From: Strigamia acuminata | Lineage: Eukaryota > Arthropoda > Chilopoda > Geophilomorpha > Linotaeniidae | DNA length: 64,000 bases | Assembly (NCBI GenBank): GCA_949358305.1 | Contig: OX442324.1 | Span: forward strand, 8,157,601 to 8,221,600 | Direction of reading: 5' to 3' | Shown here: in pieces, positions 1-64,000 of the stretch | Position numbering within the stretch: position 1 is the stretch's first letter | How the letters are laid out: each line of letters opens with the position of its first letter | The notes under the pieces: model-generated | What the model was told of the DNA's origin: nothing | Seen by the model: only the letters and a program-made list of their open reading frames with translations | Database searches by the model: none | Position numbers and translations under genes: made by a program

Positions 1-2
1 AT

Positions 3-233
3 GACAATGCTCCACCCATGGAGGAGCCTGCTCGTGGCCACACCCCGTCGTGTGTCACTTTTTATGATAATTTCCCAACTCAACCTTGGCCTCGACGACG
101 TCGCGATTCGGATAACGATTCTTCCGCCGGCAGTAGTGACAATGATGGAATTATCAGTCGTGCTCAGTCTGTCGCTTCGACCGCTCCGTCTTTCGCTTCA
201 TTTGCCCCGTCCGCCGCTGCAAGCGTGCCTCTT
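3..233 (+). CDS. Copia G polyprotein, segment before the I insertion (partial)
   Basis: This reading frame is open from the window edge to the insertion point of copia I. It encodes the low-complexity linker after the integrase: an Arg- and Asp-rich stretch, then Ser, Ala and Thr rich sequence. The frame resumes at 7245 after I and one copy of the target duplication are skipped. No catalytic motif lies in this piece. The in-frame continuation into the MBD/RT part is the reason I assign it to G rather than to an unrelated ORF. Confidence 0.7.
229..233. repeat. Target site duplication of copia I (left copy, CTCTT)
   Basis: CTCTT immediately precedes the 5' LTR of element I. The same five bases follow the 3' LTR at 7240-7244. 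Five base pairs is the usual duplication for copia integrases. Confidence 0.9.
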
Positions 234-756
234 TGTTGGAAATAAGTTTCTTTTGTAGGCAAATAAGTTGCATGTCCGAGTATGTTTACCTTACCAAGCG
301 TGTTAATTGCGCGATGATATCTGGCGCGAGTTTATGGTTTATTGCGCCATTAGTACAACGTGCCTTTAATTGTTCAATGTATTTGTATTACCTGCCCTGA
401 GTTGCGAATTTGTATAATACGCAGGAATACTGTACGTGCATTTAAGTGACATTGTTGTTAAATACATTTGTGTATTTATATGCGTTAAGTTTATGTATAT
501 TATCTGGCATTTGTAAGATTATAAATGCCATGCCAAATGTATTTCCGTATTGTTTGCATTTTACATGATTTGTTCTATGTTCAACATTTGTGTGATCATA
601 AGTCACCTGATCAATGATTCTATGCAACATATAAATGATTTGTTCTGTATGCACTCTTAAGTTGAAAACCATGATTAAACATGGCCACCGCCTGTGCGGA
701 TTTTTGGCAAAGCCAAATATGCTGTTTTGGACTTACACCATCATTTATTTTCCACA
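234..756 (+). repeat. 5' LTR of copia I
   Basis: 523 bp, starting TGTTGG and ending TCCACA. It is nearly identical to 6717-7239. It is AT-rich and carries no coding sequence; short ORFs inside it are duplicated in both LTRs and are not genes. Confidence 0.96.
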
Positions 757-757
757 T

Positions 758-775
758 TGGTAGCAGAGGGTGGTT
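758..775 (+). promoter_or_regulatory. Primer binding site of copia I (initiator Met tRNA)
   Basis: TGGTAGCAGAGGGTGGTT lies one base after the 5' LTR. It matches the complement of the 3' end of animal initiator-Met tRNA in 17 of 18 positions by my recollection of that tRNA. Minus-strand DNA synthesis would prime here. Confidence 0.85.
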
Positions 776-2011
776 CTCTGTAAGTCCAGCGTGAGTTTCG
801 TGGCCAAATTCGAACTCAGCCCGAAATTCTGACCAGGAACGCATATTTTCGGCAACCACGGACATCGCGCACGACCCGGGCGGACCGTAGAGACAGAAAC
901 CAGGCATCGACGAACGTCTGAAGTGCGTCGTTTAGCAGCGAAGCCAAGTTCGGGGCGGCAACGACGGAATTATTCGTTTTTGGACGGTTTTCAAGCGATT
1001 TTCAACGCTGGAACCAGAGCGTTTTCATTAAGAACAGTGAATATAATGTACTATTATTATTTTTCGTTATATTTAACAGTGGGAAACTGTTAAATCACGT
1101 CGAGTTGCGTTTACTTCACGAATCCAGTTTTTCGGAAATCCAAGATGGCGGCGCCCGTCTGGTAGTGGTTTGTGCAGCAAATTTACCGTGAATTCGTGGT
1201 TTTTGGATGAGAAAGGACACACACAACAGTAAATATAAGTTGTATGAAGTATTAATGCTCTTTTTGTTTATTTTTGACGTGAATTGCTGCAGATTTCGGC
1301 AATTTCTCCACGTATCAATACGCACGAAGATCGTCGGCAATTTAGCGGCGATTCGACGACGTACGACGTACGTTTCTTCGCGCACACGTTTCGACAACGT
1401 GCTTGGAAGCTCCGTGGACACTCCCAGGAGCATTTATGAACGTGAAACGTTCATATCATCCACTGGAAAAGCCGCAATTTGCACAACGGCAATTGCGAAG
1501 TCGCGAACGATCGCGATTGTGTGCGAGGAAGGAAATTCCGCACACACACGAGCCTGTACCCCGGCGTACTATCGTGCTACGAGGGAGCGACCAGCTGCCA
1601 GCTTGGGGATCGTTTTGCGACGCACAGTCCCGCAAATACACGAATCATCTCAACTTTGCCAACTTCACATCGATTTAAGTGCATTTAGGGGTTCGAAATT
1701 ACTTGTCATTAGTTATTTAAGGTTTTGTTTGGGCCCTTTAGTGTGTTTGGCACCCTCTAGTCAGTCGACTAGTGCCATCCTATTTCTGCACAGGCTTTCC
1801 CTGGCCACCGAGTGTCCCGCGGTCCTAGGAGTCCGGTCGGAACTCGGGGGATACTGTGTAGAGTTTTGCATCTCACTTAGTGAGATTTGTCCTAGGGTGG
1901 ATTGTGATATTTCGCCTAATTTTTGGGGGAATTTACTGTGTCTTCAGATTATTTTTGTGAAAGTGTTTGTGCAAAGTGAATTGTGCTACGGTATTATTTT
2001 GAAATTTGATC
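776..2011 (+). other. Untranslated leader of copia I (about 1.2 kb)
   Basis: The 1236 bases between the primer site and the gag-pol ATG hold no retrotransposon domain. One 276-aa ORF covers 1207-2037 but overlaps the gag start in another frame and has no recognisable motif, so I treat it as chance. An equally long leader occurs in copia H, so a long leader is a shared trait of these lineages. Confidence 0.7.
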
Positions 2012-5000
2012 ATGGCAGCCGGCGATTGGAAATTTGAGGACTTTTCAAAGCCATTCGCCCCTAATATACGTAAACTTGATGGGACGAATTATGAATCGTG
2101 GGCAACCAACATGCAGCTAATTCTAGAGCAGCAAGGCACGTGGAATCACGTGGTGGGCGATGAGCCAGCGTTAACGGCTGCGGCCACACCACGCGAGATA
2201 CGTGACTTTAAAACACGTGAACATAAAGCACGTTCCTCGATTTGTTTAGCTTGCGCAGAAGCGCAAAAGGTTGTTGCTGTTGCTCATGCGACTTCTAAAA
2301 AGGCATGGGACGCATTGAAGGAAGCCTACCAACCCACGACCATGGCTAGACAAGCAAGGCTTAGGAGAGAATTTCTACAAATGAAATTGGCACCCGATGA
2401 GGAAATGGTCGTGTTTACGGCACGTGTAGATAGAAAGGCGGCAGAACTTAAAGACGTTGAAATTGTTTTGGAAGACAAATTTATTGCATTTCAATATTTG
2501 GATTTCTTGGGTCCAGAATGGGAAGGACTCAAGCAACAAATATACCACTGGGACAAAGCCGATTTCACGACGGCAAAAGTGCGTGAAAGGCTTTTAGCGG
2601 AGTACAACCGCACCCACGTGGGATCTTCTGATAGTTCTGCAGTGCCGTCGACAGGAGCTTTTGCTAGTGGACAGCCACAACAACAAGGAAAAGGACTTAT
2701 TTGTTTTAATTGTGGCGGGAGAGGCCATTTCTCACGGGATTGTCCCACCCCGAAGCAACAAGGCTCTGCACCGATGCAGAAAGTGAGCTCGAATGTCGCA
2801 CAGTCGCGCGGCCGTGGTTGTGGACGCGGTCGATCACGTGGCAAGAAGGCTAATCTCAGCGCATCTGAAGAATTGGTGAACTTTTACACGTCGCTTCATC
2901 AAACTGTCGGACAATCTTCGATGCCAGTTGCCTCATTTGTTTCTTCGGGCCACAAAGACATGTCGTGGTACATAGATACCGCCGCGACCGACCACTTTAC
3001 ATTTTGTAAACACGGGTTTATCGATTTCAAACCGCTTACCAATTATACTGTTCGCCTTGGAGAAGGATCCTCCAAGATTGAGGGTGTAGGCAGTATTAGA
3101 CTGGAATCAGCTACTAAGGCTGATGGCCACCCATTTGTATTGCGCAACGTTTTCTATGCGCCAAATTTTTGTAAAAATTTAATCTCGTTGGGGCGAACAG
3201 ACGAAGCTGGTTTCATCACCCGTGTTGCAAATGGGAAATTGGTCGTGTTTAAAGAGAAGATCACCGAGCCAGTACTGACTGCGTGGCGGCAATCAGATAG
3301 AATGTATAAAAGTTCATGTCAGATACCGGCTCTTACTGTAAACACAACTGCAGTTTCGACGCCCTCGAATGCAGTTGCTGTGGGTGATCAATTGACTAAC
3401 ACACTTAATATTGTTGAAAATGCTAATGTTGTTAACCAGAGTGCACTAATTTCTCCAGCGAGTGTGAGCGTAACGCAGCAAGCGAGTGATAGTGCGAAGC
3501 CAGCGTATAGTGAGGTGCTTAAAGCACCGCCGCAAGCGAAAGGGGCAGCGGGTACCGACACGGTCGCGAATTCCACTAACGACTTGGAGTTTTTGCAAGC
3601 AAATACAACGGGGCATGCACTCCAGCAGGAGAAAGCATTAGATATCTCTTACTGGCATGGCCGGATGGGTCATTTTCATACAGCGGGCATTTTAGAAATG
3701 CAGAAGTCCACAGACATTTTTGGTGTTAAAATGGCAAATGGGAAATTGAACCAATGCGACGCATGTATGCGCGCTAAGAAGACTAGGGCCTCTTTTCCTC
3801 CTATTGGAGTTATTGCCACAAAAGACATCTTAGAACTAGTCCATATGGACGTTTGGGGCGCATCTCGAACCAGATCCCTTGGAGGGGGCACTTTTTATTT
3901 AATAATTATAGATGACTTTTCGCGCTATATGTGGATTAGAATTCTTAAGAAGAAAAGTGATGTTCTGGATGTTTTCAAGACGTGGCAACGTGAGATTGAG
4001 AGGCGAACCTCGAGGAAGGTTAAGACAATTAGGACCGACAATGGGGGTGAATTTGTCTCCAGGGCCTGGGATGATTACGCGGGTCAGGAGGGGATAAAGT
4101 GCGAGCGCACTAATGCGTACACCCCCGAGATGAACTCCATTGCCGAGCGTGCAAACCGGACAATTTTAGAGGGGGCACGTGCAATGATGTTTGAAAGTGA
4201 CTTCCCTAAACGATTATGGGGGGAAATGGTGGTCACGATTGTCTACCTTAAAAATCTCCTGCCGCATCCTAAATTGGGCAATAAATCACCATATAATGTA
4301 TTACATGATAAGAAGGTATCTGTTCGACATCTGCGCTGTATCGGGTCAAAGTGCTACGTGCACATCCCTAGCCAACAAAGAAAGAGCAAGCTAGAGGAGA
4401 GGTCTTGGTGTGGGGCCCTAGTGGGTTATAGTACAGAAACTCAGGGTTATAGAGTTTGGGACCCCATTCGCAATAGTGTACATTCGTCAAAACACGTGAC
4501 TATCAATGAGGAACAGTTTTGGTATGAGAAGAGTACCAATGGGGCTCCTATTCCACACATGAGTAATAATGAGGATTTAGTCCCTGACCTAATGGGAGAT
4601 GATTCCGATGAAGAGATTCTAACCACGGGTCCCCCAGTACCTCAAGAGGAAATCCCAGCCAAACGGCCTATAAGCCCACATAATGAGATATTTAATCTGA
4701 TACCGGATAATTTGGTTTTACCAATAGTGGCGCCACCACTACCAGATACCCCAAAATCTTTGAAGGGACCCCAACCTAAGCCAAAGCTGATTGAATTTGA
4801 GCCTAGATTTGATTATGTAGATGAATATGAGGACGAAGAGTTGTTTCAAGAAGCACTGTTGGCTTCTCCTAATGTAAGAGGGGGTCAACAACAAGTTGCT
4901 GCGGGAGGGGTACCTTTATTGAAACTAGACATGAATTTATGGCAAGTGAAAGGATACGTGCGCTTGACAGGCAGGGATGCCGGTGTGAAATATGCTCACT

Positions 5001-6694
5001 ACATCGCACCCGACAAAACACGTATCAGAAGCCGAGTAGAAGCATTGCGCTGGTGTGAGAACACCGGACACGAGTATGATCCGGAACTTTTTGACTTCAC
5101 GGGCAAGTCCCTCGACCAAGAAGTTCCCAATCCCTTTGCAATGTTTTGCGCATTAGAACCAAACACCTATGAAGAGGCCATACAGAGTCAATACAAAGAG
5201 GATTGGAAAAGCGCAATGCAAGAGGAGGTTGACATTTTTCAAGAGAGAAAAGTTTATGAAGAAGTCGATTGTCAAGCCAACCAACCTCTGTTAGGGAGCA
5301 AGTGGATATACAAGCTCAAAAGGGACGATACAGGGACAATTAAACGTCACCGAGCTAGGCTCGTGGCCCAGGGCTTCAAACAGCGTCCTGGGATTGATTA
5401 CAACGAGGTTTTCTCCCCCGTTGTAAATTTTGTGTTAGTCCTTGTATTCTTTTGTATGCTCGTGATCCTCATGGGTTGGCGGGACGTACATATCGACATC
5501 AAAGCGGCCTATCTCTACGGAGATTTGGACGAGCCCCAACTAATGTCCATCCCAAAGGGTTTCCAAACAGCTGAGAACGCTGGAAAGTGTTGGCGACTGG
5601 TGAAAGCATTATATGGGCTTCACCAGTCGGGAAGAATGTGGTTTGAAAAGCTACATGAAAAGCTTTTGGAAATAGGGTTCCGACCGGTTCCTGGTTTCAA
5701 TTGTGTCTACACAATGGACCGGGATGTGGTTTTAATAGTATACGTGGACGATATCGTCGTATTTTCTCGAAATGAGTTTATTGAAACTGACGTACTTTCT
5801 TGGACTGCTAAGTATTTCGAACTGGTAAACCTTGGATCGGTCACCCTACTTTTGGGAATCCAATTTGACAGGTCGAACGGCAAGATTGTTATCCATCAAC
5901 AGAACTATATTCAAAAGCTTTGCAAGCAATTCGGAGTTGATGGTTCCAATCGTGTTCGTTTGCCGGGAGCAGTGGGAACTGAGATTGTTGGAGTTAAGAA
6001 AGATGAAATACCTGAGGTTAAATTCCCGTACCGATCACTGATTGGTAGTTTGTTATTTCTGGCATCGAGAACAAGACCAGACATTCTGTTCTCCACAATT
6101 GTACTTTCACAGTACAACGAGGCCCATTCCCAAAGGCATGTGAACATGCTCATGCAAGTACTCAGGTACTTGAAGACAACAGAGCACTATGGCATCAATT
6201 TGTCCAGATGCAAAAGTGCATTCTTATCAGTCTTTACAGATGCGTCTTACGCAACTGATGTTGAACAGCGGAAGAGTTTCGGGGGCCACATCGTGTTTTT
6301 AGGCGGCATTCCAATTTCTTGGTCATGCCGCAAACAGAAAATGACAACTTTGTCAGTTATGGAGTCAGAGTTTGTTGCCATCGTTGATGGTGTACGAGAA
6401 CTTGTTTGGCTCCGACGTTTTTTCGCTATGCCCATTATGCGCGACTATTTTGGCGATCTAAGACCGTGCGTAATGGCGGACAGCACTGCCGCCATTCAAT
6501 ATAGTAAGAATCGCGTAGAGAATAAGTCAAACAAGCACATCGAGGTGCGCTTTCATTTTCTGCGCGATCTTTACGAGGCGAAAGTGTTTGATATCAAACA
6601 CGTAATGGGCAAGCTCAATACAGCTGACTTACTGACGAAGTGGTTAGCAAGCCCGAGGCTTACACAATTATGCGACAACATTTTCGACATGTAA
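2012..6694 (+). CDS. Copia I gag-pol polyprotein, intact, with MBD-like module
   Basis: A single 1560-aa polyprotein starting at the ATG at 2012; an in-frame TTG six bases earlier is not needed. Domain order: UBN2/DUF4219-type gag; CCHC zinc knuckle at residues 231-244; aspartic protease with Asp-Thr-Ala at 322; integrase with H2C2 zinc finger and catalytic Asp613, Asp676 and Glu712 (D,D,35E); a divergent MBD-like module at about 973-1033; reverse transcriptase with Tyr-Val-Asp-Asp at 1244-1247; and RNase H with its acidic motif (TDASYATD) and MESEF. No stop or frameshift is visible, so the protein could be active. In the MBD-like module the arginines aligned to the two DNA-contact arginines (Arg984, Arg1006) are kept. 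The aromatic pair after DV in MBD2 is replaced by His-Tyr, so methyl specificity is doubtful. Confidence 0.96.
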   Translation: MAAGDWKFEDFSKPFAPNIRKLDGTNYESWATNMQLILEQQGTWNHVVGDEPALTAAATPREIRDFKTREHKARSSICLACAEAQKVVAVAHATSKKAWDALKEAYQPTTMARQARLRREFLQMKLAPDEEMVVFTARVDRKAAELKDVEIVLEDKFIAFQYLDFLGPEWEGLKQQIYHWDKADFTTAKVRERLLAEYNRTHVGSSDSSAVPSTGAFASGQPQQQGKGLICFNCGGRGHFSRDCPTPKQQGSAPMQKVSSNVAQSRGRGCGRGRSRGKKANLSASEELVNFYTSLHQTVGQSSMPVASFVSSGHKDMSWYIDTAATDHFTFCKHGFIDFKPLTNYTVRLGEGSSKIEGVGSIRLESATKADGHPFVLRNVFYAPNFCKNLISLGRTDEAGFITRVANGKLVVFKEKITEPVLTAWRQSDRMYKSSCQIPALTVNTTAVSTPSNAVAVGDQLTNTLNIVENANVVNQSALISPASVSVTQQASDSAKPAYSEVLKAPPQAKGAAGTDTVANSTNDLEFLQANTTGHALQQEKALDISYWHGRMGHFHTAGILEMQKSTDIFGVKMANGKLNQCDACMRAKKTRASFPPIGVIATKDILELVHMDVWGASRTRSLGGGTFYLIIIDDFSRYMWIRILKKKSDVLDVFKTWQREIERRTSRKVKTIRTDNGGEFVSRAWDDYAGQEGIKCERTNAYTPEMNSIAERANRTILEGARAMMFESDFPKRLWGEMVVTIVYLKNLLPHPKLGNKSPYNVLHDKKVSVRHLRCIGSKCYVHIPSQQRKSKLEERSWCGALVGYSTETQGYRVWDPIRNSVHSSKHVTINEEQFWYEKSTNGAPIPHMSNNEDLVPDLMGDDSDEEILTTGPPVPQEEIPAKRPISPHNEIFNLIPDNLVLPIVAPPLPDTPKSLKGPQPKPKLIEFEPRFDYVDEYEDEELFQEALLASPNVRGGQQQVAAGGVPLLKLDMNLWQVKGYVRLTGRDAGVKYAHYIAPDKTRIRSRVEALRWCENTGHEYDPELFDFTGKSLDQEVPNPFAMFCALEPNTYEEAIQSQYKEDWKSAMQEEVDIFQERKVYEEVDCQANQPLLGSKWIYKLKRDDTGTIKRHRARLVAQGFKQRPGIDYNEVFSPVVNFVLVLVFFCMLVILMGWRDVHIDIKAAYLYGDLDEPQLMSIPKGFQTAENAGKCWRLVKALYGLHQSGRMWFEKLHEKLLEIGFRPVPGFNCVYTMDRDVVLIVYVDDIVVFSRNEFIETDVLSWTAKYFELVNLGSVTLLLGIQFDRSNGKIVIHQQNYIQKLCKQFGVDGSNRVRLPGAVGTEIVGVKKDEIPEVKFPYRSLIGSLLFLASRTRPDILFSTIVLSQYNEAHSQRHVNMLMQVLRYLKTTEHYGINLSRCKSAFLSVFTDASYATDVEQRKSFGGHIVFLGGIPISWSCRKQKMTTLSVMESEFVAIVDGVRELVWLRRFFAMPIMRDYFGDLRPCVMADSTAAIQYSKNRVENKSNKHIEVRFHFLRDLYEAKVFDIKHVMGKLNTADLLTKWLASPRLTQLCDNIFDM
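4928..5110 (+). other. MBD-like module inside copia I polyprotein (divergent)
   Basis: Encodes about 60 residues between integrase and RT that align with the MBD/TAM fold: a Trp at 977, an Arg in YVRLTG, an RIRS motif, and the closing FDFTGKS, which resembles FDFRTGK of MBD2/3. It occupies exactly the slot used by the clearer domains of copia H and G. On its own it would be weak; the family alignment carries the call. Confidence 0.65.
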
Positions 6695-6704
6695 GCTTGT
6701 TTGC

Positions 6705-6716
6705 TAAGAGGGGGTA
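6705..6716 (+). promoter_or_regulatory. Polypurine tract of copia I
   Basis: AAGAGGGGG directly upstream of the 3' LTR start at 6717. This is the standard position for plus-strand DNA priming. Confidence 0.85.
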
Positions 6717-7239
6717 TGTTGGAAATAAGTTTCTTTTGTAGGCAAATAAGTTGCATGTCCGAGTATGTTTACCTTACCAAGCGTGTTAATTGCGCGATGA
6801 TATCTGCCGCGAGTTTATGGTTTATTGCGCCATTAGTATAACGTGCCTTTAATTGTTCAATGTATTTGTATTACCTGCCCTGAGTTGCGAATTTGTATAA
6901 TACGCAGGAATACTGTACGTGCATTTAAGTGACATTGTTGTTAAATACATTTGTGTATTTATATGCGTTAAGTTTATGTATATTATCTGGCATTTGTAAG
7001 ATTATAAATGCCATGCCAAATGTATTTCCGTATTGTTTGCATTTTACATGATTTGTTCTATGTTCAACATTTGTGTGATCATAAGTCACCTGATCAATGA
7101 TTCTATGCAACATATAAATGATTTGTTCTGTATGCACTCTTAAGTTGAAAACCATGATTAAACATGGCCACCGCCTGTGCGGATTTTTGGCAAAGCCAAA
7201 TATGCTGTTTTGGACTTACACCATCATTTATTTTCCACA
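6717..7239 (+). repeat. 3' LTR of copia I
   Basis: 523 bp, near-identical to the 5' LTR. It is followed by CTCTT (7240-7244), the right copy of the target duplication. An ATG inside this LTR (7164) happens to be in frame with the downstream G pol, so a chimaeric ORF starts in the LTR and runs to 9317. Confidence 0.96.
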
Positions 7240-7244
7240 CTCTT

Positions 7245-9317
7245 GACGGTGAGGCTGTTCCTGATGGCTCCGTTGTGGCTACCGATGAATCCATTGCTGC
7301 AGCGACCATTGCCGGACATGGCCATTTTTCTCCAACCATACGTTCCACGCGTTTACCCCAACTGCGACGTTCGATCTCTTACCCAACTCTTCCATGTCTT
7401 GACGATACGACGGCGATGTCTGTACAGGGTTCTGACTTTGACGACGACCTTCTTGACGAAGCGGCCGCCTTGCCTATTCCCGCTCCGGGTACGCCTAATT
7501 TGGCCCCTTTACGTGCTCTTCATTGCCCTTGGAGTTTTATTGGCGGCGTTTCGCCCTTCAGCGGATGGAGGAGAGAGGAACATCTCCGGAAAGATCAAAT
7601 CCCGGGGAAGATCAAGGTCGACGTTTATTATTATCCGGAACACGGTGTCCGCTTGCGGTTGCAAAACGATATCGCCGCTTATTGTTTCGCACATCGGCTA
7701 CCGTATGACGAGTCTATTTTCTTTTTTGGCAATTTGGAACACCACATGCCCTACGTTCCCCCGTCGCCTCATCGTGTCCTCATGTGTTTTCGGGAACCGG
7801 CCACATATGCCGAAGCGGTTAAATTGCCCGAAGCACCGAAATGGACCGAAGCAATCAACGAGGAGCTTTCTACTTTCAAGAAGCGCGAGGTTTACAAAGA
7901 GGTTCCGCGTCCACCGGATAAGACAGTCCTAGGTTGCAAGTGGATTTTCAAGTTAAAATCGGACGCCACCGGGACAATTCATCGATACCGTGCCCGACTT
8001 GTCGCACAAGGTTTCCGCCAAACAATGGACGTTGATTTCGATGAATTTTTTAGTCCGGTAGTTAACTTCGTGCTTATCCGATTTTTCTTCTGTCTTCTAG
8101 TCGTCTTGTTGGGATGGAGGGATACTCTCGACGTAAAATGTGCCTACCTCTACGGCGACCTCGACCACGAAATCTACATGCGGATTTCCGCCGGTGCCAC
8201 ATGCTCCTCGCCCGACAACGTCTGGTTGTTGACCAAGTCGCTTTACGGTCTTCATCAGTCGGGGCGCATGTGGTACCAAAAGCTTGACGAGACATTGACC
8301 GGACTCGGATTCCAGAAATTTCCGGCTTGTAATTGCGTTTACGCGTTTGGACATTCGGCCATCATGTTAGTTTACGTTGACTACATCGTTTTATTTTACG
8401 CGTCGAAGAACATCCGAGACCGTATTCTTGCGTTGATCATGAGCAAGTTCGAAATCGTCAACCTCGGCCCGATAACCAAGTTGCTCGGAGTGGAATTCGA
8501 GCGTCGTGACGGGAAAGTCTTCATGACTCAACGCAATTACATCGATAAACTCCTCAAAAAGTTTAATGTTTCGTCCGATGCACTCATTAAAGTGCCTGTC
8601 ACACCGGGAACCACGCTCGTGAAAGGCTCGTTGGACAATCTTTCGGATTTTCCGTATCGGTCGCTCATCGGATCGTTACTTTTTCTCGCTTCTCGCACTC
8701 GTCCCGACATCTTGTACTCGGTCATCGCTCTCTCGCAGTACAACAACTGCTACGACCAAAGCCACATTAAGTGTTTGCTTCAAGTTCTTCGATATGTGGC
8801 CAATACGAGTGATTATTCCATCGAACTTTCGAAATGCGATTTGAGTCAACTGTGGGGTTGCACAGACGCCTCTTGGGCCTCCGACATCGCTACATCGAGA
8901 TCATTCGGCGGATACATTGTCTACATCGGAAGTGTGCCCATTGGCTGGAGCTGCAAAAAACAGACCAGCGTTGCCTGCTCCACCATGGAAGCCGAGTTTG
9001 TAGCATTAGTCGAAATCGTCAAAGAATTATACTGGTTGGACAGTATTTATCAAGTATTTCCGCCTTTACATCGATTATCGAAGCCGATCATTTTCTCCGA
9101 TGCCCTCGCCTCGATACAGTTTACGAACAACGACATCGAGAACTCGAAAACGAAACATATTCGAGTGAAGTTTCACTGGCTTCGTGAGTGGCATATTGCC
9201 GGTTGTTTCGAACTCCGCAAGATTCCGGGTGAGATAAATGTATCCGACATTTTCACCAAGTGGCTCAGTTCAGAGCGTCTTCGAAATTTATTATCCCGGA
9301 TTTTCGTCTCAAAGTAA
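7245..9317 (+). CDS. Copia G MBD, reverse transcriptase and RNase H (RT catalytic Asp lost)
   Basis: Continuation of the G polyprotein after the I insertion, open to a stop at 9317. It encodes an acidic linker, an MBD domain (about 7557-7730), then reverse transcriptase (GCKWIFKLK, ARLVAQGF, DVKCAYLYGD, YGLHQSGRMW) and RNase H (TDASWASD, SCKKQ, MEAEF, DIFTKWLS). The catalytic box reads Tyr-Val-Asp-Tyr (near 8371-8382) instead of Tyr-Val-Asp-Asp, so the second metal-binding aspartate is gone and this copy's RT should be inactive. The rest of the frame is well kept, which suggests a recent loss. It shares about 90% of residues by eye with element O over the RNase H. Confidence 0.93.
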   Translation, partial: DGEAVPDGSVVATDESIAAATIAGHGHFSPTIRSTRLPQLRRSISYPTLPCLDDTTAMSVQGSDFDDDLLDEAAALPIPAPGTPNLAPLRALHCPWSFIGGVSPFSGWRREEHLRKDQIPGKIKVDVYYYPEHGVRLRLQNDIAAYCFAHRLPYDESIFFFGNLEHHMPYVPPSPHRVLMCFREPATYAEAVKLPEAPKWTEAINEELSTFKKREVYKEVPRPPDKTVLGCKWIFKLKSDATGTIHRYRARLVAQGFRQTMDVDFDEFFSPVVNFVLIRFFFCLLVVLLGWRDTLDVKCAYLYGDLDHEIYMRISAGATCSSPDNVWLLTKSLYGLHQSGRMWYQKLDETLTGLGFQKFPACNCVYAFGHSAIMLVYVDYIVLFYASKNIRDRILALIMSKFEIVNLGPITKLLGVEFERRDGKVFMTQRNYIDKLLKKFNVSSDALIKVPVTPGTTLVKGSLDNLSDFPYRSLIGSLLFLASRTRPDILYSVIALSQYNNCYDQSHIKCLLQVLRYVANTSDYSIELSKCDLSQLWGCTDASWASDIATSRSFGGYIVYIGSVPIGWSCKKQTSVACSTMEAEFVALVEIVKELYWLDSIYQVFPPLHRLSKPIIFSDALASIQFTNNDIENSKTKHIRVKFHWLREWHIAGCFELRKIPGEINVSDIFTKWLSSERLRNLLSRIFVSK
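7557..7730 (+). other. MBD (methyl-CpG-binding) domain in copia G
   Basis: The encoded segment begins GWRREEHLRK, continues with DVYYYP and RLRLQND, and ends near IFFFG. It matches the MBD/TAM pattern: GW-x-R-E-x-x-R-K, then D-V-Y-Y, then an F/L-R-S/L arginine, then a helix. Tyr at 7626-7628 aligns with the MBD2 tyrosine that reads 5-methylcytosine (Phe in MBD3). Arg at 7587 and 7656 align with the two DNA-contact arginines. Confidence 0.85.
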
Positions 9318-9354
9318 CTTTTTTTCGATCGTTTAGCACCGACATTTTACATTG

Positions 9355-9365
9355 AAGGAGGGAAT
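9355..9365 (+). promoter_or_regulatory. Polypurine tract of copia G
   Basis: GAAGGAGGGAA lies just upstream of the LTR start at 9366. The same tract, in reverse complement, precedes the LTR of the sister element O. Confidence 0.8.
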
Positions 9366-9915
9366 TGTTGGACTTTGGAACCACTTTTCAGTTATTTAAA
9401 TCGTTTTTCGATGTGAAATGGCTTTAAAATGTTTATTTTATCATTTATCGGTAATTGTTTCCATTTTCCTGGGTTATTCAGTGTTTATTTAGTGTTTTCA
9501 TGCATTTTTGTGAGGAGAATGCATGATACCGGGTTAAATGCACTTAATGCATTAGGTATCATGCATCCTCTATTTAATAGTTGTGTTTTCCATTAATATT
9601 ATTTCTATATTCGGCCACCAGATGTCTCTGGGCAGATTGCAAATGGTCGCGCACACAGCCAGTGTGTTTCTCTATGTTTTCCAATGGTTTTTGGATCAAT
9701 TATGTAAGTTTTCTCGAATTAAAGTGTATTTTGTTAATTATCAGTATTAGTTTATGTGCCACACGTCTTTATAAGTGTGGCACACGCGTTTTCTGGCCCA
9801 ATACAGACCCGAACTCGCGTTTATGCATCACGGCAATTTTTCCAGCTCATGCATTGCCGTGAGCACGTTATTTTCACGCTTCCAGCACGATTTATCGTGC
9901 ATTTATTGCGCCACA
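9366..9915 (+). repeat. 3' LTR of copia G
   Basis: 550 bp, starting TGTTGGAC and ending GCGCCACA. It is related in layout, but not closely in sequence, to the O LTR at 62673-63213. Both share the start TGTTGG, CACGCTTCCA near the 3' side, and the terminal CGCC(C)ACA. The other LTR lies outside the window. Confidence 0.85.
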
Positions 9916-10548
9916 GAGCTACACTTTCCTGATGAATTCCTTATTTCGTAGTCGTTTGGCGCTGTGCGTTGAACTATTTCATATGGTCCGCAGAGTGAAT
10001 TCTTTCTGCGGAAGGTTTAAGTTCACGTCAACACTCAGATCAGCCTCATAACCTCGTAAAAGATAATAAGGAGTATATCCAGTTGTTTCATGAACTCCAG
10101 TATTATAAGAAAAAATGAAAAATGGCAAAAATTCATCCTAATCTGTATGATCTTTATTTACATAACACTGTAAACTCTTCGCAAACGTCGCGTTAAACCG
10201 CTCCGTTAATCCGTTGGTTCTTGGATGGTATCCTGAAGTAGTTTTGTGAAGGGATTTGAACAATGCCGATACTTCATTAATCATTTCGTTCCTATATTCG
10301 GTTCCTTTATCACTGAGAATTTCCCGTGGACTTCCTTCTTTGAGAATTACCTCATACACAAGAGTTTTAGCTGCTTCCAACGCTGTACATGCTGGAGCTG
10401 CTCTAGCTGTGACTGCACGCGACAAGTAATCTGTTACGACAAAAACATATTTATTTCCATTGTTTGAAACTGGAAAGCTTCCTAACGTGTCTATACCAAT
10501 CCTCTCGAACGGTCTCGAAATTGTCGACCAAGGTTGCATTAAACCTTT
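9916..10548 (-). pseudogene. Gypsy C integrase core and C-terminal part
   Basis: Reading leftwards from about 10540, the frame encodes the integrase catalytic core homologous to A1/A2: GIDTLGSF with the first Asp, LSDKGTEYRN with the second, and NGLTERFN with the Glu. This runs as a 133-aa ORF to 10138 and then continues with degraded similarity to about 9916. The C-terminal part matches the A1 segment around APNDYEI before the G LTR cuts it. The H2C2 zinc finger and RNase H that should lie upstream are missing and are replaced by copia patch J. Confidence 0.85.
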
Positions 10549-12345
10549 TTGTGGAGTGGTCTGTTAGCTTGCCGGGGATTAGATCGAAAGGACCACTAGA
10601 ACTCCTACACATGGACGTGTGTGGAGCGTTTTCGACAGAAACTCTCTCGGGAAATAAATATTTTCTCACAATCACGGACGACTATTCTCGCTATTCTACC
10701 GTCTACTTGATGAAAAGGAAAGATGAAGTATTCGATTTATTTCAAAAACACGCGAAGAGGATCGAACGACTATTGGGAAAATCGATTCTGGCCATTCGCA
10801 CGGATAATGGCATGGAGTTTTGCTCCAATAAATTCGGTGAATACCTTGAAGAGCAGGGGATTGTCCACGAGCGAACCAATGCGTACACCCCCGCCCAGAA
10901 CGGCGTTTCTGAGAGACTTAACCAAACTTTGGCGAACGGGATGCGTGCTCTCATTTACGACGCGCAGATGGAACATAGATTTTGGGGAGAAGCCATCCTG
11001 ACGTTCAACTATTTGAGGAACAGAATAGCTAAACTTAACTCGGAGAAGACGCCGATGGAGCTGTATTATGGTCGCAAGCCGTCACTCCGACATTTGAGAA
11101 AATTTGGAAGTCTCTGCTTTGTGCAGAAGAGAGTGCGAGACGGCAAAATCGACAACAAAGCATTACATGGAATTATGCTTGGCTATTCTCGAGTTACAAA
11201 GGGCTACAGAATCTGGTTGCCCGACTTCTCCAAGGTCATCGAGACAAGTGACGTGAAGTTTGTTGAAAGCAAGCGCGGAGTTGAAGGCGTGCTGGGCCTA
11301 TCTGATAAATACACGACTTTTATTGACAATCTGGATGACAATTTGGATAATGACAACGATCGTCAGTATTATTCCGACGAGGATGTTAGGCCACCGCTAC
11401 CTCCGGCGCAACCAATTAAGAAAAAGCAAGAAGAGGAATTACCTCAACTGAAATTGAAGTTCAGATTGCCGGAAGAAAAACTTCGACCAAAACCTAATAT
11501 AACAGGAGCTGAAGCAGGAGTAAAATTGCAAGGCGTTTTACCACCACCTGGACAAGCACTTGTGAATCCAGTTCCGACAATTTCTCAACTTGTTTGGAGA
11601 AAGACAGAGAAAACAAGACCGACTGGACACAAGGATTATGAGTACACAATCGACGGATTTGATAAACCGAAATTACGTTCAATACCAGATGTGAAGCGCT
11701 ACTGTGCGGACCATAATCTACGTGTTCCAGACCACCTTTTCGAGGACAAAAGAAAGAAGAAACCCACTGAATCGAATGTGATAACCGATGATATTGATCT
11801 GGATGATGTGGATGAGTTAACACTCGATTTCGAAGCAAATCATCTCGAAGTCTACATACCGACGCGTTTCGAGCAGATAAGCAATTTACCAGAGAAAGAA
11901 GAGTGGAATCAAGCGATGTCTGATGAAATCAGCACAATGCACGAACGCAAAGTATGGGAGTTGGTCCCACCCCCATCCGATACAAAAATCATAGGCTGCA
12001 AGTGGATTTACACTGTGAAACAAGATGACAAAGGAGAAATAGCGCGTTATAAGGCGAGGCTCGTAGCGCAAGGTTTTTCGCAAGTGTACGAGTCCTACGA
12101 GTAGACTTTTTCACCTGTCGTGGATTTCTCAATCGTGCGCTTTATGTTCACGCTTCTCGTTTGTATGCTGAAATGGTCATATGTTCAGGCCGACGTCAAA
12201 TGTGCCTACTTATATGCGAAGCTGCACAAGACTGTGTACATGCGTCAACCTAAAGGATTCGTGTGCCCAGGAAAGGAGAACTTTGTTTGCAAATTACTTC
12301 GAGCAATATACGGGCTGCATCAGTCAGGAAGAGAATGGGGCATCG
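10549..12345 (+). pseudogene. Copia patch J (integrase to mid-RT) with no LTRs, embedded in gypsy C
   Basis: A 1.8-kb plus-strand copia polyprotein fragment. It begins in the integrase just before HMDVCG, passes RTDNGMEF and GVSERLN (D,D,E complete) and the GKGY-type region, then a divergent MBD-like module (about 11592-11760). It enters RT (GCKWIYTVK, ARLVAQGF, DVKCAYLYA, YGLHQSGREW) and stops abruptly. One in-frame TAG at 12102-12104 interrupts an otherwise open frame; translation resumes in the same frame. Neither end has an LTR, primer site or target duplication. Both flanks are opposite-strand gypsy C pol, and about 0.8 kb of gypsy (RNase H and integrase zinc finger) is absent. It therefore looks like a recombination or repair filler, not a transposition. 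Confidence 0.85.
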
Positions 12346-12506
12346 AGCTCGGATGTGCTAACACTGGTACCATGACTAAAGCTGTTGGTAAGGCCTTAAA
12401 AGCTGTTTCCTGTGGTGGTCCTCAATCAAAAGTTTCATCTTTGCGAGTTAAGTTGGCTAAGAGCTTAGATACGTCCGCAAATCCTGGAATAAACTTTCGA
12501 TAATAC
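12346..12506 (-). pseudogene. Gypsy C RT/RNase H junction fragment
   Basis: About 160 bp matching, on the minus strand, the A1 segment near 17610-17770 (around the tether between RT and RNase H). It ends at the A1 insertion site, and the sequence continues at 22367 on the other side of A1 after one ATAC copy. Translated, it contains several substitutions and no useful frame. Confidence 0.75.
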
Positions 12507-13080
12507 TGTTACGTGGTTTCCGGGCCTAATTAGGTTTCCACGCAACGTTATTTTATTTGGGGTTTAGTGAGTGTGAAAGGAAAGAATGAGATTTGTTTTA
12601 TGCTTAAATTCAATTCAGTTTTTATTCGACCGGACAAACGAAGTTTGTTCGATCCCTTTTAAACTCAGATACATTTATTCTCAGAAATAGGTCAGAATGT
12701 TATTTGGATAAACTATCATTTTACAATTGTTAAATTGTACAACCTTTATTAACTGGGTTATAAAACAACTGTGTGATATCTTAAATGCGATGTAATTAAA
12801 TTGGTTTTATAGTCATCAGCCGCGCTCTTTATTGAGGCGACATCAGACTCTCTAGATCTGAAAAGCAAAAGTGATTAGAGACCTGTCTTAGTGCGGGCTC
12901 CTTATTTATAGCAAATCTGCCATAAACCCCATAATTCAATTGATCGGTCCATCACATGGCGATGACGGATTCCAGCCGTCAGCGCCATCTGTGGCCGAAA
13001 TTTAGCAACATTTAACTAATAATAATTCGAATTACGTGCTACGAATCGCGCATTAATTGGCACGGTTCGTACACGTGACA
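12507..13080 (-). repeat. 3' LTR of gypsy A1
   Basis: 574 bp. On the plus strand it begins TGTTACGTGG and ends CACGTGACA, giving near-perfect inverted ends. It contains an internal hairpin (ACAAAC GAA GTTTGT, near 12634-12648). It is homologous to 21805-22362, 47263-47837 and 56497-57017. Confidence 0.95.
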
Positions 13081-14103
13081 ACTCCCTTTTTTGCTGTGTT
13101 TTGGACCCCAAAATACAAATTTCGGTACCAGACAGGTGTCTTTTAAATCAGACATTCTTAAGGAATGTTCGGCTATTTCTACCTTTCATAAGTCATCACT
13201 CAGTTGTTTCATAATTATTACACAAACTTAAATTATTCTGGAGTTAACTTTACTCCTTTTTATTCCAATGTTACCATTCCAATCAAATCATAAAATAATT
13301 CAACTTAAACTGACTTAATATCACTAATACAATATTTGCTTTTCCATTGTTTATTTTTACATATTTAAAAAGTCTAACAAAAAAAACATAAGTCAAAAGA
13401 AAAATTTTGTCAAAATGAAATTATCAAAATCAAAATTCATATTTTTGCACAACACTCAAAATCATTCACACTACAAACAAGCATTTTCATAATAAATTAC
13501 AACTCTTAACAATTCTCCAAAGTGGGAAAAAAAACAAATTCAAAAATATTTTTCCAATTTCTCTAATTTTCTTTAAAATTAACAATACCGTTAAAACATC
13601 AACTTATTTCAATTATTTACAATAATTAACTCTTATTAACATTCAATCAAAATTATGCCGTGAAATATTTACACCAAATTTATCAAAAATTTCAACACAT
13701 TATATTTTCAAGCAAAATTCGCGATAGATTCCTCTCGCGTCCACAGTCAGTTCGCATTATCCAAATTAAATTTTTCCTATTTATTCTTTAAAACCATTTT
13801 TAAATTAAACTAATACACTACTAAATTCGGTTTCAAATTATTCCAAAATTTTACCTAACTTATTAAATGCTATAAAAATTCAAAGCAAATTGACGAAGAT
13901 CGCGATTGGTTTCGATTCGCGAAGTCCGCTCATAATAACGTCTAAAACTTAACATTTCATTCTAAAAATCACCTACAATTATTCAAGACACTTACACAAA
14001 CCTTTTGTAACACAATTTCAAACACAAAATGTCAAAACAATTAGAAATTTTTGTCTCGGGTCACGCAAGAATTTCGCGTTCACCTCAACCAAAAATGTGC
14101 GCT
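13081..14103 (-). other. Non-coding 3' region of gypsy A1
   Basis: About 1 kb of AT-rich DNA between the pol stop and the 3' LTR. I see no ORF of note. The stretch is homologous to A2 47838-48201 plus about 49700-50340, but it passes directly from one to the other at about 13440. The protease-coding segment of A2 is absent here. Confidence 0.8.
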
Positions 14104-14278
14104 TAGTAGTATGGGCGATAATCTTTTCGTTTACGCGGTCTGAGTCTGCGCGACCGGAAATCGTTGGTTTGTGAACTTACGCCATCTAGTGGCGGGTTTT
14201 GAAGTTGGTTTTCATTCGTTTTCACCGTAGGCTGTGGTTCAAACAGTGATTTTAGAGAGATTTGTTCTGTATCATCTA

Positions 14279-14533
14279 CTGCTCAAAGACATGAAATTAG
14301 AATACACACCTCTGTCAAAACAAAAGTTGTGTTTGAAATTAAATCACACAAAAAATAAGCAACATATAATCAAATGTTTATTTTTCCCAATATAAGGAGC
14401 ATAAAATGAATCAAATAAACCAAATTTGATGGAAATTGATCAATTTTTTCAGAAGTTAGCATGAAAAATGATTGGGTCCTGCAAGACACTAAATTAGAAT
14501 CCTCAAGAATTAGAGGTATGAAATTAGAATATT
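14279..14533 (+). repeat. Left terminal inverted repeat of K
   Basis: 255 bp starting CTGCTCAAAGACATG. It pairs with the reverse complement of 15532-15786 with roughly 15 mismatches by eye. Long inverted repeats of this kind occur in several Tc1 groups. Confidence 0.9.
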
Positions 14534-14635
14534 GAGCAGGAATGCAAATTATAATGTGTAATCATCCCAAACTCATCTGCAATTCATGAGCTAAGCTCAA
14601 AAAGTGAATATATATTCATTATTTGTTATTACATT

Positions 14636-15323
14636 ATGCCAATGTCACTTCAAATTAAATTCAAGATGGGAAAGCGATCAGACTTAACTGATTGTGAAAA
14701 AACCAAAATAATTACTTTATTTCAACAAAAACTAAAGCAAATTGACATAGCCAAAGCTATTCCTTGCTCCCAGTCAACTGTGTCAAAACTTATACAACAA
14801 TTTAAGGCAAATGGTGATGACATTTTTGACCAGCAAAAATATAAACAACGGATCGTAAAACATCTAAACGAACGGACAGCTCCCTTCGTGAGATTGTGAA
14901 GAAAAATAGGTTCAAGAATGCTTAATAAATAACTCAGGAATAGAAACAAACATCTAAAATCCAAGTGTCAACTCGCACAATATTAAGAAGGCTAAAAGAA
15001 ATGGGATTCAAGTCTCGAGTTCCTAAACACAAACCACATCTTAATGCAAAACAGCGAAGAAAACGATTATTGTGGGCAAGAAAACACATGAAATGGACTG
15101 TTGATCAGTGGAAAAAGGTCATTTGGTCAGAGAGTCTCGATTTTGTATAACATTTGGTGATTCTGGGCCCAGAGTCTGGCGAAGAAAAGGAGAGGAGTAT
15201 GTTCACACATGTGTATGGTCTACAGTGAAGCATCCCACATCTGTTGTGATGTGGGGTTCCAAGGCTGCAAAGGGCATTAGCACTCTCTTGTTAGTTGAGG
15301 GTATGATTAATGCTGGAAAATGA
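14636..15323 (+). pseudogene. Tc1-like transposase of K, frameshifted
   Basis: Three overlapping or adjacent frames give a recognisable Tc1 transposase. The N-terminal helix-turn-helix (MGKRSDLTDCEK... ISQSTVSKL-like, 14636-14899) is followed by the second DNA-binding part (RTILRRLKEMGFKSR, 14965 on). The catalytic start around VIWSES is shifted, and RVWRRKGEEY with VVMWGS marks the core (15108-15323). The second and third catalytic acids cannot be placed in an open frame. It is non-functional. Confidence 0.85.
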
Positions 15324-15531
15324 AAGATATTCTCATGGATGGACTTTTGACTTCATTACAATGAGGAGGATGCTTTTCTGATTATTCATTTCAACATGAT
15401 TTAGCACCGGCACATTCAGCTAAAGTTACTCAAGATTGGTTCAAGTATTAGAGTGGCCAGGTGGAATCTATGCCCAGATGTATTAAGGCAGTAATTAATG
15501 CAAAAGGCGGACCTACAATGTATTAAGGATA

Positions 15532-15786
15532 AATATTCTAATTTCATGCCTCTAATTTTTGAGGATTCTAATTTAGTGTCTTGCAGAGCCCAATCATTTT
15601 TCATGATAACTTCTGAAAAAATTGATCAATTTCCATCAAATTTGATTTATTTAATTCATTTCTTGCTCCTTATATTGGGAAAAATAAACATTTGGTTATA
15701 TGTTGCTTATTTTTTGTGTGATGTAATTTCAAACACAACTTTTGGTTTGACAGAGGTGTGTATTCTAATTTCATGTCTTTGAGTAG
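15532..15786 (-). repeat. Right terminal inverted repeat of K
   Basis: 255 bp ending ...CATGTCTTTGAGTAG, the inverted copy of 14279-14533, followed by the TA duplication. Confidence 0.9.
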
Positions 15787-18700
15787 TATATAACGTTCCT
15801 TTGGCTTGATTTTCGTTGTTTTCACTGGTTTTTCTGTGTTTTCAACTACAATTTCACCTTTTTTACTGATTTTTTTAACTTTATCACCAAATTTCACTTT
15901 CTTTTCTGGCATATCTTTCAGAACTTCATCTATTTCTTCTTCAATTTGTTCCTTATATGGTTTTAACTTTTCTACATTCACTATGTCACTTTTCTTTCTT
16001 GTAGAATTGATTATTTCATAGTCATTTGGTGCAGTTCTTCGCACAATTTCATAAGGGCCGGAAAATTGCGGTAAAAGCTTCTCTGACAAGCCAACTTTTC
16101 TGTTGATGGTTTTCAAATAGACCAATTCACCTGGTTCAAATTCTTTGTTGACTCTGTCTTCATCAAACCTTTTCTTGCTTTTTGCAGATTGTTTTTCAAG
16201 TCGCTCATTTGCAATTTTCCTGGCTGCTCGAATGAATTTAGCTGTCCTTAATGTAAATTCTTTCTGTGGCAAGTCCAAATTAACATCTACTGTCAAATCC
16301 ACATCATATCCACGAAGTAAATAATGTGGTGTATATCCTGTTGTTTCATGAACGCCCGTGTTGTAAGAAAACAGAAGAAATGGAAGAAATTCGTCCCAGT
16401 CAGTGTGTTCATCGTTGACGTAACTTTGCAACATTTTTGCGAATGTCACATTAAATCTCTCCGTCAATCCGTTTGTTCTTGGATGGTATCCTGACGTAGT
16501 TTTATGCAAACTTTTAAACATATTTGAGACTTCCTCAACCATTTTATTCCTGTATTCGGTTCCACGGTCGCTTAGGATTTCTCTCGGACTGCCTTCTTTC
16601 AGAATAACTTCATAAAGCAGTGTTTTCGCTGCTTCTAATGCTGTAGCTGCTGCTGCTGGTCTAGCTATTGCATTTCTAGAAAGATAATCAGTTACAACAA
16701 AAACATGTTTATTTCCAAGTCGTGACAATGGAAATGGTCCAAGTGTATCTATTCCAATTCGCTCAAAAGGTTTTGAGACTGTTGACCATGGCTGCATTAA
16801 TCCTTTAGCTGGCGTTGTCATTGTTTTTGCTTTTGCGCAGTGTTGGCAGGACAAGACATAATTTCTCACATCTTTGTAGATTCTTGTCCAGAAGAATCGT
16901 GTTCTTATTCGTTTCCACGTTTTTGCCAATCCCAAATGAGCTCCTAGTAATCCGTCGTGCATTTCGTGCAATACATCTTTTTGAAGTTGTTTTGGAACTA
17001 CTAGTAGTAAATCTTCCATGTTCAGGGAACTGTTAAGTTTTTTCTTCCTGAACAACGTTTTGTTTTGAAGAACGAACTGCTTCAATGGTCGTCTTCTTTT
17101 TCTTGGAAGTTGCTCTTGGTTTTCTAGCGCTGTTATGAGGTCCAGAAGTTTGGGATCCTTCCTCTGTTCAACAGGGAGGTCCAAATTTTCTAAGAAAAGC
17201 AAAGGTAATTTTTCGATTTCCTCTTCACTTAATTCTTCCTGGATCCTACTTAAAGCATCGGCATCTGTATGTTTCTTGCCGCTTTTATGAAATATTTCAA
17301 AATCATACTCAGCTAGTTGCAGCGCCCACCTGGCTAGACGTCCATTTGGATTTCGGACTCCTCTCAGCCATTGGAGGGCAGAATGGTCGGTGATGATCTG
17401 GAATTTCTGTCCATACAAGTACGGTCTAAACTTTTCTATTGCAAAAATGATGGCTAACATTTCCCTATCAGTTGCAGTGTAATTCTGTTCAGCTGTGCTC
17501 ATTAAACGACTTGCATAAGCGATAACACGCTCTTGGTTGTTGATTTTTTGTTTAAGAATTGCTCCTAAACCATATGCGCTTGCATCAGTTGAAATCATGA
17601 AGGGCTGAGCGAAATTTGGATGCGCTAACACCGGCACTGTTATTAATGCTGTTCGGAGCGTGTGGAATGCTTTGTCGTGGGGTGGCCCCCAGTCAAACTT
17701 TTCATCCTTTTTGGTTAAATTCACCAGAGGTTTGGAAATGTCCGCAAAACCAGCGATGAACTTCCGGTAATACGAGCATAATCCAAGAAAACCACGTAGT
17801 TGTTTAACGTTCACAGGAACTGGAAACTTCACGACTGAATCCAAATTCCTGGGATCCGGTGAAATTCCTTCAGCATCAACCACATGTCCAAGATATCGAA
17901 TGGTGTGTGTCGCAAACGTACATTTGCTCAGCTTAACTTTGAGATTCGCTGTTTTAAGCTTTTGGAAAACTGCCTCCAAATCGACGAGGTGCTGGTCGAA
18001 AGTCTTTGAAAACACTATCAAATCGTCAAGATATGCAATACATACTTTTCCCAGGAGGTTACCAAGTACTTTGTTCATCAATTTTTGAAAGGCGGCTGGA
18101 CTGTTACATAATCCCATTCCGAGGACATTAAACTCATAATGTCCGCTAGACGTGGTAAACGCTGTCTTTTCACGATCTTGTTCATCTATTTCGACCTGGT
18201 GATATCCCTGAATGAGATCCATCATTGAAAAATACTTTGCACCCGCTAATTGATCTAGGGTGTCGTCAATACGCGGTAAGGGATAAACCATTTTCTTTGT
18301 TACTGCGTTTAACCGTCTCCAATCAACACAAAATCTCCATTTGCCGTCTCTTTTCTTGATGAGTAGTACTGGTGCACTCCACGGGCTCTCGGATTCTCTA
18401 ATGACTCCCTGGTCAAGTAACTTCTTTGTTTCAGCATCCTCGATTTCTTTTTCCTTAATTGATCGTCTATAAGGTTGTAAATGGATTGGAGGAGAATCTC
18501 CAGTATCAATTCGATGCCTAATTGTGTGAGCTCTGCCTAAATCATTGTCAGTTTTTGCAAATCTATCTGAATTTTTCTCCAGCAGTTGTCGCATCAGCTC
18601 TTGTTGTGATGACGTCATATTCTCAGTTGCCATGGCTGTGCTAAAGTCAAATTGATTAGCTCTGTTTTCATCAAGCACGCCAGACTCAATTACATAAAAA

Positions 18701-19739
18701 GCTTTTGCAATTGCTGAGTTTTTTCCTAAATAGATTGTCTTTTTAGTTGGATTCGCAACACGCAGAACTCCTTCACCTTGTCTGAATTTAGTCAATGTTT
18801 TACAACAAATTACTCCAAAACAATCAATTACTCCACTGAGTGGTTCTATAAATAATTCATCATCTACTTTCTTCGCAATCTTTATTGGAACAATACATTC
18901 ATGTAAAGCTGGAATTGTTATTGGTTTCAAAACTCGGGCTATGTAATTTAAATCAGTATGATTCTTTGACATTGGGAAAACTTCTTGTTGTTCATCTTTT
19001 GGGCCTACAAAGATCTTCTGTTGGTCATAGTCGAGTTTACACCTTGCAGATCTTAAGAAATTGTCTCCTAGCAGTAAATGGCGTCCAAATCCATTAACGA
19101 TCAATACGTCGATGGTGTGTTGTTGTTGTCCAACATCAATGGTTATCCTGGTTTTTCCTTCTGGGATTATCAATGAGCCATCCACAACTCTCAATCGAAC
19201 ACCTGGACAGGGCTGATATTTGAGCTGCAGAGTTCTCACCAAATCTTCACTAATGATGTTGCGAAAACCTCCAGAATCCAAGACACCAGTGATTTCCATA
19301 CCATTTAATACTACTGGAATCTGCAAAAGTTCGTCCATGGCGTGCAACTCGATGATTTCTAACTTTCTCTTTCTTCTTTTCTTTTTGTTATTTCGTCTTT
19401 GTGGCCATTCTAGTTTCCCGATGCATTAGGTGGTCCACCACGTGGGGCTCCTCGATTTCCTCGGCCTTGGTAATTTTCAATAAAATTTTTACTTTTATAA
19501 TTTGGATTTTTAGGATGACCTTGGTTATTTGGATTCCCCTGTTGTCTTTGACCTTGTGGTGGGTTCCTTTGCTGTTGTGGTGGATTCCATTGCTGTTGTG
19601 GGTATTGCTGTTGGAATCCTTGACCTGGATTATTCCACTGATTATTCCAATTACCTCTGTTTTGACCTTTATTATCATTCCATCCTCTTCCTTGGTTCCA
19701 ATTGTTGTTATTATTCCACCATCCTCGTTGTTGTCGAGG

Positions 19740-20528
19740 TCATCCTCTAAAGTTTCCTCTATTGTAGAACTGCGCCTGGTTTGGATGTGGTGTATACCAT
19801 TGGTTTTGATAGAAGACTGGAGTAACCTCTGCATATTGAACTTCCCCAAACTGCTGCTGTTGTCTTAGCACTTTGACCTCTGCTAACAACTTGTCTTTGG
19901 TTTTATTGACGTCGCTCGGTTCAACTAACAAACTTGGTTTCACCTCGCCTGTTGTATCAACAGCTTTTTGCAGTAGGGTTAGCAAAACTTCTGCAGGGTC
20001 CTCACTGAATGCATGAGCTTCCAATAGTCCAAGTTGAGATGTTAATTGATCCAATGTCTTTGGAAAATTGACTACTAATTTATCTCTAGTCACCTTTTTA
20101 AGTCCTTGAAACACATGAAATATCTTTTGTTCTTCAGTGAATGCTGGTCTCGCAAAAGAACACTCTTTCAATATTTTCTGCATATGTTCCAAAGCTGTTC
20201 CGTCTTTGTGCTGCATTGCCTGTAATTTCGACAAAATTGTTGTTATTTGTCGTCTGAATTTCGCTTTCAACGCATCTTTCCATTGAATCCAAGTTCTAGT
20301 CGGATGTAGTGGAAGTTGATCTAAATACCATGATGATGCGGAGGATTTCAGCACAATTGATAGATGTTTAATTCTCTCAGTGTCATCGGCTATTGTATCT
20401 TCGTAACCGATTAACCATGTGTCAATATTCCCTGTGGCTGGATCAAAGTCAACTGGATTTCTTCTATTGACCACTAAGTTTTGTAACACTGTTTGTATCG
20501 CTACAAGTTCTGGTGAAGCACTCGCCAT
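19740..20528 (-). pseudogene. Gypsy A1 gag with premature stop
   Basis: Capsid-type gag homologous to A2 gag. The first AUG shared with A2 is at 20528 (MAS); an open frame without a shared AUG extends a further 108 codons upstream (to 20852). The conserved core reads NPVDFDPATGNIDTWL, LHPTRTWIQWKDALK and FHVFQGLKKVTRDKL. A TGA replaces the CGA Arg codon of A2 after YNRGNFRG. It cuts off the Asn/Gln/Gly-rich nucleocapsid-like tail, whose sequence remains readable down to about 19420. Loss of that tail should prevent normal particle function. Confidence 0.9.
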
Positions 20529-20939
20529 ATTATCTGGAAATTGTTCGTTTTTAATTGTCAATATTGGTTGAATAAGTTCTTTTGAGTCCTCAATATCGTC
20601 AGTTGCGTCCTCAAATGCGTCGTCCAAATTTGCTTGCATTTTATCCAGGAGATTACCTAATTCCGTAGCTTCATCAGGCAACAACAAATTGTACACACTT
20701 GGATCGATTATTCTTTTATGGCGCTGTTCCGGGGTTTCAAAATCTTCCCTTTTTTGAATTTTTTCTTCTCCTTTGGATTTTGATCTCTTTTTCCGGTCAG
20801 TCACCTTATCATCCAGTGATTCAAGTTCCCCTGGATCTTTTGATGAAAACAAATAGTCCGTTACTACTTGTGAAAAGTTATAACGTTTGGATTCCGCAAT
20901 TGTTAAATAATTAAGTTCGAAGACACAATCCTTTGACTT

Positions 20940-21804
20940 GAAGCACTTTTAATTCACTTTTCCAATTTATTAACACTATAACTCTTTAGCACACAGAACA
21001 CTTTTCACTTTCTGAAAAACAAGTCAGTGATTAAACACTTCAATTTTTACAGAAATATTTCAAAACACTAGAACAATTCAATGATTAAACAATTCAATTT
21101 TTACAATCAAATCTCAAAAATTTCAACAAAAGAATTTAAGGAAAAAAAAACATTTTCACGGTCATTTTCTACATAAATATCAAAAACAATTCATTTTCAC
21201 GGTCATAATTACAAAATTTCATCAAAACTATTCAAGGAAAAATTTCTTATTAATAACACTTTACAAAAATGCTCTGAAAAGAAAACAAATTCATTAATAA
21301 ATATAAACAATATTTTCTCTATTATTATTCAATTTTATCTCAACATCACAATTAAATTCTTCATTACTATACAATTTCATTAAATTTTATCAAAATTCAA
21401 TCAATAACATTATATTAATTCAATTCAAAATCAAATATCACAGTAAATAACACTCAAATGCAAATTTATCCAATTTAAACACTCAAACTTCTATTCTATT
21501 CTATTTTATTAAATTTTCGCCAATTTTCAATCTAATTGACCTATTTATTCACTAGCAATGACTCACTCTCACTTTCCTATCAATTTCACAAATGAATCAC
21601 TCATATTTAAATTAGGTTGGGATTTCTCTAAATTTTATATGATTTTCAAAGCTATTTTTAAGCTAAATTTGCCAATTTTATATGATTTTAATTCTAATTT
21701 CACTCATTTTACTCTAATTTTTACAATTTTAATGATTTTTAACTCTAATTTCGGGGTTTTTATTCTGATTTTGGTCCCGGAAAAAGAACCGCATCTCCAC
21801 CATT
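20940..21804 (-). other. 5' leader of gypsy A1
   Basis: About 860 bp of AT-rich DNA between the primer site and gag, with many short repeats such as TTTTCACGGTCAT. No supported ORF. It is homologous to A2 55650-56496. Confidence 0.75.
21782..21802 (-). promoter_or_regulatory. Primer binding site of gypsy A1
   Basis: On the minus strand, TGGTGGAGATGCGGTTCTTT begins two bases after the LTR. A2 and C have the closely similar TGGTGGAGATGGCGG and TGGTGGAGGTGCGG. I cannot name the tRNA. Confidence 0.6.
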
Positions 21805-22362
21805 TGTTACGTGGTTTCCGGGCCTAATTAGGTTTCCACGCAACGTTATTTTATTTGAAAGGAAAGAATGAGATTTGTTTTATGCTTAAATTCAATTCAG
21901 TTTTTATTCGACCGGACAAACGAAGTTTGTTCGATCCCTTTTAAACTCAGATACATTTATTCTCAGAAATAGGTCAGAATGTTATTTGGATAAACTATCA
22001 TTTTACAATTGTTAAATTGTACAACCTTTATTAACTGGGTTATAAAACAACTGTGTGATATCTTAAATGCGATGTAATTAAATTGGTTTTATAGTCATCA
22101 GCCGCGCTCTTTATTGAGGCGACATCAGACTCTCTAGATCTGAAAAGCAAAAATGATTAGAGACCTGTCTTAGTGCGGGCTCCTTATTTATAGCAAATCT
22201 GCCATAAACCCCATAATTCAATTGATCGGTCCATCACATGGCGATGACGGATTCCAGCCGTCAGCGCCATCTGTGGCCGAAATTTAGCAACATTTAACTA
22301 ATAATAATTCGAATTACGTGCTACGAATCGCGCATTAATTGGCACGGTTCGTACACGTGACA
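21805..22362 (-). repeat. 5' LTR of gypsy A1
   Basis: 558 bp. It matches 12507-13080 apart from a 16-bp deletion near the left part and at least one substitution. It is followed by ATAC, the right copy of the target duplication. Confidence 0.95.
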
Positions 22363-22366
22363 ATAC

Positions 22367-23253
22367 GAACATAAACCCAAAAAACCTCTTAACTGCTTTA
22401 AATTCGTCGGTTTTGGAAACTTGGCGACCGACTCTAAATTACGTGGTTTGGGTGACACTCCATCAGAATCAACAATATGGCCTAAATATTTGATGGTATT
22501 AGTACCAAATGTACACTTACTCAATTTGACCTTCAAGTTTGCCAAATGCAGTTTATTGAAGACAGCATCGAGATCCTGAAGATGTTGGTCAAGTGTTTTT
22601 GAAAAAATAATAAGGTCGTCAATATCAGCAATACAGACTCTATCCAGAAGATTACCAAGTACTTTATTCATCAATTTTTGAAACGCGGCTGGGCTATTAC
22701 ATAGTCCCTGGCCCAGGACATTCAACTCAAAATGTCCGCTTGAAGTGGTAAACGCTGTTTTTTCACGATCTTGTTCATCTATTTCGACTTGGAAGTATCC
22801 TTGAATAAGATCCATCATCGAAAAATACTGGGTCCCTGCCAGTTGGTCTAACGTATCGTCAATTCTGGGCAGTGGGTATATCATTTTCTTTGTGATCGCG
22901 TTCAACCTCCTCCAATCGACACAAAACCTCCATTTACTGTCTCTTTTCTTGATGAGTAGTACTGGCGCACTCCATGGGCTTTCCGATTCCCTAATGACTT
23001 CCATTTCTAGCAACTTTCTGGTCTCTTCTGCCTCTACTTCTTTTTCTGCGATTGAACGTCTATAAGGCTGCAAATGTATTGGATCATGGTCCCCCGTATT
23101 AATTCTGTGTTTAAATGTTGTTACTCTACCTAAGTCTTTGTCTGTGGCTGCAAATCTGTCTTGATTCTTTTGAAGTAACTGCTTCATCTGATCTTGTTGG
23201 CCTTTTGTCATCTTATCTTTAACAATTGAGGAGTCAAAGTCAAAGCAATGCAC
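22367..23253 (-). pseudogene. Gypsy C reverse transcriptase, 5' part
   Basis: Open frame homologous to A pol RT: ESPWSAPVLLIKK, RFCVDWRRLNAITKK, PRIDDTLDQLAG, FSMMDLIQGYFQVE, AAFQKLMNKVLG. The catalytic box reads Asp-Ile-Asp-Asp (CIADIDDLIIFS) where A1/A2 have Tyr-Leu-Asp-Asp, so the usual tyrosine is lost. The frame ends where A1 was inserted. It is separated from the protease part by a short frame disruption near 23255-23265. Confidence 0.9.
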
Positions 23254-23264
23254 TTGCTTTTCAT

Positions 23265-23978
23265 CTAACAGCTCAACCGCTTTGGTTGAGGAGTCAAGGC
23301 TTGCTTTTCATCCAACAACCAAATCTCAATAATGTAATACGCCTTACCAATTGCAGACTTCTCCTTCAAGAAAACTGATTTGTTTGTTGGATTAGCCACA
23401 CGCAGAACTCCTTTACCATACTCAAAGTTTGTTAATGTTTTACAACACAAAATTCCAAACCTATCTATTACGTTTCCTAAAGGTTCCATAAACATCTCTG
23501 TAGTTAACGGTGTATTTAAATAAACTGGTATAACACATTCATGCATTGGTGGAATTGAAATGTTCCTCATCACTCTGGCGACATAACTCTGGTCCGCAAA
23601 AGATTTATTCATCGGAAAAACTGCTTCTTCTACTCCACTATCGTTGTTCCGGCCCACAAAGATTTTTTGTAAATCATAATCGACGACAGTTTTTGTTGAT
23701 TTCATGAATGGGTCCCCCAATAAAAGCTGATGGTTAAATCCTGATACTACTAACACTTCCACTCTATAGTTCAGTTTACCAATGGCAATGTTAATTTTTG
23801 TTTTACCTACTGGAACTATCAATTCCTTTCCTATTCCACGTAGCCTAATGTTGGGGCTTGGTGAATAATCCAACTGAAGGGCTGCTGCCACTTCTTCGCT
23901 TAGAAGGTTTCGTTTAGCTCCAGTGTTCATTACTGCTTTTATTTCTATTTCTTTTACAATTACTGGGATTTCCAACAA
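23265..23978 (-). pseudogene. Gypsy C protease region (catalytic Asp mutated)
   Basis: 237 codons homologous to the N-terminal part of A pol. The protease active site reads Asn-Thr-Gly (AVMNTGAKRN) instead of Asp-Ser/Thr-Gly, so the catalytic aspartate is substituted. Flap and downstream motifs (HQLLLGDPFMKS, MHECVIPVY, GVLRVANPTNK) are kept. This supports C being a dead copy. Confidence 0.88.
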
Positions 23979-24072
23979 TGATTCTGATACCTGAACGTCA
24001 ATTATAACTATCTTACTGTTTTTCTTTTGTCTTTTCCTTTTCTTTGGGTGGCAACTATTTCTTTGTGGCTGT

Positions 24073-24361
24073 TCAACTAGTTTCCCTTATTTTGGACCTT
24101 TGCTTGTCCCTGAGGATTAGGGTTTCCATCTGGATTTTCACCTCTTCTCCTCTTTTTATTCCACTTCTAGCAATTGCTTCCACCTCTATCCTGTTGTTGT
24201 TGTTTGGGTGGGTTGTAAAACTCACAACTGAAATGATGATAACATCCGCATAAACGGTTATTAGAATTATCACTATTGTTAGTATTATAATTATTATAAC
24301 TAGGGTTAAAGCTTTGTCTACCGCCTCTATTTCTGTTACCAAACTGTCCTCTACTCATCAT
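24073..24361 (-). pseudogene. Gypsy C gag tail
   Basis: Asn/Arg/Gly/Ser-rich sequence (MSRGQFGNRNRGG...) followed by a Gln/Pro stretch (PPKQQQQD). It corresponds to the nucleocapsid-like tail of A2 gag. A short Cys/His-containing part (CGCYHHFSC) is the only zinc-knuckle-like feature. It is cut at 24361 by element D and continues at 28799 towards the gag core. Confidence 0.75.
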
Positions 24362-24485
24362 TGTAACATGTTGTTGTACGGTGCTGCCACAAGTGGTGGC
24401 GTGGGTAACTAATAAAACGATAGAGCTATGTTTAGCCCGACTCTCAACATAACGACACGGACATTATTTATCTCGTTATGTTACA
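24362..24485 (+). repeat. 5' LTR of gypsy D
   Basis: 124 bp, from TGTAACATG to TATGTTACA, with inverted ends. Differences from the 3' LTR: one near 24391 (G/A) and one near 24459. Confidence 0.95.
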
Positions 24486-24500
24486 TGGTGTCAGAAGTGA
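24486..24500 (+). promoter_or_regulatory. Primer binding site of gypsy D (Leu tRNA)
   Basis: TGGTGTCAGAAGTG directly follows the LTR. It is complementary to the 3' end of a common animal Leu tRNA (…CACTTCTGACACCA), as I recall that tRNA. Confidence 0.75.
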
Positions 24501-24558
24501 TTTGGGTCGAATGGTGAGTGGAAAACTGTAGAACATCACCAAGAAAAGCATAAAAAAT

Positions 24559-25116
24559 ATGGCGGATGATCAAGTTCGGCCGCTGGCGAGGTTAAGGCAA
24601 CCAAAACCACTAGTGATCACCAGCGATGGCATGGCGACCGCATGGAATGACTGGATTTATGCATTCGAGTGGTATGCAAAAGTTGCAAATCTCGCTGGTC
24701 AGTCAGCTGAAATGCGTTTGGCTGCCTTAATAACGTGCATTGGAACTGAGGCAAGAAGAATTTATCAAACTTTTGGGTTAACTGCTGCGGAAGAAAAGAA
24801 TTTTGAAACCGTGAAAAATAAGTTCAAGGCACATTTTGCACCAACTGAGAGTGAAACTTTTTGCAGATACGAATTCAACAAAGTTGCTCAGAAGGATGGA
24901 CAGGCATTTGATGAGTTTTTAACTGATGCCAGGACCAAAGTGACTAAATGTGCGTATGCAGGCCTCGAGGATGGAATATTACGTGATAAAATAGTATTTG
25001 GAATCCACAGTGAGGTAATTCGGCAAAGATTGTTAGAAGAAGCAAATTTAACCCTTGAGAAGGCCATCCAGATAGTCAGGGCGGCAGAAAGCGCTGAAAA
25101 CAGATTAAAACGATGA
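24559..25116 (+). CDS. Gypsy D gag (185 codons, truncated by frameshift)
   Basis: Starts at ATG 24559 (MADDQVRPL). It is a capsid-like gag with WNDWIYAFEWYA, RLAALITCIGTEARRIY and FKAHFAPTESETFCRYEF. This is the mag-type capsid pattern in which short FxxR-like motifs precede a zinc-knuckle tail. The frame terminates at 25116, while the zinc-knuckle part lies in other frames between 25200 and 25310. The ancestral gag therefore continued and is now broken. Confidence 0.85.
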   Translation: MADDQVRPLARLRQPKPLVITSDGMATAWNDWIYAFEWYAKVANLAGQSAEMRLAALITCIGTEARRIYQTFGLTAAEEKNFETVKNKFKAHFAPTESETFCRYEFNKVAQKDGQAFDEFLTDARTKVTKCAYAGLEDGILRDKIVFGIHSEVIRQRLLEEANLTLEKAIQIVRAAESAENRLKR

Positions 25117-28100
25117 AAGGGTCGGATGAAGCAAAAATAGACTTTATTAAACCAAATAAACGACCTCCGCAGTTCCAAAAATCGTCCACAGGTGGCGCCA
25201 AAACCTGCAATCGATGCAACAGAGGGCACGAAAATGCCCAGCGTTTAACCAGAAATGTAATAAATGTCACAAGAAGGGGCATTTTGCGGTAGCATGTCGC
25301 ATGAAGCAGGCAGAAAAGGCAAAACCACTGAAAAAGGAAGCCACGAAACAGGGAGTGGACGCAATAGCAGCTGAGACAGAGGATGAGGATGAAGATGACG
25401 AATTGTACGGGACCATGGTAGTGCGCAGGATTATTACTGACAGCATTGATGACAATGAGGACTGGTATGAGCGAGTTAAGCTAAATAACAAATTGCAACT
25501 GGACATAAAATTGGATTCCGGGGCAAGATGCAACGTCATATCAGCAGCTGTAGTACGGAAGCTTGGATTGCAAATAGATACATCGAGCACAAAGCAGTTG
25601 AAGTCATTCACAGGACATTGCATGGCCGTACTGGGTGAAGTTGTCATTAATTCTAAAGTCAAGGAAATGCGGGCACGAGTGGCATTTCAAGTAGTCGATG
25701 AAAAAGTGCCAGCAAGTTTCGGTAAAAACACGTGCAGCAAATTGAATTTAATTACACGTGTGGACATGATAAATCTGGAGTTAACGGATGCAGAAGTTAA
25801 AAAGCAAGTGTTTGAAGGACTAGGATGTGCAAAGGACTTTGTTTATGACGTTGATATAGATGAGACAGCGCAGTTCACAATACATCCACTGCGCAAAATT
25901 CAGCATACGTTAAAAGATCGAGTCAAAGCAGAGTTGGACCGCATGGTAAAAATGGAAGTTATTGAGCCAGTGACGGAACCAACACCAGCGGTGAGTCCAT
26001 TAGTCATTGTACAACGCGGAAAGAAAATTCGGCTGTGCATCGACCTGACGGATGTCAACAAGCACGTGAAAAGACGGCATTATCCGCTAAAGACATTTGA
26101 AAACATTAAGGCTCGAGTTAAGAATGCGAAATATTTTGCGAAACTGGATTTAAAGCATGGGTACTGGCAGTCAAAAGTCACAAAGCGGACGGCTAACTAT
26201 TTGACTGTGAACACTCCGTGGGGCCGATACAGATGTCTACGGTTACCATTTGGATTAATTTCCGCGCCTGAAGTATTCCAGCAGATGATGGAAGAAATAT
26301 GAAAGGGATTACAAACACAGATGTGTCAATCGATGATGTACTTTTGTTCGCGGATAATTTGGTCGAATTAAGAAGTTTGGTCAAGAAAGTACTGCGACGG
26401 ATTTATGAAGAAGGGTTGCGACTAAACAAAGAAAAATGCGTGTTGGAAGCAACGGAAATAAAATTTTTGGGCCATATCTTGACGCAAGACGGCATTAAAC
26501 CGGATCCCGAGAAGGTCGAGGCGATCGACAGACTTAAATCTCTATCATGCAAGGACGAGTTGAGAAGATTTTTAGGAATGACGGTGTATTTGGCGCAATT
26601 TTTGCCAAACTATTCGGTGTTGACGGAACCATTGCCCAAGTTGTTGCCTTAAGCGGTTGCTTGGTAGTGGTCGCACGAACAAGAGTCGGTAGTAATGCAA
26701 ATAAAAGCGGCATTGAAGACCAGGCCGGTATTAGCATATTATGATGTTAACAAGGACGTCGTTCTTTCCGTTGATGGCAGTTCTCATGCAGTGGGGGCGG
26801 CATTATTTCAAGATGGGAAACCTGTATGCTATGCGACGCAGGCGTTGACGTCGTGTCAGCAGCGACACCCACAAATTGAGAAGGAAGCTTATGCTATTCG
26901 GTTTGGGTGTTTCAAATTCCACGATTACATCTATGGAAAGAAGTTGATTGTCGAGACGGATCATAAGCCGCTGGAAGCCATTGCTAAGAAGACCATAGAC
27001 CGAGCTCCGGCACGATTGCAGAGAATTTTCTTTGATTTGTTACCGTACGGGCCAGAAATAATTTACAAAAAGGGGACGGACATTCCGGTAGCGGATGCAC
27101 TCAGTCGTGATTGTGTGCCAGTCAAGCCTGATGAAGATCCAGAAGAATTGCAGGTGCACATTGTGTTGCCAATGACCGGAGAGGCAATGGGAAAATTGCA
27201 ACAAGTGATTAAGGAGGATTTTGAGAGTCAGCAACTGATCGAAATTGTGTTGAAGGGCTGGCCGGCAAGCAAGGACGAGGCGCCAGTGGCAGTCAAGCCA
27301 TTTTGGAATTTCCGTGATGAGATCGCAGTATATAATGGAATATTGTTCAAGAATAGCAGACCAATCATTCCAAGAGAGCTGCGACCACACTATTTGAAGT
27401 ATATTCATTTGGGGCATTTGCGTATACAGTCGTCAATTCGTCGAGCCCGAGAAGCAGTGTTTTGGTTAGGTATAAGCACGGAGATTGAAGAGTTTGTGCA
27501 AAAATGCAGTGTATGCCAAAGCACACAACGCGATAATGATCAAGAACCAATCATGAGCAAGCCAGTCCCTGAGTTACCATGGAAAAGAGTGGCAACGGAT
27601 CTTTTTGAAATAAAAGGACAAGACTATTTAGTAGTCACGGACAGTTATTCAGGATTTTCGGAGGTGACGGAACTGAGTACGACAGTGTCTAGCGAAATAA
27701 TAGACAAGATGAAACGCTGGTTCGGGGTTCATGGGATTCCGGAAGTGGTTGAAAGCGACAATGGTCCTCAATACTCATCGCGTGAGTTTGCGCAGTTCAC
27801 CAAAGAGTGGGGATTTCTACATCAAACGTCGTCGCCGCGATTCCCAAGGGCCAACGGATTAGCAGAAAGAGCGGTTCAAAGCGCGAAGAACATAATTCGG
27901 AAATGCAGTAAAGACGGAACAGACTTGCAATTGGCATTTCTAAATTGGAGGAACTCTCCAAGAAGCGCAAGTTTGGGTTCCCCGGCACAGCGGTTGTTCA
28001 GCAGAAGAACACGATCCCATTTGACCGGCGGCCGACAATTATTGCAACCAAAAGTGGAGAAAGAAGTACCGGAGGCGTTGCAGAGCGAAAGGCAGCGACA

Positions 28101-28515
28101 GAAACAGTACGCAGATTGCACGGCAAGGCCAGCTGTTTCTATTGAGTCAGGCATAGAAGTCAGAGTGCAAACTGGTCAGCGGCAATGGGAAGGAGGAAAG
28201 ATAAAAGACGCAGCTGGGAAACCGAGATCGTTCAGGGTGGAGTTTCCGGATGGACGAGTGATGAGGCGGAACACGTCGCACCTCAAGCAGACAAAGGCGA
28301 AGTTATCAGTCGTATCGCAGAGCAGTCGTCCACGGTCCAGGCCTAACCTGAAGGCCCATCAATCAGAGGCGGTTCCAGTTCCACCAAGCGTTCCTGTGGC
28401 GGCAGAGCCATCTTTGCAGCCGGCGAAACAATCATCACAGATCGTGAGCGAACCAGGAGTGACGGTGACCCGCAGCGGACGGATCAGCCGAGCGCCGGAC
28501 AAATTGAACTTATAA
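25117..28515 (+). pseudogene. Gypsy D zinc knuckles and pol, several stops
   Basis: Segments in order: two CCHC knuckles (the first, CNRCNRGH, shifted relative to CNKCHKKGHFAVAC); protease with Asp-Ser-Gly-Ala (KLDSGARCN, 25214-26302 frame); RT up to FGLISAPEVFQQMM; a TGA near 26300; RT with Ser-Ile-Asp-Asp (26299-26652). A TAA and a TAG follow near 26650-26670. Next is a long clean frame 26695-28515 with RNase H (TDHKPLEAI), integrase H2C2 (HLGHLRIQSSIRRA... CSVCQS), D,D,E (ATDLFEIKG, VESDNGPQY, GLAERAVQ) and a basic C-terminus. The catalytic RT box has Ser in place of Tyr. At least one frameshift and three stops make pol non-functional. Confidence 0.9.
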
Positions 28516-28654
28516 TTTTTATACTAATTCTCGTATTTAAAGTTGTGTGTTTGTTTGTTTTAGTAAGTTAAATAACTCATTGCTAGTCATATCTAATCTG
28601 ATTTTGTTTTGTAATCTCTCATATTTATTGTTTAGTATTTACTCATTTGCTTTA

Positions 28655-28669
28655 TAAAAAAAAGGGAGA
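28655..28669 (+). promoter_or_regulatory. Polypurine tract of gypsy D
   Basis: A run of A followed by GGGAGA immediately upstream of the 3' LTR at 28670. Confidence 0.8.
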
Positions 28670-28793
28670 TGTAACATGTTGTTGTACGGTGCTACCACAA
28701 GTGGTGGCGTGGGTAACTAATAAAACGATAGAGCTATGTTTAGCCCGACTCTCAACATAACGACACAGACATTATTTATCTCGTTATGTTACA
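28670..28793 (+). repeat. 3' LTR of gypsy D
   Basis: 124 bp, near-identical to 24362-24485, followed by the right copy of the ATCAT duplication at 28794-28798. Confidence 0.95.
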
Positions 28794-28798
28794 ATCAT

Positions 28799-29533
28799 TG
28801 GTTTGTACCACCTATCTTGTATTAAGATGGGCTCATCCTCTATCAGATCCACTGTGTCAAAATCTAATAGCTGCTGTTTCAACTTAATGTTCTCAGCTAA
28901 AAGATCTGCGTAGGCTACTGATGTTTCACCAGTTCCAGTCAGTTTACCTGACTTTACCGGATTCACATTTTCATCTAAGACTTTTTTGAACATTGAGAGC
29001 AATAAATCTGCTGGTTCCTTTACCTGATGAGTTTCATACAAACTTGTACGTTGTTCTATTTCTTCCAATGATGGTGGGAAAACTGTAATTATCATCTTCT
29101 TCATTTCGGGTTTCATTCCTTGGTAGATGTAATTCAGTTTTTGATGTTCAGTCAATTCTGGCAACACAAATGCGCATTGGGCTAAGACTTTCTTCATGTA
29201 AGCTTCGGCTGTTCCTTCTGTATGCCGCATGAAGTGGAGAGTGTTCAACACATTTTCTTGGCTTTTCCTGAATTTCTTCTAAATTTGTGGTTTCCAATCC
29301 ATCCACTTCCAGTTCGGATTCTTTTTTAATAGTCCCACTTGCCAAGCCAGTCCATCAGTTTTAAATGCTAATGGCAATTATTTCACTCTATCCTCGTCTG
29401 TCCCTACAGTAGCTTCATATGCCACCAGCCACTGGTCAATATTACCTTTTACCGTGTCGTAGCTAATGACATCGCGCTTTTGCATCATTAAACTCTTGAA
29501 AAGGTCGGTTAGAACTGCTGTTGGGTCCGCCAT
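28799..29533 (-). pseudogene. Gypsy C gag core, frameshifted
   Basis: Likely AUG at 29533 (MADPTAVL), aligned with the MAS starts of A1/A2. Core motifs RDVISYDTVKGNIDQWL and FVLPELTEHQKLNYIYQGMK are recognisable against A gag. The frame shifts near 29380 and again near 29250, with a stop at the end of the middle segment. An AUG-less open frame runs a further 100 codons upstream to 29833, as in A1 and A2. Gag then continues across element D into 24361-24073. Confidence 0.85.
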
Positions 29534-29833
29534 CTTGGATACAGTTACTTTTGGTGGGGTCCCCTTTAATTTTACTGGTGTTAATAATTCAAATACTGAT
29601 TGAAAAGACTTTGACTGCGCAAACTTCAATGGGGTTGCAAAAACAAGTTTATCATCCAAAGTGAAAGTATGTTGTTCAATCTCCTTTATTCCAGGCTCAG
29701 ATTGTGAAGTTGTCTTTCTCTTCCTTTCCGTTATTTTGGAAATATCCACTGGATCTTCTAACTGTTGATTCTTTAAGTCCAGTAGATTATCCGCTTGTGC
29801 CTGCGTGAGTTTAACTAACTCCTCCACTGTCAA

Positions 29834-30494
29834 GTTTTCAAATTATACTTTATTCACTTTTCCGCAAACACCTTAGAAATTCTTCACACAACTCGCAAAA
29901 CCTAAAACAAACTTATGCACAATCAATCACTACACTTAGTCACTAAATTCAACATAAATTCAACAAAATCAAAACAACAAATTATTTCCTGAAAAATAAT
30001 CAAAATTAATCATCAAAATTAACATAAACCTCAACATAGACCAAAAAGAAAACATTTCCTGCAATTGGATCATTATTAATAAATGTTTTATTAGAAAACA
30101 GACATTCAACATTCACAATTCTTATTAACAAAATTATCCTCATTTTTAATATATAAATTTCAACTTGGGTAAATACCTTTAATAAATTCAAAATTGTTAA
30201 ACTTTTTAGTGCACTATAATTAAATATTCAACTTCAATTGACCTAGAAAAGAAAATTTTCACAATGAGTCACCTTCCAAATCTTATCACTCATGCAAATG
30301 AGTTTGCAACTTTCTACTATTTTATATGATTTTTATTCAACTTTTACTGAATTTTAATACAATTTTGTACGGATTTTAACTGGATCTTTCAATTTTTAGC
30401 AAATAACTGGCCAATTTCACTTTACTTTTACTACTTTTCATTACTTTTAGCCAATTAATGGGTCTCAAATAGAAAATACCGCACCTCCACCACT
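29834..30494 (-). other. 5' leader and primer site of gypsy C
   Basis: About 660 bp of AT-rich non-coding DNA between gag and the LTR. On the minus strand, TGGTGGAGGTGCGG follows the LTR after two bases and is the primer site, matching the A family site. Nothing else is supported here. Confidence 0.7.
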
Positions 30495-30974
30495 TGTTAC
30501 GTGGCTAACAGACCACTAATTAACCACGCAAATAACTCTGTATTTAACTTGGGTTTCTAATTACTTTTAACTAACTTCTAAACTAAACTAAGCTGCAGAT
30601 AAGAGAGGAATAAAGAGGACTCATTGTTTATTATATAAATATAAAATATATCTTTATTCAATCACAACTTAAAGAACTTAAGACTAAATCTTAAAACTAA
30701 CTTAAATCTAGTAAGCATGAATAACAATCGGGCGGGTGAAGAACCTTGAGATGCCGCAGCAATAACTGCTCGACTGTTAGATTCGGTGGAATAAAGTTCA
30801 CAACTCACGTTTGATGAATAAACAAGTATAATGTTCCAAACTAATATCAAATTACACAGGTTGAGTACACACGCATTACAGCTTCATAGTATCAGTATAA
30901 CAATTCCCATGATTCATAGCAACAACAAAAGATAATCTCAAACAAGGTATAATTAAATAACAAACTCTCTAACA
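30495..30974 (-). repeat. 5' LTR of gypsy C
   Basis: 480 bp. On the plus strand it begins TGTTACGTGGC, like the A LTRs, and ends CTCTCTAACA, giving TGTTA/TAACA ends. Beyond 30974 lies copia E coding sequence in an open frame, which places the boundary. The partner LTR is outside the window, so the duplication cannot be checked. Confidence 0.7.
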
Positions 30975-31152
30975 AATGGTTATATCTCGATAAATTACCC
31001 AAAGTAAAGCTTATATCAGGCCTGGTATGCGTCGCCAAATACAATAGTCTTCCTAATAGCTCTTGATATGCTTTTGCATCCACTTTTTCACTTTCTGCGC
31101 ATTCGTCGATATTCTGGTTTGGTTCACCTGGAGATTTTGCTGGATTACACCT
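30975..31152 (-). pseudogene. Copia E fragment (end of RT, start of RNase H region)
   Basis: About 59 codons on the minus strand including GRLLYLATHTRPDISF and LGNLSRY, the conserved copia segment after the RT fingers. It continues exactly from the E fragment that ends at 57442. Gypsy F lies between them, flanked by the CACCT duplication. On the left it is cut by the LTR of gypsy C, so RNase H is not in the window. Confidence 0.9.
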
Positions 31153-31356
31153 TGTTAGATTCTGATGATAAATTAGTTGTTTAGTGTAATATGATGGTTG
31201 TAACAATATGCCATGGCTGGTAATTGTTTGTAAACTAGCCATGGCAACATATATATTCTGGAATTCAGTCGTGAGCGACAGGCCAATAAATGAAGAAGTT
31301 GCATGTATTCTTCCCATCTAAATTGAGTGTCGTGTTTTATTCATAAGGATTTATCA
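31153..31356 (+). repeat. 5' LTR of gypsy F
   Basis: 204 bp from TGTTAGATTC to ATTTATCA. It differs from 57233-57436 at about two positions. The segment downstream, GTGGTATCCACGATAATAAG (31357-31376), sits where the primer site belongs; I cannot name the tRNA. Confidence 0.93.
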
Positions 31357-32180
31357 GTGGTATCCACGATAATAAGGCAAATTTAAACCATGGTTTGGTT
31401 TAGTGGACAACTGGATGCTGTTTGTGTGTGAGAAATCAACAAATTGTGAGTTTTTGCCTACCTTTTCTGCAATTGATGAAGTCCGCGTCGGCGAGTCGAC
31501 GTTCGGGCGGAGTTTTAAACGGATTTTTGTGGCGTGCGGCGTGTGAGCCGTCGGTGACGTTGTGTGGACGTCAGCTGGAGAGATTTCGACGACAAGACGG
31601 GCGTCAGGCCTACGCGATCGAACACGGGACGTCGAACGCGAAGTTTACTGGTTTGTGTGGGTTTGTGCTGTTGTTGGTCATGGCGCAATTGATGCTGGGC
31701 GGCATTCCGCCGTTTTCTGGATCCACGCTGCACGAATGGACGAGCTGGAAGCAAACTTACCAGCAATTCGTCCTGCTAAACAAGGTAGAAGCAGACAGAC
31801 AGGTCCCGCTGCTTTTGACGGTCATTGGCATCCCGATGTTTGACAAGATCAAACGATGGGCGCATCCGAAGGACGTCGTGACCATGGGTTTGGATGTCAT
31901 TTTAGAGGTGGTGGACGACCATTACAAGTCGGTCGACACCCCGTATATGGCCCGACAGCGATTTGGAGCACGGAGGCGACACGAGGGCGAGTCAATCAAA
32001 AAGTACATTTCAGAGCTTAGGGTTTTGTCGCAGCGTTGCGGATTCGCAACCAAGGAGGAAACGGACGGCGCGATCGTTCACCAGGTTGTGCGTGGGTCTC
32101 GCAACGAGGTTTCGATGCGGGAGATTCTCCTGAACATGCCCTTAACAGCAGCGGAGATGACCAAGAGAGCGGTGGCCCAC

Positions 32181-33360
32181 CACTGGAAAAAAAATCAGAT
32201 TTACTCACTTGTAAAAAATTGTAAATATATAGGTAGATGGATTTTACAAGTTTGTAAATTAGATTTACAAATAATTGAAAATAAGTCTTTTCCAAACATA
32301 TTTACAATCTGGAAAGAGACCATTTCCGGGACTTTTTTTACAATAACTTTACAAACATTTTCAATTGTGTAATTATGAAATTTTATAATATATTTCCAAT
32401 GTATTTCCAATGTATTTCCAATGTATTTTCAACATATTTCCAATATAAAAAATTTACTACCCTCTATTTTGAAAAATTTAAATACACTAACTCAATTTTT
32501 TTTTTTTTAGTTAAGCTGTTTGATTTTTTTTCAATTACCATTCAACAATTAGTTTTCATTAATTTCATCACTATTTAGATGTTTTATTGACAGTTTTGTT
32601 CAAATTTATTTAAATCTTAAAGTTTTCTTTTTTCTTACCATGACCTCTTCCAGAATTGAACCTGGGACCCTTTGTTCCAAAGACCACTGCTCTGTCCACT
32701 AGGCTAGTATGACTTGTAATAGTTTATACATAACTTCCTATATATATTAACTTCTTTGTTAAATAATCTATTTGAGATTGATTGTATTAAAAATACAATC
32801 AATCTCACATTGATTATTTGTGGAGGACTCGGATTGTTTCATCGACGGTACGTTTCATCGACGGTACGTTTCATCGACACGTATTTTTCCGTCCCTGCGC
32901 CCTGATTGGCCCGATTTCGTATTGTCCATGTCGGTTCGAAATTGGACCGTTTTATACATTATTTTCTCTTCTGAGTTCAAATTTGACACAATTTTATTGT
33001 TCCTGACAGTATTTTACTTTGTTCTTGTTACTTTTCAGATATTTAAATGTTACATTTAAATTTCAAGTATTTTCTTGCTTTTACATTATGTTTACAATCA
33101 TTGTGCAATGAAGTTTACAACACATTTCCATCTAAAAGAAAATTGATTGGAAACATAACATTTCAAACAAAAGATTTACAACTAATTGAAAATGAGTTTT
33201 CATCTCTAGGATTTACTACACATTTTCAGAAGTTTGGAAATATATAAATATTTACAACACATTTCCAACAAATTTCCACATCATAGTAAATTCAACTTTT
33301 CCATATAAATTTTCAACTTGGAAATGTTTGAAAATATGCTTTTTTTTCCAGTGCACGAGA
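32181..33360. mobile_element. Non-autonomous insertion P in gypsy F gag
   Basis: About 1.18 kb of very AT-rich DNA bounded by the 14-bp inverted ends CACTGGAAAAAAAA and its complement (32181-32194 and 33340-33353). TGGCCCAC stands immediately left (32173-32180) and again at 33361-33368. If that is an 8-bp target duplication, seven extra bases (CACGAGA) follow the right inverted end. Deleting 32181-33368 restores the gag frame. There is no transposase. The interior holds repeated TTTACAA and ATTTCCAA motifs and a tRNA-like segment. An 8-bp duplication would fit hAT-type elements. Confidence 0.7.
32640..32715 (-). repeat. tRNA-like (SINE head-like) segment inside P
   Basis: On the minus strand the sequence has an A-box-like TAGCCTAGTGGACAGAG and a B-box-like GGTTCAATTCT, spaced as in tRNA genes. 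Stems do not pair well enough for a functional tRNA. It resembles the head of a tRNA-derived SINE. Confidence 0.5.
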
Positions 33361-33589
33361 TGGCCCACATCGCGGCGACGGGACGAGAGGAGCCGTTGCC
33401 TTTCACAGATGACGAGCCGACCAAAGCGTCTTCTTCGGCGGCAGTGATGCAGTTGTCAACAGGTGGACGACGTGGTGTGCAGAGGGGCCGTGGAAGAGCC
33501 AATCAATTTGGTTCACCCGGTACTCCAGGCCCAGGGACCAGTATGCAACGCGGATCGTTTCAGCGACCTTGGCGCGGGCGTCAGGGGCA

Positions 33590-33899
33590 TGTTGTTTTTA
33601 GAAGAGATGAGGCGGGAAAAACAAAATAAACATCGTTTATTTGCAAGTGCAGCTTTGCACACGTAAAGGAAAAATTTACAAGTGATAAAAAAAAACTTAA
33701 AAGGCGATACATAAACTTGGGTTAAACAAAACCCGATAAACGAAATCTAACAAACAAAACAATGTCAAATACGGGATCTCATTTGATCCATACAGAAATC
33801 AATGTTCACTAATTTACAAACTGATAAATATCAAAACAGCAAAATGAACATTGAGAATAAACAGTAAACAATCAATCTCGGGGAATAAAAAGCCCAACA
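33590..33899 (-). repeat. 3' LTR of copia H
   Basis: 310 bp; on the plus strand TGTTGTTTTTAG to CCCAACA. It appears identical to 39909-40218. Confidence 0.96.
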
Positions 33900-34072
33900 A
33901 GAGCCCCCCATTCTCCGAGATAATAAATAAATCTCAGTCGAAAAGAAACACAAAAACCCAAAAACAATATCGATAGTCAATTGGTTGCGGTACATAACAA
34001 GCAGTGATAAAAATCAGAATCAACCAATTGACAAATGCACATAAGCGGGATCCCGAAAAACTATAATCGAAA

Positions 34073-37000
34073 TTACCGAAAGAAATGTTTGCACAAAAAC
34101 TGCAAACGTGCGGGCGAGAAAAACTTCGTAAAAATGTCGGCGGGATTTAAATCGCCAGAAATCTTTCGTAAAACAAAAACGCCCTCGGTAAGCCAATCCC
34201 GCAAAAAGAAATAGCGCACATCGATATGTTTGGTCCGACGATTTTCGATATCATTCCTCGTAAAATAAATCGTAGACAACGAATCAGAAAACATCGTCGG
34301 AGTGGGCAAACGGAAAATTCGGGTCCGATCGATCGCGCCGTGGAGCCAAACGATCTCCTTCGCGCCATCGAGAAGTGCCAAAAACTCGGCTTCCATGATG
34401 CTTAAAGCGCAATAGCGCTGCTTACAGCAGCCCCAGGAGATGGGAACCCCGAAAATCGAAATCGTGTACCCTCCGAAGCTCTTTCTTGTATCTCGGTCCG
34501 AGATCCAAGAAGCATCGGAGTACCCTGACAGGATGTCTCCAGTGACCGCGGAAAGGGAAATCGAATAATTCCGCGTGTTCTTCAAATACTGGAGAACCTG
34601 AAGCAGAAGGGCCACGTGCTTTGAGGTGAAGCACGTGTTGTACTGGGACAACAAAATCACCGGAAAGAGGATATCGGGGCGCGTGCGAGAAGCCAAAAAC
34701 AAAAGCGACCCAATGAGAGAACGGTAAGGGAACTCGTCGTCGTTCAGCACACGTTCTCCCTCTCTAGCGCAATTCACCATTGTGCCAACGGTGATCGGAA
34801 CCCTGCACAGACGCTCGGAGGAAATTCCGAAATCTTCCGCGATCCGATCAATGTAATCGCGTTGATGAATGGAAATATGTCCACCATCGCGATCAAACTG
34901 GACGCCTAACAGCTTCGATACCGGACCAAGATCTGTTATCGTGAAAAATCCACGAAGGGCTTTAACAGTTCGGTCTCGAGGACCGGGTCCTTTGGTGAAT
35001 AACACCATGTCATCGACATAAACCAGGATGACGGCATCGTAAGTGTCGGAAATGAAAACGCCATTCACACCTAGAAGCTTGTGAAAATTAATCTCCAACA
35101 AGACTTCGACGAGACGAAAATTCCATTGTCGCCCGCTCTGATGAAGGCCGTAAAGAGCCTTATGAAGCCGCCACACTTTCCCAGTGTTTTGAGGAGTTTC
35201 CCAGCCCCTGGGAATCCTCATGAAGATGGCTTCATCCAAGTTGCCATAAAGATAGGCACCCTTGACATCAAGGTGTGTGTCTAGCCAGCCTAAAACGACC
35301 ACTAGAAGCACGAAAAATAGGCGTATCAAGACGTAATTGACCACGGGACTGAAAACCTCGGAATAGTCAACTCCGTACTTCTGGCTGAAACCCTGAGCTA
35401 CTAACATCGCCCTGAAACGGCGCACAATGCCTTCTGCATCACGCTTGATGTAGTAGACCCATTTATTCCCCACAATGTTTACATCAGGAGGAGGTTTTTC
35501 AACTTCCTCGTAAACACCTCGCTCACGAAAGAGATCAAGCTCTTCCTCCATGGCTTTCTGCCAATGGACACGGTCGGGGCTAGAAATAGCTTCCTTGTAG
35601 GTGCGAGGAACCTGAGCAAACAAGGAATGCGCGTACCGTGGTGGTTCGGTAGAATAGCAATCCGCAAACGCTTCCTCTTCCGAAGTAGTGGGACTTCGAG
35701 GAAGGGAAACATTAGGATCTACCGGTGGGGGATCAACCATTTGAACTGGCACATTTTGGGTGCGAAAATCAAAAGAGTCACGATCGTATGCCAAACGATT
35801 ATCGACGCAATATCGCTCTACGTCGCCATGACTCCGCAATCTGGTATGATCTGGCGGGAAAAAATACACATCCGTGTGACCCATAGATGCACCAGACTGC
35901 CGAATCACCTCAGAACGAGTCCACTTGCCCCCCACAGCCGGAGAAGCAGGCGGAGGCTGACGCAGTGGCGAGTGAACAGGAGGTGGAGGCAAAGGATGTG
36001 CTCTCAATGGGGGTTGCATAGCAATAGGTGAACCTGGAGGTGGAATTCCAGGAGGTGGAGGTCCTGGAGGTGGAAGTCCAGGAGGAGGCGGAGGAGGAAT
36101 TGTAGGCGGTGGAAGACCACCCACAGGAGGACGCGGAGGAAGTGGAGGAGGAATTGGGTCAGAACCAAAATCCGGCTCGAGCTCCACCGATATCGCACCT
36201 TCATCGGTGATTTCGGTGCCCTCATAAAAACGAGGATGTCCCCACATACATTCCTCATCGAAACGGATATGTTTCGACTCGAAAACTTCTCTGCGCTTAG
36301 GGCACCACACGCGATAACCCCGCGTGCGAAAGGCATAGCCAACCACGACGCCAGTCCAGGCTCGGGATTCGAATTTCGAACCACGGACTTGCTTCGGGAT
36401 GTGCACGAAACACCGTGACCCAATCACCTTAAGGTGTTTGAGTGGAACAGTCTTGCCATACCACAGACAATAGGGGACAAGATTGTTCAGAGACTTATGT
36501 GGGAAGCGGTTCTTCAAATAAATCATAGTAACCGCGAGCTCAGCCCACAGCACTCGAGGCAAAGACGTCGACAAAAAGAAAGAACGCACGCCCTCAAGTA
36601 AGGTGCGGTTAAGGCGTTCCGCGACGCCATTCTGCTCTGGTGTATAGACATTCGTGCGCTGTGCTTTGATGCCGCGCTGGACTAGGAAATTTTCGAAATT
36701 TTTGGAACAAAATTCCATGCCATTATCAGTCCTGACTGCTTTAATGCAGCCAGCCCCCCATAAAACCTCCATCCGAGCATGGAATAGCTTAAAAACCTCG
36801 AAAACTTCCCCCTTCGTTTTCATGGGCACAACAAAGGAGTAACGGGAAAAGTCGTCTACGATCGTCAACAAATAACGAGCGCCACCGATGGATGTGGTAT
36901 TTGAATGACCCCAAACATCCATATGAAGCAAATCTAAAGGCTTCTTGGAAGAAATACCTTCCTTAATGCTTGGAAATGAAGCACGGGTGGATTTGGCGCG

Positions 37001-38590
37001 GGCACACACAGCACATGCTGGCAATGCGGAAGTAGAAATTTCTATTCCGGATGCATTCGGAGATTTCGCCAAGTGACGGATACCGTCGGCATTAAAATGC
37101 CCAAATCTCCGGTGCCAAAGCTCCAAATCAGACAACTTTCCCTTCGGGGGTTTGGGAGAAGAGGTTGAAACAAGTTCCTCGGCAAAAGTGACATGCCGGA
37201 CAGGTGACTGCAAAGTCGACGCAGAAAGAACCTGTTTGGGAACTGGGGCGAATGTAGCCGCAGGAGGCTTCGCAGATGTAAGATCCGCGGGCAAAATATT
37301 CTGAAGGGAATATAAATCACCCTTCAGTTTGGCCGTCAAAAGAAATTGTTTGGCTTTATCATTAGGGTGATAAATGGACATAATACCATTCGCGGCTGTC
37401 AAATGCAGTCCGGCACGGTCGATCTTCGACAAACTCACCAAATTACGCGCGAAAGCAGGGGCATGCAAAACATTATGCATAGTCACGGGAAAATTAGACC
37501 CCCCAGCGCCGCCACGGCCAACACGCAACACCACATCTCCAATACCATCCACTCGAGAACGACCTTCACCTAAAATGATGAAATAATTGGAGACCGGCTT
37601 GTAATTGGTGAAACGATCACGCACTGGACACACATGGTCGGAAGAACCCGAATCGATGAGCCACTCATTCGATGAAGCTGAAGACACATTCGATTCCGAT
37701 CGCGCGAAGAAATTGATCCCGGTCACCACATTCGAAGAAACAGTAGCCGTCTGCGAAGCACCACCACCGCGTCCACGCTTGCGGTTGCGCGAATTCGAGC
37801 GTCGACCACGATTGGCGGATGGAGCGGAAGAGGCAGCGCCTTGGACACGGGGTTTGGGGCACTTGTTCGCGTAGTGTCCCATTTCCTTGCAATTGAAACA
37901 CTGAATTTGCGATAACGGCCGAAAAGGCTTATTCGGCGTACCCGAAGTCGAACTAGTAGACTGCAAACTAGTCGATGATCCCGAATCCGCATTCTTCATC
38001 TTTAAACGATTAAATTCCGAGAGAAGATGGTCGGTGACTGCCTTTAAGGTGAAATCTGCCTTAGACCAATGATAAATGGTCTGTACTGTCGCTTCGTACG
38101 AATCCGGTAAAAAATCCAGAAGTTGATAAGCGACATCCGAATCCGAAAATTTGACATCCAATTCAACCAAAACCGTACGGGCTTTGGTCACGCGGCTTAC
38201 GAAGACTGACATATCTTCATTTGGAAGTAATCGCATCATGAGGAAATCACGGCGAAGTTTCGCAATTCGGGCAAGAGAAGTCGGTTGAAATGTGGCTTTC
38301 AATGCCACCCAGGCGTCGCGAGCGGTGTCCGCAGCGAGAACGATGTCCTGATACTGTGGCTCAACAAATAGGCCAAGCAATGCTTTGGCGCGTTTGGAGC
38401 GGTCATCGTGAAGTTGTTTCCTGGTCTGATCCCACGTATCATCCTTCACGGGAGGTTTTTCGTCAATAAACTGGTCCACGCCTTTCTCCAGTAATAAAAA
38501 CTGGATATTCCTCGACCACGATTCGTAATTGTCCGAATTAAGTCGTGCAATGGAGAAATGATGCGTGGTTGATTTGTCAGATTCAGCCAT
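34073..38590 (-). CDS. Copia H gag-pol polyprotein, intact, with MBD domain
   Basis: 1505 aa from ATG 38590 (MAESDKSTTHHF). Order: UBN2-type gag; CCHC knuckle from residue 231 (CFNCKEMGHYANKC); Arg/Gly-rich stretch; protease Asp-Ser-Gly at 313; integrase with H2C2 and catalytic Asp558, Asp622 and Glu658; a proline-rich linker (about 810-885, many PPP runs); an MBD domain at about 888-944; RT with Tyr-Val-Asp-Asp at 1191-1194; RNase H (YSDASWISD, SIMEAEF, DIFTKFFS). No stop, frameshift or lost catalytic residue is apparent. The MBD sits C-terminal to the integrase, the position that chromodomains occupy in chromoviruses, so a role in target choice is my inference. Confidence 0.97.
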   Translation of the reverse strand: MAESDKSTTHHFSIARLNSDNYESWSRNIQFLLLEKGVDQFIDEKPPVKDDTWDQTRKQLHDDRSKRAKALLGLFVEPQYQDIVLAADTARDAWVALKATFQPTSLARIAKLRRDFLMMRLLPNEDMSVFVSRVTKARTVLVELDVKFSDSDVAYQLLDFLPDSYEATVQTIYHWSKADFTLKAVTDHLLSEFNRLKMKNADSGSSTSLQSTSSTSGTPNKPFRPLSQIQCFNCKEMGHYANKCPKPRVQGAASSAPSANRGRRSNSRNRKRGRGGGASQTATVSSNVVTGINFFARSESNVSSASSNEWLIDSGSSDHVCPVRDRFTNYKPVSNYFIILGEGRSRVDGIGDVVLRVGRGGAGGSNFPVTMHNVLHAPAFARNLVSLSKIDRAGLHLTAANGIMSIYHPNDKAKQFLLTAKLKGDLYSLQNILPADLTSAKPPAATFAPVPKQVLSASTLQSPVRHVTFAEELVSTSSPKPPKGKLSDLELWHRRFGHFNADGIRHLAKSPNASGIEISTSALPACAVCARAKSTRASFPSIKEGISSKKPLDLLHMDVWGHSNTTSIGGARYLLTIVDDFSRYSFVVPMKTKGEVFEVFKLFHARMEVLWGAGCIKAVRTDNGMEFCSKNFENFLVQRGIKAQRTNVYTPEQNGVAERLNRTLLEGVRSFFLSTSLPRVLWAELAVTMIYLKNRFPHKSLNNLVPYCLWYGKTVPLKHLKVIGSRCFVHIPKQVRGSKFESRAWTGVVVGYAFRTRGYRVWCPKRREVFESKHIRFDEECMWGHPRFYEGTEITDEGAISVELEPDFGSDPIPPPLPPRPPVGGLPPPTIPPPPPPGLPPPGPPPPGIPPPGSPIAMQPPLRAHPLPPPPVHSPLRQPPPASPAVGGKWTRSEVIRQSGASMGHTDVYFFPPDHTRLRSHGDVERYCVDNRLAYDRDSFDFRTQNVPVQMVDPPPVDPNVSLPRSPTTSEEEAFADCYSTEPPRYAHSLFAQVPRTYKEAISSPDRVHWQKAMEEELDLFRERGVYEEVEKPPPDVNIVGNKWVYYIKRDAEGIVRRFRAMLVAQGFSQKYGVDYSEVFSPVVNYVLIRLFFVLLVVVLGWLDTHLDVKGAYLYGNLDEAIFMRIPRGWETPQNTGKVWRLHKALYGLHQSGRQWNFRLVEVLLEINFHKLLGVNGVFISDTYDAVILVYVDDMVLFTKGPGPRDRTVKALRGFFTITDLGPVSKLLGVQFDRDGGHISIHQRDYIDRIAEDFGISSERLCRVPITVGTMVNCAREGERVLNDDEFPYRSLIGSLLFLASRTRPDILFPVILLSQYNTCFTSKHVALLLQVLQYLKNTRNYSISLSAVTGDILSGYSDASWISDRDTRKSFGGYTISIFGVPISWGCCKQRYCALSIMEAEFLALLDGAKEIVWLHGAIDRTRIFRLPTPTMFSDSLSTIYFTRNDIENRRTKHIDVRYFFLRDWLTEGVFVLRKISGDLNPADIFTKFFSPARLQFLCKHFFR
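35752..35930 (-). other. MBD (methyl-CpG-binding) domain in copia H
   Basis: Residues 888-944 align end to end with the MBD2/3 domain: KWTRSEVIRQSG, then G-H-T-D-V-Y-F-F, then R-L-R-S, then DVERY, then SFDFRT. Arg897 and Arg919 correspond to the two arginines that contact the CpG guanines. Tyr909 corresponds to the methyl-contacting tyrosine of MBD2 (Phe in MBD3). This is the most canonical copy in the window. Confidence 0.88.
35931..36165 (-). other. Proline-rich linker in copia H
   Basis: Encodes about 75 residues with repeated PPP, PPPPG and GIPPPG units, formin FH1-like in composition. It separates the integrase C-terminus from the MBD domain. Such tracts can bind profilin, SH3 or WW domains, but no specific partner can be inferred from sequence alone. 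Confidence 0.75.
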
Positions 38591-39908
38591 CTCGAAGAGC
38601 GGTAATGAAGAGCGGTGTCACTTTGAGAAATGTCAACCGTGGCAAAGAAAAATGCAATTACGCGCTGGGAACCGATGACGATGTTCGAGGCGGATATCCA
38701 ACGAATGGGCTATACAGGTTACTAGTTAACCCGTCTAAACAATGGCCGTTTAGGAGTTGTCGGGAATTAACGGCCCTGTGGCCCCCGGATACCCCACTGT
38801 CGGGCACGGCAAAATAAATACAATGGTCAAAGTGCAATGACCAAGGCAAGGAATCAAATCTGCAAAAATAATTAAACTTTTGCAGAATTAATCCCAGGAT
38901 CCTACACAGGGTCCCCCAAAAGTTTCACAAAGTTTCACGACTGGGAAGGCGAAAAATATGAAAATAAGAAAACAAAAGAGGCGAATTAAACAAAATTCGC
39001 AGGAGATTCTCTGTTGCGCACACCGGGGTGCGAAAATCCTTCGAAATCGTTGAAAATCCTCGGCAATCGTCAGCCGCTTCGCACACGTCGTGCGGGAATA
39101 ATCCAACCGAAAACAGCTAGAAAAACATATGAAAACATTAGAAATAAGTTCACAAAAGTTCATGTGCTGGGAAATTGTCGAAAAGTTCAAAAAATCGTCG
39201 TACACGGCCGCCTCGTGTTCGTAACCGGGGCGAACACGGAAAAACGACGAAAAATCGACGATAAATGCACAAAATAAATTCGACAGTACTCACAAATGCT
39301 TGTGAAAACAAGCATACAATCCAACAATCCCTGGCACAACACAAAAGCACTAAACACAGTGAAGATCTCGATGAATGTCGACTCGGAAATCCTCGCAATG
39401 CGCACGGGCTTACGGCGCAAAAACGATGAAAATCGGCTCGAAAAAATCAGAAATTACCACGAAAAGTACTCACAATTGTGTGCACAACACGTATACTGCT
39501 AAATACAAGCAGAACTCCGTCGCACTCGGACGAAAACACGGTGAGAAACGTCGAATCGGGCGGCGAAAATCATCGCGAACTCGGTTCATCTCGATCGGGC
39601 GCGTCTGCGGTGATCATCGGCGAAAATCCACGGAAATTCATCGGAAAAAGTACCCACGATTCTTCAACAAGGTTAGGACAGCACCCACGAAAATTTTCTG
39701 CATTAAAATCCGTTGGAAATTGCGGAAAAAGCATCAAATTCGTCGGGTGAGCGGGCGTGAAGAAACGAGGTCGGCCATTGTTCCAGGAATGAGCAATCGA
39801 TGAGCGCGAATGAGGTGGCCGAAAATCACTGTAACAACTCGAAAAAATGGAGTAATTCGACTCAAAAAGCACTCACAGATGATGTTTAGTCCATATCCTC
39901 TGCTACCA
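38591..39908 (-). other. Leader of copia H with initiator-Met primer site
   Basis: 1318 bp between the 5' LTR and the gag-pol ATG. On the minus strand, TGGTAGCAGAGGATATGG (39908-39891) directly follows the LTR; its first 14 bases match the complement of initiator-Met tRNA. The rest has no recognisable coding sequence. Short ORFs on both strands around 39000-39870 have biased composition only. Confidence 0.8.
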
Positions 39909-40218
39909 TGTTGTTTTTAGAAGAGATGAGGCGGGAAAAACAAAATAAACATCGTTTATTTGCAAGTGCAGCTTTGCACACGTAAAGGAAAAATTTACAA
40001 GTGATAAAAAAAAACTTAAAAGGCGATACATAAACTTGGGTTAAACAAAACCCGATAAACGAAATCTAACAAACAAAACAATGTCAAATACGGGATCTCA
40101 TTTGATCCATACAGAAATCAATGTTCACTAATTTACAAACTGATAAATATCAAAACAGCAAAATGAACATTGAGAATAAACAGTAAACAATCAATCTCGG
40201 GGAATAAAAAGCCCAACA
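39909..40218 (-). repeat. 5' LTR of copia H
   Basis: 310 bp, identical by eye to 33590-33899. Gypsy F sequence resumes immediately to the right, after the AGGGGCA duplication. Confidence 0.96.
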
Positions 40219-40225
40219 AGGGGCA

Positions 40226-41483
40226 GAGTAGTGGGCGAGGCGGCCAACCTGTGAAAAGGGACGGCACGCCCGTCGACTGTTTTCGTTGCGGCGGACCGCA
40301 CTTTGTTAGGGATTGCCCTTTCAAACCTGCGCTGGGACCAAGGGCCGGTCAAAATCAAGGAGCGGGCGGACGTTTGATTGGCGAGTGGCAGAAGAAAGCG
40401 AGCGACCAGGAGGGAGCTTGCCCACCGGCGACGTTTCCACCGGAGGTTGACAATGGTTTTGGAGGTGCAGTGGCACCCGACGAGAAGTGGAGACAGCGGA
40501 ACGTCCCAATCAACGTGATACAGGAACAAGACGAGGATTTCGCCTTGTTTCATGTTGTTGGAGCAAGAGTGAGGTCGCCACCCCTTATTGTGCAGGTGGT
40601 TTTGAATACTTTCAGATTTAACCTATTGTTGGACACCGGCAGCGAGTTGTCGGTGCTGAATGCGACTGATTGCAACGTCTTGCTGACCAAGCGATTGATT
40701 TCAAGGAGGGCGATTACCCCCACTTCTGTCAAGCTGTTTGCATACCAGCACCAGCCCATTGAGGTGTTGGGACAGGTGTGGCTAAATATGCATATGGGTG
40801 AGGTAACAGCAAGGGTGAATTTTGTGGTGGTGGGGCGTCAGGGCCCTAGTCTTATTGGTCGGGACGCAGTGCGTAAATTTGGATGGCATAATATTTCTGC
40901 CGCTTTAATTTCAGGAGACGGACGTGGCCCGGTGGCGCCAGCGGAGGGTGATGGAGCGGCGGCGAATGGTCAACACCCGTCGGCGAGCCCGGTAGATCAC
41001 GTTGAAATGGCGAGTGGGAGCGCGCAGAGAGCTGGTTCCTTGAGTGAATTATTATTGCGATATGCACATGTGTTCAGTGAGTGCCTTGGAACATACAAAG
41101 GTGAACCGGTTGATCTTATTTTAAGACCGGATGCGGTCCCCAGATTTTATAGGCCTAGGCCCATCCCATTACCACTTAGAGATGCGGTCAGTTTAGAGAT
41201 CGATGACTTGATTAGTAAGGGGGTGTTCAGGCCGATTCCCTTCTCCGTGTGGGGGACTCCCCTGGTCACTGTGCAGAAGAAGGATGGGGGGGTTCTCTTG
41301 TGCGGGGACTATAGGTCCACTGTGAACGCTAATTTACAGCCGGACCCGTATCCCCTGCCTCGCATAGCCGAGTTGCTAGCTTCCATCGGGAGAGCGCAGG
41401 TGTTCAGTACGCTTGACCTCAGGCAAGCGTACTTGCAAATCCCGCTGTCCGAGCGGTCGGCTGTTATTGCGGCCGAGAACACA
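40226..41483 (+). pseudogene. Gypsy F zinc knuckle, protease and N-terminal RT
   Basis: In-frame continuation of F after copia H. It encodes the atypical zinc knuckle CFRCGGPHFVRDC, an acidic spacer, an aspartic protease (LLLDTGSELSVLN, then GPSLIGRDAVRKF) and the first part of RT (FSVWGTPLVTVQKKDGG, LCGDYRSTVN, FSTLDLRQAYLQIPL). The frame breaks off at the MULE insertion. The RT catalytic box and the connection region are absent from the window, so the insertion came with, or was followed by, a deletion of roughly 0.9 kb. Confidence 0.9.
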
Positions 41484-41499
41484 AATTTTTATTATTACT

Positions 41500-42942
41500 T
41501 TAAGAAAATTTATAGATGTGAGCAATGCCGAGAATGAATTCTAATGGAGTCATTGTCAGCCTATCTGCCACCAGAGACTTTAGTTTGGCCTCTAAAATTT
41601 CCAGGTCTTTTTTCTTCTTTGGTCGTGGAATTCTACGTCTTACCTTTTCAATGGCGATCTCCGTATCAGCCTGCTCTCGCTGAAGCACAACAAACATTCG
41701 GAATAAACCAATGTGTCTGACTCCAATTAGCAGGTTAAATCTAAAATGCCAAGATTCAACAGGATTCGTTGTACGCGGTTGATTCTGTCTACAAACCACA
41801 TATGAACTCCACAACGTGGGTGGGAAAAGGGGTGCAGACCGTAATCCATTTTGCTTGATCTTACCGAAAATGTAATTTTCTTCCCACCACTGTAACAGTT
41901 CTCTGGTTCCTTGACCAAACTGGGGTTTCAATTCTCGGTACGTCTGCTTAATCTTATTAGCAGGTAGAAATGAGAGTGCCGAAAGCTGTCTGCATGCGAG
42001 GTTGAACTGTAAGTCCTTTCGGTATCTGCGCATAAGCCCCTCATGCTGCAGATGTGCGATTATAGTGTGGGCTAAATGAAAGTAACAGGCATGTAATGTG
42101 GTATTCGGAAACGTTTCCTTAGCCGCATTGAGAACTGCTACTTCGAAGTCACTAATGAAGAATTTGGGATCCAGGTCTGTCCCAAACAATTCCTCAATTA
42201 AACTACTAACCTTTCGAAACATCAGCAAGTAAGCTTCTTTGGTTTTTCTCTCCATCAAGCAGAATACCAGCGGTAATATTCGCTTAAATGGGTCTAATAT
42301 CCCAACTTCGGCATGTAGGGTGTACAGCTGCATAAACCGCTCGGGCACACACTTAAACGTCCCATCGCCGAGAATGCTTTTCGCCTTACTAAGATAACGC
42401 AAATTCTCCTCTGTCGTAAACATGATCATCCTGCAACCGGAATCTGTGCGAAGGATGTGCATAAAGCGGTGGCCGTTCAACGTTTCAGAAAACGGTTCGA
42501 TCATTTCCCAAGTCAAATTATTCAAGAACTTCGGTTCCTTAGGTAATTCGGTACGTCGCGATCGCTGCAAGGCTTGACTTAGCGCACTGTTAGTAGGAAG
42601 AGCTAACCGTGCTTCAGCGTCTGATCCAGCTACTGTGGATTGGATTACAACCGAGGGTATCTCGTTCGTTTGCAAGGCACGTGTTTTTATCGCATGTCTG
42701 ATTCGAATTACTTCGGCGCGCGTGTCATCTTCCAAATGGCAATGAGGAGTCGGTTCTTCAAGCTTTTCCGGTTCTGTCACACTGTTATTCGTCTTCATTC
42801 GACCACTACACTTTTTGTACCACTTTTCACATTTCCAGTAAATGCGATCACGACCAGGATTGCGTTTTTCAATTACGTAGGCGTATCCATCATAGCAGAG
42901 TTTTGGTTTGTTTCGATTCGTCTTTCCCATAACGATTTCCAT
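41500..42942 (-). CDS. FLYWCH zinc finger plus MULE transposase (480 aa, intact)
   Basis: Starts at ATG 42942. Residues 6-70 form a FLYWCH-type zinc finger (YDGYAYVIEK, YWKCEKW, KCSGRM, HCHLED), which binds DNA. Residues 185-300 form the MULE transposase core: LGDGTFKCVP with Asp193, ISDFEVAVLNA with Asp265, and the ACYFHLAHT Cys/His motif after it. The C-terminal part (NPVESWHFRFN) is the usual conserved end of this family. No frameshift is seen, so the enzyme may be functional. It lies antisense to gypsy F. Confidence 0.92.
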   Translation of the reverse strand: MEIVMGKTNRNKPKLCYDGYAYVIEKRNPGRDRIYWKCEKWYKKCSGRMKTNNSVTEPEKLEEPTPHCHLEDDTRAEVIRIRHAIKTRALQTNEIPSVVIQSTVAGSDAEARLALPTNSALSQALQRSRRTELPKEPKFLNNLTWEMIEPFSETLNGHRFMHILRTDSGCRMIMFTTEENLRYLSKAKSILGDGTFKCVPERFMQLYTLHAEVGILDPFKRILPLVFCLMERKTKEAYLLMFRKVSSLIEELFGTDLDPKFFISDFEVAVLNAAKETFPNTTLHACYFHLAHTIIAHLQHEGLMRRYRKDLQFNLACRQLSALSFLPANKIKQTYRELKPQFGQGTRELLQWWEENYIFGKIKQNGLRSAPLFPPTLWSSYVVCRQNQPRTTNPVESWHFRFNLLIGVRHIGLFRMFVVLQREQADTEIAIEKVRRRIPRPKKKKDLEILEAKLKSLVADRLTMTPLEFILGIAHIYKFS

Positions 42943-42954
42943 AACGATGAGAGG

Positions 42955-43140
42955 ATAAGACGATTTGAAGCGGATGAAGCGGATGAAACGATTCGAAGTT
43001 GCGGATTAAACGATTCGAAACGATTCGAAGTTACGAATGAAAAGAGTCGAAGCTGCGGATTAAACGATTCGAAGTTGCGGATTAAACGATTCGAAACGAT
43101 TCGAAGTTACGAATGAAAAGAGTCGAAGCTGCGGATGAAA
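42955..43140. repeat. Subterminal tandem repeats of MULE L
   Basis: Directly upstream of the transposase ATG. Imperfect copies of a unit built from ACGATTCGAAG, TTGCGGATTAA and GAATGAAAAGAGTCGAAGC repeat at two scales (about 20 and about 75 bp). MULE and Foldback elements often have such subterminal arrays, which bind transposase. Confidence 0.75.
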
Positions 43141-43185
43141 CGCCAGATGATGAGACGACACAATCATCTTTATTTGCTGGTTATA

Positions 43186-44662
43186 CAGGGTGGAACAAAA
43201 GTCTGTTCCCCTCAAATATTTCCTCAGCAATTGTATCTAGGCCAACTTTGATGAAGCGATCGTATAGGAAGTTGGGTGAGAGCAATCCAATGATGTCATC
43301 AAATTTGACCTTGACGGCCATTTTCAAGGTTATTCACTTGCTAACTTCTAAACCAATCAGGTTTGAGAAAAAAAGTCAATTACAAAGTTGAAGAGCACCA
43401 TCAAATTAGTACTATCCAACTTATCTTAGTCATCTTAAGTTAAATGTTTTCCTTTTAAAAAGGAGACAAATCAGCTGAAATAAAGCCAGCCATTGTGAAA
43501 AAACTTAAATTTCTATCACAAAAATACTGAATTACTTAAATAAACGTATTCAAATGTGCATCATTATGCAAGTAAACAAGAAAAACCACTGCCTTTTTCA
43601 ATGCCTCAATAATTATTTTATCACAAATTTAATCCTTGGCTATACGGATTTATGGACAAGCTTTTTCTTAAATAGGAAAATTTTTTTTCCTATGAATTTT
43701 TTTTGCTGAAAATTTGTGACTTTGTTTATCTGATAATAAAGTAAATCTCAGGTGAAATTTGTAATGATTCATCATTTATTTAATTAAATATTTAACTTGG
43801 AAATTTTCTGCCCCTTAAAACTCCAGCATTATTTTTAAGCTGGCTTTGCTGTTTTTGTAATCAGCCCTTCAGTGAACAGCTTTTTGCATTTACCAGTAGT
43901 GATTAAAACCACCTCCAGATGGCTCAAATCTATTTATTTAATTTCTCGGCGCCAATTTGAACCCGGCGCATAACCGAAAATTCGCCGATTTTTCGCAAAA
44001 AATGGCGATTTTTCGGCAAAAAATGGCGATTTTTCGGCAAAAATCAGCGATTTTTCGGCAAAAATCACCGATTTTTCGCAAAAATTGGTGATTTTTGGGG
44101 ACCTGGCGCTTATTCGCCAATTCAATGAACTGCCGATGACTGCCCGGCGCTAAAACGGGGCCGGCGCTTTATTGAACCCGGGCGTTTAAACGGGGCGGTA
44201 CGGTAGGCATTACGTCCTCAATAAAATTAGTTCCGAACTAAAAACAAACTAAATGGCGCTTTAACCAATCGACTTAAAAATTGTCCACAAATCTGTAATG
44301 GTTTAAACCAGAACAGCACATTTTATCCTTATGCCACCGAGGGTTAAAAAATTTCACTTTGCTGATTTTTTTTCTGATTTGTCTCCTTTTTAAAGAGAAA
44401 ACATTTAACTTAAGATGACTAAGATAAGTTGGATAGTACTAATTTGATGGTGCTCTACAACTTTGTAATTGACTTTTTTGCTCTAACCTGATTGGTTTAG
44501 AAGTTAGAAAGTGAATGACCTTGAAAATGGCGTTCAAGGTCAAATCTGATGACATCATTGGATTGCTCTCACCCAACTTCCTATACGATCGCTTCATCAA
44601 AGTTGACCTAGATGCAATTGCTCAGGAAATATTTGAGGGGAACAGACTTTTGTTCCACCCTG
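43186..44662. mobile_element. Non-autonomous TA-flanked element M with 289-bp inverted repeats
   Basis: 1477 bp bounded by CAGGGTGGAACAAAAG and its complement. TA is duplicated on each side (43184-43185 and 44663-44664). The inverted repeats (43186-43474 and 44374-44662) differ at about 15 positions. The termini fit the Tc1/mariner superfamily. The interior (43475-44373) holds no transposase, only AT-rich sequence and a short tandem array. Confidence 0.88.
43975..44100. repeat. Minisatellite inside M
   Basis: About five copies of a roughly 21-bp unit of the form GCGATTTTTCGGCAAAAA, with point differences. It creates an artefactual repetitive ORF on the minus strand. Confidence 0.85.
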
Positions 44663-44664
44663 TA

Positions 44665-45164
44665 TAGTTCACAATCCAAAACGTAACAATGACGTTTTGG
44701 CCCGTTTTGGGATTTGAATTGTCACAACTCGTGACGTAAATTGTACGTAACCGCCAAAACAAAACTGTACTGAAACTTGACGAAAATAGTACGAAATTAA
44801 AATACAACACACAGAAACAAACTAAAATGCACGGGAAAACAAAGCAATGAAGAATAATGAATATTCGGCATTAAAACATTCGAATAGAATCAGAAAATGT
44901 AATTTTCTAGCAGTTCAAAACAAGAGAAAAAGAGAAAATTAAACTAAAAACAATAAAATTAGCATTGAATCTGAAATGTCAATAATGTCAATAATAAAAA
45001 CAAGGAGATTATATGGCGACGAAATGACACGGCGACGAAATGATATGGCGACGAAATGAGATGTTGAAGGAATGAAGGCGACGAAATGAAAAAAAATTTT
45101 CCAACATTGCATTTAACAAAAAAAAATACGAGGGCGACGAAATGAATGGCGACGAAATGAATGG
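44665..45164. other. Non-coding end of MULE block with 13-bp repeats
   Basis: About 500 bp without coding sequence. Between 45015 and 45160 the unit GGCGACGAAATGA occurs six times. The motif stops just before F RNase H sequence resumes. It is probably the distal subterminal repeat of L. Confidence 0.65.
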
Positions 45165-47245
45165 ACTTCGTCAGTCGTGTTCGCGGTGAAGAAGTTCCAC
45201 ATATACCTAATGGGCAGGGAATTCACCATCTACACCGACCACAAACCCTTGTTGGGCATTTTGGGGTCTGACCGACCGATCCCGTTGGTGGTCAGCCCCA
45301 GAATGCTCCGCTGGGCCCTGCTCTTGTCAGCTTACTCTTATGTGTTGCGGTATCGCAGGGGAGCCGACAATTCCAACGCTGATGTCCTCAGCAGATTCCC
45401 TTGCGATCCGGCGCCAGCTGAGGTTGATGACCGACCGGTGTTTTTGGTCGAGATGGAGGGGGAGAACTTGCTGACAGCGGTTGAGGTCGCAAAAGCGACG
45501 GCGGTCGATACAGAGTTGACTGTGGTGGTTGCTGCGGTCCGTGAAGGAGATTTTGCCTCGCTTGCAGGTCGCCCTGAGTTGGCTGTTTATGCCAACCGAT
45601 TTGAAGAACTTTCACTTATGGCGGGAGTCCTCTTGTGGGGGGCTAGAGTGGTGGTACCTGGGGCCTTGCAGCCTAGGATGCTGCGGCTCCTTCATGAAGG
45701 TCATCCTGGCATTGTGGCCATGAAAAAGAGGGCCCGCAGTGCAGTGTGGTGGGCGGGAATTACCCCGCAAATCATTAACTTCGTGCAGAAGTGCGTCATC
45801 TGCGCGCAAAGCAGACCTTTGCCGCCACACACACTGCCTATTTCATGGCCGCGTGCCGAGGAGCCATGGGCCGTGTGCACATCGACTACGCCGGTCCCAT
45901 TCAATCCCAGATGGTTTTGGTGTTGGTTGACGCCTATTCTAGGTGGATCGAGGCAAGGGCGACGCGAGCGGCCACTTCAGCGACCACGATCTCGATTCTC
46001 AGGCGTGTGTTTAGCACTTTTGGGCTCCCCCACCTCTTAGTAAGCGATAACGGAGCCCAGTTTACGTCTGCAGAGTTTGCCAGTTTTTTGAGGAGAAATG
46101 GGGTCGAACATATGTTCTCCCCCCCATACCACGCCCAGTCCAACGGGCAGGCAGAACGCGCGGTGCGTTGGGTCAAGGACCGTTTGGCAAAATTCACCAA
46201 GGGAGACTTGGAACTGCGCTTGCTCAGGCTCATGCTTTATCAGCATACGAGCTTCCGCGGGCGAGACAATCAGTCGCTAGCGATGTTATTTATTGGGCGG
46301 CAGCCTTTCACCTTTTTGGACTTGGTGAAACCCAGATGCACAGTTGGCGGGGCAGCGACTAACTCTCGTTTCAGGAACTTCACCGTTGGCGACAAGTTGT
46401 GGTACAAGTCGTTTCCGGCAAGTACTCCACCGTGGCGACCGGGGGTTGTCCTAGAGAGGAGTGGTGAGGTTGTCTACCGATTGAGAGATGTGCAAACCAA
46501 TAAGCAAGTGGTCAGGCATCTGAACCACGTGAGGAGACGGGATGCGATAGACCCGAGTGAGGTGGTTATTTCAGTGCCGGTTGTGGCGCCGTTGACTCCC
46601 GAAGGCGGGGGCGAGCCGAGAGTCTACACGTATGCGCCGTTGCCAGGGACCCCACCCCTGATGCCGCCCCCGAAGCCACTGACGCCACCTCAGCCTTTTC
46701 TCACCCCACCGCAAGCCGTGAGATCCCCAGTACCTGTGCAGATGCCTGTAGGTGCCCAAGCTTCACTAAGTGGCGGACAAGTCCCAGTGCTCGTCCCCGA
46801 GGTACCGCGAGCGCCGATGTTGGTCGAGGAGGCAGGGAACGAGCAGCAGTTGGATGAACCCCAACGCGATGCCATTAACTTGGAACAGAGACCTAGAACG
46901 CGCGCGACCAGGAACATCGAGATTAATTATAAAGACCTGTTCTCGGGGGAGGAGGACGATGACGAGGAAACGGTTTTGGCTAATTACCGTAATTTGCCAG
47001 TGGCGAGATTACCTAAATACGGGTTAAAAGTCGCTGAGATGGTGCGGATGGAGCCCATACAAGATCCTGACCAACCGGGTCCAAGCACGGCGACAGATCC
47101 TCTGGAGAAAGGGGCAACACGTGCCACATTACCAACGAAAAAGACTGCTAAAGGACCTTCAGACAAAACGCAGATCTACAGTAAGGAAGACGCAGAACGG
47201 ACCTGCCTGCTGTTGAAACGCATGGCAGATAAGGGAAAGCAATAA
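45165..47245 (+). pseudogene. Gypsy F RNase H and integrase, one frameshift
   Basis: RNase H (VVFAVKKFHIYL, YTDHKPLLG, NADVLSRFP) leads into integrase with H2C2 (HEGHPGIVAMKKRARSAVWW, CVICAQ). A one-base indel near 45866 switches the frame. The second frame (to 47245) holds the catalytic core HIDYAGP, SDNGAQF and NGQAERAV, then a Pro-rich C-terminal region ending in a TAA at 47243-47245. D,D,E residues are intact but lie in a different frame from the zinc finger. Confidence 0.9.
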
Positions 47246-47262
47246 GAGTCAAGTGCCCATAT

Positions 47263-47837
47263 TGTTACGTGGATTCCGGGCCTGATCAGGTTTCCACGCA
47301 ACGTTATTTTATTTGGGGTTTTAGTGAGTATGACAGGAAATGATGAGATTGGTTTTATGCTTAAATTCAATTCAGTTTTATTTGACCGGACAAACGAAGT
47401 TTGTTCGATCCCTTTTAAACTCAGTTACATTTATTCTCAAAACAGCTTGGAATGTTATTTGGATAAACTATCATTTTACATTCTTATTAATTTGTACAAC
47501 CGTTATTAACTGGGTTATAAACAACTGTGTGATATCTCAATTGCTATGAAATTAAATTGGTTTTATAGTCATCAGCCGCGCTCTTTAATGAGGCGACATC
47601 AGACTCTCTAGATCTGAAAAGCAAAAGTGATTAGAGACCTGTCTTAGTGCGGGCTCCTTATTTATAGCAAATCTGCCATAAACCCCATAATTGAATTGAT
47701 CGGTCCATCACATGGCGATGACGGAGTCCAGCCGTCAGCGCCATCTGTGGCCGAAATTTAGCAACACTTAAATATTAAATAGCTCGAATTACGTGTTACG
47801 AATCGCGCATTAATTGGCACGGTTCGTACACGTGACA
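47263..47837 (-). repeat. 3' LTR of gypsy A2
   Basis: 575 bp, plus-strand TGTTACGTGG to CACGTGACA. From about 47628 to its right end it is identical by eye to the right LTR. The left part resembles the A1 LTRs, including the ACAAACGAAGTTTGT hairpin, more than its own partner. Confidence 0.95.
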
Positions 47838-48212
47838 ACTCCCTTTTTTGCTGTGTTTTGGACCCCAAAATACAAATTTCGATACCAGACAGGTGTCTTT
47901 TTAAATCGGACATTCTTAAGGAATGTTCGGCTACTTCTACCTTCCATAAGTTATCACTCAGTTGTTTCATTATTATCACACAAACTTAAATTATTCTGGA
48001 GTTAACTTCACTCCCTTTTATTCCAATATTACCATTCCAATCAAATCATAAAATAATTCAACTTAAACTAACTTAATATCACTAATACAATATTTGCTTT
48101 TCCATTGTTTATTTTTACATATTTGAAAAGTCTAACAAAAAAAAAAACGTAAGTCAAAAGAAAATTTTTGTCAAAATTAAACTATCAAAATCAAAATTCA
48201 TCTTCTCTTCCC
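47838..48212 (-). other. Non-coding 3' region of gypsy A2
   Basis: About 375 bp of AT-rich sequence between the protease ORF and the 3' LTR. It is homologous to A1 13081-13440. No ORF is supported. Confidence 0.75.
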
Positions 48213-49583
48213 TTAAACCTCATCAAACGGCTCGAACTCCCCGTGATGAATCTCATATAGAATTCTCGTTCTTAACTCTGTTCCGTCCGCTAACTTCATT
48301 AGATCTCGCTCGTCGAGATATCGGCGGGCGAAATGGAGAATCATTGGCCCGCAACTATCTCCATCGAGTTGCGGGGCCTTCGGCGGGAACCATCGTTGAT
48401 ACTTCGGGAACACAAATCCCGCGCCTCTCAAATTCAATTTGATATTGCTCCAATATTGAAAATGTTCTTTAGTTGGCTCGGACGAAGAATCATAGAATCC
48501 TACGTTATTTGGGAAACGACTACGGTCGTATACGTAGATCATCCAATGAAATTCAGTGGGTATGGGGAAAAACCAAATGGTGTGGCTGTCGTTTGGCTTG
48601 TCCACCAAATCTTTATACCAGCGCCACGTACTTGGTTTATCCTCGGCTGACATCAATCTTTCGACTACCGAAACTGGATACACAAAAACCTGAGGATGTC
48701 TTTCCATTATCATCCCAAGGTACACATCAATGATAGTGTCGTGTACCCAGGACACTGTACCTGGCATTAAGGCTCCAAGAGATAGTATTTCTCTACGGCG
48801 TACGACAATGTGAGGACGAATTTTCGAGATATACAACAGCTCGTCTGGTTGTTTGTCATAAGTGGCGTACCAAATCTCTAGCGCTCGCATCTGCTTGTCG
48901 AAGGGCATGCCGACTCTGTAATCTTTCGGTGGTGGCGGAAGATTTATTCTCGGATCGTAGAGTTGAGTGCGTCTCCCAAGCTCTTTTGCACGCGCCACTC
49001 TATTCTTCAACTTCGCCTCCTCGAGCAAAAGCTTCTGCGATGCTGCTTTATACGCATCATAAACACGCCTTCCCTCCGGTCCTTTGGGTTGGAGTGGAAC
49101 AATCGCCGCCGTCAGATTTCCCCGCTCGTCGGTAATCTCAGACAGACGACGATTGTTCCTCCGAACTGATCGGTCTGCCCGGTCCCTTATTACTTTTAAT
49201 CCTCTCGGGGTCAGCTTCCTCTTCTCGACTCCATCACTTTGTCGCACTATCGTTCGATTACGCTTGCGCCTCTCCTGGCGGTTTCGTTTTTTAACGTATT
49301 TTGGATCGGCTGGGTCCAGCTGTTTTGGTCCCTGTTGCCTCCGTCGGTTGGTAAATGGGCGTTCGAACGAAACCAAATCCTCGAGATTGATCGGCTTGCC
49401 TAACACCGGCATCGGGTTCCTTGGATCCAGTGTTCGATCGTACCAGTTCCATAACTGCATCGAATCTGGTTGTGCTGCCTCTGCTTGTTCGGGCGGCTTG
49501 TACACTGGCACCTCGAACTCATCGGATGAAGAATCGGTTGAATGGATGTCCATTCTGTCAAACTTATTTGCCATTCCGTCCAT
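48213..49583 (-). CDS. Ulp1/SENP-like C48 cysteine protease carried by gypsy A2
   Basis: 456 aa from ATG 49583 (MDGMANKF); an in-frame stop lies just upstream. Counting four residues earlier from a GTG, residues 80-150 are strongly basic (RRRQQ, KKRNRQERRKRNR) and suit nuclear or nucleic-acid binding. Residues 170-215 are helical and charged. Residues 278-455 form a Ulp1 peptidase: the WVHDTIIDVYLGMI entry motif, then His350 (FHWMIYVYD), Asp369 (GFYDS), Gln409 and Cys415 (QLDGDSCGPM). That is the full C48 catalytic set, so it could process SUMO or a similar modifier, or the element's own polyprotein. The gene lies downstream of pol on the same strand, the position of env in errantiviruses. 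No membrane segment or signal peptide is present. It is visibly less AT-rich than the flanking gypsy DNA. A1 lacks it. Confidence 0.92.
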   Translation of the reverse strand: MDGMANKFDRMDIHSTDSSSDEFEVPVYKPPEQAEAAQPDSMQLWNWYDRTLDPRNPMPVLGKPINLEDLVSFERPFTNRRRQQGPKQLDPADPKYVKKRNRQERRKRNRTIVRQSDGVEKRKLTPRGLKVIRDRADRSVRRNNRRLSEITDERGNLTAAIVPLQPKGPEGRRVYDAYKAASQKLLLEEAKLKNRVARAKELGRRTQLYDPRINLPPPPKDYRVGMPFDKQMRALEIWYATYDKQPDELLYISKIRPHIVVRRREILSLGALMPGTVSWVHDTIIDVYLGMIMERHPQVFVYPVSVVERLMSAEDKPSTWRWYKDLVDKPNDSHTIWFFPIPTEFHWMIYVYDRSRFPNNVGFYDSSSEPTKEHFQYWSNIKLNLRGAGFVFPKYQRWFPPKAPQLDGDSCGPMILHFARRYLDERDLMKLADGTELRTRILYEIHHGEFEPFDEV

Positions 49584-49619
49584 TGGCAAATACACCTCAC
49601 TTTGAAATCACTGAACTCT

Positions 49620-50347
49620 CCTAACTTATCTGATGGAAAAGGAGAGAGAAAAAAAAAATGAAATTAATAATACACCAAAAAAAAAAAAAACAAATATGAA
49701 TCATTCTTTCACTCAATAGTCCAAACTATTCACATAAAAAAAAACAAGCATTTTCATAATGAATTACAACTCTTAACAATTTTCCAAAGTGGGAAAAAAA
49801 ACAAATTCAAAAATATTTTTCTAATTTCTTCAATTTTCTTTAAAATTAACTATACCGTTAAAACATAAACTCACTTCAATTATTTACCATAATTAATTCC
49901 TATTAACATTCAGTCAAAATTATGCCGTAAAATATTTACATTAAATTTACTAAAATTTCAACACGTTAAATTTTCACACGAAATTCGCGATAGATTCCTC
50001 TCGCATTCTCGGCCATTCGCATTATTAATTTTCCTTTTAGACTATTTTTAAATTACTCTACTATAATATCAAATTCAACTATAACTTATTTTAAAACTTT
50101 ACCTAAATTATCAAGTCCAATAAAATTTCAAACGAATGGGCGAAACTCGCGACTGGTTTCCATTCGCGAAAATTCGCTTATAAAACACTCAAAATTTCAC
50201 AATTCATTTCCAAAAACCACTTGAAAATATTCAATTCATTTGTACAAACCTTTTAAAACACAATTCAATACACAAAATATCAATATATAATCAAAAGAGG
50301 ATCTTGTTTCCGGGTCACACTATAAGTTCGTGTTCACCGTAGCAAAA
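49620..50347 (-). other. AT-rich spacer between A2 pol and protease gene
   Basis: About 730 bp with long A runs near 49650-49690 and no supported ORF. From about 49700 it aligns with A1 13480-14100. It could hold a splice acceptor or subgenomic start for the downstream ORF, but none can be assigned with confidence. Confidence 0.65.
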
Positions 50348-53300
50348 TCAGTAGAAATGGCGATAGTTTTTTCGTTTCTGCGGTCTGAGTCTGCGCGACC
50401 GGAAATCATCATTTTTTGTGTTTGCGCCATCTGGTGGCGGATTTTTAAGTTGGTTTTTATCATTTTCGTTCGTGGGCTGTGATTCAAATAGCGATTTCAA
50501 TGAAATTTGTTCCGTATCATCTATATAACGCTCCTTTGGCTTGATTTTTGTTGTTTTCACTGGTTTTTCTGTGTTTTCAACCACAATTTCACCATTTTTA
50601 CTGATTTTTTTCACTTTTTCAGCAAATTTTACTTTCTTTTCTGGCATATCCTTCAGAACTTCATCTATTTCCTCTTCAATTCGCTCCTTATATGGTTTTA
50701 ACCTTTCTACATTCACTATATCACTTTTCTTTCTTGTAGAATTAATAATTTCATAGTCATTAGGTGCAGTTCTTCGAACAATTTCATACGGGCCGGAAAA
50801 TTGCGGTAAAAGCTTCTCTGATAAGCCAACTTTTCTGTTGATGGTTTTCAGATAAACCAATTCACCTGGTTCAAACTCTTTGTTGACTCTATCCTCATCA
50901 AATCTTTTCTTACTTTTTACCGATTGTTTTTCAAGTCTCTCATTTGCAATTTTCCTGGCTGCTCGAATGAATTTTGCTGTCCTTAAGGTAAATTCTTTCT
51001 GTGGCAGGTCCAAATTAACATCTACTGTCAAATCCACATCATATCCACGAAGTAAATAGTGTGGTGTATATCCTGTTGTTTCATGAACGGCCGTGTTATA
51101 TGAAAACAGGAGAAATGGAAGAAATTCGTCCCAGTCAGTGTGTTCTTCATTAACATAACTTTGCAACATTTTTGCGAATGTCGCATTAAATCTCTCAGTT
51201 AATCCATTTGTTCTTGGATGGTATCCTGACGTAGTTTTATGCAAACTTTTAAACATATTTGAGACTTCTTCAACCATTTTGTTCCTGTATTCCGTTCCAC
51301 GGTCGCTTAGGATTTCTCTTGGACTGCCTTCTTTCAGAATAACTTCATAAAGCAATGTTCTTGCTGCTTCTAATGCTGTAGCTACTGCTGCTGGTCTAGC
51401 TATTGCATTCCTAGAAAGATAATCAGTTACAACAAAAACATGTTTATTTCCAAGTCGTGACAATGGAAATGGTCCAAGTGTGTCTATTCCAATTCGCTCA
51501 AAAGGTTTTGAGACTGTTGACCATGGCTGCATCAATCCTTTAGCTGGCGTTGTCATTGTTTTTGCTTTTGCGCAATGTTGGCAGGACAAGACGTAATTTC
51601 TAACATCTTTGTAGATTCTTGTCCAGAAGAATCGTGTTCTTATCCGTTTCCACGTTTTTGCCAATCCCAAATGAGCTCCTAGTAATCCATCGTGCATTTC
51701 ATGCAATACATCTTTTTGAAGTTGTTTTGGAACTACTAGTAATAAATCTTCCATGTTCAGGGAACTGTTAAGTTTTTTCTTCCTGAACAACGTTTTGTTT
51801 TGAAGAACGAACTGCTTTAGTGGTCGTCTTCTTTTTCTTGGAAGTTGCTCTTGGTTTTCTAACGCTGTTATGAGGTCCAGAAGTTTGGGATCCTTCCTCT
51901 GTTCAACAGGGAGGTCCAAGTTTTCCAAGAAAAGCGAAGGTAATTTTTCTATTTCTTCTTCACTTAATTCTTCCTGGATCCTACTTAAAGCATCGGCATC
52001 TGTGTGTTTCTTGCCGCTTTTATGAAATATTTCAAAATCATACTCAGCTAGTTGCAGCGCCCACCTGGCTAGACGTCCATTTGGATTTCGGACTCCTTTC
52101 AGCCATTGGAGGGCAGAATGGTCGGTAATAATTTGGAATTTCTGTCCATATAAGTACGGTCTAAACTTTTCAATAGCAAAAATGATTGCTAACATTTCCC
52201 TATCGGTTGCAGTGTAATTCATTTCTGCTGTGCTTATCATACGACTTGCATAAGCGATGACACGCTCTTGATTGTTGACTTTCTGCTTCAAAATAGCTCC
52301 TAATCCATAGGCACTTGCATCGCATGAAATCATGAAGGGCTGAGTAAAGTCTGGATGTGCTAACACCGGCACTGTTATTAATGCTGTTCGAAGCGTGTGG
52401 AATGCTTTCTCATGGGGAGGTCCCCAATCAAACTTTTCATCTTTTTTGGTTAGATTCACCAGAGGTTTGGAAATGTCCGCAAAACCTTTGATAAATTTCC
52501 GGTAATACGAGCATAATCCAAGAAAACCACGTAGTTGTTTAACGTTCACAGGAATTGGAAACTTGGCCACAGAATCCAGGTTCCTGGGATCTGGTGAAAT
52601 ACCTTCTGCATCAACCACATGTCCGAGATATCGTATGGTGTGTGTCGCAAACGTACATTTGCTCAGCTTAACTTTGAGATTCGCTATTCTAAGCTTCTGG
52701 AAAACTGCCTCCAAATCGACGAGGTGCTGGTCGAAAGTCTTTGAAAACACTATCAAATCGTCAAGATATGCGATACATACTTTTCCCAAGAGGTTACCAA
52801 GCACTTTGTTCATCAATTTTTGAAAAGCGGCTGGGCTGTTACATAATCCCATTCCGAGGACATTAAACTCATAATGTCCGCTAGACGTGGTAAACGCTGT
52901 CTTTTCACGATCTTGTTCATCTATTTCAACTTGGTGATATCCCTGGATGAGATCCATCATTGAAAAATACTTCGCACCCGCTAATTGATCTAGGGTGTCA
53001 TCAATACGTGGTAAGGGATAAACCATTTTCTTTGTTACCGCATTTAACCGTCTCCAATCAACACAAAATCTCCATTTGCCGTCTCTTTTCTTGACGAGTA
53101 GTACTGGTGCACTCCATGGGCTCTCAGATTCTCTAATGACTCCTTGCTCAAGTAACTTCTTTGTTTCAGCATCCTCGATTTCTTTTTCCTTAATCGATCG
53201 TCTATAAGGTTGTAAATGGATTGGAGGAGAATCTCCAGTATCAATTCGATGTTTAATCGTGTGAGCTCTGCCTAAATCATTGTCAGTTTTTGCAAATCTA

Positions 53301-54073
53301 TCTGAATTCTTCTCCAGCAACTGCAACATTAGCCCTTGTTGTGATAGCGTCATGTTGTCATTCGCCATGGCTGTGCTAAAGTCAAATTGATTATCTCTAT
53401 TTTCATCAAGCACGCCAGACTCGATTACATAAAAAGCCTTTGCAATTGCTGAGTTTTTCCCTAAATAGATTGTCTTTTTAGTTGGATTTGCAATTCGCAG
53501 AACTCCTTCACCTTTTCTGAATTTAGTCAACGTTTTGCAACAAATTACTCCAAAACGGTCAATTACTCCACTGAGTGGTTCTATAAAAAGTTCATTATCT
53601 ACTTTCTTTGCAATTTTAATTGGAACTACACATTCATGTAATGCTGGAATTGTTATTGGTTTTAAAACTCGGGCTATGTAATTTACATCAGTATGATTCT
53701 TTGACATTGGGAAAACTTCTTGTTGTTCGTCTTTTGGGCCTACAAAGATCTTCTGTTGGTCATAGTCGAGTTTACACCTTGCAGATCTTAAGAAATTATC
53801 TCCTAGCAGTAAATGTCGTCCAAATCCATTGACAATCAACACTTCGATGGTATGTTGTTGTTGTCCAACATCAATGGTAATCCTGGTTTTTCCTTCTGGG
53901 ATTATCAATGAGCCATCCACAACTCTCAATCGAACACCTGGGCAGGGTTGATATTTGAGCTGCAGAGTTCTCACCAAATCTTCACTGATGATATTATGAA
54001 AACCTCCAGAATCCAAGACACCAGTAATTTCCATACCATTTAATACTACTGGAATCTGCAAAAGTTCATCCAT
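50348..54073 (-). CDS. Gypsy A2 pol, intact (1241 aa)
   Basis: ATG at 54073. Protease with Asp-Ser-Gly-Gly (VLDSGGFHN; the usual fourth residue is Ala, here Gly). RT with RFCVDWRRLN, FSMMDLIQGYHQVE and Tyr-Leu-Asp-Asp. RNase H with SCDASAYGLG, YTATDREMLAI and TDHSALQWL. Integrase with H2C2 (HLGLAKTWKRIRTRFFW, CQHCAKA), Asp (GIDTLGPF), Asp (LSDRGTEY) and Glu (GLTERFN), and a GPY-type C-terminus (SGPYEIVRRT). The end is Lys/Arg-rich (RSRRLRPQKRKN). Pol lies in a different frame from gag and begins 72 bases after the gag stop, so frameshifting or re-initiation would be needed. No defects are seen. Confidence 0.95.
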   Translation of the reverse strand: MDELLQIPVVLNGMEITGVLDSGGFHNIISEDLVRTLQLKYQPCPGVRLRVVDGSLIIPEGKTRITIDVGQQQHTIEVLIVNGFGRHLLLGDNFLRSARCKLDYDQQKIFVGPKDEQQEVFPMSKNHTDVNYIARVLKPITIPALHECVVPIKIAKKVDNELFIEPLSGVIDRFGVICCKTLTKFRKGEGVLRIANPTKKTIYLGKNSAIAKAFYVIESGVLDENRDNQFDFSTAMANDNMTLSQQGLMLQLLEKNSDRFAKTDNDLGRAHTIKHRIDTGDSPPIHLQPYRRSIKEKEIEDAETKKLLEQGVIRESESPWSAPVLLVKKRDGKWRFCVDWRRLNAVTKKMVYPLPRIDDTLDQLAGAKYFSMMDLIQGYHQVEIDEQDREKTAFTTSSGHYEFNVLGMGLCNSPAAFQKLMNKVLGNLLGKVCIAYLDDLIVFSKTFDQHLVDLEAVFQKLRIANLKVKLSKCTFATHTIRYLGHVVDAEGISPDPRNLDSVAKFPIPVNVKQLRGFLGLCSYYRKFIKGFADISKPLVNLTKKDEKFDWGPPHEKAFHTLRTALITVPVLAHPDFTQPFMISCDASAYGLGAILKQKVNNQERVIAYASRMISTAEMNYTATDREMLAIIFAIEKFRPYLYGQKFQIITDHSALQWLKGVRNPNGRLARWALQLAEYDFEIFHKSGKKHTDADALSRIQEELSEEEIEKLPSLFLENLDLPVEQRKDPKLLDLITALENQEQLPRKRRRPLKQFVLQNKTLFRKKKLNSSLNMEDLLLVVPKQLQKDVLHEMHDGLLGAHLGLAKTWKRIRTRFFWTRIYKDVRNYVLSCQHCAKAKTMTTPAKGLMQPWSTVSKPFERIGIDTLGPFPLSRLGNKHVFVVTDYLSRNAIARPAAVATALEAARTLLYEVILKEGSPREILSDRGTEYRNKMVEEVSNMFKSLHKTTSGYHPRTNGLTERFNATFAKMLQSYVNEEHTDWDEFLPFLLFSYNTAVHETTGYTPHYLLRGYDVDLTVDVNLDLPQKEFTLRTAKFIRAARKIANERLEKQSVKSKKRFDEDRVNKEFEPGELVYLKTINRKVGLSEKLLPQFSGPYEIVRRTAPNDYEIINSTRKKSDIVNVERLKPYKERIEEEIDEVLKDMPEKKVKFAEKVKKISKNGEIVVENTEKPVKTTKIKPKERYIDDTEQISLKSLFESQPTNENDKNQLKNPPPDGANTKNDDFRSRRLRPQKRKNYRHFY

Positions 54074-54144
54074 AGCGTGTAACTCGATAATTTCTAATTT
54101 CCATTTTCTTCTTTTCTTTTTGTTATTTCGTCTTTGTGGCCATT

Positions 54145-55257
54145 CTAGTTTCCCGATGGATTAATTGGTCCACCACGTGGGGCTCCCCGATTTCCTCGGC
54201 CTTGGTAATTTGGATCATATCTTTTACCTTTGTAATTTGGATTTAATGGATGGCCTTGGTTATTTGGGTTCCCCTGTGGTCTTTGTCCTTGTTGTGGATT
54301 CCATTGCTGTTGTGGTGGGTTCCACTGCTGTTGTGGATATTGCTGTTGGAATCCTTGACCTGAATTATTCCACTGATTATTCCAATTACCTCTGTTTTGA
54401 CCTCTATTGTCACTCCATCCTCTTCCTTGGTTCCTATTATTGCCATTCCACCATCCACGTTGTTGTCCAGATCGTCCTCTAAAGTTACCTCTATTGTAGA
54501 ACTGGGCCTGGTTCGGATGTGGTGTATACCATTGGTTTTGGTAGAAGACGGGAGTAACCTCTGCATATTGAACTTCCCCAAACTGCTGCTGTTGTCTTAG
54601 CACTTTGACCTCTGCTAACAACTCGTCTTTTGATTTATTGACGTCGCTCGGTTCAACTAACAAACTTGGTTTCACCTCGCTTGTTGTATCAACAGCTTTT
54701 TGCAGTAGGGTTAGCAAAACTTCTGCAGGATCCTCGCTGAATGCATGAGCTTCCAATAGTCCAAGTTGAGATGTTAACTGATCCAATGTCTTTGGAAATT
54801 TGACTACCAATTTATCTCTAGTCACCTTTTTAAGTCCTTGAAACACATGAAATATCTTTTGTTCTTCAGTAAATGCTGGTCTTGCAAAAGAACATTCTTT
54901 TAATATTTTCTGCATATGTTCCAAAGCTGTCCCATCTTTGTGCTGCATTGCCTGTAATTTCGACAAAATTGTTGTTATTTGTCGTCTGAATTTTGCCTTC
55001 AACGCATCTTTCCATTGAATCCATGTTCTAGTCGGATGTTGTGGAAGTTGATCTAGATACCACGATGATGCGGAGGATTTCAGCACAATTGACAGATGTT
55101 TAATCCTTTCAGTGTCATCGGCGATCGTATCTTCATATCCGATCAACCATGTGTCAATATTCCCTGTAGCCGGATCAAAGTCAACTGGATTTCTTCTATT
55201 GACCACTAAATTTTGTAATACCGTCTGTATTACTCCTAGTTCTGGTGATGATGCCAT
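54145..55257 (-). CDS. Gypsy A2 gag, intact, Asn/Gln/Gly-rich tail instead of zinc knuckle
   Basis: The first AUG conserved in A1 is at 55257 (MAS), giving 370 aa. The frame is open a further 92 codons upstream (to 55533) without an AUG and with conserved basic residues. The capsid core reads NPVDFDPATGNIDTWL, QWKDALKAKFRRQ, FARPAFTEEQKIFHVFQG. The last 120 residues are dominated by Asn, Gln, Gly, Arg and Trp (GQQRGWWNGNNRNQGRG and repeated QQWNP units), and no CCHC knuckle is present. RNA binding presumably relies on RGG-like motifs. It ends at a stop at 54145. Confidence 0.92.
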   Translation of the reverse strand: MASSPELGVIQTVLQNLVVNRRNPVDFDPATGNIDTWLIGYEDTIADDTERIKHLSIVLKSSASSWYLDQLPQHPTRTWIQWKDALKAKFRRQITTILSKLQAMQHKDGTALEHMQKILKECSFARPAFTEEQKIFHVFQGLKKVTRDKLVVKFPKTLDQLTSQLGLLEAHAFSEDPAEVLLTLLQKAVDTTSEVKPSLLVEPSDVNKSKDELLAEVKVLRQQQQFGEVQYAEVTPVFYQNQWYTPHPNQAQFYNRGNFRGRSGQQRGWWNGNNRNQGRGWSDNRGQNRGNWNNQWNNSGQGFQQQYPQQQWNPPQQQWNPQQGQRPQGNPNNQGHPLNPNYKGKRYDPNYQGRGNRGAPRGGPINPSGN

Positions 55258-55649
55258 CTTAATTGGTAATTGCTCACTTTTAATTGTCACTTGTGATTGA
55301 ATTAGTCCCTCGTGCTCCTCAATATCCTTAGCTGCGTCCTCAAATGCGTCGTCCAAATTTATCTGCACACTTTCCAAAAGATCACCTAATTCCAATTGTT
55401 CCTCAGGCAGTAACCAATTATACACACCTGGATCTATTAATCTTTGATTGCGCTGATCGGGGGTTTCAGTATCTTCCCTTTTTTGTGTTTTTAGTTCACC
55501 TTTGGATTTTGATCTTGTCCTCCGATCAGTCACTTTGTCATCAGGTGGTTCCCTTGGTGAATCACGTTCACCTGGTTCCTTTTTCGAAAACAGATAATCC
55601 GTTACTACTTGTGAAAAGTTATAACGTTTGGATTCCGCAATCGTTAAAT

Positions 55650-56496
55650 ATTTAAGTTTGAAGACACAATCCTTTGACTTGAAGCACTTTTAATTCACTT
55701 TTCCAATTTATTAACACTATAACTCTTTAACACACAGAACACTTTTCACTTTCTGAAAAATAATTCAATAATTAAACACTTCAATTTTTACAGAAATGTT
55801 TCAAAACACTAGAACAATTCAATAATTAAACAATTCAATTTTCACGGTCATAATTACAAAAATATCAAAAAAACAATTCATTTTCACGGTCATAATTACT
55901 AAATTTCATCAAAACTATTCAAGGAAAAATTTCTTATTAATAACACTTTACAAAAATGCTCTGGAAAGAAAACAAATTCATTAATAAATATAAACAATAT
56001 ATTCTCTATTATTATCCAATTTTATCTCAACATCACAATTAAATTCCTTATTAACATACAATTTCATTAAATTTTATCAAAATTCAATCAATAACACTAT
56101 ATTAATTCAATTCAAAGTCAAATATCACAGTAAATATCAATCAAATGGAAATTTATCCAATTTAAACATTCAAAACTTCTATTCTATTCTATTTTATTTT
56201 TTAGACTTTGCCAATTTTCAATCTAATTGACCTATTTATGCACTAGCAATGACTCACTCTCACTTTCCTATCAACTTCACAAATGAATCACTCATATTTA
56301 AATTAGGTTGGGATTTCTCTAAATTTTATATGATTTTCAAAGCTATTTTTAAGCTAAATTTGCCAATTTTATGTGATTTTAATTCTAATTTCACTCATTT
56401 TACTCTAAATTTTACAATTTTAATGATTTTAGCTCTAATTTTCGGGGTTTTTATTCTACTTTTGGTCCCGGGGAAAGAACCGCCATCTCCACCATT
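55650..56496 (-). other. 5' leader of gypsy A2
   Basis: About 850 bp of AT-rich DNA between gag and the LTR, homologous to the A1 leader. A primer site (minus strand TGGTGGAGATGGCGG) follows the LTR. No coding sequence is supported. Confidence 0.75.
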
Positions 56497-57017
56497 TGTT
56501 ACGTGGTTTCCGGGCCTAATCAGGTTTCCACGCAACTATGTTTAATTTGGGGTTTAGTGAGTGTGAAAGGAAAGAATGAGATTTGGTTTATGCTTTAAAT
56601 TCAATTCAGTTTTATTCTCAAACAGGTCAGAATGATATTTGGATAAATTGTCACTTTTACATTTGTTAAATTTACAACTTCTATTAATTGGGCTATAAAA
56701 CAACTGAGTGATAATCTAAATGGTATTTTAATTGTTGCTGTTTATAGTCGGCAGCCGCTCTCTTTATTGAGGCGACATTGGACTCTCTAGTCTCTGAAAG
56801 GCAAAAGGTATTAGAGACCTGTCTTAGTGCGGGCTCCTTATTTATAGCAAATCTGCCATAAACCCCATAATTGAATTGATCGGTCCATCACATGGCGATG
56901 ACGGAGTCCAGCCGTCAGCGCCATCTGTGGCCGAAATTTAGCAACACTTAAATATTAAATAGCTCGAATTACGTGTTACGAATCGCGCATTAATTGGCAC
57001 GGTTCGTACACGTGACA
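56497..57017 (-). repeat. 5' LTR of gypsy A2
   Basis: 521 bp. Right part (about 56811-57017) is identical to 47631-47837. Left part has many substitutions and lacks about 46 bp that include the hairpin segment. Followed by ATAT, the target duplication. Confidence 0.95.
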
Positions 57018-57021
57018 ATAT

Positions 57022-57232
57022 TGTGTAATTTAAAAGAAAAAAAAAGTGTTTGAAATTATTTAATGAAGTTGTTGTAAAAAGCAAAAGTAGGAGCTGTGTT
57101 TAGTAGTTTCTGTTTGGGAAGTTGTAAATGGTAAAGTCTGTAGTGGAGAAGTTTTAATCATTAGATGTGGTGATTTTGATTAATTTAAAAAGTATGAAAT
57201 TACAAGTGATGATCATTGTAACTGGGGAGGAA
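57022..57232 (+). other. 3' untranslated tail and purine tract of gypsy F
   Basis: About 210 bp between the A2 insertion and the F 3' LTR, without ORFs. ACTGGGGAGGAA directly before 57233 is the F purine tract. Confidence 0.8.
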
Positions 57233-57436
57233 TGTTAGATTCTGATGATAAATTAGTTGTTAAGTGTAATATGATGGTTGTAACAATATGCCATGGCTAG
57301 TAATTGTTTGTAAACTAGCCATGGCAACATATATATTCTGGAATTCAGTCGTGAGCGACAGGCCAATAAATGAAGAAGTTGCATGTATTCTTCCCATCTA
57401 AATTGAGTGTCGTGTTTTATTCATAAGGATTTATCA
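57233..57436 (+). repeat. 3' LTR of gypsy F
   Basis: 204 bp, TGTTAGATTC to ATTTATCA, followed by CACCT (57437-57441), the right copy of the F target duplication. Confidence 0.93.
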
Positions 57437-60400
57437 CACCTGTCCATGTTGTACATTTTTAGCAAGTTTTGTGTGTAAGCTTGTTGATGCACTACAATTC
57501 TTCCTTCCAGTTGGTCTAATTGCATTCCCAGTACGGCCTTCGCATCTCCAATGGTGACTAAATTTACCGCTTTTCGCAACTTTTCCAAAATTTTGTTTTC
57601 ATATGTTATGTCGCTGGCTACTGTTAGCATGTCGTCTACGTGTAGCCCTATTATCATATATTCCACTTCTACGAATATATAATACAAGCATTCGTCATCT
57701 TTAGATTGTTGTAATCCGGTTGACTTCAGTATTTTGTCAATAAGCTCATTCCAAGTCCGTCCACTTTGTTTTAGTCCATATATGCTTCGAATCAAAAAGC
57801 AAACTTCATCTTCTCTTCCTTTTTCCTTGAATCCATCAGGTTGTTCCATCCATATTTTTTCCTTCAATTTCGCGTTCAAATACGCTGTTTTTACATCGTG
57901 TAATCGCACACGTTTCCCACGCTTTGCTGCAAATGCAAATATAAATCTCACTGATTCAATTCTAATCACTTGCGAGTATGTTTCTTCTACATCAACTCCA
58001 TAAGTTTGAGCACATCCATTAGCAACCAATCTCGCTCTGTATCTTCCCTCTGTTCCATCTTCATTTGGTTTGACTTTGTAAATCCATTTGCATTTTATCG
58101 TTTTTCTTGCTTTCTCTCTTTTTTCCAATTTCCATACACCCAATCTCTTCATTTCCATCATTTCTTCTCCCATTGCCTCGATCCATTTGTCTTTTTGATC
58201 ACTGTTCATTGCCTCCTTGTATGTCTTTGGTATTTGAATTTCGTGTGTTGTCAATACAAATCCCTTTTCTTTTATTCTTTCAGATCTTCTTACTCCTTGT
58301 TTTTTCAATGCTTTTTCCTTTTTATTCTTTTCAATTTTGTGTTTTCTCTGCATTTCTTCCTTGGTTGTTCCTTTTGGTCTTCCTCTTTTTCCTTTTTCGT
58401 GATTCTCATTGTTTGTTGTATTCTGCTCATCATCATTTGGCGTCATGACGTTTCCTTCGTTTTCATGTTCTGCATTTTGAATCTCTGTGTTTTCTTCCTG
58501 AATTTCTTCCCCGTTTTCAGATGACACTATCTATCCCCGTTGCTCCCTTCTTCTAGATCGGGTCCCTCTTGTTCATTAATGGCCTCTTTTTCTTCTGCTG
58601 ACAAATCAATGGTTTCCTCGTCGTCCTCCTCCGAGCTATCGTCCACTCTTGGTGTGTTTGTCTCGGCAGTTTCTCCTTTGTTTTTCCATTTATGCATTCC
58701 TTTTGTGGTCTCATCAAATTTGACATCTGATGTTTCATGAACTCTGTTCTTTTTAAAATCATACTGTATATGCGGTAGGCTTTCCTGTTTGTCGCATATC
58801 CAATAAAAATTCCCACACTGCATTTGTCTTCCAACTTTTTTCTGTGTCCTTTTCGTAACATGTACGCCGTGCATCCAAATTTTTTGAAATATGCCACGCT
58901 TGGCTTGTAGTCTGACCATACTTCTTCCGGCGTCAATCCGTGTATTTTGGTTACACAATGATTTCGAATTTTCATCGCTGTCAGTGCCGCCTCGCCCCAA
59001 AAATATTTCGGCAATTCTGACTCCTTTAGTAAACACCGGATCATTTCCATTATTGTCCTGTTTTGTCTTTCAACGACGCCATTGCTCTCGGGCGTGAACG
59101 CTGTCGTCAATTGGTGATGTATGCCTCTCTCATTTAACCAGTGTTCGAATTCGTCCGAGGTAAATTCTCCCCCGTTGTCAGATCTCAGAAAATTCACTTT
59201 CTTTTCTTTCTGTCTCTCCCATTTTTCAATTTGCGTTTTTATGGCTTCTTTTGCTCCATTTTTCCTTTCTAACAGCGAAATGTTGATTTTTCTGGAAAAA
59301 TCATCGACCATTATCATAATGTATTTCTTCCCAGTTGGTGTTTTAGGTTTGAGCGGCCCCATCAAGTCCACGTGAATCAATTCAAGCACCGTTTTTGACT
59401 GTCTATCAGTGATTGTCTTGTGCGTTTTTCTCGTCAGTTTGCTGGTGATGCAGACGTCACATATTTGTCCTTCGCCTTTGTCTTTGCACTCTATCCCCCT
59501 CACGATATTTTTCGTCTTCATCTCGCTAATCGCGCCGAAATTTACGTGTCCCATCCTTTCGTGCCATGTTTTAATTTTTTCGTGGGCTATCAGACCTCTC
59601 TCTCTTGGCATCAGTTGGGTTTTTATCACGTATCTGTCTCCAATCCTTTCTCCAAACATTGTGTATTTGTTGCATGTCATCTTCATTTCATTTTCGTGAG
59701 CAATTCGAACTTTTTCCCTGTCGTACACAACGATAAATCCTTTATCCGTCATTTTCGGCACTGACAACAGATTTTCTGTAATATTTGGTATATACAGAAC
59801 ATTTGTTAATAAAGTCTCAATTTTTCCCTCATCTTGACTGACTCTGATGTCCCCTATGGCTTCCGTGATTGTTACTCCCGATGCTGTTTCTATTTCTCTG
59901 CAGTCATCTCGTGCATTCATCAACCAGTCTCGTTCTCGTGTGATGTGACTAGTTGCGCCAGAGTCGGATGTCCATTCAATCTGTTGTTCATTCGTTTCGG
60001 TCTCTGTTGTTTTTTCTCTCACCATCAAGGTTCTTTCCATTTTCGTCCTATTTTCATTTTTTTCGCAGTGGCACACCTTGATTTTTCGTCCGGTTGGCAC
60101 GAGTGATTTGTGCGGAATTAATTCTCCATCTCTGTCTCGTTTGAATTCCGTTTTCCATATTTTCTCTTCTATTTCATCACAAATGTGCTCCGTTTTTATT
60201 TCTCTCGCGGTCATTAGGTTCTCTTTTGGTCCTTTTCCTTTCCCGCGATGTGCACTGGTTCCACGTCCTCGCCCACGACCTCTGTTGGCATTGTTTTCTG
60301 TTTTCTTTTCATCTCTGCAATCCGCGCTCATATGGCCCATTCGCCCACAATTGTAACATTTTGGTCTGCTTCTACAGTCTTTTTTATAATGCCCCTTGCC

Positions 60401-61234
60401 TGAGCAATTATAACACACGATGTTTTTGAATTCTCTTGCTTTGTGAACATTTTCTGTGGGTTTTCTTTCATTGTTTTGCTTCTCTTCCTCACACAGTTTT
60501 AGTCCACTTCTCAAATCGGCCATTTTTATGTCTGTTTGAAAATTCAGCGCTTCTCTGGCATTCTGGAACTCTCTCCTCAGTCCGTTTTTTATATGAAAAA
60601 TCAATTCGGTTTCTTCCATCTTTCCTCCAGCCTGCAAAAAACACTGTCTGAGTCCCTGTGCTCTGTTGCAATACTCATCAATGCTCTCATTTTTTTCCAT
60701 TTTGATGTGAGTCACCTCGTGATGCGCTTCCAGTTTTGTTCTATCTGCGGTGCTTTGCATGTCTGTTTTGATTTGTTCCCACAAGGTTTTGGCATTCCGC
60801 TCATGCATATAGATCATTTGTTTTGACTCACACATGTTATCAATCATTATCATTTTGGCTTTGGCATTCATATCATCATATGCATTCCATTTCTTGTCTG
60901 CATCATCTCCTTTCACCTGACTTTGAGGTGGTTCATCCTCTAATATCACACTTTTCCATAATTTTTTGCCTCTTAATCTGTCCTCCAATCTGCACGCCCA
61001 CAAAGCATAGTTGCTGTCGGTGAGAGCGGGAATTCCTCCTCTATTGTCGTTTGGTGGCGCCATCTTGTGTTTGGAATCGCTACTATCACTGCTTTCACTT
61101 AACGTACTGTTTTGTGTGTCACTGCTTTCACTGCTGTCTGTGTTTTCTTCTTCACTACTTTCTGTGCTTTCTTCTTCACTGCTTGGTAGTTTGATATTCT
61201 CCTCTCCTATTCCTTGTTGTTTCCAAAAATTCAT
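57437..61234 (-). pseudogene. Copia E polyprotein, frameshifted, 3' end displaced by F
   Basis: Reading from 61234: Ser/Glu-rich N-terminus; UBN2-type gag; two CCHC knuckles (CYNCSGKGHYKKDC, CYNCGRMGHMSADC); protease (WTSDSGATSHI); integrase with H2C2, HVDLMGP, RSDNGGEF and SNGVVERQN. Near 58800-58760 the frame shifts and continues as an acidic linker to 58527, where a second shift enters the RT part. That part has an AT-hook-like KRGRPKG, then CKWIYKVKPNEDG, RARLVANGCAQ, DVKTAYLNA, YGLKQSGRTW and His-Val-Asp-Asp. It stops at the F insertion (57441) and resumes at 31152. E is the oldest layer and belongs to a different copia branch from I, G, H and O. Confidence 0.92.
58369..58392 (-). other. 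AT-hook-like motif in copia E linker
   Basis: Encodes GKRGRPKG within a charged linker between integrase and RT. The Gly-Arg-Pro core flanked by basic residues is the AT-hook signature, which binds the minor groove of AT-rich DNA. It occupies the same slot as the MBD module in the other copia elements. Confidence 0.65.
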
Positions 61235-61660
61235 TCACACGCTGCTCGTTGCACTGATTAGTTTCGGTTTTCGTATCGCCGCTCAAAATGTTTTTCTATT
61301 CACTTCTCACAAGGGGAGTGCACCAATAAGACTCTTCAGTCATGACCAAAATTTTTGAGGAATTTATTTACCTCAAACAGGTAAATAAGCTGCCAAAATG
61401 TTTTTATGCCATGAACAGGCAGAAAGAAATAAATCAAACATTAAATTCGGACTCTTTCCATGGTGATAGTACACTTTTGGGAGTAATTAGGCTTGAGGAG
61501 GAATATTGTAAACAACTGTTGCTAGGTAAAAAATAGTTCCAAGATCCAGGTTGAATTTTATCATTTGACATTCAATGATGTCATTTCATCATTTGAGATT
61601 CAATGATGTCATGACATCAGAACTTTGTTCACCAATATGACTGTCTTCCTGAAGACAACA
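61235..61660. other. Unassigned interval upstream of copia E
   Basis: No LTR of E can be recognised here. A 64-codon plus-strand ORF (61342-61536) has no motif I recognise. Near 61560-61610 the motif CAATGATGTCAT is repeated within a short AT-rich array. CACCAATA-GACT occurs at both 61320 and 61630. Origin unknown. Confidence 0.5.
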
Positions 61661-61668
61661 ATAGTTTG

Positions 61669-61742
61669 TGGTGGTGGTCCAGTGGTTTAGGCAATGGACT
61701 AGGAATCTTTCCACACAGGTTCAAATCCTGTTGCGTGTGTGA
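61669..61742 (+). repeat. tRNA-like (SINE head-like) segment
   Basis: A-box-like TGGTCCAGTGGTTTAGG and B-box-like GGTTCAAATCC are spaced as in a tRNA, with a T-arm CAGG/CCTG stem. The ends do not pair as an acceptor stem. An AT-rich tail follows to 61850. This suggests a tRNA-derived SINE rather than a tRNA gene. Confidence 0.55.
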
Positions 61743-61853
61743 AAATTTTTTGCTTTTATTTTTTATGTATTTTTAGCAGTAATTTTAATGTTTGTAATTT
61801 TATATTTTATATTTTAAATTTTATAAAATTAAAATTAATTAAATTCAAATTTT

Positions 61854-62672
61854 TTGGCAGCTTGGGACACTTTGAAGGCGAATTTTGAACCAGTCTCTCG
61901 AGCACGGATCATTCGCCTACTAGACGAATTCTTCAGTCTTAAATATGATCCGACAACCGAAACAATTGGAGTTTTCGCAGCGAAAATACGTAATGCGGCG
62001 AAGAAGCTCGCCGATGTGAAACACAAATTAGAAGATTTGTACCAGGCTTTCCAACTCATACGATACTTACCACAAGAGTACCAATCGATCGTCCAAAGTA
62101 TCTATAGATGGGAAGATATCAACTTCACTTTAGAGAAGGTCGAAGCAGAATTGGTCGCCGAAGAAGGGCGACTGGCACAGCAGCGAAGAGATTCAGGCCA
62201 GGGGCCGATCATAGATGCTTTCAGCATGGGACCAAGCTCAACCAACTCTAAAAGTGGTGACAACTCGCCAAAATTCCAACAACAAGGAACCAACAACCGG
62301 AATAATAGGGGAAATCAAAGCGGACAGAAGGGAGGACGATCGAATTATCGAGGAAACAAAAACACGAGAAGTTTTAGAGGGAATCCAACCGGATCATCAG
62401 GACGGGGGCCGTGTTTTCGGTGCAACCAACCAGGACACTGGGCCAGAGATTGCACGGTGCAGCTCCCCCCAAACAACAATTTAAACACGAGCAGTGCGGA
62501 AGAATTGGACGCCAATATGATGGATGTTGGCTTCCTGACCGAATTGGACAAGGAGGAGATGTTGCAGTGCAGTGCGGCCAACAATTGTTGGATATACGAC
62601 ACCGGGGCCACTGGACATTTCTGTAAGGAAAAGGAACAATTCTTCAACTTTAAACAAACTACGGGTACAATC
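61854..62672 (+). pseudogene. Copia N gag and protease fragment
   Basis: The open frame starts mid-gag at AAWDTLKANFEP (the first 70 or so gag residues are missing). It continues through FSLKYDPTTETI and YLPQEYQSIVQSI to a Gly/Asn/Arg-rich stretch and a CCHC knuckle (CFRCNQPGHWARDC), and reaches the protease Asp-Thr-Gly (WIYDTGATGHF). It is cut at 62673 by the LTR of copia O. No LTR of N is in the window. The left boundary at about 61853 abuts AT-rich DNA following the tRNA-like segment. Confidence 0.88.
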
Positions 62673-63213
62673 TGTGGGCGCAGAAAAACACCAAACAGGT
62701 GTTGGAAGCGTGAAAAATGAGCCACGCACGTAGATTCTCGTGCGAGGTGCGCAGATACGCGCATTGGACGAACTCGACCCGAGTTTGGAGCAAAAACGAT
62801 GCGTTTGCACTTATAGAGACGTGCAAACGAATTAAAGCAAGTAATATTACTAAAATATAATGTTTAATCAACTAAATACTCACTAAAAGATCCATTTCTT
62901 GGATAAAATACAGGAAGACACACTTTTGCTGTGTGCAGACATCTTGGATTCGTCACTAGTGAACTCTAGTGGCGAAACCTTACAACGAACAAATATAAAA
63001 AGTATAGCAGATGCACGATACCCAAGACATAACCGAATATAAACATAAAAGCATCGTGCATTGTGTTATAAATACACAATAACACTGGAAATTAAAGGAA
63101 AGTAACCCAGGAAAAACAACCAAATGAAAATAAGTAATCATAACGTCCGAATAGCGTCATTACGCATCGAATACGTGCTAATAGAATGTCCGGAGTGGTT
63201 TCAAGGACCAACA
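62673..63213 (-). repeat. 3' LTR of copia O
   Basis: 541 bp; on the minus strand TGTTGGTCC to GCGCCCACA. It shares layout and short blocks with the G LTR but most positions differ. The purine tract (minus-strand GAAGGAGGGAAT) lies at 63214-63225. Confidence 0.85.
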
Positions 63214-63262
63214 ATTCCCTCCTTCGATGTGCAATGTCGATATAGAATGATCCGATGAAAGT

Positions 63263-64000
63263 TTATTTCGAGAAGAAGAAGATCCGAGATATCAAATTCC
63301 GAAGGCGCTCCGAACTGAGCCACTTTGTAAAAATGTCGGAAACGTTAATTTCACCCGGAATTTTGCGGAGTTCGAAACAGCCATTAATATGCCACTCACG
63401 AAGCCAATGAAACTTAACGCGGATATGCTTCGTTTTCGAGTTCTCGATGTCGTTGTTCGTGAACTGGATCGAGGCGAGGGCATCGGAGAAAATGATCGGT
63501 TTCGACAATCGGTTCAACGATGGAAAAACTCGATAGATACTGTCCAACCAGTATAACTCCCTAACGATTTCTACTAGTGCCACAAATTCGGCCTCCATAG
63601 TGGAACAGGCGACGCTGGTCTGCTTCTTGCAGCTCCAGCCAATTGGCACACTTCCGATGTAAACGATAAATCCCCCGAAGCTTCTCGATGTTGCGATGTC
63701 GGAGGCCCATGAGGCGTCGGTGTAACCCCAAAGTTGGCTCGACGTACATCTGGTAAGTTCGATCGAGAATTCGGCCGTGTTAGCCACATAACGGAGGACT
63801 TGGAGTAGGCATTTGATGTGGCTCCGGTCGTAACAGTTGTTAAACTGTGACAAATAAATTACCGAATACAAAATGTCGGGTCGGGTGCGCGAAGCGAGGA
63901 AAAGCAGAGATCCGACAAGTGATCGGTAAGGAAAATCCGGGAGGTCGGTGAGCGGTCCTTTGACTAACGTGGTCCCGGGTGTAACTGGGACTTTGATGAG
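63263..64000 (-). CDS. Copia O reverse transcriptase end and RNase H (partial)
   Basis: Open from the window edge to a stop at 63263. It includes FPYRSLVGSLLFLASRTRPDI, then RNase H (YTDASWASD, GWSCKKQ, TMEAEFVAL, SKTKHIRVKFHWLRE, DIFTKWLSSERL). It is nearly the same protein as G over this span, with no stops. Whether O has an MBD domain and an intact RT box cannot be judged here. Confidence 0.92.
   Translation of the reverse strand, partial: LIKVPVTPGTTLVKGPLTDLPDFPYRSLVGSLLFLASRTRPDILYSVIYLSQFNNCYDRSHIKCLLQVLRYVANTAEFSIELTRCTSSQLWGYTDASWASDIATSRSFGGFIVYIGSVPIGWSCKKQTSVACSTMEAEFVALVEIVRELYWLDSIYRVFPSLNRLSKPIIFSDALASIQFTNNDIENSKTKHIRVKFHWLREWHINGCFELRKIPGEINVSDIFTKWLSSERLRNLISRIFFFSK

Follow-up and report, generated by a model that had tools for sequence, protein, structure and literature searches.

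Results

An MBD follows the integrase of a copia polyprotein and precedes its reverse transcriptase

The window, a 64,000-nucleotide stretch of contig OX442324.1 from Strigamia acuminata, contains on its minus strand a single uninterrupted open reading frame (ORF; 34073..38590) whose translation is a copia polyprotein of 1505 amino acids. Pfam searches identified, all on the minus strand, gag (Retrotran_gag_2, residues 30–200, 37991..38503), a CCHC zinc knuckle (residues 230–246, 37853..37903), Pol_BBD (residues 310–394, 37409..37663), the integrase core (residues 550–651, 36638..36943), the integrase SH3-like domain (SH3_retrovirus, residues 711–783, 36242..36460) and the reverse transcriptase (RT; RVT_2, residues 1027–1266, 34793..35512). 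A protease-like DSG motif in the Pol_BBD segment and RNase H were recognised by eye, and together with the Pfam assignments of gag, integrase and RT they give the domain order of a copia (Pseudoviridae) element.

A methyl-CpG-binding domain (MBD; residues 887–947, 35750..35932, minus strand) is placed between integrase and RT and is separated from the SH3 domain by a proline-rich linker. The original prediction had assigned an MBD2/3-type domain to residues 888–944 and proposed comparison with the profile PF01429. The match to this profile, at 32.0 bits (E = 9.6e-8), exceeds the Pfam cut-off of 21, and a sequence search of the PDB returned MBD2 (6c1a, E = 4.5e-10) as the best match, followed by MBD3 and MBD1. 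Arg897, Tyr909 and Arg919, which had been named as contact residues, are all found at these positions and align with the corresponding Arg, Tyr and Arg of MBD2. The domain keeps the contact set expected of methyl-CpG readers.

The terminal repeats comprise 314 nt and are identical in both copies. Comparison with other copies of the family suggests that the true LTR is 310 of the 314 nt, beginning with TG and ending with CA. With the ends inferred in this way, the 5′ LTR occupies 39909..40218 and the identical 3′ LTR 33590..33899, both on the minus strand; an intact ORF flanked by identical LTRs, as claimed before the analysis, is thus what the locus holds. Directly 3′ of the 5′ LTR, 39891..39908 (minus strand) reads as a putative tRNA primer-binding site, which is the function we presume for it, and a putative polypurine tract, likewise read from the sequence, precedes the 3′ LTR (33904..33916, minus strand).

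All five other family copies examined for target duplications have one of 5 bp (one was read by eye). Comparison of the flanks of the window copy shows CCCCT at 40219..40223 on the 5′ side and at 33583..33587 on the 3′ side (minus strand), which fits a 5-bp duplication if two extra nucleotides (33588–33589) remain at the outer edge of the 3′ LTR. These extra nucleotides, TG, are the same two that start the putative primer-binding site, and are possibly an untrimmed, primer-derived end from integration. Inspection by eye places the window copy between two parts of a gypsy-like ORF.

MBD-bearing copia elements in the window and the genome

A second MBD copia ORF lies on the plus strand of the window (2006..6694), between LTR-like repeats at 234–756 and 6717–7239. 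Its MBD scores just below the Pfam cut-off (20.7 bits, E = 3.3e-4) and is altered at the Asp and Tyr positions. A third, partial ORF (7164..9317, plus strand) carries an MBD (E = 5.8e-5) and RVT_2, and a further copia ORF (10464..12104, plus strand) has a degenerate MBD-like segment, below Pfam reporting at E 0.001, in the interval between integrase and RT. The window also contains a copia element in two ORFs without a Pfam MBD (57421–61234), an ORF that encodes MULE transposase and FLYWCH domains (41500–42942), and two related gypsy elements (12507–22363 and ~47263–57018), which are ~92% similar across 5.4 kb and are bounded by LTR-like stretches of ~575 nt.

The genome searched comprised 237,517,015 bases in 157 contigs, the longest of 66,985,994 bases. 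The assembly figures given for S. acuminata in the published report (PMC10556566) are 237,534,282 bp and 158 scaffolds. The chromosome table of the same source lists C12 (9.63 Mb) as X and C13 (10.34 Mb) as Y; by match to this table, the window would be located on the X chromosome.

Searching the genome with PF01429 gave at least 150 matches over the cut-off (the best 150 of 1092 loose candidates were scored), which excludes a chance match in the window element. Most of the 150 scored matches sit in ORFs of more than 1000 amino acids. We fetched 21 loci around scored matches, and in 20 of these (L009–L028) the MBD lies within an ORF of at least 1453 amino acids. A candidate LTR repeat pair, 99.57–100% identical, was present in 17 of the 20; no repeat pair was found at L009, L016 and L023. 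The 21st locus, L029 (C3:20309085-20309201), is a short MBD-like stretch of 35 bits outside any long copia ORF; it perhaps belongs, as an exon, to a further MBD gene of the host.

In a parallel RVT_2 search, the best 150 of 2633 loose candidates were scored, and none of eight loci chosen from these 150 had an MBD between integrase and RT. The original prediction had called for a search for further copia polyproteins with the order integrase, MBD and RT. Among 51 database proteins matching the query region, two (P0001 and P0002) carry an MBD at the same place.

A single MBD clade under purifying selection

To build a tree from integrase and RT segments, we used 51 distinct rows, 28 with an MBD and 23 without, and excised the MBD from its bearers. 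A single branch, with support of 100/99, separates 28/28 MBD-bearing rows from the 23 MBD-less rows; many of the 28 are near-copies, and the window ORF at 10464 and several MBD-less rows are long-branched. As the MBD bearers form one clade, one capture of the MBD is the simplest reading.

We compared the ratio of non-synonymous to synonymous substitution (dN/dS) across segments of the polyprotein. For the window element paired with its close relative L020, the MBD has a dN/dS of 0.12, compared with 0.05 for RT and 0.24 for the linker. Pairwise comparison of three subfamilies in which Val replaces the Tyr gave 0.03, 0.05 and 0.09 for the MBD, with silent sites close to saturation in these pairs, and the linker ranges from 0.20 to 0.29 in the same four pairs. 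MBD constraint is weaker in L010/L019 (0.16 versus 0.23 in the linker) and in L012/L021 (0.18 versus 0.34); for L010/L021, silent sites are saturated. Judged from these coding sequences, the MBD is, over all, maintained by purifying selection. At silent sites, the window element and L020 diverge unevenly, with a pS of 0.246 in the MBD (64 codons) versus 0.097 in the whole ORF; the raised value in the MBD perhaps reflects exchange between families.

Insertion sites are rich in CpG

We examined 200-bp left flanks of 16 insertions lacking the Tyr of the MBD and 8 insertions bearing it. A single MBD-less copia family served as control, with 20 copies taken irrespective of their target duplications. 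Flanks of the Tyr-less copies have a GC content of 0.486 and 6.88 CpG per 100 bp, and those of the Tyr-bearing copies 0.515 and 8.29, compared with 0.362 and 3.79 in the control. Both groups differ from the control in CpG (p = 0.0011 and p = 0.0027, respectively). Between Tyr-less and Tyr-bearing sites, no difference in CpG density was detected (p = 0.22, 16 versus 8 sites).

The excess persisted when the set was narrowed. By eye, a clean 5-bp duplication is absent at the Tyr-less sites L018, L022 and L027, and the 13 Tyr-less sites with a readable duplication still have 6.88 CpG per 100 bp (p = 0.0015). Leaving out L020, which has a tandem-repeat flank, the Tyr-bearing sites have 7.68 CpG per 100 bp (n = 7, p = 0.0068). 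Retroelement coding sequence was found in 9/24 MBD flanks versus 0/20 control flanks. The library used to recognise it combined 51 database copia proteins with sequences from the window and from the MBD loci themselves, and although same-locus matches were excluded, its partial origin from these loci tempers the contrast. Without sites having such recognisable sequence, the CpG excess remains (p = 0.0007, 15 sites). The effect of the MBD also persists in a regression that includes chromosome-end distance (n = 42; t = 2.69 for CpG and t = 3.86 for GC). Inspection by eye of L051/L052 (C9:1256475-1263106) showed a member of the window family within the MBD codons of another MBD copia element.

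The MBD-bearing copies accumulate in CpG-dense sites, as judged against one control family, and the effects of GC and CpG are inseparable in this flank comparison. The reading that we favour, with a probability of about 0.6 for its parts taken jointly, is that the window element is an intact, young copia element whose lineage acquired its MBD2/3-type domain from an animal host. Since the MBD comes after the integrase SH3 domain and the proline-rich linker, it is most likely carried along with the part of the polyprotein that contains the integrase, and it probably tethers the pre-integration complex to DNA that is dense in CpG and often methylated. New copies would then land mainly in CpG-rich stretches, including the bodies of other retroelements. 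The domain, its location, the single clade of MBD bearers, the purifying selection and the CpG-rich sites relative to one control family are observed here, whereas we infer the tethering, a release together with the integrase and any dependence on methylation.

The methyl-sensing tyrosine is variable

The Tyr of the MBD senses the methyl group, and mammalian MBD3 has Phe at that position. We surveyed the contact residues in 25 distinct MBD sequences out of 38. At the Tyr position, 12 sequences have Y, 5 have I, 4 have V, 2 have E, and one each has H and W; Tyr is thus absent from 13/25 distinct sequences of the clade and kept in the window element. The other contacts vary less. The second Arg is R in 24/25, with K in the remaining sequence; D occupies the Asp position in 24/25; and the first Arg is R in 20/25, the remaining five sequences being shortened or shifted at that end (in the window ORFs at 7164 and 10464, the first Arg aligns once more context is given). 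Sequences with Ile, Val, Trp or His at the Tyr position group together in one nested clade with support of 100/100. The main ORF of the 20 sampled loci has Ile, Val or Trp in 19/20 and Tyr only in L020; as these loci were taken from the top of the score-ranked MBD list, this proportion is no census.

These data partly support the original prediction that the polyprotein may read methylation to choose or bind its target. The CpG-rich sites and the selection on the MBD fit targeting, but the bias is equal in the Tyr-less families, so methyl reading appears unnecessary for it. A possible, if somewhat doubtful, explanation is that the MBD of the nested clade reads CpG independently of methylation, having lost the Tyr and kept the guanine-contacting arginines, and that the element follows CpG density. 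A captured methyl-CpG reader would then have become a methylation-independent CpG reader in the nested Ile/Val/Trp clade, to which 19/20 of the top-scoring loci belong, a change that we regard as conceivable and only tentatively put forward. The variable Tyr position beside a nearly invariant second Arg and Asp, the nesting of the Tyr-less types, the low MBD dN/dS of the Val-type subfamilies and the indistinguishable CpG density of the two groups of sites all speak for it. Against it, methyl sensing could be restored by other residues, equal site composition may stem from something besides the MBD, and the comparison has only 8 Tyr-bearing sites; moreover, the Ile-type pair L010/L019 is less constrained, and the window element itself retains Tyr.

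Clustering near chromosome ends is shared with a gypsy family

Copies with an MBD lie nearer to chromosome ends than the top-scoring RVT_2 matches (median relative distance 0.20 versus 0.57), in a comparison of 133/150 MBD and 147/150 RVT_2 matches that excluded small-contig matches and one weak MBD match. The median is 0.24 for the window family and its LTR relatives (24 sites), 0.32 for a second MBD family, D, which keeps Tyr (131/150 matches), and 0.25 for an MBD-less gypsy family (141/150 matches). The gypsy family without an MBD is also end-clustered, so the coarse end bias is not MBD-specific, and we rejected clustering at chromosome ends as a sign of MBD targeting. The scored copies of MBD copia and gypsy heap toward one end of several chromosomes, while RVT_2 matches are more even; C10 has none of the 150 scored MBD matches and none of the scored gypsy-family matches.

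This shared bias is one ground for a further explanation, in which the CpG-rich sites result from a preference of the integrase, or from copies being selectively retained where GC-rich retroelements are heaped, and the MBD adds general DNA affinity only. The MBD follows a single clade, and with it one integrase lineage, so the integrase or another inherited trait could be the cause of the bias. We nevertheless consider this explanation unlikely. The site bias outlasts correction for chromosome position, and the four flanks of the two gypsy copies in the window are poorer in CpG (3.67, 2.67, 5.33 and 0.0 per 100 bp). The bias is also seen in copies whose repeat pairs, where present, are 99.57–100% identical, which leaves little time for selective loss. 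A preference for CpG sites at the finer scale looks specific to the MBD clade, with a small control.

Methylation in the host

A PF00145 search, in which 11/11 candidates were scored, identified four DNMT1-like loci (C1:30368704, C3:32744317, C1:11840161 and C3:35919211) and one DNMT2 locus. The assignment was checked by PDB comparison for one DNMT1 exon and for the DNMT2 exon, and the remaining DNMT loci were assigned by eye. DNMT3 was not recognised among these five loci, in a search that was not directed at DNMT3. For the congener S. maritima, one report gives a methylation level of 33.18% (PMC8857917), and another places 0.758 of 719 transposable elements (TEs) in the highly methylated group (PMC7343188). 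The CpG observed/expected ratio of the window is 1.02. We considered an unmethylated host on this ground and set it aside, given the DNMT1-like and DNMT2 loci and the methylated TEs of S. maritima; moreover, copies of recent origin may still be free of CpG depletion. The DNMT1-like loci and the methylated TEs of the congener also speak for the tethering reading.

The genome yielded one host MBD2/3 locus (L038, C5:5733200-5737400), and after two exons are joined it has Phe at the Tyr position. An anti-silencing role, in which the MBD covers methylated copies or competes with host MBD2/3 and has little part in target choice, could draw on this single host locus, on the selection acting on the MBD and on the methylation of most S. 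maritima TEs (PMC7343188), but it is quite improbable, as the MBD adjoins the integrase in the polyprotein with no ORF of its own and the CpG-rich site bias is not predicted.

Comparison with known systems

The arthropod MBD retrotransposons of de Mendoza, Pflueger and Lister (2019) are reportedly copia elements whose MBDs bind methylated CpG-dense DNA. The window element resembles them in its copia polyprotein with an MBD, its arthropod host and its CpG-dense sites. That work is reported to describe how a retrotransposon family of arthropods captured a functionally active MBD (Genome Research 2019, doi 10.1101/gr.243774.118). The window element therefore belongs to a published kind, and the earlier statement that no copia element with an MBD is known is outdated. 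According to PMC7343188, the same 2019 work described a TE family in S. maritima that is relatively recent and acquires high methylation. The window copy is from S. acuminata, and the 2019 paper may already include a description of the Tyr-less clade and of the CpG-rich sites at which it is found. The present analysis adds the single MBD clade, the selection on the MBD and the CpG- and GC-rich flanks compared with one control family.

The window MBD matches animal MBD2/MBD3 in sequence and retains the arginines and the Asp. It has Tyr where the host MBD2/3 gene has Phe, and Pfam reported no MBD_C domain in the window element, a further difference from animal MBD2/MBD3.

Chromoviruses are gypsy elements with a chromodomain at the integrase, a chromatin reader that may direct insertion; chromodomain-directed insertion in chromoviruses is said to be the subject of work by Gao et al. 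in 2008. Both they and the window element place a chromatin-reading domain beside the integrase, where it may direct insertion. They differ in superfamily and in domain, the MBD of the copia element lying between integrase and RT.

Retrotransposons carrying DNA methyltransferases have also been described (de Mendoza et al. 2018). These share with the window element the capture of a DNA-methylation gene, and differ in that the gene is a writer, not a reader, and that other lineages are involved. The window element provides, in a chromosome-scale assembly, a further retrotransposon in which a captured epigenetic reader accompanies CpG-rich insertion sites. Because some sister families keep the methyl-sensing Tyr and others lack it, guidance by methylation and guidance by plain CpG density can be tested directly.
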